Below, in pieces: positions 1 to 54,727 of a stretch of DNA of 54,727 bases. Position numbers and translations under genes: made by a program. Position 1 is the first letter of the stretch; each line of letters opens with the position of its first letter. The DNA is from an uncultured Lachnospiraceae bacterium. Lineage in GTDB: Bacteria > Bacillota > Clostridia > Lachnospirales > Lachnospiraceae. Where the stretch lies: assembly GCA_947564735.1 (NCBI GenBank), contig CANOEC010000027.1:1-54727 (forward strand), written 5' to 3'. Below the pieces are notes generated by a model. That model saw only the letters and a program-made list of their open reading frames with translations, had not been told where the DNA came from and searched no databases.

Positions 1-654
1 GCAGACGGCATGTATAGCAGGAAAGGGGATACAAATCAGGCAACGCTGCTGGTTGATTTAGGTACAAATGGTGAGATGGCGATGACGGACGGCAATCGCA
101 TGATAGTCACGGCAACTGCGGCAGGTCCCGCATTTGAAGGCGGTGCAGGCGCGGGAGTGGTGGGAAGCGATATGATTGCATGTACGGCTTCTTTATTAAA
201 GCAGGGGATTCTGGATGCGACCGGACTGCTGATAGAGCCTTATTTTACGGAGGGCGTGATAGTCGGAGAACCGGCGGTGAGATTATGCAATAAAGATATC
301 CGTGACCTGCAGATGGCAAAGGCGGCGGTGCGGGCGGGTGTGGAGCTTCTGTGGCGGAAGATGGGGGTCCCGGAGATAAAGCATGTTTATCTGGCAGGCG
401 GATTCGGTTATTATCTCGATGTGGAGGCAGCATTTTGTATAGGTCTTCTGCCGGCATCTATGCGCGGACGGGTCGAAGCGGCGGGAAATACGTCGTTGGC
501 GGGCGCTTCTATGATAGGACGGGATCTTTGGCGGCGTAAGACTGATAAAGAGGAGCTTGAGAGAAGTCTTTCATCTATTGGCGTGATGAATCTGGCAGAG
601 CAGGAAGGATTTGATAAATTGTATGTGCGTTACATGAATTTGTGTGAGGATTAA
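1..654 (+). CDS. RACo-like ASKHA-fold ATPase, C-terminal part (5' end outside window)
   Basis: The reading frame is open from base 1, so the gene starts upstream; only the last ~217 residues are visible. They carry an ASKHA-type nucleotide-binding signature (LLVDLGTNGEM, then AAGPAFEGGAGAG) and a second glycine loop (YLAGGFGYYLDVEAA). This layout is that of the C-terminal ATPase domain of RACo, the reductive activator of corrinoid proteins, also known as DUF4445. Family members usually have an N-terminal 2Fe-2S ferredoxin domain, which would lie outside the window. By family knowledge the protein would use ATP hydrolysis to reduce the cobalt of a corrinoid methyltransferase partner. No corrinoid protein is visible here, so the partner is unknown. 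The stop codon lies inside an inverted repeat (651-712). Confidence 0.75.
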   Translation, partial: ADGMYSRKGDTNQATLLVDLGTNGEMAMTDGNRMIVTATAAGPAFEGGAGAGVVGSDMIACTASLLKQGILDATGLLIEPYFTEGVIVGEPAVRLCNKDIRDLQMAKAAVRAGVELLWRKMGVPEIKHVYLAGGFGYYLDVEAAFCIGLLPASMRGRVEAAGNTSLAGASMIGRDLWRRKTDKEELERSLSSIGVMNLAEQEGFDKLYVRYMNLCED

Positions 655-712
655 GGTTAGGTTAAGTTTTCTCCGCTTTTTGGTTAAGGAATGGATGTTA
701 TCCTAACCTTAA
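651..712. repeat. 11-bp inverted repeat with internal GGTTAA direct repeats
   Basis: TTAAGGTTAGG (651-661) is matched by its exact complement CCTAACCTTAA (702-712), with 40 nt between. The loop carries more GGTTAAG copies near 661-666 and 692-698. The left arm overlaps the stop codon of the upstream gene. There is no T-tract after the right arm, so a simple rho-independent terminator is unlikely. The repeated GGTTAAG units resemble tandem half-sites of an OmpR-type regulator, and such a regulator is encoded 1 kb downstream. That link is inference. Confidence 0.5.
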
Positions 713-815
713 CAGCGAAACAATCAGGTGAACACAACTGTTATGAATAAAATCAGTCCATACCGAAAGGAAAGGATGGAAGCAGAAGAAAAACCTGAGG
801 GAAAGGAGAAAGAAT

Positions 816-1643
816 ATGTGGACGAGAAAAGAATTAAAACAGAAGGCGAAGGAGGCTTTGCAGAGGAATTATTGGAAAATTATGCTGGTTGCGGCATTGG
901 TGATGATTTTAGGCGGAGGAATGGGGGCGTCTGGCTCCTCGGTGTCAAGCAGTGTCAGTACGGTTGTTGCCACGGATACCACTGTTGATGAAGAGAAAAA
1001 TACGGAGCGGGAAGCTGTGGTGACAAGTGAAGAGAATACCGGTGAAGTAGTGTTTTCGTATTCGCTTGAAGAGGCAAAGGATGAAATAGGAGATACGACC
1101 GTGGCGGTATATATGGTAGTTGTTGCAATTATTGTAATCGGTATCATCTTGGTGGTCTTTGCAATTGCATTTGCAGTGGCGGAGTTATTGTACAATCCGT
1201 TCCGGGTGGGTGTGCAGCGTTTTATGCTTAAGAGTGTTGACGACAAAGCGGAGGCGAAGGAAGTATTCTACGCTTTTGACCATTCCTACAAGAATGTGGT
1301 AAGGACAATGTTTCATCAGGATATACAGGTATTCTTATGGTCGCTGCTGTTTGTGATTCCGGGCATCTATAAAAAATATCAATATCGCATGGTATCTTAT
1401 ATTCTGGCGGAGCAGCCGGATATGGATTACAGGCAGGTACTGCAGAGGAGCAAAGACATGATGTATGGTGAGAAGTGGCATGCGTTTGTGTTGGACCTTT
1501 CCTTTATTTTATGGCATATGCTTGGTGCGATAACGTGTGGTTTGGCAGAGCTGTTCTATGTTAATCCATATGTCTGGCTGACAGATGCGGCACTGTATCG
1601 TAAGCTTTGCGAGCTGCGTGACAAGATACAGCCGGCAGCATAA
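816..1643 (+). CDS. DUF975 family integral membrane protein
   Basis: The 275-residue protein begins MWTRKELKQKAKEAL, the hallmark N-terminus of the DUF975 family: a basic amphipathic helix followed by a membrane segment. Hydrophobic stretches lie near residues 20-40, 95-125, 170-190 and 225-245. The start is fixed by AAAGGAG about 6 bases upstream. The function of the family is not established. Members are small polytopic membrane proteins often found near envelope-stress regulators. Here the gene lies directly before a response regulator and histidine kinase, with 39 bases between its stop and the probable regulator start, which suggests one transcription unit. The segment at residues 40-85 is polar and rich in Ser, Thr, Val and Glu, as expected of an exposed loop. 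Confidence 0.75.
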   Translation: MWTRKELKQKAKEALQRNYWKIMLVAALVMILGGGMGASGSSVSSSVSTVVATDTTVDEEKNTEREAVVTSEENTGEVVFSYSLEEAKDEIGDTTVAVYMVVVAIIVIGIILVVFAIAFAVAELLYNPFRVGVQRFMLKSVDDKAEAKEVFYAFDHSYKNVVRTMFHQDIQVFLWSLLFVIPGIYKKYQYRMVSYILAEQPDMDYRQVLQRSKDMMYGEKWHAFVLDLSFILWHMLGAITCGLAELFYVNPYVWLTDAALYRKLCELRDKIQPAA

Positions 1644-1682
1644 ATGACGGGTGAAATGGTATGCGTGGAGGTGAGGATGGAT

Positions 1683-2375
1683 ATGGGATACAAGATTTTG
1701 ATAGCGGATGATGAGGCGGAGATTCGTGACGTGCTCCGCCTCTATCTTGAAAAAGACGGGTACGAAGTAGTGGAAGCGGCAGATGGCATGGAAGCTATGG
1801 AAAAGATGAAAAAGGAAAAGCCCGATTTGGCGATTCTGGATATTATGATGCCGGGGCTAGACGGATATCGGGTGTTACGAAATATTAGGGAAGAAAATAA
1901 CATACCAGTAATCATGCTTTCGGCAAAGGGGTCCGATGCCGATAAGATATTAGGACTGGATCTTGGCGCGGATGATTATATTACAAAGCCTTTCGCACCA
2001 TTGGAAGCGGTAGCGAGAGTAAATTCTAATATACGACGGTTTTATGCGCTCGGCGCAGGCGGGGACAGACAGAAGGCAATCAAAGAGCTGATGGTGCAGG
2101 ATTTGCGCCTTGACTTGGAAGCCTGTCTTTTGTATCGCGGGGAAGAACCGATAGAACTGACATCGGTGGAATATCGGATTATGCAGCTTTTTATGGAAGA
2201 ACCGGGGAAGGTGTTTACGAAACAGCAGATATATGAGGCGGGCTGGGAGGATGAGTATCTGGTCTCCGACAATAACATTATGGTTTGTATTTCCAAGCTG
2301 CGTGCCAAGCTGGAGCGTGATGGCAGGGAATATATTAAGACCATCAGGGGGCTTGGATATCGTCTTGAGAAGTAA
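1683..2375 (+). CDS. OmpR/VanR-type response regulator
   Basis: This is a two-domain DNA-binding response regulator of 230 residues. The receiver domain starts MGYKILIADDEAEIRD, with acidic residues Asp9 and Asp10, phospho-acceptor Asp53 in AILDIMMPGLDG, and the conserved Lys in DDYITKPF. A winged-helix domain occupies roughly residues 125-230 (ELTSVEYRIMQLFMEEPG, then YIKTIRGLGYRLEK). An in-frame ATG at 1644 exists, but GGAGGTGA at 1667-1674 places the ribosome on 1683, and the family start aligns there. The paired kinase follows 100 bases downstream. The sequence is close to the VanR branch, but no van resistance genes are present, so glycopeptide sensing cannot be claimed. The upstream inverted repeat at 651-712 is a candidate operator. 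Confidence 0.88.
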   Translation: MGYKILIADDEAEIRDVLRLYLEKDGYEVVEAADGMEAMEKMKKEKPDLAILDIMMPGLDGYRVLRNIREENNIPVIMLSAKGSDADKILGLDLGADDYITKPFAPLEAVARVNSNIRRFYALGAGGDRQKAIKELMVQDLRLDLEACLLYRGEEPIELTSVEYRIMQLFMEEPGKVFTKQQIYEAGWEDEYLVSDNNIMVCISKLRAKLERDGREYIKTIRGLGYRLEK

Positions 2376-2476
2376 GAGTATGCGGCGGTATGAAGGATAC
2401 TGCCGCATATATGGTGCGCGTAAGGAAAGCCGGAACGGAAGGAGGGCATAAGGGTGGAAGGAGGGCGTGTGAACTT

Positions 2477-3634
2477 ATGGAAAACGGAAATGGCATAGAG
2501 ACAAAGCAGACGCTTAAGTGGTTTTTAATCAAAAGATTTCTTATGATTATGCTGTTGATTCTTGTCAGTGAGGAAATCATAGGAATGCTCTATGATAATT
2601 TTGTCATTCCGTGGATATCGCTATTTCTGGAAAACCAGCAGATCACGATTACATCCAACGGAAGCCCGGTTGCATTATTATTATATATGTTATTTTATTT
2701 GCTGGCGTCTTTTTTGCCGGCAGGTATCGGAAATTATGTGCAATATTCTCTCAATAAACATGTGGACGAATCGTTTCAGATTGCAGTGGATTCACCTATG
2801 TTTACGGGGCAATGGGGAATCGTCTTAAGAATCGTGGTGATCGTATTGTTTTTTGCGTTGCTTATAATAAGCGTTCTGCCTTATCTGGCAGGCGCTTTTT
2901 ACTATTGCCGTCTGGTGACGAAGAAAGTCAATGAATTGATAGAGGAGGAGAAGGAGCAGCAACGCGCTTATGACAGACAGAGAAATTTGCTATTGTCGGA
3001 TATTGCCCATGATATCAAGACGCCGATTACAACCTTATGCAGCTACAGTAAGGCATTGTCGGACAATGTGGTACAGGGGAAAAAAAGACAGGAATATCTG
3101 GATGCCATTTATCATAAATCCATGCGGATGAGTGAACTGGTTACGCTGCTTTTTGAGTATGTGAAGATGGACAGCAGCGGGTTTGAGCTGTATAAGGAAG
3201 AGGGGGATTTGGGAGAGCTTCTCAGAGAATGTACCGCTATGCTGTATACGGATTTTGAAGAGCGGAAGATAGAGCTTACGGTAGAGATTCCGGATACCCG
3301 GTTTCCTTATCAGATGGATAAGGTTCAGATGGCGCGCGCTGTCACAAATTTATTGACCAATGCAGTCAGATACGGCAGGGAAGGTGGAAAAGCGCTGGTG
3401 CGTCTGGAGGAATATACGATAACGGTAGCAGATGACGGCATGGAGATTGACGAGGAGTTTGCAAAACATATTTTTGAACCCTTTTCCAGAGCAGATAGGG
3501 CGAGAAGCACTAAGGGAGGAAGCGGTCTGGGGCTTAGTATCGCCTCTAAGATTGTCCAGATGCATGGCGGAGAACTGAAACTGGACCGCGCCTACGGACA
3601 TGGGTATACGAAGGCATTTCAGATTGTACTGTAA
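2477..3634 (+). CDS. membrane sensor histidine kinase (VanS-like)
   Basis: The 385-residue kinase has two membrane segments, near residues 17-40 and 120-145, flanking an extracytoplasmic loop of ~80 residues. The dimerisation and phospho-acceptor box is SDIAHDIKTPIT with His178. The ATPase domain shows the N box (NLLTNAVRYG), a D-box (VADDGMEID), an F box (FEPFSRAD) and the G box (GGSGLGLSIASKI). ATG 2477 is preferred over an in-frame ATG at 2390 because GAAGGAGGG lies just before it and the extra 29 residues are low-complexity. It should phosphorylate the response regulator ending at 2375. The ligand cannot be told from sequence. Confidence 0.87.
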   Translation: MENGNGIETKQTLKWFLIKRFLMIMLLILVSEEIIGMLYDNFVIPWISLFLENQQITITSNGSPVALLLYMLFYLLASFLPAGIGNYVQYSLNKHVDESFQIAVDSPMFTGQWGIVLRIVVIVLFFALLIISVLPYLAGAFYYCRLVTKKVNELIEEEKEQQRAYDRQRNLLLSDIAHDIKTPITTLCSYSKALSDNVVQGKKRQEYLDAIYHKSMRMSELVTLLFEYVKMDSSGFELYKEEGDLGELLRECTAMLYTDFEERKIELTVEIPDTRFPYQMDKVQMARAVTNLLTNAVRYGREGGKALVRLEEYTITVADDGMEIDEEFAKHIFEPFSRADRARSTKGGSGLGLSIASKIVQMHGGELKLDRAYGHGYTKAFQIVL

Positions 3635-3721
3635 GTTTTTATGCTTCTTACAATTTTCATAGGCGCATATATAATATAAAGATGATACATAATTTCCGCA
3701 GGTTATATAATAACGGAAGCT

Positions 3722-4423
3722 ATGAATAGAGTAAAGGAATTGATGTATGCGATGAAAAGAGGCAGACTGATAAGAACGGGTATTCTTTTAGCTGTAGCTG
3801 CGCTTTTATGTGTGCCGGGTATCGTTGGGTACAGGAGTGAAGCGGTTGCGGCAAATGGCATGGCGGACAGTAGGAAAATTGCACTGACTTTTGATGATGG
3901 TCCGCATCCCTACTATACAGAGCAGCTTCTGGACGGATTGAAGGAGCGGGGCGTGCATGCTACTTTTTTTGTGACGGGAAAGCATGTGGAGTTGTATCCG
4001 GAGTTAATTGAACGCATGAATGAGGAAGGGCACTTGATAGGGAACCACACTTACAGCCACATGCAGCTCAGTAAGGCAAACGGAGAAGAATTTAAGCAGG
4101 AACTGGTGAAAACGAATGCATTGATCGAGGAACTGACGGGACAGGAAGTGCAGTATGTGCGTCCGCCCTATGGCACATGGGATAAGAAATTTGAGCAGGA
4201 ATTAAATATGTTTCCAGTGCTATGGACCATTGACCCGTTGGACTGGTGCAGCGATAACGTTGCATGCATTGTGCAGAGGGTTACGGGGAAGGCGCAGGAG
4301 AACGCCATCATTCTGATGCATGACGAATATAAGAGCACGGTGACCGCGGCGTTGCAGATCGTAGACATCTTGCAGGAGCAGGGGTATGAGTTTGTGACAG
4401 TGGATGAACTTTTGTTTGATTAA
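3722..4423 (+). CDS. secreted or anchored polysaccharide deacetylase (NodB domain)
   Basis: The 233-residue protein has a basic N-terminus and one hydrophobic segment (about residues 20-37), acting as signal peptide or anchor, then a full NodB catalytic domain. The motifs are TFDDGPH (metal and catalytic Asp), HTYSH (metal His pair), RPPYGTWD, LWTIDPLDW and IILMHD. By family it removes acetyl groups from N-acetylated polysaccharide, most likely peptidoglycan, outside the membrane. The start is uncertain: ATG 3722, 3743 and 3752 are in frame. AAAGGA at 3733-3738 lies upstream of the last two. It stands alone between the two-component kinase and rarA. Other clostridial NodB proteins act in sporulation, but nothing here shows sporulation control. 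Confidence 0.85.
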   Translation: MNRVKELMYAMKRGRLIRTGILLAVAALLCVPGIVGYRSEAVAANGMADSRKIALTFDDGPHPYYTEQLLDGLKERGVHATFFVTGKHVELYPELIERMNEEGHLIGNHTYSHMQLSKANGEEFKQELVKTNALIEELTGQEVQYVRPPYGTWDKKFEQELNMFPVLWTIDPLDWCSDNVACIVQRVTGKAQENAIILMHDEYKSTVTAALQIVDILQEQGYEFVTVDELLFD

Positions 4424-4493
4424 AATGGGATTAGAGCATTCATAGTAAGCTGGCAGATACCAACAGATGTCAACAACTATCAACAGCATTCGT

Positions 4494-4522
4494 CCTGCCC
4501 TGCGGCGGCATCCGTGGGCAGG
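4494..4522. other. GC-rich hairpin without T-tract
   Basis: CCTGCCC (4494-4500) pairs with GGGCAGG (4516-4522), and an inner CGG/CCG pair can extend the stem. It lies 70 bases after the deacetylase gene. No run of T follows, so it may be a 3'-end stabiliser or a rho-dependent end rather than an intrinsic terminator. Confidence 0.4.
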
Positions 4523-4555
4523 GCAATGAAGGCAGGACATTGGAAAATATTATAT

Positions 4556-4584
4556 TTGCGCTTATATCCGTTAAATGGTAAAAT
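4556..4584 (+). promoter_or_regulatory. probable sigma-A promoter of rarA
   Basis: TTGCGC (4556-4561) and TAAAAT (4579-4584) are separated by exactly 17 bases, which fits the vegetative consensus. The rarA start is about 60 bases downstream. Confidence 0.5.
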
Positions 4585-4643
4585 ATATAAGATTCGTCTT
4601 TTATAGAGAGTGTATGTTAATAAGCGCAAGGGATATGTAGAAA

Positions 4644-5984
4644 ATGGATTTGTTTGAATATATGCGAAGTACAAATCAGGAGAAAGAGTCGCCGCTTGCG
4701 GCAAGACTCAGACCTGTCACGTTAGAAGAGGTGGTCGGACAGCAGCACATCATAGGAAAGGACAAGCTGCTTTACCGTGCAATCAAGGCGGATAAGCTTA
4801 GTTCTATTATATTTTACGGACCGCCCGGAACCGGTAAGACGACGCTCGCCAAGGTTATTGCCAACACGACCAGCGCCGAGTTTACGCAGATTAATGCGAC
4901 GGTTGCCGGTAAGAAGGATATGGAAGAGGTGGTGTCGAAGGCAAAAGACCTGCAGGGAATGTATGGCAGGAAAACCATTCTTTTCATTGATGAGATACAC
5001 CGGTTTAACAAAGGACAGCAGGATTATCTGCTGCCGTTCGTGGAGGACGGCACGATTATACTGGTTGGTGCGACGACGGAGAATCCATATTTTGAGGTAA
5101 ACAGTGCGTTGATTTCGCGTTCCATTATTTTTGAATTGCATCCGTTATCTATAGATGACATTAAGACGCTGATTACCCGTGCAGTATATGACAAAGACAA
5201 AGGCATGGGGGCATATGAAGCGGTCATAGACGAAGATGCGGTGGATTTTCTGGCGGAATTGTCCGGCGGTGATGCGAGACATGCGCTCAATGCGGTGGAG
5301 CTTGGTGTTATGACGACGAACCGCAGTGAAGACGGTAAAATACATATTACATTGGAAGTGGCGCAGGAATGCATTCAAAAACGTGTGTTACGGTATGATA
5401 AATCGGGGGACAACCATTATGATACGATTTCCGCTTTTATCAAGAGTATGCGGGGCTCCGATCCGGACGCGGCGGTCTATTATTTGAGCCGGATGCTGTA
5501 TGCGGGCGAGAGCGTGACATTTATTGCGAGACGGATTATGATTTGCGCGTCGGAAGATGTCGGCAACGCGGATCCGATGGCGTTAAATGTGGCAGTTAGT
5601 GCATCCTTGGCGGTGGAGAGAGTGGGGATGCCGGAGGCGCAGATTATTCTTTCACAGGCGGCTGCTTATGTGGCGTGCGCCCCTAAGAGCAACGCTTCTT
5701 GTGAAGCGGTGTTTCAGGCGCTTGAAACGGTGAGGCAGACAGGCAATCTGCCGATTCCTACACACTTGCAGGACGCCCATTATAAAGGAGCGGCGAAATT
5801 GGGACACGGAACCGGTTACAAATATGCGCATGATTATCCGAACCATTATGTAGAGCAGCAGTATCTGCCCTATGAGTTAAACGGCAAAGAATTTTATCAG
5901 CCAACAGGCAACGGGTATGAAGCAAAGATTAAAGAGCATATGAAACGGATAAAGGAAGAAGCGGCACATGGCAGAGAACAATAA
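4644..5984 (+). CDS. rarA: replication-associated recombination protein A (AAA+ ATPase RarA/MgsA)
   Basis: At 446 residues this has the usual length of RarA. The N-terminus carries the family signature PLAARLRPVTLEEVVGQQHI. Walker A is GPPGTGKTT (near residue 60) and Walker B is ILFIDEIHRF. Sensor 1 is LVGATTENP and sensor 2 lies in LSGGDARHALNA. The C-terminal half (residues ~250-430) matches the tetramerisation domain, including KSMRGSDPDAAVYYLSRML and the DYPNHYVEQQYLP region. The protein is a cytosolic ATPase of the clamp-loader superfamily acting at stalled replication forks. It overlaps the following DUF5722 gene by 17 bases, so the two are probably co-transcribed. Confidence 0.95.
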   Translation: MDLFEYMRSTNQEKESPLAARLRPVTLEEVVGQQHIIGKDKLLYRAIKADKLSSIIFYGPPGTGKTTLAKVIANTTSAEFTQINATVAGKKDMEEVVSKAKDLQGMYGRKTILFIDEIHRFNKGQQDYLLPFVEDGTIILVGATTENPYFEVNSALISRSIIFELHPLSIDDIKTLITRAVYDKDKGMGAYEAVIDEDAVDFLAELSGGDARHALNAVELGVMTTNRSEDGKIHITLEVAQECIQKRVLRYDKSGDNHYDTISAFIKSMRGSDPDAAVYYLSRMLYAGESVTFIARRIMICASEDVGNADPMALNVAVSASLAVERVGMPEAQIILSQAAAYVACAPKSNASCEAVFQALETVRQTGNLPIPTHLQDAHYKGAAKLGHGTGYKYAHDYPNHYVEQQYLPYELNGKEFYQPTGNGYEAKIKEHMKRIKEEAAHGREQ

Positions 5985-8121
5985 GACGGATTCGTCGGGC
6001 AATCAGAAGAAAAAGAAGAAAAAGCGTGTGATAGATAAAGAAAAGGTAGCTGCCAATAAGAGAAAAGCCAAGGCAAAAAAGCAGCGCATGAAAAGGCAGC
6101 TGAAGGAAGAGAAGGCAAGAATCAAAGCCGAGAAGCAGAAAGGTAAGGTTCTCGAAGAGTCCGTGAAAATGGAAGAATCAGTGACGCTCAATGAGCAGGG
6201 AGCCCTAGAGCGCACGATTACGGTAGAGGAGACTTATACAATAGAGCAGAAACCGGAAGAGCCAAAAGAGGTTAAGGACAAGAATCGGAAGAAATTTTTG
6301 GCAGTCACCGGCGTTGCCGCAGCGGTTCTTGTTGTGGCGGGAACCGGCGGCTTTTTTGGAATCCGGCATTATCTGACAATACAGGCGAACGAGAGCGCAG
6401 CAGTGGAAGCGATGGTACATACCGAGGCAGTCGGGCTTGCGGAGTACAGTCTGACCCAGAGAAGAAAGGACCATGTGCGTGAGAATGCGGGCAAGGAATC
6501 TTCCAAAGCCTTGGTGGATGCGGCAAAATTCCTTATAGACGGCGTGCACAGCAGACCGCCGGAAATCGAACTGACGGCAGAGAATTCTGCGGATTTTATC
6601 ACCATAGAGAGCTGTAAGATTAACCCGGAGACAGGGAAGGTAGATGTTACGATGTCGGCGGAAGGGCTGGCAGTCAGCGACGACGGGTATTATTATCTTT
6701 TTGAGGAGAAGATATATGACACGGCGCTTCGGAGTGATGAATATATCATTGAAGAGCAGAAGGATGTAGACTTGACGTTTTCGGTTAATTTAAATTATAA
6801 CAGCGCAAGCTCCAGACTCTGTTCCAAATTTGTCGTTGCAGTAAAGAAGGATGGCGAGTTCCTTCCTATCAGCAAACCGAAATTTATCACGAATCCGGAG
6901 GCAACCGCAAGATACAGCCCATCTTTTGGGAATACCACATCCAAGAAAGGTCTTTTGGTGGATCCGGAGAGATTAAGCGGTTCAGAGCTGGATGATTTGG
7001 GCGTAAGACATGCGGCATACAACATTCCCTTAAGCAGAATCTTGGGAGGCACAAGCAATGAGTATTATCCGACGGTATACTATAATTATAATGGAAGAAG
7101 TTATGCTTTTAACGGACAGATTATCGCAGAGTATGATTACATCTTTTCAACGCTGACCAATAAAGGTATTACAACAACAGCTATTATTTTAAACGATATT
7201 CACCCCGGCTATATGCAGCTCATCCATCCGAGGGCACGTTCGGGCGGCAGGGCGCCATATTATGCATTCAATGCCACGGATGCAGACGGTACGGAATACA
7301 TTGCTGCAATCGCTTCGTTTCTGGCGGAACGCTATTCCGGCAGCGGGCATGGGAAAGTGATGAACTGGGTTATTGGCAATGAAATCAATGCCAGAAGCGA
7401 GTGGAATTATATAGAATATATGGATACCGCAAGTTATGTGGAAGAGTATGCGAAGGCGTTCCGTATTTTCTATAACTCGATTGTAGCCGTGAACGGCAAT
7501 GCCAGAGTCTATATTTCGCTGGATCAGCAGTGGGGGAAGAGCTTATATTCCAGTAATGGGTACAGTTCAAAGGAGATTCTGGACGAATTTAACAGAAATA
7601 TTACGGCAGGCGGCAATATCGACTGGGGCGTGGCGCAGCATCCCTACAATTATCCGCTGACCAGCGCAAAGGCGTGGAGTACCAGTGGAAGGGCTGGGTC
7701 TTATGTGCTCAATTCGGAGACGACGCCTGTCATTACCATCAAGAATATACATGTACTGACAGACTATCTGCAAAAACCGGAATATCTGACGGATTCGGGT
7801 GAAGTGAGACATGTAATCTTAAGTGAAATGGGGTATACATCTTCGGCGGGGCAGGAATTACAGGCGGCATCATTCGTGTATGCCTATAAAGTAATCGAGT
7901 CCAACCGATATATTGACAGTATGCTTTTCTCAAGGCAAACAGATGCGGCATCGGAGGTGGCGCAGGGGCTGGCGCTCGGCATCAATACACAGGGCGGCGG
8001 ACGCAAATCCATCTACAATGCGTTCAAATATGTTGATACGCCGGAATCTGCCGCATATACAGATTTTGCCCTGCGGATCATCGGAGTCAGCAGCTGGGGA
8101 GAAGTGATATCTAAACATTGA
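5968..8121 (+). CDS. membrane-anchored DUF5722 protein (predicted glycosidase-like)
   Basis: The 717-residue protein starts with ~100 residues rich in Lys and Glu (cytoplasmic and probably disordered). One membrane segment follows at about residues 108-130 (FLAVTGVAAAVLVVAG). The remaining ~580 residues would lie outside the cell. The C-terminal half, with NWVIGNEINARSEWNYIEY and ILSEMGYTSS, resembles the acid/base and nucleophile strands of TIM-barrel glycoside hydrolases, and the whole matches what I recall of DUF5722. Activity is not demonstrated for the family as far as I know. The start is supported by AAAGGAAG upstream and by the overlap with rarA. A strong terminator follows at 8124-8168, so the rarA transcript probably ends here. 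Confidence 0.75.
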   Translation: MAENNKTDSSGNQKKKKKKRVIDKEKVAANKRKAKAKKQRMKRQLKEEKARIKAEKQKGKVLEESVKMEESVTLNEQGALERTITVEETYTIEQKPEEPKEVKDKNRKKFLAVTGVAAAVLVVAGTGGFFGIRHYLTIQANESAAVEAMVHTEAVGLAEYSLTQRRKDHVRENAGKESSKALVDAAKFLIDGVHSRPPEIELTAENSADFITIESCKINPETGKVDVTMSAEGLAVSDDGYYYLFEEKIYDTALRSDEYIIEEQKDVDLTFSVNLNYNSASSRLCSKFVVAVKKDGEFLPISKPKFITNPEATARYSPSFGNTTSKKGLLVDPERLSGSELDDLGVRHAAYNIPLSRILGGTSNEYYPTVYYNYNGRSYAFNGQIIAEYDYIFSTLTNKGITTTAIILNDIHPGYMQLIHPRARSGGRAPYYAFNATDADGTEYIAAIASFLAERYSGSGHGKVMNWVIGNEINARSEWNYIEYMDTASYVEEYAKAFRIFYNSIVAVNGNARVYISLDQQWGKSLYSSNGYSSKEILDEFNRNITAGGNIDWGVAQHPYNYPLTSAKAWSTSGRAGSYVLNSETTPVITIKNIHVLTDYLQKPEYLTDSGEVRHVILSEMGYTSSAGQELQAASFVYAYKVIESNRYIDSMLFSRQTDAASEVAQGLALGINTQGGGRKSIYNAFKYVDTPESAAYTDFALRIIGVSSWGEVISKH

Positions 8122-8123
8122 GT

Positions 8124-8168
8124 AAAAAAAGAAAGCGTCTTCTGCACAAGAACTGCAGGGGCGCTTTT
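8124..8168. terminator. bidirectional rho-independent terminator
   Basis: AAAGCG (8132-8137) pairs with CGCTTT (8162-8167), with an inner CTGCA/TGCAG stem. A T-tract follows on the plus strand and a run of seven A precedes it, which becomes a T-tract on the minus strand. It can end both the DUF5722 transcript and the convergent DUF4364 transcript. Confidence 0.8.
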
Positions 8169-8194
8169 CAAATGTAAATAACTAGAAGAGTTGT

Positions 8195-8234
8195 AAACAA
8201 TTATTCTAATTGTAAACAATTAGAATAATTGTTT
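8195..8234. repeat. perfect 18-bp palindrome, 4-nt loop
   Basis: AAACAATTATTCTAATTG (8195-8212) and its exact complement (8217-8234) flank TAAA. The right arm covers the stop codon of the minus-strand DUF4364 gene. The stem is AT-rich and ends in TTT on either strand. It may be a second terminator for the minus-strand operon, or an operator. See findings. Confidence 0.8.
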
Positions 8235-8741
8235 TATGATATACTGATAAATTTCTTGATTTTTATTCTGCCAGTTGGCGCAGATGGCGGAGGCGGTATC
8301 TTCATCGGGAACCGACAGGGTGATTTCCACCAATTTGACATGCTTTTCTTTTGCCAGCAGATGCGCTTCATACTCTCCGGAAACGGCTTTATAATAGTCG
8401 GATATGATGGAGACTTCATTGCGCATTTCCATTTCATTGTCGGAAAAGAAAGCGCCGATGTCCTTTTTGATAGAGTCGCCTATGCGGTTTTCAAAGAAGG
8501 AGAGCGTGTCACGCCCTTCGTCCGTGATTGCCAGATGGGTACGGTTGCGAGTAGACTTGGCGGTGATGAGACCGGCGTCAACCAGCTCTGAAATAACCTG
8601 CTGCAGCGTCATGAAATTTGTGTATTCTTTTTCTAAGATAAAATTGCTGACTTGGGCTTTTGTCAGAGGAAAATTAGCCTTGTCAAGCATGTAGAGAACG
8701 ATTAATTTATATAGGGTCAGAGGATCTTGAGTCATGGTCAT
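8220..8741 (-). CDS. DUF4364 family protein (winged-helix-like)
   Basis: The 173-residue cytosolic protein begins QDPLTLYKLIVLYMLDKANFP, the signature N-terminus of DUF4364, a family common in Clostridia. Residues ~10-80 look like a winged-helix fold: helices followed by the wing TKSTRNRTHLAITDEGRDTL. Residues 85-173 form an alpha/beta part of unknown role. The function is not established; the fold suggests a DNA-binding regulator. It overlaps the upstream radical SAM gene by 4 bases, so it is translated as the last gene of a minus-strand group with that gene and the malic enzyme gene. The 3' end lies inside an 18-bp palindrome. Confidence 0.85.
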   Translation of the reverse strand: MTMTQDPLTLYKLIVLYMLDKANFPLTKAQVSNFILEKEYTNFMTLQQVISELVDAGLITAKSTRNRTHLAITDEGRDTLSFFENRIGDSIKKDIGAFFSDNEMEMRNEVSIISDYYKAVSGEYEAHLLAKEKHVKLVEITLSVPDEDTASAICANWQNKNQEIYQYIIKQLF

Positions 8742-9715
8742 GCCTTTCTATCATTGAGCAGACGCCCCTGCCGGGCGCCGCGCAGTTTCATGGTATGGTG
8801 CAGCGTATTTAAGACGCCGCGTTTATCAAGGCTCCAGAGGGGAGCAATAAGCAGGGCTTTTGAGCCGTCTCCGGTAAGGCGGTGGACAACGATATCGGGG
8901 GAAAGACGTTCCAGACAGTCAATGACAAGTCCGATATAGGTATCTGCAGACAGAGGAACGTAGTCGCCCTGCTCATAAAGCTTTGCCAATCCGGTGCCTT
9001 GCAGAACGTGAAGGAGTTGCAGCTTTACGCCCCATGTACCATTGTCATTTAAATAATCAATTGTCGATAACATATGTTTTTTTGTCTCCTGCGGCAGCCC
9101 TAAAATAACATGAGTGATGATAGGAATATGAGCCCTTTGCAGCATGGAGACGCATCGGTTGTATACGGATAAGGGATAGCCGCGCCCTATAAAATGTGCG
9201 GTGCTGTCATGTATAGTCTGTAATCCCAATTCTATCCAGATAAATTTATCCGGATATTCTTTCATGAGACCATTTAACATTGATGCAATCTCCTCAGAAA
9301 TGCAGTCGGGTCTTGTCGCGATTGAGATACCGGCAACGGAAGGCTCTTCTAAAGCCTCTTTATAAAGGGCGTGTAGGTGTGCAACAGGACCGTAAGTATT
9401 GGTGTATGCCTGAAAATAAGCGATAAAGCGGCAGTCTGATGCATCCGAAGGCAGAACGGGCGATTTATGCTGAAACAGGGAAATACCTGCGGTAATCTGT
9501 TCCCTGATGGAAGGATAATCAGCTCTTTTGACTGCGTACTCTCCACTGCCGCCTGCACTGCAGAAGATACAGCCGCCGACGCCGAGTGTTCCGTCACGGT
9601 TCGGACAGGTAAAACCGGCGTCAATGGCAATCTTATATAGTTTTTTTCCGTAAGTGTTTTTCAAATATGCATCTAACGAGTAATAGGGTCTTCCGTGCCA
9701 ATGATTCTGTTCCAT
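8738..9715 (-). CDS. TIGR01212 family radical SAM protein (YhcC-like)
   Basis: The 325-residue protein shows the cluster-binding signature of this family, CPNRDGTLGVGGCIFC, where three Cys ligate a 4Fe-4S cluster. The SAM-binding barrel follows (GISIATRPDCISEE, IWIELGLQTIHD, THVILGLPQETKKHM). The C-terminal stretch KGVLNTLHHTMKLRGARQGR is typical of the group. The family is known as radical SAM enzymes of unsettled substrate, sometimes called YhcC or YtqA. It lies 29 bases downstream of the malic enzyme gene and overlaps the DUF4364 gene by 4 bases, so the three are likely co-transcribed. Confidence 0.9.
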   Translation of the reverse strand: MEQNHWHGRPYYSLDAYLKNTYGKKLYKIAIDAGFTCPNRDGTLGVGGCIFCSAGGSGEYAVKRADYPSIREQITAGISLFQHKSPVLPSDASDCRFIAYFQAYTNTYGPVAHLHALYKEALEEPSVAGISIATRPDCISEEIASMLNGLMKEYPDKFIWIELGLQTIHDSTAHFIGRGYPLSVYNRCVSMLQRAHIPIITHVILGLPQETKKHMLSTIDYLNDNGTWGVKLQLLHVLQGTGLAKLYEQGDYVPLSADTYIGLVIDCLERLSPDIVVHRLTGDGSKALLIAPLWSLDKRGVLNTLHHTMKLRGARQGRLLNDRKA

Positions 9716-9744
9716 ACTGATTCTGTTTCCATGCTGTCTGCGTG

Positions 9745-10896
9745 TTATCTGATGTGTGACTTTACTGCCTCGGCGACAACCTGTGCAACTTTGGGGTCAA
9801 AGGCTTCCGGCATGATATTGTCCTCGTTCAGTTCCGCTTCCGGCACAAGTCCGGCGATGGCATGAGCGGCAGCCAGTTTCATTTCTTCGGTAATCTGTAC
9901 GGCGCGTCCTTCTAAGGCTCCTTTGAAAATACCGGGAAATGCGACCACGTTATTGACTTGGTTCGGAAAGTCGGAACGACCCGTGCCGACGACTCTGGCG
10001 CCAGCGGCCTTCGCGACGTCGGGCATGATTTCGGGAACAGGATTTGCCATGGCAAATAAAATGGAATCGCTGTTCATGGAGGATACCATATCAGCCGTTA
10101 CGATATTTGGCGCCGAGACGCCGACAAAAATATCTGCGCCCTTCAAGGCATCGGCAAGGGAGCCGCTCTCATTGTTTAGGTTTGTGACTTCGGACATTTT
10201 TTTCTGCATATCGTTCAGACCTTCGGTGTCTTTGCCGATAATCCCGACCTTATCGCACAGAATAATGTTGGTTAAACCATAATTTAATAAAAGTTTTGTG
10301 ATGGCGATGCCCGCACTTCCGGCGCCATTTACGACAACCTTACAGTTTTCTTTTTGTTTTCCGACAACTTTTAAGGCGTTGATGATGCCGGCAAGCACCA
10401 CGATAGCGGTTCCATGCTGGTCGTCATGGAAGACGGGAATGTTCAGTGCTGCTTTCAGACGTTCCTCGATTTCAAAACAGCGGGGCGCGCTGATATCTTC
10501 TAAATTGATACCGCCAAAACCGGGTGCAAGATAGGTTACAGCCTTAATGATTTCTTCCGTATCCTGTGTATCCAGACAAATCGGAACGGCATTAATACCG
10601 CCAAATTCCTTGAATAGTACGGCTTTTCCTTCCATAACCGGCATTGCTGCATAGGGACCGATGTTCCCCAGCCCGAGTACGGCGCTCCCGTCGGATACGA
10701 CCGCGACAGTATTGGATTTCCACGTATAAGTGTAGGCGGCTTCCGTATCCTGCGCAATGACCTTGCAGGGCTCTGCAACGCCCGGGGTATAGGCGAGGGA
10801 TAAATCTTCTCTTGTTTTCACGGGTGTTTTGGAAAGCGTCTCCAGCTTGCCGTGCCATTGTTCGTGTAATTTCAGTGCTTTTTCGTTCGTTGTCAT
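9745..10896 (-). CDS. NAD(P)-dependent malic enzyme
   Basis: The 383-residue enzyme is of the short bacterial malic enzyme type. It carries the N-terminal substrate site (SLAYTPGVAEPCKVI), the metal-binding Asp/Glu region (GGINLEDISAPRCFEIEE), HDDQHGTAIVVLAGIINAL, and a Rossmann dinucleotide loop (VVNGAGSAGIAI). It should catalyse oxidative decarboxylation of malate to pyruvate and CO2 in the cytosol. The cofactor preference cannot be fixed by eye. It is divergent from rho, with 357 bases between the start codons. Confidence 0.92.
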   Translation of the reverse strand: MTTNEKALKLHEQWHGKLETLSKTPVKTREDLSLAYTPGVAEPCKVIAQDTEAAYTYTWKSNTVAVVSDGSAVLGLGNIGPYAAMPVMEGKAVLFKEFGGINAVPICLDTQDTEEIIKAVTYLAPGFGGINLEDISAPRCFEIEERLKAALNIPVFHDDQHGTAIVVLAGIINALKVVGKQKENCKVVVNGAGSAGIAITKLLLNYGLTNIILCDKVGIIGKDTEGLNDMQKKMSEVTNLNNESGSLADALKGADIFVGVSAPNIVTADMVSSMNSDSILFAMANPVPEIMPDVAKAAGARVVGTGRSDFPNQVNNVVAFPGIFKGALEGRAVQITEEMKLAAAHAIAGLVPEAELNEDNIMPEAFDPKVAQVVAEAVKSHIR

Positions 10897-11253
10897 GAGA
10901 TACCTCGATTCTTAAAACATAATTTAATGTGTGGATAAGCGCAATGGGCGCAATATTTCATCAGCGCACGCACTGCCAACGTGTACATCATATAATATTT
11001 ATAACTTCTGTGCAAGGACAACTACAACCTGTCAGACGCGTTTAAATGGATGAACTGACATGGAAAGCTGAATTGTTAGGGAATTTTTTATGGAATCGCA
11101 AAAAATACTTTCTATTTTATAAAAGGTAGTGTATAATGTGCAATAATGACAGTAAATCAATTCGATTAACACATCAGCGAATAAAATCCCTAGACGAAAG
11201 AACGTATACGGAAGAGTGTATATAGATAATTGATTAAAATACAGGAGGCATGT
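10897..11253. other. divergent intergenic region between malic enzyme and rho
   Basis: This non-coding stretch of 357 bases holds the promoters of both genes. For rho, TATAAT at 11132-11137 is a perfect -10 box; the sequence 17 bases upstream (TTTCTA) is a poor -35. For the malic enzyme, the minus strand shows TTGTCC with a TATTAT-like box about 18 bases further, in the 10990-11020 area, which is weak. The rho leader is about 110 bases long and has no obvious ORF or strong terminator-like hairpin. Confidence 0.45.
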
Positions 11254-12600
11254 ATGAGAGAAAAATATGAGTCGTTGGCACTTGCCGATTTGAAGGCGAT
11301 TGCAAAGGGTAGAGGTATCAAGGGTACTTCGACGATGAAGAAGGCGGAGCTTGTGGAAGCGATGCTTGCGGAAGATGAGAAGGACAAGGCGGCTGGTAAA
11401 GAAGTGGCGGTGAAATCGGTAGTTACGCCTAAAAAGGATGGCGCAGAGGAAGAGAAATTCCCGAGCGAGTTAGACAGCGGCATTACTGCCAGCGGGATTC
11501 TTGAGGTTATGAGCGACGGATTCGGATTTATACGTTGTGAGAATTATCTGCCCGGTGAGAATGACGTGTATGTGGCGCCCAGTCAGATTCGGCGTTTTGG
11601 TTTAAAAACGGGTGATATTTTAGAGGGTAATACAAGAGTGAAGACGCAGAATGAGAAATTCAGCGCACTTTTGTATGTGAAGTCCATCAATGGTTATCCG
11701 CCGGAAATTGCCATGAGGCGGACAAACTTTGAGGATTTGACGCCTATTTTCCCGAATGAGAGATTGAAGCTGGAGACGCCGGGTGCGTCTGTCGCGATGC
11801 GGATTATGGATTTAATCAGTCCCGTCGGTAAAGGACAGAGAGGAATGATCGTGTCACCTCCGAAGGCAGGTAAGACAACCTTATTAAAGCAGGTGGCAAA
11901 ATCCATTACAAGAACCGCACCGGATGCCCATCTGATTATTCTGCTCATTGACGAACGTCCGGAGGAAGTAACGGATATCAAAGAAGCCATTGAAGGACCA
12001 AATGTGGAAGTTATTTATTCTACCTTTGACGAGCTTCCGGAGCATCATAAGAGAGTGTCCGAAATGGTAATCGAGCGGGCAAAACGTCTTGTGGAGCACA
12101 GGCGTGACGTAGTCATCCTCTTAGACAGCATTACCCGTCTGACAAGAGCCTATAATCTGGTCGTTCCGCCCAGCGGACGTACCTTATCTGGCGGTCTTGA
12201 CCCGGCAGCGTTACATATGCCGAAGCGCTTTTTTGGTGCGGCGCGTAATATGCGGGAGGGCGGCAGCCTGACGATTCTTGCCACGGCGCTGGTGGAGACA
12301 GGCAGTAAAATGGACGACGTCGTATACGAGGAATTTAAAGGAACCGGTAACATGGAGATGGTGCTTGACCGCAAGTTGTCCGAGAAGAGAGTATTTCCGG
12401 CAATTGACATTCCGAAATCCAGCACGAGAAGAGAAGATTTGCTATTATCTCCGGATGAACTGGAAGCCATCAACATTATCCGTAAGGCGTTGAATGGTAT
12501 GAAGGCGGACGAGGCGGTAGAAAAGATTCTGGACATGTTTGCGAGGACGAAGAACAATTTTGAATTTGTAAATATGGTTAAGAAAATGAAATTTATCTGA
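11254..12600 (+). CDS. rho: transcription termination factor Rho
   Basis: The start is ATG 11254, set by AGGAGG at 11243-11248. The 448-residue protein has a Rho N-terminal helical domain (YESLALADLKAIAKGRGI), a short charged linker, and the cold-shock-like RNA-binding domain (GFGFIRCENYLPGENDVYV). The RecA-type ATPase core has Walker A PPKAGKTTLLK near residue 200 and Walker B VILLDSITRL. It also shows the Q/R-loop region PSGRTLSGGLDPAALHMPKRFFG and the C-terminal KSSTRREDLL. It acts as a hexameric RNA translocase that ends transcription. It is followed by rpmE, which has its own promoter. Confidence 0.97.
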   Translation: MREKYESLALADLKAIAKGRGIKGTSTMKKAELVEAMLAEDEKDKAAGKEVAVKSVVTPKKDGAEEEKFPSELDSGITASGILEVMSDGFGFIRCENYLPGENDVYVAPSQIRRFGLKTGDILEGNTRVKTQNEKFSALLYVKSINGYPPEIAMRRTNFEDLTPIFPNERLKLETPGASVAMRIMDLISPVGKGQRGMIVSPPKAGKTTLLKQVAKSITRTAPDAHLIILLIDERPEEVTDIKEAIEGPNVEVIYSTFDELPEHHKRVSEMVIERAKRLVEHRRDVVILLDSITRLTRAYNLVVPPSGRTLSGGLDPAALHMPKRFFGAARNMREGGSLTILATALVETGSKMDDVVYEEFKGTGNMEMVLDRKLSEKRVFPAIDIPKSSTRREDLLLSPDELEAINIIRKALNGMKADEAVEKILDMFARTKNNFEFVNMVKKMKFI

Positions 12601-12629
12601 TGTTTGACAGATTTTATTCGATAAAGGGC

Positions 12630-12658
12630 TTGCATACCTGAAATTCCTATGCTACAAT
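12630..12658 (+). promoter_or_regulatory. sigma-A promoter of rpmE
   Basis: TTGCAT (12630-12635) and TACAAT (12653-12658) are separated by exactly 17 bases. The ~95-base leader that follows contains a small imperfect hairpin (GCTGTC with GACGGC, about 12665-12683), which could be a site of ribosomal-protein autoregulation; that is inference. Confidence 0.6.
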
Positions 12659-12753
12659 GTAAAAGCTGTCGATTCGAGACGGCATGGGATGAGAAATAGC
12701 AGTGACGGTAACGTCTATTTACTTTTAAGTTAGAAAAGGAGCATGGTTATAAG

Positions 12754-12960
12754 ATGAAAGAAGGAATCCATCCTGAATATTATCAGGCAACAGTAACGTG
12801 TAACTGCGGTAACACATTTGTGACCGGTTCTACGAAACCGGAGATTCACGTTGAAGTTTGTTCCAAGTGCCATTCATTCTATACAGGACAGCAGAAAGCG
12901 GCACAGGCGCGCGGACGTATTGATAAGTTCAACAAGAAGTACGGTGTGGAAAGCAAATAA
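12754..12960 (+). CDS. rpmE: 50S ribosomal protein L31
   Basis: The 68-residue protein starts [20 protein letters not shown] and has the zinc-binding Cys set of the C+ type of L31: CNC near residue 16 and CSKC near residue 36. It is therefore the zinc-containing paralogue rather than the zinc-free type used under zinc starvation. AAAGGAG lies before the start and a terminator follows within 10 bases of the stop. Confidence 0.96.
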
Positions 12961-12968
12961 GTTTGTAC

Positions 12969-13000
12969 AAAAAGGTTGAGGTGCATATCTCAACCTTTTT
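12969..13000 (+). terminator. rho-independent terminator after rpmE
   Basis: AAAAAGGTTGAG (12969-12980) pairs perfectly with CTCAACCTTTTT (12989-13000) around an 8-base loop. The A/T tails make it potentially bidirectional. Confidence 0.85.
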
Positions 13001-13025
13001 AGATTTCAATAGCGAGGAATACAAA

Positions 13026-14027
13026 ATGGCTAAGAAAAAGAAGATGAGATATTCCGGTATCGGGGGGCAGGCGGTGCTGGAAGGGATTATGATGAAGAAC
13101 AAGGAACAGTACGCGGTGGCGGTGAGAAAGCCCGATGGAGAGATTGAGGTAGAGGTCGAGCATTATCTCGGTATCGTCCATGGAAGCAAGCTTTTGAATG
13201 TCCCGTTCATAAGAGGGATTTTTCAATTTGTAGATTCTTTGATTCTGGGTATGAGGAGCCTGAATTATTCGGCGGCTTTTTACGAAGATGAGGATGCCAA
13301 GGAGACAGTGGCGGACAAAGCGTTCCACAAACTGTTCAAGGATAAGGCGGACAAGGTGTTCAGCGCTATGGTGATGATTTTATCTTTTGCGCTTGCGATT
13401 GCAATTTTTATGGTGCTGCCGTATTACGTGACCTCTCTTTTTGAGGGATATATCAGAAATGCCTCCTTCATGGCAATTATAGAGGGAGTGCTCCGTATTG
13501 TGATTTTTGTAGGATATGTTTTAAGCATTTCTCTGATGAAAGATATCAGGCGTGTTTATATGTATCATGGCGCAGAGCATAAATGTATCAACTGTATTGA
13601 AAAAGGGCGCCCGTTGACGGTAAGGAACGTCATGAGAAGTTCGAAGCAGCATAAGCGCTGCGGGACAAGTTTCCTGCTGTTCGTTATGCTGGTCAGCGTC
13701 ATCCTGTTTTTCTTTATCCGGGTGGAAAATCCTGTGTACCGTGTTTTGATTCGTATTGCATTGATTCCGGTGATTGCAGGGATTTCTTATGAAATTATCC
13801 GGCTTGCGGGCAGAAGCAATAACATATTAGTCAGAATGATTTCGGCGCCGGGAATGTGGCTGCAGAGACTTACGACAAAAGAGCCGGATGAAAGTATGGT
13901 GGAGGTTGCCATTGCGGCAGTGGAAGCTGTCTTTGACTGGAAGGCATATTTGTACGAGGCATTTGGATATGAGGTGGATGATTCTTGGCTGAAGGACGAT
14001 GAGGAGCCGGAAGAAGAGGATGATTGA
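13026..14027 (+). CDS. DUF1385 family membrane protein (YqhQ-like)
   Basis: The protein has 333 residues from ATG 13026. An open frame extends upstream, but those codons fall in the rpmE terminator. Family hallmarks are IGGQAVLEGIMMKN at the N-terminus, the HGAEHKCINCIE motif, and RCGTSFLLFVML. Four or so membrane segments lie near residues 110-140, 145-170, 215-235 and 240-260. The family is widespread in Firmicutes next to prfA and prmC, as here, and its role is unknown. The His/Cys motif suggests metal binding. The C-terminus ends in a highly acidic tail (DDEEPEEEDD). Confidence 0.88.
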   Translation: MAKKKKMRYSGIGGQAVLEGIMMKNKEQYAVAVRKPDGEIEVEVEHYLGIVHGSKLLNVPFIRGIFQFVDSLILGMRSLNYSAAFYEDEDAKETVADKAFHKLFKDKADKVFSAMVMILSFALAIAIFMVLPYYVTSLFEGYIRNASFMAIIEGVLRIVIFVGYVLSISLMKDIRRVYMYHGAEHKCINCIEKGRPLTVRNVMRSSKQHKRCGTSFLLFVMLVSVILFFFIRVENPVYRVLIRIALIPVIAGISYEIIRLAGRSNNILVRMISAPGMWLQRLTTKEPDESMVEVAIAAVEAVFDWKAYLYEAFGYEVDDSWLKDDEEPEEEDD

Positions 14028-14052
14028 CTGGAAGTGCGGATGGTAATAACAT

Positions 14053-14964
14053 ATGTTGTATAATGAAGGACTGACCTATCGGGAATTATATCAGTGGGGA
14101 GCGGAGCGGCTGACACAGACAGATATTCAAGAAGCAGAACTGGATGCAAGGCTCTTACTTGAATGGTGCTGCAAAACGGACAGAAATACACTGCTTGTAC
14201 ATGGGGAGCGGAATATCTCAGCGGAGGAATACAATCGTTATCATAAGTGTATTGCAGAGCGTGAAAGACATGTGCCCTTGCAATATATTACCGGTGAGCA
14301 GGAGTTTATGGGATTGACTTTTACCGTGAATGAGAAGGTACTTGTTCCGAGGCAGGATACGGAAATCTTAGTGGAAGAAGTGATGCGGTATCTTCATGAC
14401 GGTATGCGGATTCTGGATATGTGTACCGGCTCCGGATGCATTTTGATAAGCCTGCTGCATTATTCCAATGACTGTACGGGAGTGGGCGTCGATTTGTCCA
14501 AAGAAGCCTTGCAGGTTGCCAGTAAGAACGCGGTGCGGCTTCTAGGGCAGACAAAAGAAGCGGCAGATGCATCGTTGTGTGCGGTGGACATGGAGAAAAA
14601 GCGCGTTTCATGGATACACAGCAATTTGTTTGAGCAGTTGGATTCTGGAGAAAAGTTTGATATAATCGTATCAAATCCGCCATATATAAAAACAGATGTT
14701 ATAGATACTCTGATGCCGGAGGTGAGGGAATATGAGCCACGGATGGCATTGGATGGACAGGAGGACGGGCTGTACTTTTATCGTAAGATGATTGCAGAGG
14801 CGGGCGGATATCTGAATAACGAGGGCATGCTTTTTGTTGAAATCGGATATGACCAAGGGGAAGCAGTCTGTATGCTTATGAAAGATGCCGGATATGAAGA
14901 GATAGAAGTGGTAAAGGATTTTGCAGGACTAGACAGAGTGGTGCATGGAGTACTTTGGAGGTAA
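14053..14964 (+). CDS. prmC: peptide chain release factor N5-glutamine methyltransferase
   Basis: The 303-residue SAM-dependent enzyme methylates the Gln of the GGQ motif in release factors. It has an N-terminal helical substrate-binding domain (residues 1-80) and a Rossmann methyltransferase domain with SAM loop [16 protein letters not shown]. The catalytic NPPY tetrapeptide is in [12 protein letters not shown]. Its substrate RF1 is encoded immediately downstream, with 2 bases between the prmC stop and the prfA start, so translation is probably coupled. The spacer of ~25 bases after DUF1385 suggests one operon. Confidence 0.94.
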
Positions 14965-14966
14965 TT

Positions 14967-16043
14967 ATGTTTGATAAATTAGAAGACTTACTGAGAAAAT
15001 TTGAGGAAATCATGAATGAGCTGAGTGAGCCTACCGTTGCGGAGAATCAGGACCGCTTTCGTGCGCTCATGAAAGAACAGAGTGATTTGACGCCCATCGT
15101 GAACGCTTATAAAGAATACAAGAAGTGTAATCAGGATATCGAAGATTCACTTGCCATGTTGGAAGGCGAGTCGGATGAAGAGATGCGTGAGATGCTAAAA
15201 GAGGAGCTTGCCAGCGCGAAGAAACGCGTAGAAGAATTGGAGCGGGAGTTGAAGATTCTACTTCTGCCGAAGGATCCTAACGATGAGAAAAACGTTATCA
15301 TGGAAATCCGTGCAGGCGCAGGTGGAGACGAAGCGGCGCTTTTTGCGGCGGAGATTTATCGTATGTATGTGCATTATGCAGAAGGCAGACGATGGAAAGT
15401 GGAGACGATGGAAGTGGAGGAAATCGGCATCGGCGGCATGAAGAGCGTAACCTTTATGGTGAGCGGGCAGGGTGCATATTCCGTGTTAAAATATGAGAGC
15501 GGTGTGCATCGTGTACAGCGCGTGCCAGAGACGGAGAGTGGCGGGCGCATCCATACTTCTACAATCAGCGTGGCGGTTATGCCGGAGGTAGATGAAGATA
15601 TAGATATCGTTATTGAAGATAAAGATATACGAATAGACGTCATGAGGGCCTCTGGAAACGGTGGGCAATGTGTGAATACGACAGATTCTGCGGTTCGGTT
15701 GACCCACTATCCTACGGGTATTGTAGTGTATAGCCAGACAGAAAAATCACAGATTCAGAATAAAGCGAAAGCGTTTGCACTGTTGAAAGCAAAATTATAT
15801 GATATCGAGCAGCAGCAGCGTCATGACGCGGAGGCGGAGATGCGGCGCAGCCAGATTGGTACAGGCGACCGCTCGGAGAAAATCAGAACGTATAACTTTC
15901 CACAGGGGCGTGTCACTGACCACCGAATCAACTTGACAATATATAAGCTGGATAAGGTAATGAACGGGGATATTCAAGAAATCCTTGACGCGTGCATTGC
16001 GGCGGACCAAGCGGCAAAACTCGTGAAGATGGGGGAGAACTGA
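14967..16043 (+). CDS. prfA: peptide chain release factor 1
   Basis: The 358-residue RF1 starts at ATG 14967 after GGAGGT. The stop-codon recognition motif is PET (in [15 protein letters not shown]), a common variant of the P-x-T anticodon of RF1. The peptidyl-hydrolysis GGQ lies in [14 protein letters not shown], with Asn before GGQ and Cys after it instead of the more usual Ala/Pro and His/Ser. The C-terminal domain includes [17 protein letters not shown]. It releases peptides at UAA and UAG. Its own stop is TGA, read by RF2. The last codon and the stop fall inside a 49-bp repeat that recurs 820 bases downstream. Confidence 0.96.
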
Positions 16044-16085
16044 TACCATTCAATTAGTGACGATTAGCCGTCCCTCTGTGTATGG
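16037..16085 (+). repeat. 49-bp direct repeat, left copy (fragment of a DUF6718 gene)
   Basis: This copy is identical to 16857-16905 at 48 of 49 positions; the difference is T at 16079 and C at 16899. Read in the DUF6718 frame it encodes [16 protein letters not shown] and then runs to a stop at 16102-16104, so it is a stranded piece of a second DUF6718 gene. It starts in the last codon of prfA. Confidence 0.93.
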
Positions 16086-16119
16086 AATTGCAGCCGGATT
16101 ATGATATTTCAATGAAGCG

Positions 16120-16776
16120 GTGAAAAATGGTGAGGGTAAGGAGTTGCTTATTTTTGAGAATATATTAAGAAGAGATGGGTTGTCTTTTGCGCAGTTGAGA
16201 GATTTATCTTACAAATCTGATATAGGTATACGATTGAAGAAAAATCTGCATTATCTGGATAAAAATCAATTGTTTGATGAACTAATTAAGGTGAATAAAT
16301 GGTATGACACATGTGAACATCTTCATGACATGACGATAGATTATCGCATAAAAAGTATTCAATCAGCAAAACTAAAATATGATAAATACTATCCAAATCA
16401 TCAAATAGCTAAAGGTTTTAATGATATGTTAGGATTTCGGACTCTATGTGATGACTATGAAGATATATTGGAGATGGAAACATGCGAACATATCCGTGTA
16501 GCAAATATGTCAAACGGAAAATCAAATGATGATGGATATAGAGGTGTGCATATTTATTTTCAGATGAGCAGTTTTCATTATCCGATTGAAATTCAGTATA
16601 ATACATATTATGATAGGCAATTTAATAATTGGCTGCATAAATATGTATATAAAAGGGAATATAAAAATAATCTGGGCTGTGCCTTGCGTAAGGCTTATGA
16701 AAATGCTAGAATTAGAAACGAAAATGAGTTCAAGGAGATGTTGGAATATGTGTTATCTGGTAGCGAAGAAATTTAA
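16120..16776 (+). CDS. RelA/SpoT-domain small nucleotide synthetase-like protein
   Basis: The protein has about 218 residues. Motifs of a (p)ppGpp synthetase domain are visible from about residue 65: DYRIKSIQSAKLKYDKY (GTP/ATP-binding Arg and Lys), FNDMLGFRTLC, DGYRGVHIYFQ and PIEIQYNT. There is no hydrolase HD domain and no TGS or ACT domain, so it is a stand-alone synthetase-like protein. The start is uncertain: GTG 16120 has no good ribosome site, and TTG 16144 sits against GTAAGGAG. The open frame continues back to 16105, so the 5' end may have been lost when the flanking repeat formed. It overlaps the DUF6718 gene by 29 bases. Codon use is AT-rich compared with prfA. Confidence 0.75.
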   Translation: MKNGEGKELLIFENILRRDGLSFAQLRDLSYKSDIGIRLKKNLHYLDKNQLFDELIKVNKWYDTCEHLHDMTIDYRIKSIQSAKLKYDKYYPNHQIAKGFNDMLGFRTLCDDYEDILEMETCEHIRVANMSNGKSNDDGYRGVHIYFQMSSFHYPIEIQYNTYYDRQFNNWLHKYVYKREYKNNLGCALRKAYENARIRNENEFKEMLEYVLSGSEEI

Positions 16777-16975
16777 TGATACAGGTTGTTTGGCTTTGCA
16801 GACGACACATGGATTGCATTTAGCTGAGTTCAAGGAGAAACTGATGCAGATGGTGGGAACTGATACCATTCAATTAGTGACGATTAGCCGTCCCTCTGCG
16901 TATGGTGAGTATGAACCTTATCAATTTGTGGAGACGGAACAGGAATTTGAGGAGAGCGTATTAAGAATGAGGTAA
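16748..16975 (+). CDS. DUF6718 family small protein
   Basis: The 75-residue protein starts MCYLVAKKFNDTGCLALQ and contains VTISRPSAYGEYEPYQFVE, which match my recollection of DUF6718, a small Clostridia family of unknown function. AAGGAG (16732-16737) lies 10 bases before the ATG, inside the RelA/SpoT gene, so the two are probably translated together. The right copy of the 49-bp repeat is the middle of this gene. The adjacency and size would suit an antitoxin or regulatory partner for the synthetase, but nothing in the sequence proves that. Confidence 0.75.
   Translation: MCYLVAKKFNDTGCLALQTTHGLHLAEFKEKLMQMVGTDTIQLVTISRPSAYGEYEPYQFVETEQEFEESVLRMR
16857..16905 (+). repeat. 49-bp direct repeat, right copy (inside DUF6718 gene)
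   Basis: This is the partner of 16037-16085. Here the repeat lies in an intact reading frame, so this is the parental context and the left copy is the duplicate or remnant. Confidence 0.93.
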
Positions 16976-17007
16976 AAGCTCTATATAGCAGAATAGTTAA
17001 GTGAAAG

Positions 17008-17043
17008 AGGCGAACTTTGCTTTATGTCAAGGTTCGCCTTTTT
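17008..17043 (+). terminator. rho-independent terminator
   Basis: AGGCGAAC plus TTTG (17008-17019) pairs with CAAG plus GTTCGCCT (17028-17039) through one T-G wobble. The loop is 8 bases and a T-tract follows. It ends the RelA/SpoT-DUF6718 transcript 32 bases after the stop. Confidence 0.8.
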
Positions 17044-17173
17044 GTGGAATATTTTTCTGCTTGTTTAGGAAGAAGAAAATGAATGAAATCTATGGTATGC
17101 TGTGCTACAATATGTATGTAAGATAATCAGCAATTAAGCTATAAAGATATAAATATGGAAGGGTGCGTTGTTT

Positions 17174-17407
17174 GTGAACGAGAGAATGACTTGGGAACAG
17201 ATACAAATGAAATATCCTGACCAGTGGGTTGGGCTGGTGGAAGTTCAGTATCAAAATAATGATGGAATTTCTGTAGAATCTGCCGTTGTTAAATATGCGG
17301 ATAAAAAGAAATCGGAACTGACCAGATTGGTATTAAAAGGGGAAATTATTGCTCGTCATACAAATCCGGAGGGGCATATACAGCTTGGTATGGTGGGTGT
17401 ATTATGA
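17174..17407 (+). CDS. small conserved hypothetical protein
   Basis: The protein has about 77 residues and reads NERMTWEQIQMKYPDQWVGL and so on. GTG 17174 is chosen because GGAAGGG lies about 10 bases upstream; TTG 17168 and ATG 17186 are alternatives. It has no membrane segment. The pattern WEQIQMKYPDQWVGLVEVQ with a later SAVVKY strand recalls small proteins found beside retropepsin-like genes in Clostridia, but I cannot name a family. Its TGA overlaps the ATG of the next gene (ATGA), so the two are coupled. Confidence 0.55.
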   Translation: MNERMTWEQIQMKYPDQWVGLVEVQYQNNDGISVESAVVKYADKKKSELTRLVLKGEIIARHTNPEGHIQLGMVGVL

Positions 17408-17676
17408 AACAGTATACATTGAGATTGGATATTGGTGGTATTTTATATCCAAGTATGCACATCATAGCAAATAATGAGATTAATGCTACATTTAATCTAA
17501 TATTGAGCGCGACAATGTTTGAAGGACTTATTTACCAGATTGATACAGTAAATCATATGTTGAACATAGAAATTCCAGATTGGGAGAGTAATGTGCGCAA
17601 TTTGAGAGTAGTAAATGAAAATGGTAAAATTTTTGTGCTTTGTAATGCGGCTGAGCGTAGCAGCTTGAATACTTAG
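17404..17676 (+). CDS. small hypothetical protein, possibly C-terminal half of a retropepsin-like protease
   Basis: The 90-residue protein starts at the ATGA overlap with its neighbour. The middle (ATFNLILSATMFEGLIYQID) resembles the strand-helix-strand that follows the flap in single-domain aspartyl proteases of Clostridia. The catalytic Asp-Thr/Ser-Gly motif that should precede it is absent, so it would be inactive or a remnant. The resemblance is by eye only and weak. It lies 89 bases before hsdM on the same strand. Confidence 0.45.
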   Translation: MKQYTLRLDIGGILYPSMHIIANNEINATFNLILSATMFEGLIYQIDTVNHMLNIEIPDWESNVRNLRVVNENGKIFVLCNAAERSSLNT

Positions 17677-17765
17677 TTTTTACCATAATATTGAAGCAAA
17701 AATACAAACAGGATGTATTATAAAAGTGAATATAGGTTTTGTACGGACACAAAATGGAGAGTACT

Positions 17766-19232
17766 ATGATTAAGGGTGAGTTAAGAAATAAAATTGACAG
17801 AATATGGGAAACATTCTGGACAGGAGGCATTACCAATCCGTTAGATGTGATTGAACAGTTTACTTATCTACTGTTTATCAAACAGTTAGATGATGTAGAG
17901 ACGACAAAAGAGAGTGACGCGAATTTCCTTGGCGTGCCGTTTTCGTCGATGTTTCCGGACGAATACCAGAAATATAGGTGGAGTAAATTCAAGAACTTAG
18001 GCTCCGCAGAAGAAATGTATGAAATCGTTGCAAATGGTGTGTTTCCGTTTATCAAGAATTTACATCGGGATGGAGATTCAGCGTATGCGCGTTATATGGG
18101 AGATGCAATTTTTAAGATTCCTACGGCGGCAATGCTTTCCAAAATTATAGACGGGATTGATGCGTTAGAACTCGGTGATGAAGATTCTAAAGGCGATTTG
18201 TATGAGTATTTATTATCAAAAGTTGCAACAGCAGGGACGAATGGTCAATTTAGAACGCCAAGGCATATTATTAAAATGATGGTTGCCTTAGTAAAACCGC
18301 AGCCGGAGGATATTATTATAGACCCGGCTATGGGGAGCGCAGGATTCTTGATTGAAGCGCAGCAGTACCTTCGTGAAAATCATGCAGACATGTTCCTTAA
18401 TGCACAGTTGCGTGAGCATTTCAACAATAACATGTTTTATGGAAATGATATGGACAGGACCATGCTTCGCATTGGGGCGATGAATATGTTGCTGCATGGC
18501 GTCGATAATCCGAACATATCTTACAGGGACAGTCTATCGGAGCAGAATGCCGATGTAGAAAAATATAGTTTAGTGCTTGCGAATCCGCCTTTTAAGGGAA
18601 GTCTTGATTATGATGCGGTGTCTGCGGATTTGCTTAAGGTTACAAAGACAAAAAAGACGGAATTGCTTTTCCTTGCATTATTTCTTCGTATCTTGAAAAA
18701 GGGTGGAAGAGCGGCTGTTATTGTTCCAGACGGGGTGCTGTTTGGCAGCAGTAACGCGCATAAAGAAATCAGAAAAGAAATTCTTGAGCATAATAAACTG
18801 AATGCAGTGATTTCCATGCCAAGCGGTGTATTTAAACCCTATGCAGGTGTTTCGACGGCTGTTCTTGTATTTACAAAAACCGGAACTGGTGGGACAGACA
18901 AGGTGTGGTTTTATGATATGAAAGCGGACGGGTACAGTCTGGATGATAAAAGGCAGGAGATAGCGGAGAGTGATATCCCGGATATTATTGACCGTTTTAG
19001 TCATTTAGATGGGGAGGACAGCCGCGCAAGGACTGAACAGAGTTTCTTTGTACCGCTGGAGGAGATTGTCGCTAACGGTTACGACCTTTCTATTAATAAG
19101 TATAAAGAAATTGTATATGAGAAAGTAGAGTATGAGCCCACAGAGGTTATTATGGGGCGAATTGAGCAGATTGAGGCGCAGATTCAGATGGAGATGGCTG
19201 AATTAAAGAAGATGTTGAGCAGACAAATTTAG
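17766..19232 (+). CDS. hsdM: type I restriction-modification system methyltransferase subunit
   Basis: The 488-residue protein starts at ATG 17766, selected by GGAGAG just upstream. The N-terminal helical domain (GELRNKIDRIWETFWTGGI, YLLFIKQLDD) is typical of HsdM. The SAM-binding motif I is DPAMGSAGFLIEA (near residue 186), and the catalytic motif is LANPPF (near residue 272), typical of N6-adenine methylation. The C-terminal part has the DGYSLDDKRQ region. With HsdS it would methylate adenine in a bipartite target. It is complete, unlike hsdR of the same locus. Confidence 0.95.
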   Translation: MIKGELRNKIDRIWETFWTGGITNPLDVIEQFTYLLFIKQLDDVETTKESDANFLGVPFSSMFPDEYQKYRWSKFKNLGSAEEMYEIVANGVFPFIKNLHRDGDSAYARYMGDAIFKIPTAAMLSKIIDGIDALELGDEDSKGDLYEYLLSKVATAGTNGQFRTPRHIIKMMVALVKPQPEDIIIDPAMGSAGFLIEAQQYLRENHADMFLNAQLREHFNNNMFYGNDMDRTMLRIGAMNMLLHGVDNPNISYRDSLSEQNADVEKYSLVLANPPFKGSLDYDAVSADLLKVTKTKKTELLFLALFLRILKKGGRAAVIVPDGVLFGSSNAHKEIRKEILEHNKLNAVISMPSGVFKPYAGVSTAVLVFTKTGTGGTDKVWFYDMKADGYSLDDKRQEIAESDIPDIIDRFSHLDGEDSRARTEQSFFVPLEEIVANGYDLSINKYKEIVYEKVEYEPTEVIMGRIEQIEAQIQMEMAELKKMLSRQI

Positions 19233-19268
19233 ATTTGTCGGGATGGAAGACAAGAAAGGAGATATATC

Positions 19269-19550
19269 ATGACAATGGCTAAAATAGAGATAGATATTCC
19301 TGAAACTATGATACAGTATATGGTATCTGATGACTTGGAGTCTGCTAATATTAGGAATGCTATGGTTCTATACCCATATATAAAAAGAGGGGTAATTTCT
19401 CACGGAAAAGCGGCTGAATTATTGGGAATGCACAAGTTGGAACTCATAGGTTTGTACAGTGATATGGGAATAGACTATCTGGATATGACTGAGGAAGAAT
19501 TTGAAGAAGAGATGGAAACTGTCCAGAACTTGCAGAGGGCAAGCCTATGA
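19269..19550 (+). CDS. UPF0175 family antitoxin-like protein
   Basis: The 93-residue protein is preceded by AAAGGAG 7 bases before the ATG. The central segment (AMVLYPYIKRGVISHGKAAELLGMHKLELIGLYSDMGIDY) is the UPF0175 helix-turn-helix pattern. UPF0175 proteins are commonly encoded before a PIN-like DUF3368 toxin, as here, and the stop overlaps the toxin ATG. It probably binds DNA and neutralises the toxin; both are family inference. Confidence 0.85.
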   Translation: MTMAKIEIDIPETMIQYMVSDDLESANIRNAMVLYPYIKRGVISHGKAAELLGMHKLELIGLYSDMGIDYLDMTEEEFEEEMETVQNLQRASL

Positions 19551-20053
19551 TTGTGATATCAGATACAACGCCGATTATCTCATTGATTAAAGCGGGGCAG
19601 ATAGATATTTTAGAGAAATTATATGGTAAGGTTTTTATTCCTGAGGCGGTATATAAAGAATTGACAGACAACGCTTTATTTGTTGATGAGGCGAAGATTG
19701 TAAAAAGTGCTTCTTACTTGATAACAGAGACTGTGCTTAATACTATGGCGGTAAAAATTTTGAGAGAAGTGTCGGGTTTAGACGCAGGAGAAAGCGAAGC
19801 GATTGTATCATATGGAGAAAAAGGTGCAGACCTGCTTCTAATAGACGAGAATAAGGGAAGAAAGGTCGCAAAACAGATGGGAGTCCGCCATATTGGAACA
19901 GTAGGATTACTGGTCAGTGCCTGTAAAGAAGGATATATAACACCCGAAGAGGTGGAGAAGTGTTTGGATGTGATGAGGAATGGTAAAATACGCCTTAGTA
20001 GAGTGTTGTGCAATAAAGTTTTAGAACAAGTTGGCAGAAAAGCAAAGTATTGA
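19547..20053 (+). CDS. DUF3368 PIN-like toxin (predicted ribonuclease)
   Basis: The 168-residue protein begins MIVISDTTPIISLIKAGQID, the PIN-domain first Asp motif typical of DUF3368. Further acidic residues are at SGLDAGESEAI (Glu and Asp) and LLLIDENKGRKVA (Asp), which completes a PIN-like active site. GTVGLLVSACKEGYI follows, as in the family. By family it is a metal-dependent RNase toxin paired with UPF0175. The module lies between hsdM and hsdS on the same strand. Confidence 0.85.
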   Translation: MIVISDTTPIISLIKAGQIDILEKLYGKVFIPEAVYKELTDNALFVDEAKIVKSASYLITETVLNTMAVKILREVSGLDAGESEAIVSYGEKGADLLLIDENKGRKVAKQMGVRHIGTVGLLVSACKEGYITPEEVEKCLDVMRNGKIRLSRVLCNKVLEQVGRKAKY

Positions 20054-20166
20054 TTCTATGGCAATAAGTATGGTTAAAGGACTCTGGAGTGAAAATAAAT
20101 ATAATTAGTAAGGATGGTATTGTTATGGAATATATTTTAGAATGTCCATAAGAGGCGATAAAGGAA

Positions 20167-20226
20167 AAAAGAAGCGAGTACGCCGCATGAGTCTTAAGAG
20201 ACTGTACGGTAAAAACCGCTTCTTTT
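20167..20226 (+). terminator. structured rho-independent terminator or RNA hairpin
   Basis: AAAAGAAGCG (20167-20176) pairs perfectly with CGCTTCTTTT (20217-20226). Inside, CCG/CGG and AGTC/GACT pairs can form a second stem. It follows the toxin gene by 113 bases and precedes hsdS, so it could limit read-through from hsdM and the toxin-antitoxin pair into hsdS. Confidence 0.65.
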
Positions 20227-20304
20227 AGAAGTATATTATATGAGATAGAAATCAATGTCAAGAAAATATTTAAACTGTTACGTTAGATTGATGGAGAATA
20301 GACT

Positions 20305-21378
20305 GTGGAGCGAACAAAATTAGGAGAAGTATGTGAAATTGTTTCAGGAAGCACTCCTAAGACGGGAGTAAATGAATATTGGGATGGGGATATCAGTTGG
20401 ATTACTCCTGCAGAATTAACAGATGAGATGTACATTATTGAGGAGAGCCAGCGAAAAATAACGAATATAGCGGTTCAGAAAACCGGTTTACACCCATTTC
20501 CTAAGGGAACCGTAATTTTATCTTCAAGAGCGCCCATAGGTAAGGTTGCTATTGCAGGTAAGGAAATGTATTGTAATCAGGGATTTAAAAATCTCATATG
20601 TTCAGAGAGAATAGACAACAGATATCTGTATTGGTATCTTAAAGGCAATACTGATTATTTAAATTCACTCGGCAGAGGGGCAACATTTAAGGAAATTTCA
20701 AAAGCTATAGTTGAAAATATTGAAATTCCATTACCGGAGGTAGAGGAGCAAGTCCGATGTGCGAATGTATTAAAAGAGTGCTGGGATTTAATAGCAATGC
20801 GCAAAGAGCAAATCAAGCAACTTGGTAACCTCATCAAATCCCGATTTGTGGAGATGTTTGGAAATGTTAATCGATACACTACAGTTGGAGAAGTTTGCAC
20901 AATCATTACTGATGGAACACATCAGCCCCCTAAGTTTGTTCATGAGGGGATACCATTCATATTTGTATCAAATCTGGCAAATAATGAAGTAACTTATGAA
21001 ACGGAAAAATTCATCACCGAGGGAACATACAATGAACTGATTGGGAGAACACCCATAGAAATAGGGGATGTTTTACTTACGACTGTCGGGTCTTATGGAC
21101 ATCCCGCAATTGTTAGGAGTAATAGAAAGTTTTTATTTCAACGCCATATTGCCTATTTGAAGCCAAACCGTGTTGTTATAGACAGCGAATATCTTAAAGC
21201 GGTGTTATTATCTGACGATGGACAAAAACAGATTGAAGAAAAGGTAAAAGGAATAGCACAAAAAACATTAAATCTTTCTGAAATTCACAAGATTACTATT
21301 CCTTTACCTGCAATGAAACTTCAAAACCAGTTTGCCACCTTCGTCCGCCGGACCGACAAATTGAAATTTGCCGCATAA
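20305..21378 (+). CDS. hsdS: type I restriction-modification system specificity subunit
   Basis: The start is GTG 20305 after TGGAGAAT. The 357-residue protein has two target recognition domains: about residues 1-145 (KLGEVCEIVSGSTPKTG) and about 190-350 (VGEVCTIITDGTHQPPKF). Each is followed by a conserved segment (IPLPEVEEQVRCANVL and IPLPAMKLQNQFATFVR). It sets the DNA sequence bound by the HsdM/HsdR complex. The C-terminus stops soon after the second conserved segment (TDKLKFAA), so most of the last coiled coil seen in many HsdS proteins is missing, a mild truncation. The 250 bases upstream hold a hairpin and no gene. Confidence 0.9.
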   Translation: MERTKLGEVCEIVSGSTPKTGVNEYWDGDISWITPAELTDEMYIIEESQRKITNIAVQKTGLHPFPKGTVILSSRAPIGKVAIAGKEMYCNQGFKNLICSERIDNRYLYWYLKGNTDYLNSLGRGATFKEISKAIVENIEIPLPEVEEQVRCANVLKECWDLIAMRKEQIKQLGNLIKSRFVEMFGNVNRYTTVGEVCTIITDGTHQPPKFVHEGIPFIFVSNLANNEVTYETEKFITEGTYNELIGRTPIEIGDVLLTTVGSYGHPAIVRSNRKFLFQRHIAYLKPNRVVIDSEYLKAVLLSDDGQKQIEEKVKGIAQKTLNLSEIHKITIPLPAMKLQNQFATFVRRTDKLKFAA

Positions 21379-21417
21379 AACACCCCGCTACTACACATTT
21401 ACAAGAGGTAAGCCATT

Positions 21418-24400
21418 ATGGAAACGAACTTTGACTATCTATTAGAGAAAAAAGAATATGCAGATTTTGCTGTTCAGGCAGTAGAGGCGGAGAAGAGTCT
21501 CTCTATTTCTCCGGCGACTTGCGCGATATTGTCGAGACGCGCCTTGGAATTAGCCATAAGATTCGTATTTTCCTATGATGCAGAGTTGAAGCTGCCTTAT
21601 CAGGACAATGTTTCCAGTTTGATTCATGAGCGGACGTTTCGCGATATGATTGAACCAAGACTCTTTCCGATGTTGAAATATACAATTCATCTTGGCAATG
21701 TTGCGGTTCATACCAACAGTAACATTAAAAGGGATGAGGCTGTTATCGCTTTAAGAGACCTCTTTGAGTTCTGTGACTGGATTGATTATTCTTATTCGAA
21801 GGAATACAAAGAGAAAGCGTTTGATGAATCTATTTTGGCATCAGGAAATGAAAAACGGGTGAAGGCAGATGAACTACAGAAATTGTATGATAGTCTGAGC
21901 AGCAAAGACAGGAATCTTGAGGAGATTCTCAAGGAAAATGAATCTCTCCGCCAGCAAATGGCGAAGGAGCGCAGGCAGAATATTCAGACAAGGGAATTTC
22001 ATATTGATACCCTCAGTGAAGCCGAAACGCGTAAGAAATACATTGATGTGGAATTGAGAGAAGCAGGCTGGATGATTGGCAGAAATTGCACGGTGGAGGA
22101 ACCGATTATCGGGATGCCCAATCATACAGGAACCGGGTTTGCGGATTATGTACTTTGGGGTAAGGACAATCTTCCGCTTGCTGTGGTTGAAGCGAAGAAA
22201 GCGTCTGCTGATGCAATGGTCGGGAGGCAGCAGGCTAAACTATATGCCGATTGTTTACAGAATCAATATGGCAGAAGACCACTGATTTTTACAACGAATG
22301 GCTTTGAGTTTTTTTATACAGATGATTACATGCGTTATCCTACCAGAGAGGTTTCGGGTTTCTTTACACAGGAAGAACTGCAGCTTGAAATTGATAGAAG
22401 AAAGCTTCGCAAACCGTTAGAAAATATAGAGATTAATGACCAGATTACTGACCGTCCATACCAGAAAGAAGCTGTTACGGCGGTCTGTGATGCGATTTCA
22501 AAAAGACATAGGAAAATGCTGATCGTGCAGGCAACGGGTTCGGGTAAAACGCGGGTCAGCATCAGTATCGTCGATGTGTTAAGACGCCACAATTATGTGA
22601 AGAATATTCTTTTTTTGGCGGATAGAATTACTTTGGTAAGACAGGCAAAGAATAGTTATGCGAATTTGCTGGGGATTTATCATGCTGCAATCTATTGGAG
22701 GACAAAGACGACCCGGAATCCTCAAGAATGATTTTTTCTACCTATCCAACTATGATGAATGCGATTGATGAGAAGAAAAATAAATCCGGGGAGCGGTTAT
22801 TTAGTCCCGGTCATTTTGATTTGATTATCTGCGATGAAGTTCATCGCTCTATTTATAAAAAGTATCAGGAAATTTTTGAATATTTTGATGCAATGCTCTT
22901 AGGTATGACGGCAACGCCAAAAAATGAAATTGATAAAAATACATATGGAATTTTTGACCTTGAGAGAGGCGTTCCTACTTTTGCTTACGAATTAGAGAAA
23001 GCCGTTGAGGAGGGATATCTGGTTGATTATTCAACGCTTGAATATAAGACCAAAATCATGGAAGACGGTATTCACTATGATGAGTTGTCTGAGGATGAAA
23101 AGGAGGAGTATGAGGAAACTTTTGGTGATGATGAAATGATTGCAGATGATATTTCCAGTACGGCAATCAATACATGGCTTTTTAATAGTGATACGATAGA
23201 TAAAGTATTAAAAGAGCTCATGGAGAAGGGACTTAAGGTCGAAGGCGGCGATAAGCTTGGAAAGACGATTATTTTCGCGAAGAATAGCAGACATGCAAAA
23301 GTGATTGTGGAAAGATTTCATGTGTTATTTCCTGAATGTGGTGGAGATTTTATAAGACAGATTGATTATAGTATTAATTATTGTGATTCTTTAATAGATG
23401 ATTTCAGCACAAAAAATAAAATGCCGCAGATTGCTGTTTCAGTAGATATGCTTGATACGGGTATTGATATTCCGGAGATACTGAATCTGGTATTTTTTAA
23501 GAAGGTTAAAAGTTATGCGAAGTTTTGGCAGATGATTGGAAGAGGAACACGGCTTTGTCGTGACTTGCTGGGAGAAGGAGTTGAAAAGGAACGTTTTTTG
23601 ATTTTTGACTTTTGTAATAATTTTGAGTATTTCAGAGTGGATAAGAAAGGCAGTGAGAGTGGTATTCAGGAAACACTCTGCGAGAAAATCTATAATACGA
23701 AAGCGCAGATTTGCAGGGAGCTGCAGTCTCCGTCATTTGCTTTTGATGAAGGGTATGCTTCTTATCGGGCTGATTTGGTAGATGATCTGCATCAGGCGGT
23801 AATTGCGCTAAATGATAGTAGCTTTATGGTAAAACTGCATCGCAGATATGTTGAGACATATCGTATTCTGTCTAGTTGGAGTAATCTTGAAACTGTTGAG
23901 ATATCGGATATTAAGACACATATTGCGCCGCTTGTAAAACCCGGAAAAGAGGATGAACTGGCAAGGCGATTTGATTATCTGATTTACAGCATTGTCTTGG
24001 GGATTTTACAGAGTAAGAGTGTCCAGACGCCTATTAATATTGTGAACCAGACAGCAGAGCAGTTATCCACTAAGTATTCGATTCCGCAGGTTGCGGCACA
24101 AAAGGAAGTGATTGAACAGATTAGACAGGCAGAGTTTTGGGAACATACCACGATTTTGGAGCTTGATCATGTCCGGGCGGCAATCCGTGATTTGGTGCAA
24201 TACATTGATAAGAAACGTACAAAGATTTACTATACAAATTTTACAGATACGATTATAGATACCATGCAAGGGGCACCTATCTATGACAGCAATGATTTGG
24301 AAAACTATCGGAGAAAGGTTGAATACTATCTGAAAGAGCATAGTGACAAGATTTCTGTATATAAACTGAGAAATAATAAGCGATTATCCGAAGGCGACCT

Positions 24401-24767
24401 CAAAGAATTGGAACGTATCTTGTGGCAGGAACTTGGCTCTAAGGACGATTATGTAAAGGAGTATGGAGATACACCGGTTGGCAGGCTGGTTCGCAGGGTG
24501 ATTGGAGTAGACAGAACTGCTGTCAACGAAGCGTTTAGTGAATTTCTTACAGAAGAGCGGCTGAATATTAATCAGATACGTTTTGTTAATCTGATTGTTG
24601 ACTATATTGCTGTAAACGGTAATATCGATGATAACAAGGTACTTACACAAGAACCGTTCAGGTCCGTGGGAAGTATTACTACATTATTTAAGGACGACAT
24701 AGGAACGGCAAAGCGTATCATGGAAGTCGTCGAGGATATCAAGCGTAATTCTGAGGAAATTGCGTAA
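21418..24767 (+). pseudogene. hsdR: type I restriction endonuclease subunit, frameshifted
   Basis: Two overlapping frames together make one HsdR. The first (21418-22731) has a DUF4145-like N-terminal domain, the nuclease signature (FADYVLWGKDN, LAVVEAKK), and Walker A QATGSGKTR, then loses homology after NSYANLL. The second frame carries the rest: DEVHRSIYKKYQ (motif II), MTATPKNEID (motif III), GRGTRL (motif VI) and the C-terminal helical region to 24767. The frames join if one base is restored in or next to GGGG at 22671-22674; the second frame then continues DLSCCNLLEDKDDPE. As written, the motor domain is split between motifs I and II and the enzyme should be inactive. A sequencing error is the main alternative. 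Confidence 0.88.
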
Positions 24768-24846
24768 GCCGCAATATATGAAATGCAGATAGTGTAAGAA
24801 CACATTTATTTTTCTAAAGAGAGATAGTATAAATGAACCAATCCAA

Positions 24847-24892
24847 AAAGCGTCCAATGCAGCCGTTGTGGCTCATTTAGGATGCTTTTTTT
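24847..24892 (+). terminator. rho-independent terminator after hsdR
   Basis: AAAGCGTCC (24847-24855) pairs with GGATGCTTT (24880-24888) through one G-U pair. An inner AGCC/GGCT hairpin is present, and the T-tract runs to 24892. Confidence 0.8.
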
Positions 24893-25049
24893 GTGAATCC
24901 TCATCGAATATCCCACAAAAAATAACACCACCAATGTAACCTTTTGCGCACATTAGGAATCTAATCAGTATAACACATGTGTAAACGGGGGCTGCCGCTG
25001 CAGAGGCATGACCGCACAATACGAAGATGAAGAAAGGCAAGGTTTAAAA

Positions 25050-25592
25050 ATGAAGAACACAGTAAGCCTGAAACTGGTCGAGAAGGCAGCGAAAGGAAAC
25101 AGAGAAGCTTTTGGGGAACTGATTATCATGCATCAGGAGTATCTGTATAAATTGGCATATATGTATACCAAGAATGAGCAGGACGCCTTGGATGCAGTGC
25201 AGGAATGCGCCATGCGCGCAATGATTTCCATGGACAAGCTTCGTGAGCCAAGATATTTCCAGACATGGATTACACGCATACTGATTAACAGCATTTACAA
25301 GGCACAGAAAAAGTACAAAGACAGCAGTCCTTTTGAGGATTATAACGAAGCGGCGCCAGAACATACGTTATCAATAGAAGAAAGAACCGATTTGTACGAT
25401 GCAATAGACTTGCTTCCGCCAACATACAAAACAGTAGTTATTTTACAGTATTTTCAAGGGATGAAAATCAAGGATATTGCGGAAGTCATGGGTATCCCGC
25501 AGGGCAGTGTAAAGGCGTACTTATATCGTGCCAAGGAGCTGTTAAGACAGCAGCTCGATGATGGGGAGGAAGCTGATGCATGGGCAAAGTAA
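25050..25592 (+). CDS. ECF-like RNA polymerase sigma factor (sigma-70 family)
   Basis: The protein has 180 residues from ATG 25050 (AAGG upstream; an in-frame ATG at 25008 adds 14 residues). Region 2 includes FGELIIMHQEYLYKLAYMYTKNEQDALDAVQECAMRA and YFQTWITRILINS. Region 4 includes LPPTYKTVVILQYFQGMKIKDIAEVMGIPQGSVKAYLYRAKELLR, the -35 recognition helix. Regions 1.1 and 3 are absent, as in ECF sigma factors. The DUF4179 protein encoded 75 bases downstream is the likely anti-sigma or sensor partner. Confidence 0.92.
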   Translation: MKNTVSLKLVEKAAKGNREAFGELIIMHQEYLYKLAYMYTKNEQDALDAVQECAMRAMISMDKLREPRYFQTWITRILINSIYKAQKKYKDSSPFEDYNEAAPEHTLSIEERTDLYDAIDLLPPTYKTVVILQYFQGMKIKDIAEVMGIPQGSVKAYLYRAKELLRQQLDDGEEADAWAK

Positions 25593-25666
25593 GAGACAAC
25601 ATGGGTATAGAAAGCCGAATAGAGCTGCGCAGTGCAGAAAATGAAGGAAAAGAGTAATAGAAAGCG

Positions 25667-27040
25667 ATGCTGGAAAAGAATGATAGTGTGTCTGGTAAAA
25701 GAGAAAGGAAAACGGTAGATAGAATGAAAAGTGAAAGATTTGACACGATAGTGATACCTGATAATTTGTCTCAGTGTGTGCGTAAGGGTATCAGACAGGG
25801 TGAAAAAATATATATGCGTAACAAACGTAAGAAAATGATGATACGGATTGCTTCGTCTGCGGCGGCGCTGTTATGCTGCTTAGGAATTTTTGCTTCCCAG
25901 CCAGCGCTGGCGTCAAAGATTCCGGTTATCAGAAATATCTTTAAATTTTTGCAGAAGGACTATTCTTATCAGGGAGATTTGGATGCAGTCGCACAGAAAT
26001 TTGATGAGACGGAAGGAAGTGATGGCGGCGCGGATTGGCAGAATGAGAATACAGAAGGCGGCGGTCTATCGCAGGACGATGCCTTAGGAACAATGGAAAA
26101 TAATACTAGTACAGTCGATTCCGCCTACACGAAGTCCGTAAACGGCGTTACGGTATCTGTTTCGGAGGCATATTGTTCTGTGGAGGCAATTTATCTGTCA
26201 ATGATGATTACGAGTGAACAGGCTTTTCCAGAGACAATGATGGATATGGAAGAACAGCCGATTATTTATTTGCAGGGAATGGCGGACTATTCCTTTATGC
26301 CTTCCACGGGGGGCGAGGCAAATGGGTATTCCAATGGCGGTACGGGTTCGTTGGAAGGAAAATTTATAGATGAACATACTTATGCAGGCATTTGCCGGAT
26401 AGATGCGCTGGATATCTTTGGAAATGACACGGAACTGAAAGAAACCTATCGGACCCTAGACTCTTTTGATATGGATTATACGATTAATCGGATTATCGGC
26501 GATCGTGCCGAGCCGGAACCGCTTGATTATAAAGGCAAGACACAGGAGGAGCTGGAGGCGATGTCGGACGAGGAGTGGCAGGCGTTTATGAGTGAAATTA
26601 CGCCGCCCGACAGGAATCAGTTCCCGAATAAGTATGAAAACTGGTGGTTTGACGGACCGTTTACGTTCCATCTCCATATAAAGATGGACAACGACGGTGC
26701 ACAGGTAGTCACGGTGGATGAAATCAATGATACCGGAGCCGGTCTGTATCAGGTTGTAAAGACGAAGTTTGAGATTACGGTGGAGGAAAAGTGCAGTAAG
26801 GAGCGTGCCGAAAAGGGTGTATTTCTGGTGGTGCTTGACGCGGACGGGCAGCTTCTTCCAAGCGGGAGCAGCAGCTTTGCGGACACATATGCCATCAACG
26901 GCAGGGACGTCTCGAAGGTATATGCGTATGTCTGTGACTATACAGAATATATGGATGACATCAAAGGACATCGTAACGATAGTAATTTTAAGCAAATTCT
27001 GGAGGAAAGAGCGCTGTACAAGAGAGAAATCATATTTTAA
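25667..27040 (+). CDS. DUF4179 domain protein, probable anti-sigma factor
   Basis: The 457-residue protein (an in-frame ATG at 25724 is an alternative start) has a short cytosolic part. It contains FDTIVIPDNLSQCVRKGI, typical of clostridial sigma-factor partners. One membrane segment lies near residues 62-80 (IASSAAALLCCLGIFAS), and a large extracellular region begins with SKIPVIRNIFKFLQKDYSYQGDL, the DUF4179 start. The cytosolic part probably holds the sigma factor at the membrane, and the outer part senses an envelope signal; this is family inference. A terminator follows at 27056. Confidence 0.82.
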   Translation: MLEKNDSVSGKRERKTVDRMKSERFDTIVIPDNLSQCVRKGIRQGEKIYMRNKRKKMMIRIASSAAALLCCLGIFASQPALASKIPVIRNIFKFLQKDYSYQGDLDAVAQKFDETEGSDGGADWQNENTEGGGLSQDDALGTMENNTSTVDSAYTKSVNGVTVSVSEAYCSVEAIYLSMMITSEQAFPETMMDMEEQPIIYLQGMADYSFMPSTGGEANGYSNGGTGSLEGKFIDEHTYAGICRIDALDIFGNDTELKETYRTLDSFDMDYTINRIIGDRAEPEPLDYKGKTQEELEAMSDEEWQAFMSEITPPDRNQFPNKYENWWFDGPFTFHLHIKMDNDGAQVVTVDEINDTGAGLYQVVKTKFEITVEEKCSKERAEKGVFLVVLDADGQLLPSGSSSFADTYAINGRDVSKVYAYVCDYTEYMDDIKGHRNDSNFKQILEERALYKREIIF

Positions 27041-27055
27041 GGTAACTATCGTGGA

Positions 27056-27085
27056 GGCACAGCCAAATAGGAGGCTGTGTCTTTT
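27056..27085 (+). terminator. rho-independent terminator after the sigma/DUF4179 pair
   Basis: GGCACAGCC (27056-27064) pairs with GGCTGTGTC (27073-27081) with one G-T pair and an 8-base loop, followed by TTTT. It separates the sigma factor unit from the ABC transporter unit. Confidence 0.75.
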
Positions 27086-27208
27086 CAATTGTGTTATTAT
27101 GATAATGGGGTTTGTAACACGGCTGTAATATCTCCACTTTATGATAGGGTTAACGCCAAAGCAGGTCAACATAGCGGCGGCATATAATGGAAACAAGGAG
27201 AGACATGT

Positions 27209-27964
27209 ATGATGGAAATTTTACAGGCAGTAAACTTAAAGAAATACTATCAGAGCGGAGACAATACGGTTAAGGCGGTGGACGATATCAGCTTTTCCAT
27301 AGAGAGGGGAAGCTTTACGGCAATCGTGGGCACATCCGGCAGCGGTAAGACCACGCTTTTAAATCTGATGGGCGGACTGGATTATGCGGACAGTGGGGAA
27401 ATCATCATAGACGGGCATTCGATTATGAAAATGTCGGAGGAGGAGCTGACGGTATTCCGCCGCAGGAATATCGGCTTCGTCTTCCAGAACTACAATCTGA
27501 TTTCGATACAGAATGTTTATAAAAATATTGTGCTGCCCATCAGACTGGACGGCAGGAAGCCGGATCAGACGTATATTGAGCATATCTGCAGGGAACTTGG
27601 CATCGCGGATAAGATGGACAGATATCCCAATCAGCTTTCCGGCGGGCAGCAGCAGAGGGTATCCATCGCGAGGGCAATTGCGGCAAAGCCGGCGGTGCTC
27701 CTTGCGGATGAACCCACCGGTAATCTGGATTCCAAGACGAGTGCGGAGGTGATGGGGCTTCTTAAGATGACGTCGCAGGAGTTCCATCAGACCATCGTCA
27801 TGATTACCCACAATGAGGCGATCGCACAGCTTGCGGACAGGATGATTCATCTGGAAGACGGCAGAATCGTAGGAGACGACAGGGCGGCTGCTATTTGGAA
27901 GGATGCGTCGGAGTGGGCAGCACACACTGCAAAAGACATGCGTGGAAGGGAGGCGTCCTTATGA
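27209..27964 (+). CDS. ABC transporter ATP-binding protein (BceA/MacB-type)
   Basis: The 251-residue ATPase starts after AAGGAGAG. Walker A is [18 protein letters not shown], the Q loop lies in VFQNYNLI, and the signature is [14 protein letters not shown]. Walker B is [15 protein letters not shown] and the H-loop is MITHN. The NLMGGLD and TGNLDSKT forms mark the subfamily that pairs with FtsX-type permeases in peptide export or resistance. The last codons overlap the permease ATG (ATGA). Confidence 0.94.
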
Positions 27965-30495
27965 GTATCATGTTTCAAAATTCCAATACGGCATTGGAAA
28001 AGGAACTGGCAGCGGAAGATTATAAGGCGCATCCTATAAGAAACAGGCTGGCAGTCCTTGCCGTCGCGCTGTGCGCAATTTTGCTGAGTGTCACATTTTC
28101 TGTGGGAATCGGTTATGTGCAGACGCTCACCCGCGCGCTTGGCGCTTCGCTGGGACCGGGTGCCGACAGCGCCTCCATTTATGGGGATGAGAAAATTCTT
28201 GAAAAAGTGCGTAAGCAGCCGCAGGTGGACTGGGCGGCATATGTGAGACGATGCAGCAGTACACGGCTTCACAACAGGGAGTTTGCAGGGCTGGACGTTT
28301 ATCTGCTGGCAGCGGACGAGGTGCATTATGATAAAAATATGGTAGAGCTGCTCGTTGGGGAATATCCAAAGACAGAGAATGAGATTCTGTTGTCGGATAC
28401 GATGTCCGAGCGTCTCGGTCTGGGGCAGCAGGTGGGAGCATCCTACAGCCTTAAAGTGGTCGTACAGAAGGGTGATGAGCAGACGGAAGAAGAGATACCC
28501 ATGACAGTGTGCGGCTATTATCGCAATCCGCTGCGAAGCTGTGCAGATATCTATGAGGAAATTTATACGGGAGAGGCTTTTATCGATATTTATAATCCTT
28601 ATCTTCCGGCGGGCTATGATACGATTTATGTGAAGTTAAATAATCTGAATCCTTTGAAATTCGGACATGATCAAGAAGAGAAGTTAATCGAACTGAATGA
28701 AATTGTGGAGGGTAACGGCAGATCATTTAAGGAAAGTGATACAACGCTTGCCATCATTATTCCGATGGTGCTGGTGATTGTGTGTATTATGTTCTGCGGC
28801 TATTTCTTTATCTATAATATTTTTGATATCTCTGTCGTAAATGATATACGGTTTTACGGGGAGTTAAAGACCATTGGGATGTCTTCTAAGCAACTTCGGC
28901 GTATGTTGTTGTGGCAGATGAACAAAATCGCGTGTTATGGAATTGCCCTTGGCGGACTGGCGGGCTGTATTATCGGCCGGACGGCTGCTGTTAAGATTAC
29001 GGAGGCGTTTGCGGAGAACGTGGCGATGTATTATCAGCCGGCAGGCATTGCGACAACCTTTCTGTCAGGGGGGATTTTTGCATGGCTGACCCTGCTTATC
29101 AGCACGTTAAAACCCTTTCGGATTGCATGTACGATTTCCCCGGTGGAAGCTGCAAGATACCGTGCGAAGAGGAAAAAAGGAGTGTTTTCCGTAATATCGT
29201 TTGCCCTAAGCGGCATTCTGTTTCTGGTAGTCTTTACGCTGGCAATCGGTTTTTCGGTGGAGGCACAGATTGACAGGCGTCACAATACGGATTTTCAGAT
29301 TAGGCATAAAGGGATTCTATGGGCGCAGAATGAGCCCTATGAGCCAATCAGCAAAGAACTGGTGGAAGCCTTGCGTGACTTGGAGTTCGTGGAAGATTTG
29401 AGAACCTATTATATTGCAAGAACAAAGCCGGATTGCAGCATAATTGGCGGTATTTATTGGTATCAGACATCGGCGGAAATGACTCCGGAAGGGGAGATTG
29501 CGCAGGATCAAATCGCTTATGTGAAGAGTCAGTTTCAGGAGACGGCTGATGAAGAAATAGCATACAGAACGAATGACAGGGGAAATCTGCCGATTACCGT
29601 CTGCGGTATGGATGCGGAAGGGCTGCAGGATGAAATGCGCTGGCATACGGTTTTAGAGGGCAGCATAGATTCAGAGAAATTTGCGTCTGGGAACTATATG
29701 GTCTATCTTCGTGACGGCTTTGTCGCGGACAGGGATCAGAGCGGGAATATGGAATATGCGGTTCATGCCGGTGACGAGGTAAGCGTGACATTCTATGACG
29801 ATGTGGCAGACCGCTATGTGGACAGGACATTTACGGTGATGGCAATTGTATTAAATGTGGACCCGTATGGAGGCGGAAATTCAAACCACTCAAATATCTG
29901 GGTGACGCAGGAGGACTTTCGGAGCATTTATTCTGATTACGAGAATCTTGTGGGCGCGATTACGTTTAATGTAAAGGACGTTATGCCGGACGGCGGGACC
30001 TTTCAAGAGGTAGAGCATGTGTTAGAAGAAGATGGAAATTTGCAGCTTATGCTTGATTCTGTCTGGCAAACCGGTGTAGACTTTATGGAGACGAAAAGGA
30101 CGGTTACGGTGTTTGGAGTGTTTTTGATTGTGATTGTCGGGCTTATCGGAGTTGCCAATATCATCAATACGGTAACGACGGATGTGATGGCGAGAAAAGT
30201 GGAATATGCCGCCATGCAGTCCATCGGCATGACAGGACGCCAGATGGAACAGGATATCTTCCGCAAATATGCGGAGTATATTTTTACAGCGCTTATCCTT
30301 GCGGTGGTGGTTGGATCGGGTATCTCCTATATGGTCGGTTCAGGCGTTGTCTTTAACTTTTCACTGGCGGCGCTTTTGACGGCAATCCTGTTGTTCTTTA
30401 TTTTCTCAGTGCTTTTGTGCATAATGATGGCACGGATTTTGGCAAAGGTGATGAACAGACGGTCAATCGTGGACAGACTGCGGGATGTTGTATAG
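27961..30495 (+). CDS. FtsX-like ABC transporter permease
   Basis: The 844-residue permease starts at ATG 27961 in the ATGA overlap. It has an N-terminal membrane segment (AVLAVALCAILLSVTFS) and a large outer domain. A first FtsX core lies near residues 255-400 (ELKTIGMSSKQLRRML), followed by a membrane segment near residue 420 and a second outer domain of ~250 residues. The second FtsX core is at residues ~700-830 (EYAAMQSIGMTGRQMEQDI). The repeated SIGMT/TIGMS motif is diagnostic of FtsX. With the ATPase it probably expels or extracts membrane-active peptides; the substrate is unknown. Confidence 0.9.
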   Translation: MSIMFQNSNTALEKELAAEDYKAHPIRNRLAVLAVALCAILLSVTFSVGIGYVQTLTRALGASLGPGADSASIYGDEKILEKVRKQPQVDWAAYVRRCSSTRLHNREFAGLDVYLLAADEVHYDKNMVELLVGEYPKTENEILLSDTMSERLGLGQQVGASYSLKVVVQKGDEQTEEEIPMTVCGYYRNPLRSCADIYEEIYTGEAFIDIYNPYLPAGYDTIYVKLNNLNPLKFGHDQEEKLIELNEIVEGNGRSFKESDTTLAIIIPMVLVIVCIMFCGYFFIYNIFDISVVNDIRFYGELKTIGMSSKQLRRMLLWQMNKIACYGIALGGLAGCIIGRTAAVKITEAFAENVAMYYQPAGIATTFLSGGIFAWLTLLISTLKPFRIACTISPVEAARYRAKRKKGVFSVISFALSGILFLVVFTLAIGFSVEAQIDRRHNTDFQIRHKGILWAQNEPYEPISKELVEALRDLEFVEDLRTYYIARTKPDCSIIGGIYWYQTSAEMTPEGEIAQDQIAYVKSQFQETADEEIAYRTNDRGNLPITVCGMDAEGLQDEMRWHTVLEGSIDSEKFASGNYMVYLRDGFVADRDQSGNMEYAVHAGDEVSVTFYDDVADRYVDRTFTVMAIVLNVDPYGGGNSNHSNIWVTQEDFRSIYSDYENLVGAITFNVKDVMPDGGTFQEVEHVLEEDGNLQLMLDSVWQTGVDFMETKRTVTVFGVFLIVIVGLIGVANIINTVTTDVMARKVEYAAMQSIGMTGRQMEQDIFRKYAEYIFTALILAVVVGSGISYMVGSGVVFNFSLAALLTAILLFFIFSVLLCIMMARILAKVMNRRSIVDRLRDVV

Positions 30496-30503
30496 AAAGT
30501 GTA

Positions 30504-31193
30504 ATGATAATGGAAAAGCATATTTTAGTGATAGAGGATGACAAGGCGTTGAATGATGGAATCGCCTTTGCATTGGAGCGGGAAGGGTATTTTGTTCACA
30601 GAGCTTACACCCTTGCAGAGGCAAAAAAGTGTCTGAAACAGAAGATAAATCTGATTCTGCTTGACATCAATCTTCCAGACGGGGACGGCAGGGATTTTCT
30701 TAGGAATGTCTTGTCAGAACAGCCGGTGCCAGTGCTTTTATTGACGGCAAGAGATGCGGAGCATGATATGCTGAAGGGATTTGCGGCGGGCTGCGACGAT
30801 TATATTACGAAACCTTTTTCCGTGCCGGTACTGATGATGAAAATTGCGGCGGTGCTAAGGCGCAGCGAGGGAATTTCGAGGCAGCTTTATGTGGACGGCG
30901 CTCTTGTGTATGATTTTGAGAGGAAGTGTCTGACAAGGCATGGAATGATGGTGGAACTGACAGCGTTAGAATGCAGACTGCTGGAATTATTTTTGCATAA
31001 CAGGGGAATCGTACTGACTAGAGAGAGGCTGCTTGAAAAAATCTGGGACGCTGACGAACGGTTTGTGGAGGATAGGACGCTCAACGTCACAATCCGCAGG
31101 CTGCGTATGAAGGTGGAAGAGAACCCGGAGCAGCCGGAGTATATCAAAACCATATTTGGCATGGGCTACAAATGGGAGGACAAACAGTCATGA
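30504..31193 (+). CDS. OmpR-family response regulator (BceR-like)
   Basis: The 229-residue protein has a receiver domain with ILVIEDD, phospho-acceptor Asp54 in ILLDINLPDGDG, and Lys in DDYITKPF. A winged-helix domain ends in YIKTIFGMGYKWE. ATG 30504 or 30510 are both possible starts; no strong ribosome site is seen and it lies 8 bases after the permease stop, so translation is likely coupled. It should control the transporter genes. Confidence 0.9.
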   Translation: MIMEKHILVIEDDKALNDGIAFALEREGYFVHRAYTLAEAKKCLKQKINLILLDINLPDGDGRDFLRNVLSEQPVPVLLLTARDAEHDMLKGFAAGCDDYITKPFSVPVLMMKIAAVLRRSEGISRQLYVDGALVYDFERKCLTRHGMMVELTALECRLLELFLHNRGIVLTRERLLEKIWDADERFVEDRTLNVTIRRLRMKVEENPEQPEYIKTIFGMGYKWEDKQS

Positions 31194-32269
31194 AACGGGG
31201 ACTTCTATATCAGTTGCGTAACGATACGGATATGTTGTGGAAAGGCGGTATGGGTATTATGCTCATACTGCTTTTCCTGTGCATAGGGGTTTTAGGAACC
31301 GCAGGGGAGAACACCGGTTTTCCAGACAGGGCGAATTTGTGTATAAAGTTGATGGCTGGATATGGCATAGCGGGGCTTGGAGTCCTGACAGGCGTATATT
31401 TTATGGTGGTGCAAAACGCGAATGGCACGCTCTATCAGTTTGGAGAGTGGATGGAAAGTTTGACGGACGGGCAGACAGAGCTGGTATTTCCGGTGGCGGA
31501 GGATACGATTTTATCAAGGCTGCAGGGGCAGCTTTTGCGTTTTTATGATATTCTGCATTTTTCTGAAGAGCGTGAAAAGAGGATGCGTACACAACTGGAC
31601 GAAAATATCGGGGATTTGGTACATCAGCTTAACACACCGATTACGAATATTAAGATTTATGCCGGATTTTTGGAGAGAGAAGATTTGACAGGAGAGGAGA
31701 GGGAGCGGTTTACAAAGTGTCTGGAAGAACAGGCGCAGAAGCTGTCATGGCTGGGGGAAAGTTTTTCCAAGATTTCCCGTCTGGAAATGGGAATTATCCG
31801 TCTTAAACCGGAGGTGCAGAAGTTAGAGCCGGTCATTTTGCGCGCAGTGGGAGAAATTATGGAAAAAGCACGGAAAAAGAATATGAATATCATATTCAAA
31901 GGCGATGTACAGGCGGATGTGACCGTGGACGGCAAATGGACGGCGGAGGCGGTTTTTAACGTGTTGGACAATGCAGTAAAATATGGGGAAGAAGGAAGCA
32001 AAGTTGAGATTGAGGCAGTGAAGATGACCAATTATGTGGCTGTTGCCGTGAGAAATCAAGGACTTAGGATTGATGCGGAGGAGTACCATCATCTTTTTAG
32101 GCGTTTTTACAGGGGAAAAGACAGCGGAATGACGGAGGGGTCCGGTTTAGGGCTGTATATTGTACGAAAAATACTGGAGGAAGAGAAGGGGTATGTGACA
32201 GTGGGAACAACGCATGACGGAAGGACAGAATTTGTATTGTATTTGTATAAGGTGCAAAGAATGCCGTAA
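31190..32269 (+). CDS. membrane sensor histidine kinase (BceS-like)
   Basis: The 359-residue kinase starts in an ATGA overlap with the regulator, after GGGAGGA. Two membrane segments lie near residues 19-38 and 53-73, with a very short outer loop as in intramembrane-sensing kinases. The H box is GDLVHQLNTPITNIK with His145, and the N box is NVLDNAVKYG. The D-box reads VRNQGLRID, less canonical than DNGxGI, and the G box is GSGLGLYIVRKI. The short sensor suggests that the signal is relayed through the permease, as in BceAB-RS systems; this is inference. Confidence 0.89.
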   Translation: MKRGLLYQLRNDTDMLWKGGMGIMLILLFLCIGVLGTAGENTGFPDRANLCIKLMAGYGIAGLGVLTGVYFMVVQNANGTLYQFGEWMESLTDGQTELVFPVAEDTILSRLQGQLLRFYDILHFSEEREKRMRTQLDENIGDLVHQLNTPITNIKIYAGFLEREDLTGEERERFTKCLEEQAQKLSWLGESFSKISRLEMGIIRLKPEVQKLEPVILRAVGEIMEKARKKNMNIIFKGDVQADVTVDGKWTAEAVFNVLDNAVKYGEEGSKVEIEAVKMTNYVAVAVRNQGLRIDAEEYHHLFRRFYRGKDSGMTEGSGLGLYIVRKILEEEKGYVTVGTTHDGRTEFVLYLYKVQRMP

Positions 32270-32438
32270 AATATGCAATGTGTTCCATATAGTTTCTTTT
32301 TTATATGACTTCTGATATAATAAATGCAGTTTTGCCGCTTTGTATGATAATGTATTGTGAATGAAAAAACGATAGATACTTATATATATTATCATATGCG
32401 GATTGTGTTTTCAGAAAACAGAGAGGAAAAGATTGACT

Positions 32439-33800
32439 ATGGAACGGGATATTTTAGTGAATCAAGATAGGTCAGCACCGAGATTGTGGGAGTTTTATGA
32501 GGAATTGAATGAAATCGTATATGTCGCAGACATTGACAGTCATGAACTGATATATATGAATCGGAAGGCTAGGGAAGTATACAATATAGAAGACATACAA
32601 AAAATAGAAGGAAAAAAATGTTTCGAGATATTGTCGGGAAGCAGTGCACCCTGCGTATGCTGTAATGGCAACAGACTCAAAGAGGGATTTTTTGCTGAGG
32701 AGATACGCTACAATCCGGTTCTCAAGAAGAAGATGGCGTCAAAGGATACTTTGATTGCGGAAAACGGTAGAAGGTACCGGTTTGAACTGGCGGTGGATTT
32801 AGGAGCGTGGGAACAGCAGAATATCGGATATGAAGCCAATGAAAGCATGGTGAACGAAGGACTCAGAATTGCTTTGGCTGCACATTCTCCGGAGCAGTCC
32901 ATCGCCGTTTTGCTGGAATATTTAGGGCAGTCTTTGCAAAGCGAGAGAGTTTATATTTTTGAAGAAACAAACTGTCAGACGGTCAATAATACTTATGAGT
33001 GGTGCGCAAGCGATGTGATTCCCCAGAAAGAAAATCTTCAGGAGGTACCGGTAGAAGTCGTAAGGATGTGGTACCAGCGGTTTGTCAAGGGCGAGAGCGT
33101 TATAATCAAAAGTGTGGAGAGCATTAAGGAAGAAGACAAGGCGGTTTATGAGTATCTGTCACCACAGCAGATACGGTCATTGGTAGTGTCCCCATTAGTC
33201 AACGAAGGGAAAATAATAGGATTTTACGGCGTGGATAATCCGCCGGAGAAATATCTGGAGCATATCACGACACTGCTTCAGATATTAGGACATTTTATTG
33301 TGGCGTTGATTCACAGGAGAAATCATGTACGCCGGCTCGAAGAGCTTTGCTTTGAAGATCAGTTGACCGGAATAGGCAACAGACATGCTGTGCAGGAACA
33401 TTTCGGAACGTTAAATCCGGACGACAGCATCGGCATTTTGTACTGCGATGTGATGGGGTTAAAGAAGATGAATGACAGTATGGGACATAAAGCGGGCGAC
33501 CAGCTGCTGATTCGTTCCAGTGAATGTCTGAAAAGAGTTTTTCACGAGTATGAACTGTTCCGCATAGGCGGGGATGAGTTTCTTGCACTGTGCGTCGGAA
33601 TTGAAGAACAGGAGTTATATAGAAGAATTGAACTGTTAAAGGATGAGATGTCAGCTCATCATGCGCCCATGGCGCTTGGCTGTGTCTGGCGTGCCGATGG
33701 CAAGGAACAACTGGACAGGCTGCTTACGCTTGCGGATAACAGAATGTATGAGGATAAACGGAAACTGTATGAGACGAAGTACAAAGAGATGAGGCGTTGA
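32439..33800 (+). CDS. PAS/GAF/GGDEF diguanylate cyclase
   Basis: The protein has 453 residues from ATG 32439. An N-terminal PAS-like domain (residues ~20-130) has a Cys cluster (SGSSAPCVCCNGN) that could bind metal. A GAF-like domain spans about 145-290. A GGDEF domain follows, with the intact active-site signature GGDEF at residues 377-381. There is no RxxD inhibitory site five residues before GGDEF. It should make cyclic di-GMP from GTP in the cytosol; no membrane segment is present. The stop overlaps the ATG at 33800 ahead of nth. Confidence 0.87.
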   Translation: MERDILVNQDRSAPRLWEFYEELNEIVYVADIDSHELIYMNRKAREVYNIEDIQKIEGKKCFEILSGSSAPCVCCNGNRLKEGFFAEEIRYNPVLKKKMASKDTLIAENGRRYRFELAVDLGAWEQQNIGYEANESMVNEGLRIALAAHSPEQSIAVLLEYLGQSLQSERVYIFEETNCQTVNNTYEWCASDVIPQKENLQEVPVEVVRMWYQRFVKGESVIIKSVESIKEEDKAVYEYLSPQQIRSLVVSPLVNEGKIIGFYGVDNPPEKYLEHITTLLQILGHFIVALIHRRNHVRRLEELCFEDQLTGIGNRHAVQEHFGTLNPDDSIGILYCDVMGLKKMNDSMGHKAGDQLLIRSSECLKRVFHEYELFRIGGDEFLALCVGIEEQELYRRIELLKDEMSAHHAPMALGCVWRADGKEQLDRLLTLADNRMYEDKRKLYETKYKEMRR

Positions 33801-33814
33801 TGGAGGAGAGGAAC

Positions 33815-34450
33815 ATGAGAAAAAAGGAACTGGCATTGGAAGTAATTGCACGGCTGAAGGAGGAGTATCCCGATGCAGGCTGCTCATTGGAATATGATGA
33901 GGCGTGGAAGCTGCTCATCAGTGTACGGCTGGCGGCACAGTGTACCGATGCGAGAGTCAATGTTGTGGTTGAAAAGCTATATGAAAAGTATCCGGACGTG
34001 GCTTCCCTTGCAGCGGCAGAAGTAGACGAAATCGAGAAAATCATACATCCCTGCGGATTGGGAAACAGCAAGGCTAGAGATATCAGCGCATGCATGAAGA
34101 TGCTGTCAGAGGAATACGGCGGCAGGGTGCCGGATGATTTCGATGAGCTTCTGAAGCTGCCCGGCGTAGGGAGGAAAAGCGCAAATCTGATTATGGGGGA
34201 TGTTTTCGGAAAACCGGCAATCGTGACGGATACGCACTGCATCCGTCTGTGTAACAGAATCGGACTGGTGGATCAGATCAAAGAGCCGAAGAAAGTGGAA
34301 ATGGCACTTTGGAAAATCATTCCGCCCGAAGAGGGAAACGATTTCTGCCATAGACTGGTCTGGCACGGCAGAGAGGTCTGCACAGCCAGAACAAAACCGT
34401 ATTGCGATAAATGCTGCCTGCAGGATATCTGCAGACGACAGGGAGTATGA
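33815..34450 (+). CDS. nth: endonuclease III (DNA glycosylase/AP lyase)
   Basis: The protein has 211 residues from ATG 33815 after GGAGGAGAGG; an in-frame ATG at 33800 is nearer the GGDEF stop. The helix-hairpin-helix is LPGVGRKSAN with catalytic Lys121, and the catalytic Asp is D139 in IVTDTHCIRL. The 4Fe-4S ligands are in CTARTKPYCDKCCLQDIC, spaced C-x7-C-x2-C-x5-C, one residue longer in the first gap than in E. coli Nth. It removes oxidised pyrimidines and nicks abasic sites. Confidence 0.94.
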   Translation: MRKKELALEVIARLKEEYPDAGCSLEYDEAWKLLISVRLAAQCTDARVNVVVEKLYEKYPDVASLAAAEVDEIEKIIHPCGLGNSKARDISACMKMLSEEYGGRVPDDFDELLKLPGVGRKSANLIMGDVFGKPAIVTDTHCIRLCNRIGLVDQIKEPKKVEMALWKIIPPEEGNDFCHRLVWHGREVCTARTKPYCDKCCLQDICRRQGV

Positions 34451-34512
34451 GGCGTTTTCCAGAAAACCCCGTAGATGTGGAAAAACACAATCGTGTGGGG
34501 TGAAAGCCTCAT
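34447..34512. other. nested inverted repeats between convergent nth and AraC genes
   Basis: ATGAGGC (34447-34453, covering the nth stop) pairs with GCCTCAT (34506-34512). Inside, ACCCC (34466-34470) pairs with GGGGT (34497-34501), and ACAC/GTGT closes a 4-base loop; a side hairpin GTTTTC/GAAAAC is also possible. No T-tract follows. It may act as a bidirectional terminator or a structured RNA. Confidence 0.55.
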
Positions 34513-34531
34513 GATGGCGCAAAGCATGAAT

Positions 34532-35602
34532 TTAGGGCAAAGGAACGCTGAAGGATTCCTTGCCTGACGTTTCTGCGGACAGTACTTTGTGGGTTCTGTA
34601 ATAGGTCGGGGTACATCCAAGAAACTTCTTAAATAATTTGTTAAAGTAACTGGTGTTGTTAAATCCTACCGACAGAGCCAGATCGGCAATTGAAACAGGC
34701 TCGTCGGGATGTTCCATCATTTTCTTGGTCGCTTCAAAGATACGGTATTTCATCAAATACTCAAAAGGCGTCATCTGCAATGTGCGCGCAAAGCAGCGGC
34801 AGCATTCACTCTTGCTGATGTGCACACTCTCGGCAATCTCATCTAAGGAAATCGGTTCGGCGTGATGCGTCCTGATATACAGCATCGCCTGCTTCACCCG
34901 CTGTTCATCCAAAGAAACATGCGGTGGAGGAGCGGTTTCCATCTGCGGCAGTCGGCTGATAAGTTCAGACCAGAAACGGCACAGATATCCCTTGGTCGAT
35001 ATTTCATAGCCGAAGGGCTTCGTCATATTGACGGCGATAACGTCGTTTACAGCGTCAATGATACGTTCGTGCCATGCATTTGTTTCATCCAGAACAAGCA
35101 TTTTAAACAGGCGGAAATTCTGAATCGGAAGCAGGAACTGCGTCTGTAAATAGCTGGGTCTGTATCCGAACAGAAAGTCCGGATGAAATACAACAGAGTA
35201 GAAAATACAGTTTTCGGCATTCAGGGAATGGATGGAATGCATGACATTCTGGTTAATAATAATGCCCTGACCGGGTTTCAATGTATAGGAAGTATCGTCT
35301 GTTGCGACTTCCGCAAAGCCGTTGTCAATAATCAATATTTCCATTTCTTCATGCCAGTGCCAGCGGATTCTGTTTAGGTATGATTTGCGCAAATCAAGAT
35401 AGAAGACGTTGACAGGGTAGTCTAACGTTCCAAAATCATTCTGTTCATAGCGTCTGCTGTGGGAGGCTAGAATTTCGTCCGTTTCCATATCGGAGAAAGC
35501 AGTAGTATCGGAGGCAGATGCTTCGACCGGCACAGATTTTGATGTGTTGTGTATTGCAGATGTATCTGTATCCATACTTTTCATAACGGTTGATATGCTC
35601 AT
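34532..35602 (-). CDS. AraC-family transcriptional regulator with cupin sensor
   Basis: The protein has 356 residues. After a ~55-residue polar, Ser/Thr-rich N-terminus comes a cupin-like sensor (RWHWHEEMEILIIDNG, LKPGQGIIINQNVMHSI) and then two helix-turn-helix units. These are ISLDEIAESVHISKSECCRCF and VSIADLALSVGFNNTSYFNKLFKKFLGCTPTYYR, the AraC signature. It probably binds a small ligand, often a sugar. No sugar genes are nearby. It is divergent from the S8 peptidase, with 162 bases between the starts. Confidence 0.9.
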   Translation of the reverse strand: MSISTVMKSMDTDTSAIHNTSKSVPVEASASDTTAFSDMETDEILASHSRRYEQNDFGTLDYPVNVFYLDLRKSYLNRIRWHWHEEMEILIIDNGFAEVATDDTSYTLKPGQGIIINQNVMHSIHSLNAENCIFYSVVFHPDFLFGYRPSYLQTQFLLPIQNFRLFKMLVLDETNAWHERIIDAVNDVIAVNMTKPFGYEISTKGYLCRFWSELISRLPQMETAPPPHVSLDEQRVKQAMLYIRTHHAEPISLDEIAESVHISKSECCRCFARTLQMTPFEYLMKYRIFEATKKMMEHPDEPVSIADLALSVGFNNTSYFNKLFKKFLGCTPTYYRTHKVLSAETSGKESFSVPLP

Positions 35603-35764
35603 GACTGACCTCCAGTTCCGTTACCTTTTGCGTGTGCAAAGCAAATGCCGCGGCATACCTTTGTTCGTAATTCCGAAGAAGTCCTTTACACTATCTTAAC
35701 ATGAATATTTATGAGAGTCAAAGCATGTTTCAGCATATCTATAGGAAAAGGGGGAAGAAATGAT

Positions 35765-37675
35765 ATGGACTCTCAAAAAAACGAAAATCTTCTAAATCTG
35801 GCGCTTGACACGCCTGAAGCGGAGCGCGAGCGGTCTCTGGAGCTGAATGTGGGGTATGATGCGATAGAAAAAACATGGGAAGTGATTGTAAAATACCACG
35901 GTTCTTTGGAGCAGTTAAAAACGCGGCGTATTCTTGTGGAAGAACTGATTGCGGGCTATGCAATCCTGACGGTGCCGGAATCGGAAATGGATGTTCTGTC
36001 CGCAACAGAACAGATAGAGTATGTGGAGAAGCCTAAAAGGCTGTTTTTTGCGGATTTGCCGGGAAACAATGCGTCCTGTTATGCACCGGGAAGCCGGCTG
36101 TTTGGTACGTTGACCGGAAAGGGCGTGCTGGTGGCGGTCATTGATTCCGGTATCAGCTACTGGAATGAGGACTTTCGCAGGGCGGATGGTACGACAAGAA
36201 TCTTATATTTATGGGATCAGGTACTGGATAGAGAATTTACAAGGGATCAGATTAATGAGGCGCTTGCTGCGGGCAGCAGGCAGCAGGCGCAGCAGATTGT
36301 CTCCAGTATTGATACGACGGGACATGGAACGGCGGTGGCAGGCATCGCGGCAGGAGGCGGCGGTACAGGTGGCGTATCCTATGCGGGGGTCGCACGCGAG
36401 AGTGATTTGCTGATTGTGCGGCTGGGGACGCCGAGAGCAGATTCTTTTCCACGTACAACGGAGCTGATGCGCGCACTGACTTATACGGTCAATAAGGCGG
36501 TTGCACTGCAGATGCCGGTGGCGGTTAACTTAAGCTTCGGAAATACTTACGGCGCCCATAACGGTACGTCCCTGCTGGAAAGATTTCTGGATAACGTGTC
36601 GGAGATTGGACGCAGCGTAATCTGTGTGGGCAGTGGGAATGAAGGCGCCTCCGGAGGACATGTGGGCGGAAGTGTGGTGGTCACCGGGCGAGGCGGCGTA
36701 AGGAGTAATGGAAGCGGAACGGCAGCAGGGGGACGGGCGACATCCGTAGGAGATGGACTGCTTGCAGGGGTGCGGGATGTTCAAGGAATAGGGATGCGGA
36801 ATAGTCAGCTTATAAATGGATTGACTGGAAGAGTCATAGATTTTGACAGTAATGTCACAGAGAATATGACACGCGTGGAACTGGTCGTGGGAGATTACGA
36901 AAGTGGCGTAAATATACAGCTTTGGAAAGAATATACGGACAGATATGCAGTCATTCTTGTGTCACCTGCCGGAAATTATCTGATTGTGGATACTGACCGA
37001 CCGGGTAAACAGACTTACCGTCTTGAACAGACGGAAATTCTGCTGTACAATGGGGAGCCGGCGCCCTATCTTACCAGTCAGGAGATTTATTTTGACCTGC
37101 TTCCTGTGGCTGGCAGTCGCTATGTCAACAGTGGTGTGTGGACTTTTCTCTTGGAACCCATAGAGACGGTGACGGGAAATTATACATTTTATCTGCCGTC
37201 CGGTACGGTACGGAATGCCCAGACGCGTTTCGTCAGACCGACGCCGGATGTGACGTTGACGATTCCCTCAACTGCCTCTAAGGTAGTTACGGTGGGCGCA
37301 TACGATTCGGTATACGAGTCATATGCGGATTTTTCCGGCAGAGGCTATCTGTATCAGGAACAGGTCAACAGCCGTACGTCGGATTCCTTTGTGAAACCGG
37401 ATCTGGTGGCGCCGGGGGTCGGCGTAATGGCGCCTGACAGGGACGGCGGGTATTCGCCGGTGACGGGAACTTCTTTTGCTGCGCCTTTTGTCACGGGAGC
37501 GGCGGCGCTTCTGATGCAGTGGGGAATCGTGATGGGAAATGACCCGTATCTGTATGGGGAGAAGGTGAAGGCGTATCTAAGAAGAGGCGCGAAGCCGATT
37601 CGCGGGGAGACGGAGTATCCGAATGCGAGAGTGGGGTATGGGGCGTTGTGTGTGGAAAATAGTCTGCCGGGGTAA
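35765..37675 (+). CDS. S8 family subtilisin-like serine peptidase (CspB-like)
   Basis: The protein has 636 residues from ATG 35765, after GGGGGA. The catalytic triad is complete: Asp127 (VAVIDSGIS), His187 (TTGHGTAVAGIAAGG) and Ser570 (VTGTSFAAPFVTGAAALL). An N-terminal prodomain (residues ~20-100) is present, and a long beta-rich insert sits between His and Ser at about residues 290-480. This arrangement is that of the clostridial Csp subtilases, whose insert is a jellyroll. No signal peptide is visible, so it is intracellular or spore-associated. It lies just upstream of the large 37983-54357 gene set on the same strand, but a promoter and leader separate them. A role in processing those proteins is only a possibility. 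Confidence 0.86.
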   Translation: MDSQKNENLLNLALDTPEAERERSLELNVGYDAIEKTWEVIVKYHGSLEQLKTRRILVEELIAGYAILTVPESEMDVLSATEQIEYVEKPKRLFFADLPGNNASCYAPGSRLFGTLTGKGVLVAVIDSGISYWNEDFRRADGTTRILYLWDQVLDREFTRDQINEALAAGSRQQAQQIVSSIDTTGHGTAVAGIAAGGGGTGGVSYAGVARESDLLIVRLGTPRADSFPRTTELMRALTYTVNKAVALQMPVAVNLSFGNTYGAHNGTSLLERFLDNVSEIGRSVICVGSGNEGASGGHVGGSVVVTGRGGVRSNGSGTAAGGRATSVGDGLLAGVRDVQGIGMRNSQLINGLTGRVIDFDSNVTENMTRVELVVGDYESGVNIQLWKEYTDRYAVILVSPAGNYLIVDTDRPGKQTYRLEQTEILLYNGEPAPYLTSQEIYFDLLPVAGSRYVNSGVWTFLLEPIETVTGNYTFYLPSGTVRNAQTRFVRPTPDVTLTIPSTASKVVTVGAYDSVYESYADFSGRGYLYQEQVNSRTSDSFVKPDLVAPGVGVMAPDRDGGYSPVTGTSFAAPFVTGAAALLMQWGIVMGNDPYLYGEKVKAYLRRGAKPIRGETEYPNARVGYGALCVENSLPG

Positions 37676-37777
37676 AAATGAATAGACTTTTGGTGTAATA
37701 AGTACTTTGTTTAGGTATATATGGTGTCGAATAAAGAGCTTATTTGTTAGACAATTATAAAATAATAGCAAATTCAG

Positions 37778-37806
37778 TGCTATTTTTAAATAAAATATGA
37801 TATAAT
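37778..37806 (+). promoter_or_regulatory. extended -10 promoter of the DUF6603 gene set
   Basis: TATAAT at 37801-37806 is a perfect -10 box preceded by TGA, giving the extended -10 TGnTATAAT. The -35 area (TGCTAT, 37778-37783) is poor, as is usual for extended -10 promoters. It lies about 175 bases before the first gene of the set, in an AT-rich stretch. Confidence 0.6.
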
Positions 37807-37829
37807 TAGTTCAAACCATAGATTTCGAG

Positions 37830-37888
37830 CTTTATCCCGGCGAACAATGCAAGAAAGCGTATATCACGTTGCATTTTCACAGATAAAG
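37830..37888 (+). promoter_or_regulatory. folded 5' leader upstream of the DUF6603 gene
   Basis: CTTTATC (37830-37836) pairs with GATAAAG (37882-37888). Nested inside, AATGCAA (37846-37852) pairs with TTGCATT (37869-37875). The result is a two-tier stem with internal loops of 9 and 6 bases and a 16-base apical loop, just downstream of the promoter. There is no T-tract. It could be a regulatory RNA element; I do not recognise a known riboswitch class. Confidence 0.45.
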
Positions 37889-37982
37889 TGCAAAATAGCA
37901 AGTAAGTAAGCTTGGACGTGAATTGGAAGCCCATAACAGGATAATGCGTAAGATCTGCATGGACATGGTAAAAGGGAAAATT

Positions 37983-40900
37983 ATGCAGTTAAAAGAGATT
38001 TACGAAAGCATCATAGCAAATGTGACGAAAGAAGGCGGCTTTGTGTTCAGCGGGCAGACGCTTGGGGAAGCAGGGCAGTTTTTGGAAGAATATTTTAAGG
38101 AAGTGACAGGTAGTCCTGTTTTTGAAATGCGTTCTGTTGAGTGCCGTCCGCCGGAGAAAAATCTGGTGGCGGTGTGCGGTACGTGCAATGATGGACAGGT
38201 GAAGGCGGAGGCCGGATTTTTCTGGCAGGCGTCGGCTCTTATGATGGAACTGCGCCTGTCTTTTTTGATGGATATGGATATGGAATTTTTTCCGGGCAGG
38301 ACGCTGCGTACGGGGGAGGCGGTGAAAAAATACCGTTTCCGCATGGATCAGAAAGCAAAGGTTTACCGGTCGCGAAGCGGCGTTTTGCGGGAGGAACTTT
38401 CTTACACACAGTTTCTTGCGCTGTTTTTGGAGGGGCTTGCAGGGGAAGGGGCGTGTTTGGCAGAGGCGGAAGTCTGGCCGGTATTTCGCGGGATGGCGCT
38501 GACGGTGGAGGAAGTATGGGAAGCCGGGATTGATAAAAGGCGAGTCCGGGCGGAATCGGACGCGGTGCTGCGCATCACGGACAAGATCGAAATCGGCGGC
38601 TTGGGCATTGAGGCCGTGCGTTCTGACAAGGCTTACGGGCTGGCATTAAAGGGGAGCATCTTTTTTTGTGAAAAATCGCTTCCGGTAGTTCTACATGCCC
38701 GGGAGAATGAGTTCGTTTTCGGGATACAGGCAAAGAAGGACGATGTGGGGGAACTTGCCCTGAAAGACCTTCTGCAGTTGGTTGATGCCCCGTTTGCAGA
38801 TACAATCCCTGATTATTTTTCGGTGCTGAAAAATCTGCGCCTGCACAGGCTTCTGTTCTTTCTGGATTCCGGTCTGGGAGCGCTCCGGGCGGCAGAGATT
38901 GAAATCACTTCGCTTGAAGCATGGAGATTCCTGGGAGTGGATTGTTTTCAGCTGAGGGATATCCATGTTTCGTTCTCTATGTCCTTCGCGCCGCAGTGTA
39001 CCTGCGTGGCGGAAATTTCGGGCATGCTCTCCGTTGGTTCTTTTGATATAGAATTATGCGGCACAAAGGAGCAGGACGGGTTTACGTTCCGGGGACAGAT
39101 GCCTCAGGATTCGGAGCTGAATCTGAAAACGGTGGTGGAGTTCTTTGCGGAGAGTTTCGGCGTACCGTCCGTGTCCCTGCCGATCCCGGATATTCTGTTG
39201 AAATTTGTTTTTGTCTCCTTCAGCACGTCGGAAAAGAACGGAAAACCGTTCCAACTGTCCGCGTTCGTGGATGTACGGCCGTCGGACGGGCAGGATGATA
39301 TCGCAAAGAAGCTGTTAAATATCGGTGCGCAGATTCAATTGGAATCCGCGCTGCAGGGCGGTGTGCGCACTTACTGCGGCAATCTGAAAGGCGCGGTTGA
39401 GATTGCCGGGCAGGTGTTTACGGTGGCCTATGAATTTGGCCGCCAAAGCGGCAGCCGGATATCGGCGGAATGGAAAAGCGATACGAAGGAATTGTCGTTT
39501 GTCACGTTGCTGGCTGAATTTCAAGTGACGGATGTCCCGGATATTGTTCGGCGCATTTCCATCGGCGTGAATGAGGTGTCCGCTTCTTATGACATCGGGA
39601 AAAAGGAGCTGTCACTGACACTCGTGAGCCGCGGACATGGGCAGTTTTCGGCATATATCTGGAAAGACGGGAAGAATCGCTTCCAGTACGCGCTGGAGCT
39701 TACCTGTATCAAGACGCTGGAATTATCAGACCTGCCCGTCGTAGGAAGGGATTTCAAGCTGCTGGACAACGTCAGGATCACGGGGATCGGTCTGTCGGCG
39801 GCATCCGCAGCCTACGGTGGAATCCGGGTGGGCGCAGGGATCCGGGGTACTGTGGAGGTGGGCGGCGGCCGGTATCCCTTCGAGTTGGAGACGCAGAAAG
39901 ATACGGAGGGGAACGAAGTGGCGGATGCGTATGCGGACGCCGGGGAAACAGTCGGGTTGTATAAATGGTTTCCGGTCAATAAGAACCTAGGGATTTTCTC
40001 GTTTCAAAGGATCGGGGTGACTTATCAGAAAGGGGCTGTCGGATTTTTGCTGGACGCGTCCCTCAGTGCGTCGCCGATCGGGATGGAACTGCTGGGTATC
40101 GGGATGGGTTTTGAGTTGGAAAAGCCGTCTAATGTGCGGTTTTTTCTGTCGGGCATGGGCGTTTCCTATACCAGCCGGACGTTAGTGGTGAACGGCGAAT
40201 TTACCGCCAATGGGGATGCGGGTTATGACGGTGCGCTTCTGGTGAAGATGGCGGGGATTTCGCTGTACGCGGTCGGTTCCTATCAGGCAAAGTCCCTGTT
40301 TGCCTATGCGCTGCTGACCGGAAAGATCGGCGGTCCGCCGGCGTTCACTGTGACAGGCATTGCGGGCGGATTCGGTTATAACCGCAGCTTAAGGCTGCCA
40401 GCGGTGGAAGATGTGGGGCAGTTTCCGATGATCCGGGCGGCGGTCGGCGGACTGGACAAAAGCGCCATGATTACGGAGCTGGAGCGGTATGTCACAGTGG
40501 CATACGGGACAAATTTTTTGGCGGCGGGCGTGAAGTTTAATTCTTTCCAAATGATAGATTCGTTTGTCCTGTGCACGGTTTCTTTCGGGAACAGGCTGGA
40601 GATCGGGCTGCTCGGGTTGTCGGAGATCTCGGTGCCGGCTAATACCGGGGCGGCGCCGATTGCCTATGCCCAGCTTGCGCTGAAAGCGGTTTGTGTGCCG
40701 GATGAGGGTATTGTGTCCGTTATGGCGGAATTGACGAGGGAGTCCTATATCCTGTCAAAGGCATGCCATCTTACGGGCGGTTTTGCCTTTTATTTGTGGT
40801 TTGGGGGCAGTCACAAGGGGGATTTTGTGATTACCCTTGGCGGGTATCATCCGGCCTATCGGAAACCGGAGCATTATCCGTCGGTTCCAAGACTGGGATT

Positions 40901-42038
40901 CCGGTGGTGCGTGACACCGGAACTGACGTTCAGTGGAGAACTGTATTTTGCGTTGACACCTCGCTGCCTGATGGCGGGCGGCGCATTGGATGCCGTTTAC
41001 CAGTCCGGGGATCTGCGGGCATGGTTTAGCGCACGGGTGGATTTCCTGCTTGGATGGAAACCGTTCTACTATGAAGCTTCGCTTTATATCGGCCTAGGGG
41101 CTTCCTATCGGCTGTTTCTGCTGTTCGGGTACGTGACGATCAGTGCGGAGCTGTCGGCCGATTTGCATATCTGGGGGCCGGATTTTTCCGGGGAGGCCAG
41201 AATTACTTGGTTTATCATCTCCTTTACGATTCGGTTCGGGCATTCAAAAAACGAAAAAAAATACCTTGTGTGGGATGAGTTTGAGAAATCTTTTCTTGTA
41301 TCAGGGAACAGGAATTTGTCTGCGGATGCCGGTCTGGCGCCGCAGGAGAGGAAAATCCATGCGGTATCCTACACGGCCGGCCTGCTTCGGCAGTCGGAAA
41401 CGGAAGGCGTGTTTGTGGATCCGGAGGCGCTTCGGATCTGCGTCCGCTCCCAAGTGCCGGTCACGGAACTGAAGGTAAACGGCAAAAATCAGGAAGTGCC
41501 GCCGACGCCTCTTGGCGTGCTGCCCATGGGAGAGAATAAGAGGCTTAAATCGTCCTGCAAGGTCAGCGTGACAGACAGCGCAGGGCGGCAGCAGGACATG
41601 AGGTCGGCGTGTGTGAGGGAGAACGTCCCGACAGCGATGTGGGGGCTGTCCGAAACAGGGATGAACGGAGCCGGACTTGTGGAACAGGCCTGCGTCGGAG
41701 TCAGTCTGTCCCCGATTGTAAAGCAGGAATATAATATGCTCCCGTCCGAAGGCTGGCTTCATACGGAGGATCTTGATTTCAGAATCGACAGGACTTTTGC
41801 GTGGAATCATCCAAAGCCTTTGTCCGGCCCGGACTATCCGCAGCAGGATACCATAGCGGCGTTTGCCGGCACGGTGGACGCGGAGGGGACAAGGAAGACA
41901 AGAGAAGAGATGCTGTCACAGTGGCGGGAGATTGGGGTTTTATTTGATATTGATAAGGAAAAGATCGGCCTGCAAAAGCTGGCAAAGCGGGCGCAGGATT
42001 TGTTTACGGAGGATATTCGGCTGCAGACAATGGTGTGA
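37983..42038 (+). CDS. giant DUF6603-like protein
   Basis: The protein has 1351 residues. ATG 37983 is chosen because AAAGGG lies 6 bases before it; in-frame starts from TTG 37923 exist. The region from about residue 640 to 1090 matches what I recall of DUF6603, with many amphipathic beta-strands and motifs such as GGPPAFTVTGIAGGFGYN, MAGISLYAVGSY and LWFGGSHKGDFVITLGGYHP. Residues 1-640 are also beta-rich with repeated 70-90 residue units. The C-terminal ~260 residues look like a separate beta domain. There is no signal peptide and no long hydrophobic helix. Function is unknown. The alternating polar/apolar strands suggest an extended beta-sheet groove or shell. It is the first gene of a seven-gene co-directional set. 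Confidence 0.75.
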   Translation: MQLKEIYESIIANVTKEGGFVFSGQTLGEAGQFLEEYFKEVTGSPVFEMRSVECRPPEKNLVAVCGTCNDGQVKAEAGFFWQASALMMELRLSFLMDMDMEFFPGRTLRTGEAVKKYRFRMDQKAKVYRSRSGVLREELSYTQFLALFLEGLAGEGACLAEAEVWPVFRGMALTVEEVWEAGIDKRRVRAESDAVLRITDKIEIGGLGIEAVRSDKAYGLALKGSIFFCEKSLPVVLHARENEFVFGIQAKKDDVGELALKDLLQLVDAPFADTIPDYFSVLKNLRLHRLLFFLDSGLGALRAAEIEITSLEAWRFLGVDCFQLRDIHVSFSMSFAPQCTCVAEISGMLSVGSFDIELCGTKEQDGFTFRGQMPQDSELNLKTVVEFFAESFGVPSVSLPIPDILLKFVFVSFSTSEKNGKPFQLSAFVDVRPSDGQDDIAKKLLNIGAQIQLESALQGGVRTYCGNLKGAVEIAGQVFTVAYEFGRQSGSRISAEWKSDTKELSFVTLLAEFQVTDVPDIVRRISIGVNEVSASYDIGKKELSLTLVSRGHGQFSAYIWKDGKNRFQYALELTCIKTLELSDLPVVGRDFKLLDNVRITGIGLSAASAAYGGIRVGAGIRGTVEVGGGRYPFELETQKDTEGNEVADAYADAGETVGLYKWFPVNKNLGIFSFQRIGVTYQKGAVGFLLDASLSASPIGMELLGIGMGFELEKPSNVRFFLSGMGVSYTSRTLVVNGEFTANGDAGYDGALLVKMAGISLYAVGSYQAKSLFAYALLTGKIGGPPAFTVTGIAGGFGYNRSLRLPAVEDVGQFPMIRAAVGGLDKSAMITELERYVTVAYGTNFLAAGVKFNSFQMIDSFVLCTVSFGNRLEIGLLGLSEISVPANTGAAPIAYAQLALKAVCVPDEGIVSVMAELTRESYILSKACHLTGGFAFYLWFGGSHKGDFVITLGGYHPAYRKPEHYPSVPRLGFRWCVTPELTFSGELYFALTPRCLMAGGALDAVYQSGDLRAWFSARVDFLLGWKPFYYEASLYIGLGASYRLFLLFGYVTISAELSADLHIWGPDFSGEARITWFIISFTIRFGHSKNEKKYLVWDEFEKSFLVSGNRNLSADAGLAPQERKIHAVSYTAGLLRQSETEGVFVDPEALRICVRSQVPVTELKVNGKNQEVPPTPLGVLPMGENKRLKSSCKVSVTDSAGRQQDMRSACVRENVPTAMWGLSETGMNGAGLVEQACVGVSLSPIVKQEYNMLPSEGWLHTEDLDFRIDRTFAWNHPKPLSGPDYPQQDTIAAFAGTVDAEGTRKTREEMLSQWREIGVLFDIDKEKIGLQKLAKRAQDLFTEDIRLQTMV

Positions 42039-42115
42039 GGGCGTTATTTTGCACACCCGCGTCATACACCTGCCGTATGGTGTCGCAAAGGCGGCCGGAA
42101 GGAGGGGGACAACAG

Positions 42116-43516
42116 ATGGAATTTCAGAATATCAGACTTTTGCGGGCAAAGCTCCCCGACCTGGCGGCCGGAACCTATACCGTACATGTGGAACAGGATG
42201 TGCAGGAGCCGGAAAACAGAACGCTGCCTTCGACGGATAGTGTGTTTCATGTCGGTGCCAGAAGGTTTGGCATGGAGCAGGGACTCATACACTCGGTTTA
42301 TCCGCCGGCGGACAGCAACGGCTGTTATAAGGAGACGCTGCCTCATATGGTGTGCAGCCAGGCATCATTTCCATGGCTGCGCAGGATGTATGACGGACAG
42401 AAGGACGATACGGTACCTTTTGTGGCGTTAATTTGTCTGGTGGAAGGCGAGGATTTTCAGGAGGGGCAGGCGGCCATCGGCCAGCTTGTGAAGCCTGGAG
42501 CCGACGATCCTTACTTTCCCCCGTGTGATTTGGAAGGTATGGTGGGGGAAAAGGCGGAGGATATTTGTAGTTTTGTGGATATTGATGCCGCCCTCTGCGC
42601 GGAAATCCTGCCCAGGGAGGAGGAGTTAGCTTGTCTTGCGCATGTGCGGGTTACCAGTCTGTACGATAAGTCGGATTCCCTGATTTCGCAGGACGGAAGT
42701 TTTTCGGTGGTCGTCTGCAACCGGTTCCCGGAGTCTCCGTCGGGGGAAAGCAGGAGAAATTATGTCTTTCTGGTGTCTATGGAAAACTACCACGGTCATC
42801 TGCCGGAGGGGGAAAAGTTTGCGGAGGTGACGGCAAGGAAAAGGGCGCGGTTTATTGTGCTTCATAAGTGGGCTTTCGAATCGACGGCAGGGGATACGCC
42901 GGGTTTTTCGCATATTATGAAGAATCTGGATGTGGGGGCCTTTGCCCTCCCGAAGACGGGGAAGGAGAATGAGGCGTCAAAAATCGCGGAGCGGGGCTAT
43001 GTTCCCCTCGTACACCTGACAAGGACGGGGGAGAAGACGGTATCCTTTTACCGCAGCCCCCTTGTGCCCTGCAGGACGGAGGTGTTTCCGTATAAGGAAT
43101 GCCATACAGCGGACGGTGAGATTCGTTATGATCCGGAAATAGGCATGTTTGATATGACTTACGCAGCTGCATGGCAGATCGGACGGTTTATGGCTATGAC
43201 GGATCAGGAAATTGCCCGCCAGATTTATTTATGGCGGCGCAGCGTCGTCACAAAGATGCACAGAAGCCTAGAAAGAGCACGGATGCTGTCAGCCTTTCGC
43301 GGATGCGCTGCGGTGGAACGGGGGAAGGAGAGGGGGAGCGCACCGCAAGGTTTTCTGTGGTATCTTGCGCAGAAGGATTCGGTTCTTGGTCTGTTAAGGC
43401 AGGAAGAAAATATGGGGGATCGAAACGGGCTTGCGCGGGCCGGGCTGGAATGGATGCGGGACGTGTCGGCGGGAGAGCGGATTATGGCTGAGAGCGGATT
43501 GGAGGCAAAAGAATGA
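42116..43516 (+). CDS. large conserved protein of unknown function in the DUF6603 gene set
   Basis: The protein has 466 residues. ATG 42116 is set by GGAGGGGG 7 bases upstream; an open frame reaches back to 42035 but lacks a ribosome site. It starts with a beta-rich segment (RLLRAKLPDLAAGTYTVHVE) that recurs in form as FHVGARRFGMEQGLIHSVYPPADSNG. It continues with LPHMVCSQASFPWLRRM, which looks like a conserved surface motif. The C-terminal third is helical and Arg-rich (IARQIYLWRRSVVTKMHRSLERA). I see no catalytic motif, signal peptide or membrane segment. The gene ends in an ATGA overlap with the next, so the pair is translationally coupled. I cannot assign a named family. Confidence 0.65.
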   Translation: MEFQNIRLLRAKLPDLAAGTYTVHVEQDVQEPENRTLPSTDSVFHVGARRFGMEQGLIHSVYPPADSNGCYKETLPHMVCSQASFPWLRRMYDGQKDDTVPFVALICLVEGEDFQEGQAAIGQLVKPGADDPYFPPCDLEGMVGEKAEDICSFVDIDAALCAEILPREEELACLAHVRVTSLYDKSDSLISQDGSFSVVVCNRFPESPSGESRRNYVFLVSMENYHGHLPEGEKFAEVTARKRARFIVLHKWAFESTAGDTPGFSHIMKNLDVGAFALPKTGKENEASKIAERGYVPLVHLTRTGEKTVSFYRSPLVPCRTEVFPYKECHTADGEIRYDPEIGMFDMTYAAAWQIGRFMAMTDQEIARQIYLWRRSVVTKMHRSLERARMLSAFRGCAAVERGKERGSAPQGFLWYLAQKDSVLGLLRQEENMGDRNGLARAGLEWMRDVSAGERIMAESGLEAKE

Positions 43517-44349
43517 AGAAGGCGGAGTTATACACGTATCTGGAAGGACAGGACGCGGCGGACGAGCTGCCGGAAACAGTCAGGCTCTGGCTGGCGGATA
43601 AGTACCAGATGTGTGGCGTTCCCTTTCGCTATCTGGTGCCGGACGAGGGGCTCCTGCCGCCGGAATCCATCCGGTTCTTTTATATGGATAGAAACTGGTC
43701 GGACGCTATGGCGGCAGGGGCTCTCAGCATCGGTCGGCAGACCGGACCGGATGCGGCGGTGAACGGGGCGGTGTATCCGCTGCTCGTCTCGCAGGCTGTT
43801 TCCCGGCTGCCAAAGCGCAGGCTTACAATGATGCATGAGAATCATCTGCGGGAGGAACTGCGTATGAACGGCGTTGTGTTATCGGAAATAATCGGGGAAG
43901 ACGCGGTGTTGTCAGGGTTTCTTCTGCGGTCATGTCTGGTGCGGTACTGGAAGGGAGTGGAGGTGGGAGGATATGAGAAGCAGGAGAAGCGGCATATCCT
44001 GAGAATGGACACGCTGTCCGCGGAGATTCTTTTCTGTCTGTTTGACGGGGAGATTGACCGTGTTCTCATCCGGGAACCGGCAGAGGAGCTTCATTTCGGG
44101 GTATCGGATGTATGCCGGGGGTCGGCGGACAATCGGGTCAGAGTCCGCAAAATCGCCGGGCAGGTCGGAGAATACAGCGGGGCGGAGGCAGCGCTGGCGG
44201 TAAACGATAAGGGAAGGGCGGATATCGGAAGTTTTACGCGGGCAGTGCAGGATGCGCTTGGCAGCGGGGCGGGGACGGTGTATTCGGCGGAACTGGCCTT
44301 GCAGCTTCTCTCATCGGGGGATTGTTGCGAAATCAAAAACGAAGGGTAG
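43513..44349 (+). CDS. conserved protein of unknown function in the DUF6603 gene set
   Basis: The 278-residue protein starts at the ATGA overlap, with GGAGG upstream. A striking motif is VPFRYLVPDEGLLPPESIRF with FYMDRNWSDAMAAGALSIGR. This has the look of a conserved structural core rather than an enzyme site. The middle is mixed alpha/beta (RMDTLSAEILFCLFDGEIDRVLIREPAEELHFGV), and the C-terminus is helical (SFTRAVQDALGSGAGTVYSAELALQLL). No family name is recalled. It is separated from the next gene by 7 bases. Confidence 0.65.
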   Translation: MKKAELYTYLEGQDAADELPETVRLWLADKYQMCGVPFRYLVPDEGLLPPESIRFFYMDRNWSDAMAAGALSIGRQTGPDAAVNGAVYPLLVSQAVSRLPKRRLTMMHENHLREELRMNGVVLSEIIGEDAVLSGFLLRSCLVRYWKGVEVGGYEKQEKRHILRMDTLSAEILFCLFDGEIDRVLIREPAEELHFGVSDVCRGSADNRVRVRKIAGQVGEYSGAEAALAVNDKGRADIGSFTRAVQDALGSGAGTVYSAELALQLLSSGDCCEIKNEG

Positions 44350-44356
44350 GGTTAAT

Positions 44357-47300
44357 ATGGGCTATTTGCTTGTACCGATTGCAGTGGAAGCGTTTGTTGC
44401 GAACCGGCATAATGAAAAGGAAAAGTGGATCAGCGATGTGATGCCGGACTTCACCGCGCTGTCTGACACTATTTTGGGGGATAATCTGCAAAAACCGCCA
44501 TTTTCCTTACAGGAACCTCTGGAAGCGGGGGTACATATTCATTTTATTCTGCCGGATGCCCTGACCCATGGAACGGAAGAGGAGGGTACTTTCCGGTATC
44601 CGGATATTCCCGACCGCTGGCTGGTGGTGCGGATATGGCAAAAGTCCATGGAGCCGGCCTTTGCGCTGGCTGCGTGGCTGGTGGAAAGTGATTATGTGGG
44701 GATGGAGGAAACGCATGTCCCTGCACCGGACCTTAAGGACGGGGAACAGCCATACCGTTATATGGGGCGCTGCTACAGGCTTGGCGAAGAGCCGGAAAAG
44801 GGGACCTATCTGGGCGGATTGACTGTGTTTGGACCGGGGGATCCTTCCTTTGCGGCTTATTATCCGAACTGCAGGGGCGTGCTGGGCTTTCATGACCCGC
44901 TGGAGGATGTGCCTTACGGCACGTTGTCCTATTTTGTGGCTGGCTGGTACGGCAGCGGGACGGACCCCATGGTACGGTTGGACGTCGGATCATGGCAGAG
45001 TAAGATGGAGGAATTCGCATGGAAGGTTTCAGGTGCGCCGGAGACGGATGAGTATGGGCGTGTGTGCAGCCGGATCCTGTGCCATGGATTGGCATGCGGC
45101 GTGGAGTGGAGAGGTCCCGAGGCGTCCTACGACGACGGCAGGCCGAAGGGACATGTCGCCGTCACTGTGGGGGATACTTCGACAGAGGCGCTCTCCGCGC
45201 TCATGGCATCCAAGCTGGAGGGCGGGAATCCGCAGGATATGGAGTTTTTATTGAATGCGCTGCAGTACGGCTGTCTGGAGCTTGCCGATGAAATCGACGG
45301 CAGGCAGAAAATCGGAGATGTGATACAGAGTGCGCGTTTTTCCGGTGATCGCGCCGGGGAACAGTGGGAGCTTGCGGCGGATGAGAAGGCGGGGCCGCTG
45401 ACGGATGAGAGCCGTCTTTTGTACGGCGCCCTGACAGAGAGGCAGGAGGAAGTCAACCGCTGGGCAAGGGATTATGATTCGCTCAAGCAGCGGCTTTACG
45501 ACGTGTGGCACACTTATTTTCTCCTGTATGAGGATCCTTGTTTCACCCCGGCGGGGAGTCCCTCCAGGGAGGCGCTCTACTCCCTTTTTCAATCCCTCTG
45601 TAAAGAGCTTGAAAGCGAACGGGAACGGGGAGAGGAACTGGGCGAAAGACGGGACGCCGCGAAGAAGGCGCTGCGGTCTGCCCTCTCCAAAAGTGACGGT
45701 TCCTATCGGATAGAGAACATACCGGCAAAGGAATACGGGCAGTGTGTTCCGCCAGTGCTGCTCTTCAGCGGGGAAGGTCTGCGGCGAGGGTTTGTATACG
45801 GGGAGGACGGACGTTTTGACAAGGAAAATAAGCTGCGCTGCCGTTTCTTTGGCGAGACCGTAAAGTCTTTGGACGTGCCGGTGCGGACATCTTCAGGAGA
45901 AGAAATAGCGACTGTTATTGGCAAAACGGAGCTGTTGGCATTCTGCAAAGGGGTGTCTTTGCCGGAGGATATGCACAGTCTTTTGTGCGAGTCCCTGCTC
46001 TTGGATACTTCCTCGGCTGAAACCTTGGCGGCGGCCGCTTACCGGCTGGCAGGCATTGCCTGTGGGGAAGCGCAGGTGGAGGAGCTTGCCGGCCGGATCA
46101 GGAGGATGCAGGCCATACCTTGGAGCGGTTTGGTTCGCAGGGAGAGTGGAGCCGGGGAACAGAACGGGCAGAAACTTGCCGAGCGGTGCGGGTTTCAGGG
46201 TACCTTTCCGTCCAAGGTGGCGGTGAATTTTTATGAGCCGTCCATGAACACGCTGTTTTTGGAGTGGAAGGTCATGTTTTATCCGACGAAGACGGACGGC
46301 CAGGCGGAATACGCCCTGCCGGGCTGGAAGTTTGGCGGCACGGACTACGTATATGACGGGGCCGGGGCCGGTACGCCTGCGATGTATATGGGGCGGACGG
46401 TGGTCACGCCGCATTCCCAGCGCATTTTTCAGGCGGCCCTGAAAAAGCAGGCCGGGCAGTGCGGGGATACGGAGCTTAAAAAGAAGCTGGAGCAGGCGGG
46501 GGAAATGCTGGAGGATCTGTGCCTGCTCTCCCAGAGTCTGGACGGCTTTTTGCAGAACCTGACGGGACGGCAGCCAAGTCCCAGGTTTCCCTATATGATT
46601 ACGAGTAAGGATCTTGCAAAGGATCGGATGGCGGCAGAAATGACGCTGGCGGTGAAAAAGTATCTGCAGGATTTTCCCGCTGTCCCGGCTATGGATTCCG
46701 ACCGCTTCTTTCCCATACGTGCGGGGTTTTTAAAGATACAGGAAATACAACTGGTTGGTTCCTTCGGACAGAGACAGGTGGTTACGGCGGATTTCGATAC
46801 GGTATCATGTACCGCAGATATGCGGCCGCCGGCGGGCGTGGAGGCGGACGCGGTTTTGAAGCCAAGGATATCCCAAGGCGGGTGTGTTTCGGCGGTGTGG
46901 ATGCCTGCGGGCAAGGAAGCGGTCTCCCCGGTCTGCGGCTATGTCATTCCCGACAGATGGAACCACGGGCTGATGGTGTACGATGCGGAAGGGGTCAGGC
47001 TCGGGAACCTGCAGCTCGTATGGAGAGAGGGAAAGTCTTTTTGCCGCTGGCAGCCGATTCCGCTGGCGGACGGACGGGAAATCGTGGATGTGGACGGTTT
47101 CCAAAATGAGGATCTGAAAGGTTTTGCAAAGGCGCTTCTGCGTACCGGGGAAGGGGTTTTTGGCGGATTCCTCCAGTCGATTGAGGACAGACAGGACAGA
47201 ACGCTCCCGGAGGACGTAAGCAACAGTGCGGAAGAATCCCTGCTTGGCGGAAGACCGATGGCTCTTGTGCGGGCGGGTGTCTCACTGTCGCTGAAGGGGC

Positions 47301-47863
47301 TGCCGGAATATCGGAAAAACGCCGGGAATCCGGGTGAGTTTGACAGCGGGGGGTTTGAGGAGGCTTGGTTTGGCGTGGCGGTGGGTGATCCTTCGCGCTG
47401 CTATGAGGGATGCGTTAGATGTTTTGTGGGAACGGACAGAAAGACTATGTACGATGTCGGGTACCACTGCGGCCACATGCTGCGAGTGAAGCACGATGGT
47501 ATCCCGGTCCAGATGGCGCTTCTTGTGGATCCTGCGTCCCCGGTGACCTTTTATACGGGGACTTATCCGGCCGTACGGTTGAAACTGCCGGAGGAATGTT
47601 ATAAAGATGCTTGCGGACGTATGTATAAGAGCACCGCGCTTTACCCGCTCCTCGGCACGGCGGAAGGGGTACGCCTGCCTGTGCCTGAAGCGGCAGGCGG
47701 GCAGTGGAGCCTGCTTTGTCCGAAACAGGCAGGCGGATATACGAGGAACCGCATCCTGCCGGATCTACCGGCCTTTGCGGAGGAGGGGCTGTGGATACTG
47801 GAAGGACAGTTAACGGAAGGAGAAGGGCATGGGCAGGACACTGATCTGTCAGTCAGTTCCTAA
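44357..47863 (+). CDS. giant conserved protein of unknown function in the DUF6603 gene set
   Basis: The protein has 1168 residues from ATG 44357 (MGYLLVPIAVEAFVANR); upstream in-frame codons lie within the previous gene. The N-terminal part has a conserved-looking motif, GVHIHFILPDALTHG and IPDRWLVVRIWQ. A helical, coiled-coil-prone segment spans about residues 355-445 (SLFQSLCKELESERERGEEL). A second helical stretch lies near residue 700-740, and beta-rich parts make up the rest. There is no membrane segment, signal peptide or recognised enzymatic motif. It overlaps the next gene by 35 bases. Confidence 0.65.
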   Translation: MGYLLVPIAVEAFVANRHNEKEKWISDVMPDFTALSDTILGDNLQKPPFSLQEPLEAGVHIHFILPDALTHGTEEEGTFRYPDIPDRWLVVRIWQKSMEPAFALAAWLVESDYVGMEETHVPAPDLKDGEQPYRYMGRCYRLGEEPEKGTYLGGLTVFGPGDPSFAAYYPNCRGVLGFHDPLEDVPYGTLSYFVAGWYGSGTDPMVRLDVGSWQSKMEEFAWKVSGAPETDEYGRVCSRILCHGLACGVEWRGPEASYDDGRPKGHVAVTVGDTSTEALSALMASKLEGGNPQDMEFLLNALQYGCLELADEIDGRQKIGDVIQSARFSGDRAGEQWELAADEKAGPLTDESRLLYGALTERQEEVNRWARDYDSLKQRLYDVWHTYFLLYEDPCFTPAGSPSREALYSLFQSLCKELESERERGEELGERRDAAKKALRSALSKSDGSYRIENIPAKEYGQCVPPVLLFSGEGLRRGFVYGEDGRFDKENKLRCRFFGETVKSLDVPVRTSSGEEIATVIGKTELLAFCKGVSLPEDMHSLLCESLLLDTSSAETLAAAAYRLAGIACGEAQVEELAGRIRRMQAIPWSGLVRRESGAGEQNGQKLAERCGFQGTFPSKVAVNFYEPSMNTLFLEWKVMFYPTKTDGQAEYALPGWKFGGTDYVYDGAGAGTPAMYMGRTVVTPHSQRIFQAALKKQAGQCGDTELKKKLEQAGEMLEDLCLLSQSLDGFLQNLTGRQPSPRFPYMITSKDLAKDRMAAEMTLAVKKYLQDFPAVPAMDSDRFFPIRAGFLKIQEIQLVGSFGQRQVVTADFDTVSCTADMRPPAGVEADAVLKPRISQGGCVSAVWMPAGKEAVSPVCGYVIPDRWNHGLMVYDAEGVRLGNLQLVWREGKSFCRWQPIPLADGREIVDVDGFQNEDLKGFAKALLRTGEGVFGGFLQSIEDRQDRTLPEDVSNSAEESLLGGRPMALVRAGVSLSLKGLPEYRKNAGNPGEFDSGGFEEAWFGVAVGDPSRCYEGCVRCFVGTDRKTMYDVGYHCGHMLRVKHDGIPVQMALLVDPASPVTFYTGTYPAVRLKLPEECYKDACGRMYKSTALYPLLGTAEGVRLPVPEAAGGQWSLLCPKQAGGYTRNRILPDLPAFAEEGLWILEGQLTEGEGHGQDTDLSVSS

Positions 47864-49310
47864 TGTGATTTATCTAAGCAGACAGGAAAAGACTTACACA
47901 AACAGTTTTACGCTGAGTCTCACAGGCGCGGAGGCGTGCGGCACTGTCCGCAGAGATGCGGAAAGGACAGGGCAGGCTGTGTCTCCCCGCGTGACGATTC
48001 AGTGCGAGTGGGATAATGAGGAGAGCAGTCTCTGTTGTTTGGAGGACGCGAAAGATATCCGGGTGAGCTGTGAGGGATGGAAACCCCGGTGGAAACGCAC
48101 AGGGTGGGAGATTGAACCGCCCCAGGGCGCGGATCTGTCGAAGGGGTTTTCCGTGCCGCTCTATTTTGACAATGTGGTGGCAAGGCTGCGGGAGGGGACG
48201 GCGGTTCTTCACGTGACGCTCCACTCTTTTCCAGGCTATGAGGAGGAAGCGCCCTTTACCGCTGTGGTGGAACGCAGGTACGCGCTGTGCGTGGAGCACT
48301 TTAGGAGCGATAGGCAGAAAGTGGAGCGCGGTGGCTGCTGTATTCTGGACTGGCGGGTGGTAAACAGCTCCGCCTGTTTTCTGGACGGTGCGCAGGTGAA
48401 GGCGGAGGATTCCCGCACCGTGTCTCCGACGGCGGACCCGCAGAACTTTATACTGCTTGCGCAGAATGCGTACGGCGCGGTCGTGAACAGCACTTTGCAG
48501 GTGAACCTCACAAATTGGAGTGCTGTCGGGACGGCATGTCAGGGCAGCCTGCCGCTTAAGGAGGATCCGTGCGCATCTAATGCGGAAATCTATGGGTGTG
48601 GGGGAAAGTATTATACGTTTGCCGCCGGATCATTATATGGGACAGCGGATATGGAAGAACCGGATTGGAGGAAGCTGACCGGTCCTGAAGCAGCCGCGGC
48701 GGATTATGGCCTGTATACCTGCCTGTGCACGGAGGAGGGCTTTCTTGTGATTTGCCGCGGCGTGCAGTATCTTTATTCCTTTCAAGAAGGGAAATGGGAC
48801 AGTGTGGAGAATATGCTTACCTATGGGGAAGGCAGGGTGTGCAGGGCGGTTTTGTTTCAGGGAGAGCAGGTGTACGCGTCCGCTTATACAAAGAATATGC
48901 TGATTTTGTCTTGCTATGACAGGCAGCGGCAGGAATGGGATAACAATTATTTTCTGGATGCGGGCGGGGAGATTGCGGACTTCGACCTCATTGAATTTCA
49001 GGGGAATATCTATGCCGCGGTGCAAAAAAAAGAGGGGGATATCGTGATCTACAGAACGGAGGATCTGGAAGTCTGGAAACAGGTGGATGTGGCGGAGGGC
49101 AGCGTGTGGTTTCGGCTGCTTGCCTGCAAAAGGCGGCTGTTTCTGATCCGGAAGGAGGGAATCCTTGATCTGGAGGGAGGAAGCCTGTATCAGGATTTTC
49201 CAGATTTATCAAAGGCTGGCGGTATCCGTGTCTGTATGATGTCTGACCGTGTTTATCTGGTCTGGCCCGATGAAGGGGAGCGGATTAACAGCCTGCGGTT
49301 CAGACCGTGA
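47829..49310 (+). CDS. Ig-like plus beta-propeller-like protein in the DUF6603 gene set
   Basis: The 493-residue protein starts within the end of the previous gene, after GGAGAAGGG. Residues ~155-225 (GGCCILDWRVVNSSACFLDG to TVSPTADPQNFILLAQNAYG) match a bacterial Ig-like fold pattern in which a W strand, a turn and a PTA.. segment recur. Residues ~245-490 contain repeated strand units (FLVICRGVQYLYSFQEGKW, NIYAAVQKKEGDIVIYRTED, RRLFLIRKEGIL) that look like blades of a beta-propeller. Neither part shows catalytic residues. It probably serves in binding or assembly. Confidence 0.6.
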   Translation: MGRTLICQSVPNVIYLSRQEKTYTNSFTLSLTGAEACGTVRRDAERTGQAVSPRVTIQCEWDNEESSLCCLEDAKDIRVSCEGWKPRWKRTGWEIEPPQGADLSKGFSVPLYFDNVVARLREGTAVLHVTLHSFPGYEEEAPFTAVVERRYALCVEHFRSDRQKVERGGCCILDWRVVNSSACFLDGAQVKAEDSRTVSPTADPQNFILLAQNAYGAVVNSTLQVNLTNWSAVGTACQGSLPLKEDPCASNAEIYGCGGKYYTFAAGSLYGTADMEEPDWRKLTGPEAAAADYGLYTCLCTEEGFLVICRGVQYLYSFQEGKWDSVENMLTYGEGRVCRAVLFQGEQVYASAYTKNMLILSCYDRQRQEWDNNYFLDAGGEIADFDLIEFQGNIYAAVQKKEGDIVIYRTEDLEVWKQVDVAEGSVWFRLLACKRRLFLIRKEGILDLEGGSLYQDFPDLSKAGGIRVCMMSDRVYLVWPDEGERINSLRFRP

Positions 49311-49336
49311 GGCAGCTTAGAAGAGGAGGGATGGCA

Positions 49337-50896
49337 TTGTCTTTTTTGTTTCGTTATATTATGGCGCGGGATGAGGCGTATCCGGGGGAGCAGGTGGCGG
49401 TGACGGAACTGATGGAGCAAACTATATGCGAACAGTTTGATGATTTCCGTATTTCCTATACAGGTATCCAGAGAGGCGAGAGGGCAGTCTGTGTGGAGAG
49501 CGATGCGTTTCCCAGCACGCTGCCTTTTGAGACAGAGAGGACGCTTGAGGAGCTGGAGTCTGTGCTAGCGGCCGTGGGGGTCACGGATGTGGTGGTTTAC
49601 TGTGAGGGATCCTATTACGGCATTGTGGTGGATTATCAGAACTGGAACGGGGAATTGACAGGCGACGAGGAAGTCTTGGGAGATACAAAGGTACAGATTG
49701 AACTGGTTCCTGCAAATTGTGTAGGCGAGGAAAGTTCCCAATGGCTTTACCTGCAGCTTGATGCGGCGGAGCTGGAGAATATGGCGGTTTCCAATTGGTA
49801 TGGGATTACATTTTACTATATGGCCTCGGAAGAGCAGCTCATGCTCCATGCGCAGGTACAGGGCTGGCGGTTTGCGTATCTGCCGGAAGCGGAACAGTAT
49901 GAGGTCTGCTCCTATAGGATACTGAGAGATGGGGAGCAGGAGCGGTTGCAGGATGCGTACAGGATCAATTCTACCCTGAACGTGGGAGAGGAGACGGAAT
50001 GCCGGAGTGTAAGCAGAATCGGTCCTGACACGGGATTTGTGAAGGCGGTGATTTATGATGTGGGGCAGGCTCTGTGCGTCGGCATTTTTGAAGCTTTCAG
50101 TTATGACAAGGGACAGCCTGTGCAGGAGAGACTGGCGGCATTTTTTGACTTCGGCCTGCCCTATACCGCTGGGAGGCCCAGAGTGAGAGCCGCAAGAGAT
50201 TACTGGATCATCCGCACGGAAATCATGAACTTCGTAAACGGATATGGCTTGGGGAGCGAGACGAGGGACCACATCCACATCGTACTGTCCCATTGGCATC
50301 TGGATCATTGTATACTGGCGCAGCTTCTGACGACGGAGCTTGCGCATACGGTATGGCATGTGCCCTGTGACGGGCTGGGGCCGTCCGCACTGAGGATACG
50401 CAACCACATTGAGGCAAACGGCGGAAAGGTGGAAGCTGTGGTGGGACCCTTTGACGCGTTGAGTTTGATGGGCAATGGGAATCTGCGGTACGGCAAAATT
50501 GATTTTGGGTTTAAGCGTCATCCGGTTCCGGCAGTCGTAAGGGCATCGAGGCACCCGCATCATCACGGGATGTATATGATCGTGGAACTGATAAGCGGCA
50601 GTAAGCTGTTTCTGGGAGGCGATTGTACATATGCCGGGATCAATGCCAGACTGAAAGCGAAAGGGTTTACCCATCTGCAGGCATCCCATCATGGCGGCAA
50701 TTATGCATTGGCTCCGGCGGCAAGGAATTGGAAGGATATACCGTGTCCGGCGGGAAACGGGGGAGTCCTAATCTGTTCCTGTGGACCGTACGCGCAACAG
50801 CACCATCCGAACCAGGCAGTCCTGACTGATCATAGTAACGCCGGGTGGGCGAGACTGCATGTGACGGATAACAGCGGTGGGTATACGGTTCGATAA
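49337..50896 (+). CDS. metallo-beta-lactamase-fold hydrolase with long N-terminal extension
   Basis: The protein has about 519 residues. The C-terminal ~240 residues form a metallo-beta-lactamase fold. The metal motif is HWHLDH (His319, His321, Asp323, His324 in this numbering), followed by Asp429 in FLGGDC and His451/His452 in ASHHGGNY, as in ComEC-like hydrolases. Residues 1-~230 are a beta-rich extension of unknown family. The start is unsure: GAGGAGG at 49323-49329 is too close to ATG 49331 and fits TTG 49337 better, while GTG 49307 overlaps the previous stop. It would hydrolyse a phosphoester or ester; the substrate is unknown. A long antisense open frame here is a shadow. Confidence 0.8.
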   Translation: MSFLFRYIMARDEAYPGEQVAVTELMEQTICEQFDDFRISYTGIQRGERAVCVESDAFPSTLPFETERTLEELESVLAAVGVTDVVVYCEGSYYGIVVDYQNWNGELTGDEEVLGDTKVQIELVPANCVGEESSQWLYLQLDAAELENMAVSNWYGITFYYMASEEQLMLHAQVQGWRFAYLPEAEQYEVCSYRILRDGEQERLQDAYRINSTLNVGEETECRSVSRIGPDTGFVKAVIYDVGQALCVGIFEAFSYDKGQPVQERLAAFFDFGLPYTAGRPRVRAARDYWIIRTEIMNFVNGYGLGSETRDHIHIVLSHWHLDHCILAQLLTTELAHTVWHVPCDGLGPSALRIRNHIEANGGKVEAVVGPFDALSLMGNGNLRYGKIDFGFKRHPVPAVVRASRHPHHHGMYMIVELISGSKLFLGGDCTYAGINARLKAKGFTHLQASHHGGNYALAPAARNWKDIPCPAGNGGVLICSCGPYAQQHHPNQAVLTDHSNAGWARLHVTDNSGGYTVR

Positions 50897-50961
50897 CAAA
50901 AAGGGCACGGGTTCCAAAAAGCGGGATCAAGCGTGTTTCAGAAAAAAGAAAGGGGAAGCGA

Positions 50962-53900
50962 ATGGAAGGAAAGTTTAGGACGATTGGAAATTTGATGGCT
51001 GGGCGGGCCGGCAGGACGGAACTTGATCTGGCCAATGCGGAGCATAGGGAGGCGTTTTATCATCATCTGGGTGTCACGGGGGAAGTGCAAAAGGACAGGA
51101 TGAAAGAAAAATATCCGGCGCTCTATCAGGCAATAGAAGGCTTTTGCGCGTGTACGGCAAAGAATGCGGCACCGAAAGATGATTATCAGGATAAGTATAC
51201 GCTGCGTGCGGAACAGGTAAAATCCGAAGGCGGTGCCGATGATAGTATTAAATCCGTGGCGGAGGCGAGTACGCTGGAACAGAAAGAGTTCATTGGGGTC
51301 AGAGTGGATGTGTACAACGAAAAAGAAGACAAGGAACATCAATATCCGGTTTATACGGATGACAACTTTGAATGCAGTACCCAGAAATTGCTGGCTGACT
51401 TTATGTCGGGTACAGTTATTGTGGATGAGCCGACGCCCTTTACCGCGGTTGCCACATACATGGTGGTGAATCGTGACGGCAGCCTTGCCGCGCCGATATG
51501 CATACCGGTGGGTCTGGGGGTCAGTAACAATACGATAGTCAATGAAAAGAAAGCGTACCACCCGAAACGTCTCTACTCAAAAACACCGGGACAGTGCATC
51601 GTATGTTATAACAGGGAGGCAGCGCCGAGTGACAAGGCGGATTATTCTTATAGCGACGTGATTGTCAAGAAGGAGGAAGGCAAGCAGTGGCTGAGCGTGC
51701 ACCTGCCCTTTGCCGGGTATATCAAACTAAATCCCCAATTCCGGTTTCTTCAGTTTATGGACCAGCAGACGGAGATTATGATCAGCATCAAGGGGCAGGA
51801 GGGAGCCTGCAGTTATCCGGATAAGGACGTATTCAAAAATGTTTTTAAAATAAAGGACGATGTGCTTTACTGGAACTTTAAGGAAGACAGGGAATTGGGG
51901 AAGATCGAAGACAGTTTTCCGAAAAAGACAGGCGGTTATGATTATGAAAACTGGAATAACACGCTGTTGGCGGAGAGGGTGAGCAACAATGTGCTGGTTT
52001 CCTTCTATGCCAAAGTGGCATTTTCCGTATGTTTAGCGAGTGATGAGAGCGGAAAAAATCCAATTCCCCACCATGTGCTCTTTTGTTCTGATGCCATCAG
52101 CGGCACAGGCAGCGTGGAAAAGATGGATTATATCTGCCTTTGGTGGGGCTGTCTGGGGGAGAATACAAAAGTACGGATGGCGGACGGTTCAAAGCGTCCC
52201 ATCCGTGAAATTGGCCAGGGAGATAAAGTGAAACTGGAGGATGGGCGCGAGACGGTGGTGGATGCGGTGCTGTCCGGCAGGGAGGATACGGTGGTACATA
52301 TTGTTACGCAAAAGCATGAGCTTCTGGCCAGCAGTATGCATCCTGTTCTGACAGATAGGGGGCTTGTCCGGGCGAAAGATTTGAACGCGGCGGACCGGAT
52401 CGCCACGGAGGACGGGTATGAAAGTGTGCAGGGCGCTTATGAGGAGGCCTATCGGGGCATGGTGTACAACTTACAGCTAAGGGAGCCGGGAAATTTGATT
52501 GCGGATGGGATGATCAGCGGTGACTTTGATGCCCAGCAGTCAGAGCTTCCCTATGAGCGGGAGCCGGAGGAGTGGAAGCCTTATTATCCCAGTCCCGTGG
52601 CGGACGACCTTGCCATGCTGCTTGCTCATAGGAGGCCGCAGCAGTGTAACGCGGCGGAAAATATGGCGGCGAAACCATACTATGCCTGCCGGTTCGCGGA
52701 TGAGGAGGGCGGCAGCGCCGTACTGAAACTGAAAGGCACCGGGGCACTCGGGGACGGGCCGTTGTGTCTGGAGTTCTGGATGTATATTGAGGGGGAGAGC
52801 CGGGAACTCTTTTCGCAGGAAAGCGGATTCCGGATTCAGGCTGACGGAAACGAGCTGGTCATTATGGCGGATGAAGCACATGTCTATACCGTGCGCTTTC
52901 AAGTACCTCTTCGCGGGGCGTGGAACCAGATATTCCTTGCCAGCGACGGACAGCAGCTGCATGTCGGCATCAACGGCTTCGAGACAGACAGCTTTGCCCT
53001 GGAAGGAAGGCTTCTCGATCCGGACTGCGATCTGGTGATCGGGCGGCATTTCACCGGGTATATACGCAGGATTATCCTATACCGCGCATACATTGAGACC
53101 GGCGTTCTGCGGCGGCGGATGTTCCAGAATATCTGTTCGGGAGACATGGAACATCTGGCGGCGTTTCTCGACGGCATCGCGGAAACGCTTAAGGATGTCG
53201 GACCGTACAGGCTGAAAGTGCTTCGCGGCGCATCCTGTCATAGAGTTGCCGCTGTTGGAGGCTTTGTGCCCGCAAAGGGGCATGGGGCTAGTCTCCCCAA
53301 CGGCCGTGTGCGGCTTACAGGGAAGGAGCGATCGGATTTCAGCGTATACGTCAAATGTTATATCCTGCCTCACGGCGGCGCCAAATCTGTGCTTTGGTCG
53401 AATGGTGATTTTCACCACCCAGGCGCGGTATGGCTGTACTTTGAGGGAGAGTCGGAATTGAAAATCAAATATGGGGATACGGTCTATGAGGTGGGCATAC
53501 AGGCGGACTCCGGCACGTGGCAGGATCTGATCGTGACCTATGACGCCTCATCACGCAGGCTGTCCGTGTATCAGAACGGCGCTTTGACGGGCGATTTCTT
53601 TTCCGTGGAGCCTCTGCATGGTATGCGGGAGAACAGTTTCTGCGTGGGAAACGGATGGGACGGCGTGCGGGATTACCCGGCGGCTGCCCTGTTTACCACG
53701 GCGGCGGTGTACCATGAGCCCATGGGAGGACAGAAGGCGGCGCAGCTGTATGTTTCCCAGCCCTTTGTGCTGGATCCGCAGCTTGCGGTCCTGTTTGGGT
53801 TTGAGAACGGAAACGGGATGGAATATTTGTCCGGGCAGCAAATCTTTGCGGCTGGGGACGAGTGGACGGTCTGCCCCGATATCAGTACCTATCCGTTGTC

Positions 53901-54357
53901 CGCGGAACATTACTGGTATGACATTGGCGTGGAGACGGCCGGGTACAGCCCGGACGCGGAGAAAGTCTTTATGCTGTTTTCCGTTTATATGAAAACGATG
54001 TTCGGGATTGCCACGGACTCCATGAATGAAGAGTACACGCAGGCGGTCTGCTGGTATATGGAAAAAAATCTGCTGGACCAGCCTTGCATAGGGCAGGCGC
54101 TTGCGGGGAACACCGAGGATAATATCCTGTGCGGCGTCATCCGGGAATTTCATGAGGATATGGAGAAGCTGCTGAACCTTACCTACGCGAACCATCCCTA
54201 TAACAGGGTCAAAAGCAGGATGGCGGATAAGATGGGGATCAATTCGGTTCTGGCAAGTGTCGGCGCGATCGTTGGAGCGGGAGAGTACGCGGTGGACTTT
54301 GAGCCGGAGGCGCTTGCGGAGACATTTGAAGAGATGCGGCATGTGCTGTATCGGTGA
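50962..54357 (+). CDS. Hint-domain and double LamG-like giant protein
   Basis: The 1131-residue protein has AAAGGGGAAG before the ATG. Residues 1-390 are a beta-rich domain of unknown family. A Hint (hedgehog/intein) domain spans about 397-515: Cys397 opens it (GCLGENTKVRMADGSKRPI), His460 is in the SSMHPVLTDRGL block, and GNLIADGMISGD with Asn511 closes it. Two LamG-like concanavalin folds follow, about 575-715 and 780-935 (FSVYVKCYI, SGTWQDLIVTYDASSRRLSVY). A helical C-terminus of ~150 residues ends in a DMEKLLNLTYANHPYNRVK-type helix pair. The Hint domain ends in Asn-Leu, not Asn-Cys/Ser/Thr, so it is not a splicing intein; self-cleavage is more likely. It is the last gene of the set. Confidence 0.82.
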   Translation: MEGKFRTIGNLMAGRAGRTELDLANAEHREAFYHHLGVTGEVQKDRMKEKYPALYQAIEGFCACTAKNAAPKDDYQDKYTLRAEQVKSEGGADDSIKSVAEASTLEQKEFIGVRVDVYNEKEDKEHQYPVYTDDNFECSTQKLLADFMSGTVIVDEPTPFTAVATYMVVNRDGSLAAPICIPVGLGVSNNTIVNEKKAYHPKRLYSKTPGQCIVCYNREAAPSDKADYSYSDVIVKKEEGKQWLSVHLPFAGYIKLNPQFRFLQFMDQQTEIMISIKGQEGACSYPDKDVFKNVFKIKDDVLYWNFKEDRELGKIEDSFPKKTGGYDYENWNNTLLAERVSNNVLVSFYAKVAFSVCLASDESGKNPIPHHVLFCSDAISGTGSVEKMDYICLWWGCLGENTKVRMADGSKRPIREIGQGDKVKLEDGRETVVDAVLSGREDTVVHIVTQKHELLASSMHPVLTDRGLVRAKDLNAADRIATEDGYESVQGAYEEAYRGMVYNLQLREPGNLIADGMISGDFDAQQSELPYEREPEEWKPYYPSPVADDLAMLLAHRRPQQCNAAENMAAKPYYACRFADEEGGSAVLKLKGTGALGDGPLCLEFWMYIEGESRELFSQESGFRIQADGNELVIMADEAHVYTVRFQVPLRGAWNQIFLASDGQQLHVGINGFETDSFALEGRLLDPDCDLVIGRHFTGYIRRIILYRAYIETGVLRRRMFQNICSGDMEHLAAFLDGIAETLKDVGPYRLKVLRGASCHRVAAVGGFVPAKGHGASLPNGRVRLTGKERSDFSVYVKCYILPHGGAKSVLWSNGDFHHPGAVWLYFEGESELKIKYGDTVYEVGIQADSGTWQDLIVTYDASSRRLSVYQNGALTGDFFSVEPLHGMRENSFCVGNGWDGVRDYPAAALFTTAAVYHEPMGGQKAAQLYVSQPFVLDPQLAVLFGFENGNGMEYLSGQQIFAAGDEWTVCPDISTYPLSAEHYWYDIGVETAGYSPDAEKVFMLFSVYMKTMFGIATDSMNEEYTQAVCWYMEKNLLDQPCIGQALAGNTEDNILCGVIREFHEDMEKLLNLTYANHPYNRVKSRMADKMGINSVLASVGAIVGAGEYAVDFEPEALAETFEEMRHVLYR

Positions 54358-54427
54358 CAGGAAACCGCGAATCCGTTTTAAAGAAACCACCATTCTGGAA
54401 GAGAAAAGCATTAACATATATTTTTTG

Positions 54428-54470
54428 GAATGTAAGCATACAGCGTAACGTAAGGTGTATGCTTACATTC
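54428..54470 (+). repeat. 15-bp inverted repeat upstream of an IS21-type remnant
   Basis: GAATGTAAGCATACA (54428-54442) and its exact complement (54456-54470) flank a 13-base loop. AAGGAGGG follows at 54472. It may be the transcript end of the gene set or a control hairpin belonging to the insertion element. Confidence 0.7.
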
Positions 54471-54487
54471 TAAGGAGGGTCATTACC

Positions 54488-54673
54488 ATGGCCAAATATC
54501 GAGAGATTCTGAGATTGTCAAATCACGGTCTCAGCCAGATGCGGTGTCCCCAAGAAAACGGTCAATCGCGGGCTTGTCAACTCGACACTAATTTACCATT
54601 AAAATTGCATGGGCTTAGCACTAATTTACCATGCTATCCACGAAATTATGCGGATTTCCGGGGTTTTCATTAA
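54488..54673 (+). pseudogene. remnant of IS21-family transposase gene istA
   Basis: After an intact AAGGAGGG site, the frame encodes MAKYREILRLSNHGLSQ, the characteristic start of IS21 IstA helix-turn-helix proteins. It then shifts: another frame near 54546-54585 encodes VPKKTVNRGLVNS, the expected continuation (normally SCGVPKKTV), so part of the motif has been deleted. Within 100 bases the sequence passes into terminal-repeat-like DNA (54586-54632). The element is therefore internally deleted, with istB absent. Confidence 0.65.
54586..54632. mobile_element. tandem terminal repeats of a deleted IS21-type element
   Basis: CACTAATTTACCAT occurs at 54586-54599 and again at 54619-54632. IS21-type elements often carry such short repeated motifs near each end, where the transposase binds. 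Its presence just after the broken istA start indicates that a right end has been joined to a left end by deletion. Confidence 0.5.
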
Positions 54674-54727
54674 AAAAAGTCTGCAAATAAAAGTCAAGCA
54701 GAAATTGAAGAACTTTGAAAATTTTAT

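What the first reader, a model, noticed from the sequence alone, without database searches (positions are those of the whole stretch)
37983..54357. Uncharacterised seven-gene system built on a DUF6603-like giant protein
Seven large co-directional genes occupy about 16.4 kb, most overlapping or coupled (ATGA at 43513; 35-base overlap at 47829), behind one recognisable promoter and leader. Products: a 1351-aa DUF6603-like beta-protein, three unknowns (466, 278, 1168 aa), an Ig/propeller-like protein, a metallo-beta-lactamase-fold hydrolase and a Hint-LamG protein. None has a signal peptide or membrane anchor. There is no AAA+ ATPase, sheath, tube, spike or secretion gene. This looks like an intracellular assembly with an autoprocessing subunit and a hydrolase effector or maturation enzyme. 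I know of no described function for it.
Basis: partly seen in the sequence, partly recalled or inferred. Interest (0 to 1): 0.9.

Follow-up and report, generated by a model that had tools for sequence, protein, structure and literature searches.

The report
Particle-like system with swappable fibres
A block of seven genes in a gut-type bacterium belongs to a widespread, horizontally moving and unstudied system whose four-protein core stays the same while its phage-fibre-like tips and associated enzymes change, which suggests an unknown kind of protein particle aimed at other cells.

Summary
In detail: seven co-directional genes, coordinates as stated, no secretion signal, no contractile parts. 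It is one system, but its core is four genes (A = DUF6603, B, C, D). In 73 DUF6603 loci from eleven named phyla all four occur together in 67; the six exceptions lie at an end of the contig or fetched stretch. A, B and D occur in the same 7 of 61 genomes. B and C are often fused; gene order changes while linkage holds. The operon is a GC-rich insertion, absent from that site in the four relatives inspected. E follows D: a conserved N-terminal region with exchangeable C-termini. In Nostoc this is a phage tail-fibre/collar module; in five near-identical Streptomyces loci E is 94-98% identical over 300 residues but its tip only 31-48%. Interchangeable hydrolases (MBL, endo/exonuclease-phosphatase, lipase, glycosidase) accompany the core. 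G carries a Hint with intact catalytic Cys and His. Most likely a cytoplasm-assembled, contractile-free particle: core body, fibre for recognition, hydrolase as cargo. A defence system is the main rival. No paper mentioning DUF6603 was found in the library searched.

The parts
37798..37806 (+). extended -10-like element (TGATATAAT) upstream of A
   Evidence: seen by eye; not called by the consensus scan
37983..42038 (+). A: 1351-aa DUF6603 protein, core
   Evidence: PF20248 E=1.8e-141; amphipathic-beta periodicity z=4.6 (res 331-660) and 4.1 (res 665-1128)
42116..43516 (+). B: 466-aa core protein, no known family
   Evidence: conserved with A across phyla; same 7 of 61 genomes as A
43513..44349 (+). 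C: 278-aa core protein, fused to B in many relatives
   Evidence: (fusions); same 2 of 398 genomes as A
44357..47863 (+). D: 1168-aa core protein, probably with a central coiled coil
   Evidence: weak matches to coiled coils and helical bundles in the PDB profile search (best E 0.005, profile positions about 355-455)
47829..49310 (+). E: N-terminus read as Ig-like by eye, kelch/propeller-like C-terminus; slot of the fibre-like protein
   Evidence: Kelch E=0.0048, below cut-off; N-terminus of the Bacillota group against the non-Bacillota E groups: hhalign probability 50% (E=1.6e-4) and 17% (E=0.0015)
49307..50896 (+). F: ComEC-like metallo-beta-lactamase-fold hydrolase; one of the interchangeable enzymes (here behind E, not beside A)
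   Evidence: HWHLDH, GGD and SHHGG motifs; Pfam Lactamase_B only E=1.2
50962..54357 (+). G: N-terminal domain, Hint domain (about 396-520), LamG-like C-terminus
   Evidence: LamG 3.7e-14, Vint 3.3e-5 sub-threshold; Hint Cys and His in 20 of 20 homologues
37676..37708 (.). left edge of the insertion: DNA match to relative G013 ends here
   Evidence: blastn match of L112 ends at 37708

Best explanation
A cytoplasm-assembled, contractile-free protein particle that recognises another cell and carries or delivers a hydrolase. Step 1 (shown from sequence): A, B, C and D are encoded together and are inherited as one unit. Step 2 (inferred): they assemble into the body; A is a long two-faced beta-sheet protein that could form a barrel, groove or shell. 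Step 3 (shown for sequence, inferred for function): E is built like a recognition fibre, a conserved N-terminal region that would dock on the body and an exchangeable tip (collar/fibre, propeller, LamG) for binding. Step 4 (inferred): the accompanying enzyme is the cargo; it is mostly encoded directly upstream of A, in the window it is the MBL hydrolase F behind E. Step 5 (inferred): the Hint of G cuts itself during maturation, more like hedgehog than like splicing. Step 6 (inferred): with no secretion signal and no secretion genes in the operon, release would be by lysis.
For: All four core genes in 67 of 73 loci, the rest cut by an end of the contig or stretch. A, B and D in the same 7 of 61 genomes, own included; A and C in the same 2 of 398. 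Core gene trees correlate, r 0.79-0.91, Mantel p 0.001 in all six pairs, 63 loci. B-C fusions and rearranged order with linkage kept. Fibre: the Nostoc E (L043) matches 81 phage records around residues 340-580; of the 15 listed, 11 are annotated tail fibre or collar, 2 tail protein, 2 hypothetical; Pfam Collar in 3 of 46 other neighbours, best E 2.6e-21. Tip exchange: in five Streptomyces loci A, B (3 loci) and D have mean identities of 97, 94 and 96%, E has 94-98% over its first 300 columns and 48, 34 and 31% in the last three bins. In Streptomyces 16 of 20 genomes with E have DUF6603 (14 strongly and within 10 kb, two weakly and unlinked) against 1 of 20 tested without E. Enzyme slot varies: MBL, EEP, class 3 lipase, MGH1 glycosidase. 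Insertion with GC 0.51-0.58.
Against: No structure was obtained, so 'particle' is unshown. No lysis or immunity gene was recognised. The window's own E has a propeller-like tip, not a collar, and the link of its N-terminus to the fibre-bearing E proteins is only hhalign 50%. The Nostoc collar is weak in Pfam (E=0.029). The Streptomyces E itself matches no phage. E-like proteins stand without DUF6603 in 4 of 20 Streptomyces genomes (three of the four, and G734, inspected). Many loci have no recognised enzyme. Tree correlation partly reflects shared descent.
Confidence: 0.42

Rival explanations
1. Intracellular defence (anti-phage or anti-plasmid) system: the core senses infection through E and activates a nuclease or lipase effector.
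For: Patchy presence (7 of 61 genomes; 2 of 398 in the phylum), likely transfer between phyla, a lone C in the own genome that looks like a remnant of a second copy, interchangeable hydrolases, no secretion signals.
Against: No Pfam NTPase among the seven proteins; no PADLOC match better than E=0.0037, which is the Hint part of G; among 104 flanking proteins no PADLOC family matched more than two; the tips are phage tail-fibre, LamG and propeller modules, which often bind surfaces.
Confidence: 0.22
2. A lipid- or hydrophobic-cargo handling complex: A is an amphipathic beta-groove, and the hydrolases act on its cargo.
For: Strong beta amphipathicity of A; lipases beside A in two loci.
Against: Does not explain the MBL and endonuclease/exonuclease/phosphatase enzymes, the tail-fibre tips or tip exchange; the commonest flanking Pfam families are general ones with at most 5 of 104 members.
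Confidence: 0.1
3. A cell-attached adhesion or coat assembly, for example spore-associated.
For: Fibre and lectin-like modules; the neighbour S8 protease has a CspB prodomain; 38 of 63 rows on the D tree are Bacillota or Actinomycetota.
Against: Present in Pseudomonas, Mesorhizobium, Caulobacter and Nostoc; the S8 gene stays in relatives that lack the operon; no signal or anchor seen.
Confidence: 0.12
4. Accessory cargo of a contractile injection system.
For: eCIS_core matches in 11 of 32 and sheath matches in 17 of 32 host genomes; a Paenibacillus plasmid carries annotated baseplate genes upstream.
Against: The own genome has neither; a sheath also rings in 3 of 14 control genomes; sheath, tube and baseplate families were not among the 25 commonest Pfam families of 104 flanking proteins.
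Confidence: 0.05
5. Unrelated genes that happen to lie together.
For: F, G and parts of E vary between loci.
Against: Core linkage in 67 of 73 loci and the same presence pattern.
Confidence: 0.01

Closest known systems
Extracellular contractile injection systems and R-tailocins
   Same: Cytoplasmic assembly, release by lysis and tail fibres for recognition (passages of PMC10598620); exchangeable cargo and lack of signal peptides on the body are general knowledge
   Different: No sheath, tube, spike or baseplate match in the operon; own genome has no sheath or eCIS_core match
Streptomyces umbrella toxin particles
   Same: Large non-contractile protein particle with lectins and variable toxins (passages of PMC11062931)
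   Different: UmbA and UmbB carry Sec signals, UmbC a TAT signal and ALF repeats; no hydrophobic N-terminus here and no ALF match among the Pfam hits
Tc toxin complexes (recalled)
   Same: Very large co-encoded proteins, enzyme cargo, no contraction
   Different: No Pfam match to Tc families in the seven proteins; fold not tested
DUF6603 (PF20248)
   Same: A is a member, above cut-off
   Different: A family of unknown function; DUF6603 and PF20248 were in no paper of the library searched

Membership tests
DUF6603 (PF20248) | Pfam match above the curated cut-off | tested here: met
   472.6 bits against 27
Contractile injection system / tailocin | sheath gene | tested here: not met
   none among the seven proteins; own genome 0 matches to PF04984
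Contractile injection system / tailocin | eCIS core protein | tested here: not met
   own genome 0 matches to PF13699
Contractile injection system / tailocin | tail-fibre type receptor-binding protein | tested here: inconclusive
   fibre/collar modules in the same slot in Nostoc and others; the window's own E is propeller-like
Umbrella toxin particle | Sec or TAT signals on the components | tested here: not met
   no hydrophobic N-terminus in any window protein by hydropathy; no dedicated signal predictor was available
Umbrella toxin particle | ALF repeats | tested here: not met
   no such match among the Pfam hits
Tc toxin complex | TcA/TcB/TcC sequence families | tested here: not met
   no Pfam match; fold could not be tested
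Known anti-phage defence system | match to a PADLOC model | tested here: not met
   only HEase E=0.0037 (Hint part of G) and PDC-S05 E=0.04 (E)
Hint autoprocessing domain | catalytic Cys at the start and block-B His | tested here: met
   20 of 20 homologues; Pfam Hint models below cut-off
Hint autoprocessing domain (splicing type) | C-terminal His-Asn | tested here: inconclusive
   His-Asn in none of the 19 readable ends; Gln-Asn in 14 of 19, Gln-Gln or Gln-Gly in 5, Gln-Gln in the window
Metallo-beta-lactamase (ComEC-like) | HxHxDH and the downstream Asp and His motifs | tested here: met
   the profile match is only weak

The most novel reading that the evidence does not exclude
A new class of cell-targeting protein particle, unrelated to phage tails in its body, assembled from four linked proteins, with phage-type fibre tips and interchangeable hydrolases, spread by horizontal transfer over eleven or more bacterial phyla and, in a distant two-gene form, to a haloarchaeon.
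Probability: 0.38. Interest if true: 0.95.

Novelty: categorically new. Interest (0 to 1): 0.82.

Why it matters
If true, it adds a type of protein machine to the short list of ways in which bacteria reach other cells (contractile systems, Tc toxins, umbrella particles), present in Lachnospiraceae, soil actinomycetes, rhizobia, pseudomonads and a cyanobacterium. Even if the mechanism is wrong, four large protein families of unknown function that are inseparable across phyla are a well-defined and directly testable unit.

Tried and rejected
Seven genes as one fixed unit: rejected; A-D are fixed, E-G vary. S8 protease 35711-37675 as part of the system: rejected; it stays in relatives that lack the operon, and an S8 homologue was found in only one other locus. 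CIS accessory: disfavoured. Defence island: 104 of 126 candidate flanking proteins were scanned with PADLOC; 28 families matched (25 shown), none in more than two proteins, among them PglZ, REase_II, mads, AriA and IetS. Only the 25 commonest of 120 Pfam families of the flanks were shown, so a rare lysis gene could be missed. Phages and viruses: no DUF6603 relative in 50,697 phage records at E 0.01, nor in viral contigs, where 20 stretches matched a pattern and none was confirmed. PDB profile searches: A, B and C nothing up to E 10; D 17 sequences, mostly coiled coils and helical bundles, best E 0.005. PDB single-sequence searches: F and E nothing up to E 1, G three weak intein-type matches. 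Orphan E-like proteins of Streptomyces as fibres of a contractile system: the genes around four of them gave no sign of it by inspection. The tail of the window searched for an insertion sequence in plasmids: no match. Literature: nine searches; seven returned no paper, 113 and 114 served for comparison only; of two papers I saw passages, of the others the listing.

Rows dropped: alignments A6, A7 and A8 leave out near-identical Streptomyces rows, A8 also short or poor ones (65 of 67, 63 of 66, 56 of 68); the mirror trees use 63 of 73 loci (L012, L015 and partial hits left out); the Pfam tally used 46 hand-picked neighbours, most of them from the 198 listed. L012 and L021 are the same contig, so the 73 loci are 72 distinct ones. 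The 20 Streptomyces genomes without E are 20 of the 275 without a match.
Full report
What is there. The window is the whole of a 54,727-base contig of a 4.5-Mb draft genome. I call them A to G. A is a DUF6603 protein. B, C and D have no significant match in Pfam, NCBIfam, PADLOC or PHROGs. E has a weak kelch match, F has the motifs of a ComEC-like metallo-beta-lactamase fold, and G has a Hint followed by LamG-like sequence. None has a hydrophobic N-terminus or membrane-like segment in a simple scan.

One system, with a four-gene core. A scan of a genome collection with the DUF6603 part of A gave 70 loci. Profiles of B, C and D, started from eight, seven and eight sequences, found all four core genes in 67 of 73. 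The six exceptions (L032, L065, L067, L068, L072, L078) are cut by an end of the contig or of the fetched stretch close to A or C. The 63 rows of the D tree are labelled Bacillota, Actinomycetota, Pseudomonadota, Bacteroidota, Acidobacteriota, Chloroflexota, Cyanobacteriota, Verrucomicrobiota, Nitrospirota, Thermodesulfobacteriota and Candidatus Walliibacteriota, two without label. The converse also holds: among 61 genomes (own included) DUF6603, B and D were each found in the same 7, and among 398 genomes of the phylum DUF6603 and C were found in the same 2. B and C are one protein in many loci, D lies before A in some and on the other strand in others, yet they stay linked. Distances on the four gene trees correlate at r 0.79 to 0.91 (63 loci; Mantel p 0.001 for each of six pairs); shared descent contributes to this.

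Mobile. Relative G013 keeps GGDEF protein, Nth glycosylase, AraC regulator and S8 protease of the window's left flank; its DNA match ends at 37708, 33 bases behind the S8 gene, and other genes follow. G020 and G014 keep Nth, AraC and S8, and G023 keeps S8, all without the operon behind it. GC is 0.44-0.48 over most of the flank (0.36-0.41 at 16-26 kb, 0.50 at 36-38 kb) and 0.51-0.58 in the operon. On the D tree the 20 labelled Bacillota rows need one change, but all groups together need 18 where 10 is the least possible, so transfer between other phyla is likely; binning errors and paralogues can add to this. The own genome has a second, lone C on contig C10, beside the same two genes (533 and 518 aa) that follow the B-C fusion of the system in G001; the other side differs. 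I read it as a remnant of a second, lost system. Five plasmid records that I examined carry the full core (Paenibacillus polymyxa, Streptomyces clavuligerus, two Embleya, another Streptomyces).

Fibre slot. The gene after D often encodes an N-terminal region that I read as Ig-like, with changing C-termini (58 followers listed). Profile comparison joins these N-termini: two non-Bacillota groups at 94% probability, the Bacillota group to which the window belongs to one of them at 50% (E=1.6e-4) and to the other at 17% (E=0.0015). C-termini include phage Tail Collar domains (3 of 46 neighbours), kelch or other propellers and LamG. The Nostoc protein (L043, not among the 46; Pfam Collar only E=0.029) matches 81 phage records around residues 340-580; of the 15 listed 11 are annotated tail fibre or collar, 2 tail protein and 2 hypothetical. 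Read by eye, the Spirosoma (L065) protein and two Mesorhizobium (L052) proteins end in the same kind of module. In five Streptomyces loci A, B (three loci where my gene picker kept it) and D have mean identities of 97, 94 and 96%; E is 94-98% identical in its first 300 columns but 48, 34 and 31% in the last three bins. A conserved base and an exchanged tip is what recognition fibres look like. In 295 genomes of the genus of L073 (Streptomyces) E relatives occur in 20; 16 of those 20 have DUF6603, against 1 of 20 tested genomes without E (Fisher p 2e-6). Fourteen of the 16 are strong matches and have an E match within 10 kb of DUF6603 (coordinates); the other two are weak and unlinked. Against this, the Streptomyces E has no match in phages and four genomes have E-like genes without DUF6603. 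Outside that set tip exchange was less clear: the two Mesorhizobium loci and L022/L023 show no drop at the end of E.

Enzyme slot. A hydrolase whose kind changes accompanies the core, in most of these loci directly upstream of A and in the window behind E: MBL in eight distinct loci by the F profile and in L038, L060 and L066 by Pfam, with homologues in L032 and L035; endonuclease/exonuclease/phosphatase in two Mesorhizobium loci, with a third, in Nonomuraea, by eye; class 3 lipase in Parapedobacter and a Bryobacteraceae MAG; an MGH1-like glycosidase in an actinobacterial MAG. A DUF4135 protein stands there in L059. Two more (L050, L061) share a His-rich motif that I could not assign. Many loci have no recognised enzyme.

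G. Twenty loci have it. The Hint starts at WGC (FGC in two), with the Cys in 20 of 20 and the block-B His in 20 of 20. The end is not the usual His-Asn: Gln-Asn in 14 of 19 readable ends, Gln-Gln or Gln-Gly in 5, the window among these. This suggests thioester chemistry, probably without splicing in the window copy. In three close relatives the first six 60-column bins are 37-54% identical and later ones up to 93%.

A. Residues 331-660 and 665-1128 have an alternating hydrophobic pattern far above shuffles (z 4.6 and 4.1); the rest of A and B, C and D do not. This is a two-faced sheet, as in a barrel, groove or sandwich.

How it most likely works. A-D form a body in the cytoplasm, E docks on it and binds a target, and the enzyme is carried. 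Co-inheritance and tip exchange are shown from sequence; assembly, docking, cargo and release are inferred. The main rival is an intracellular defence system, for which patchiness and enzyme exchange speak, and against which the lack of a PADLOC match or a clear defence neighbourhood and the fibre tips speak. It is not a known contractile system: the own genome has no sheath or eCIS_core match. It is not an umbrella particle: those carry Sec or TAT signals and ALF repeats (passages of PMC11062931). Release by lysis with fibre recognition is what eCIS and tailocins do (passages of PMC10598620).

Distant kin. A Streptomyces plasmid and a haloarchaeal plasmid carry A with a long B-like partner but no C or D that my profiles recognise, beside annotated DUF2235 and phospholipase D genes or, by eye, an alpha/beta-hydrolase.

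Print. The terms DUF6603 and PF20248 are in no paper of the open library searched; five word-combination searches found nothing. Most subscription papers and all preprints are outside that library.

Limits. No structure could be predicted. ORFs in GC-rich loci were picked by length and profile, not by a trained gene finder. A structural similarity to a known particle could change the novelty rating.

Noticed in passing
G000:C10:41581-42703 (L098 11582-12703): A lone C gene (E=1e-72) in the own genome, beside the same two genes (533 and 518 aa) that follow the B-C fusion system in G001 (L013): probably a remnant of a second, lost system.
   Followed up: yes
window 54488-54727: Behind G, at the contig end, a short reading frame begins like an IS21 IstA transposase (recalled motif) and breaks off; a mobile element may bound the insertion. 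A plasmid search gave no match.
   Followed up: partly
window 21418-24767: A type I restriction (HsdR-like) gene appears as two overlapping ORFs in different frames (21418-22731 and 22695-24767), in a low-GC stretch of the window.
   Followed up: no
L089 454-5449 and 14389-22508: On a Paenibacillus polymyxa plasmid the core lies about 9 kb behind annotated phage baseplate and DUF4280 genes, with pentapeptide and GH-E nuclease genes between.
   Followed up: no
L093 7633-17801; L092 11473-23742: Distant two-gene form (A plus a long B-like protein) on a haloarchaeal and a Streptomyces plasmid, near lipase- or phospholipase-like genes.
   Followed up: partly
L130, L131, L133, L134 (unnamed Streptomyces genomes): Stand-alone E-like proteins with repeat-rich stalks and a shared VHGAFR(S/A)DS end, in genomes without DUF6603.
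   Followed up: partly
L015 8802-9590; L029 1995-2537; L034 9360-9935; L039 7062-7619; L047 9333-9896; L080 9390-9950; L086 5931-6533: A small (180-262 aa) conserved protein directly before A in seven Bacillota loci (hhalign 98.8% between its two subgroups); none was seen before A in the window.
   Followed up: partly
L050 4002-6800 and L061 5154-7424: Two related proteins before A in Chitinophaga and Caulobacter share a motif EWCHL.GHGDGG that looks nuclease-like by eye; no Pfam match up to E 1.
   Followed up: no
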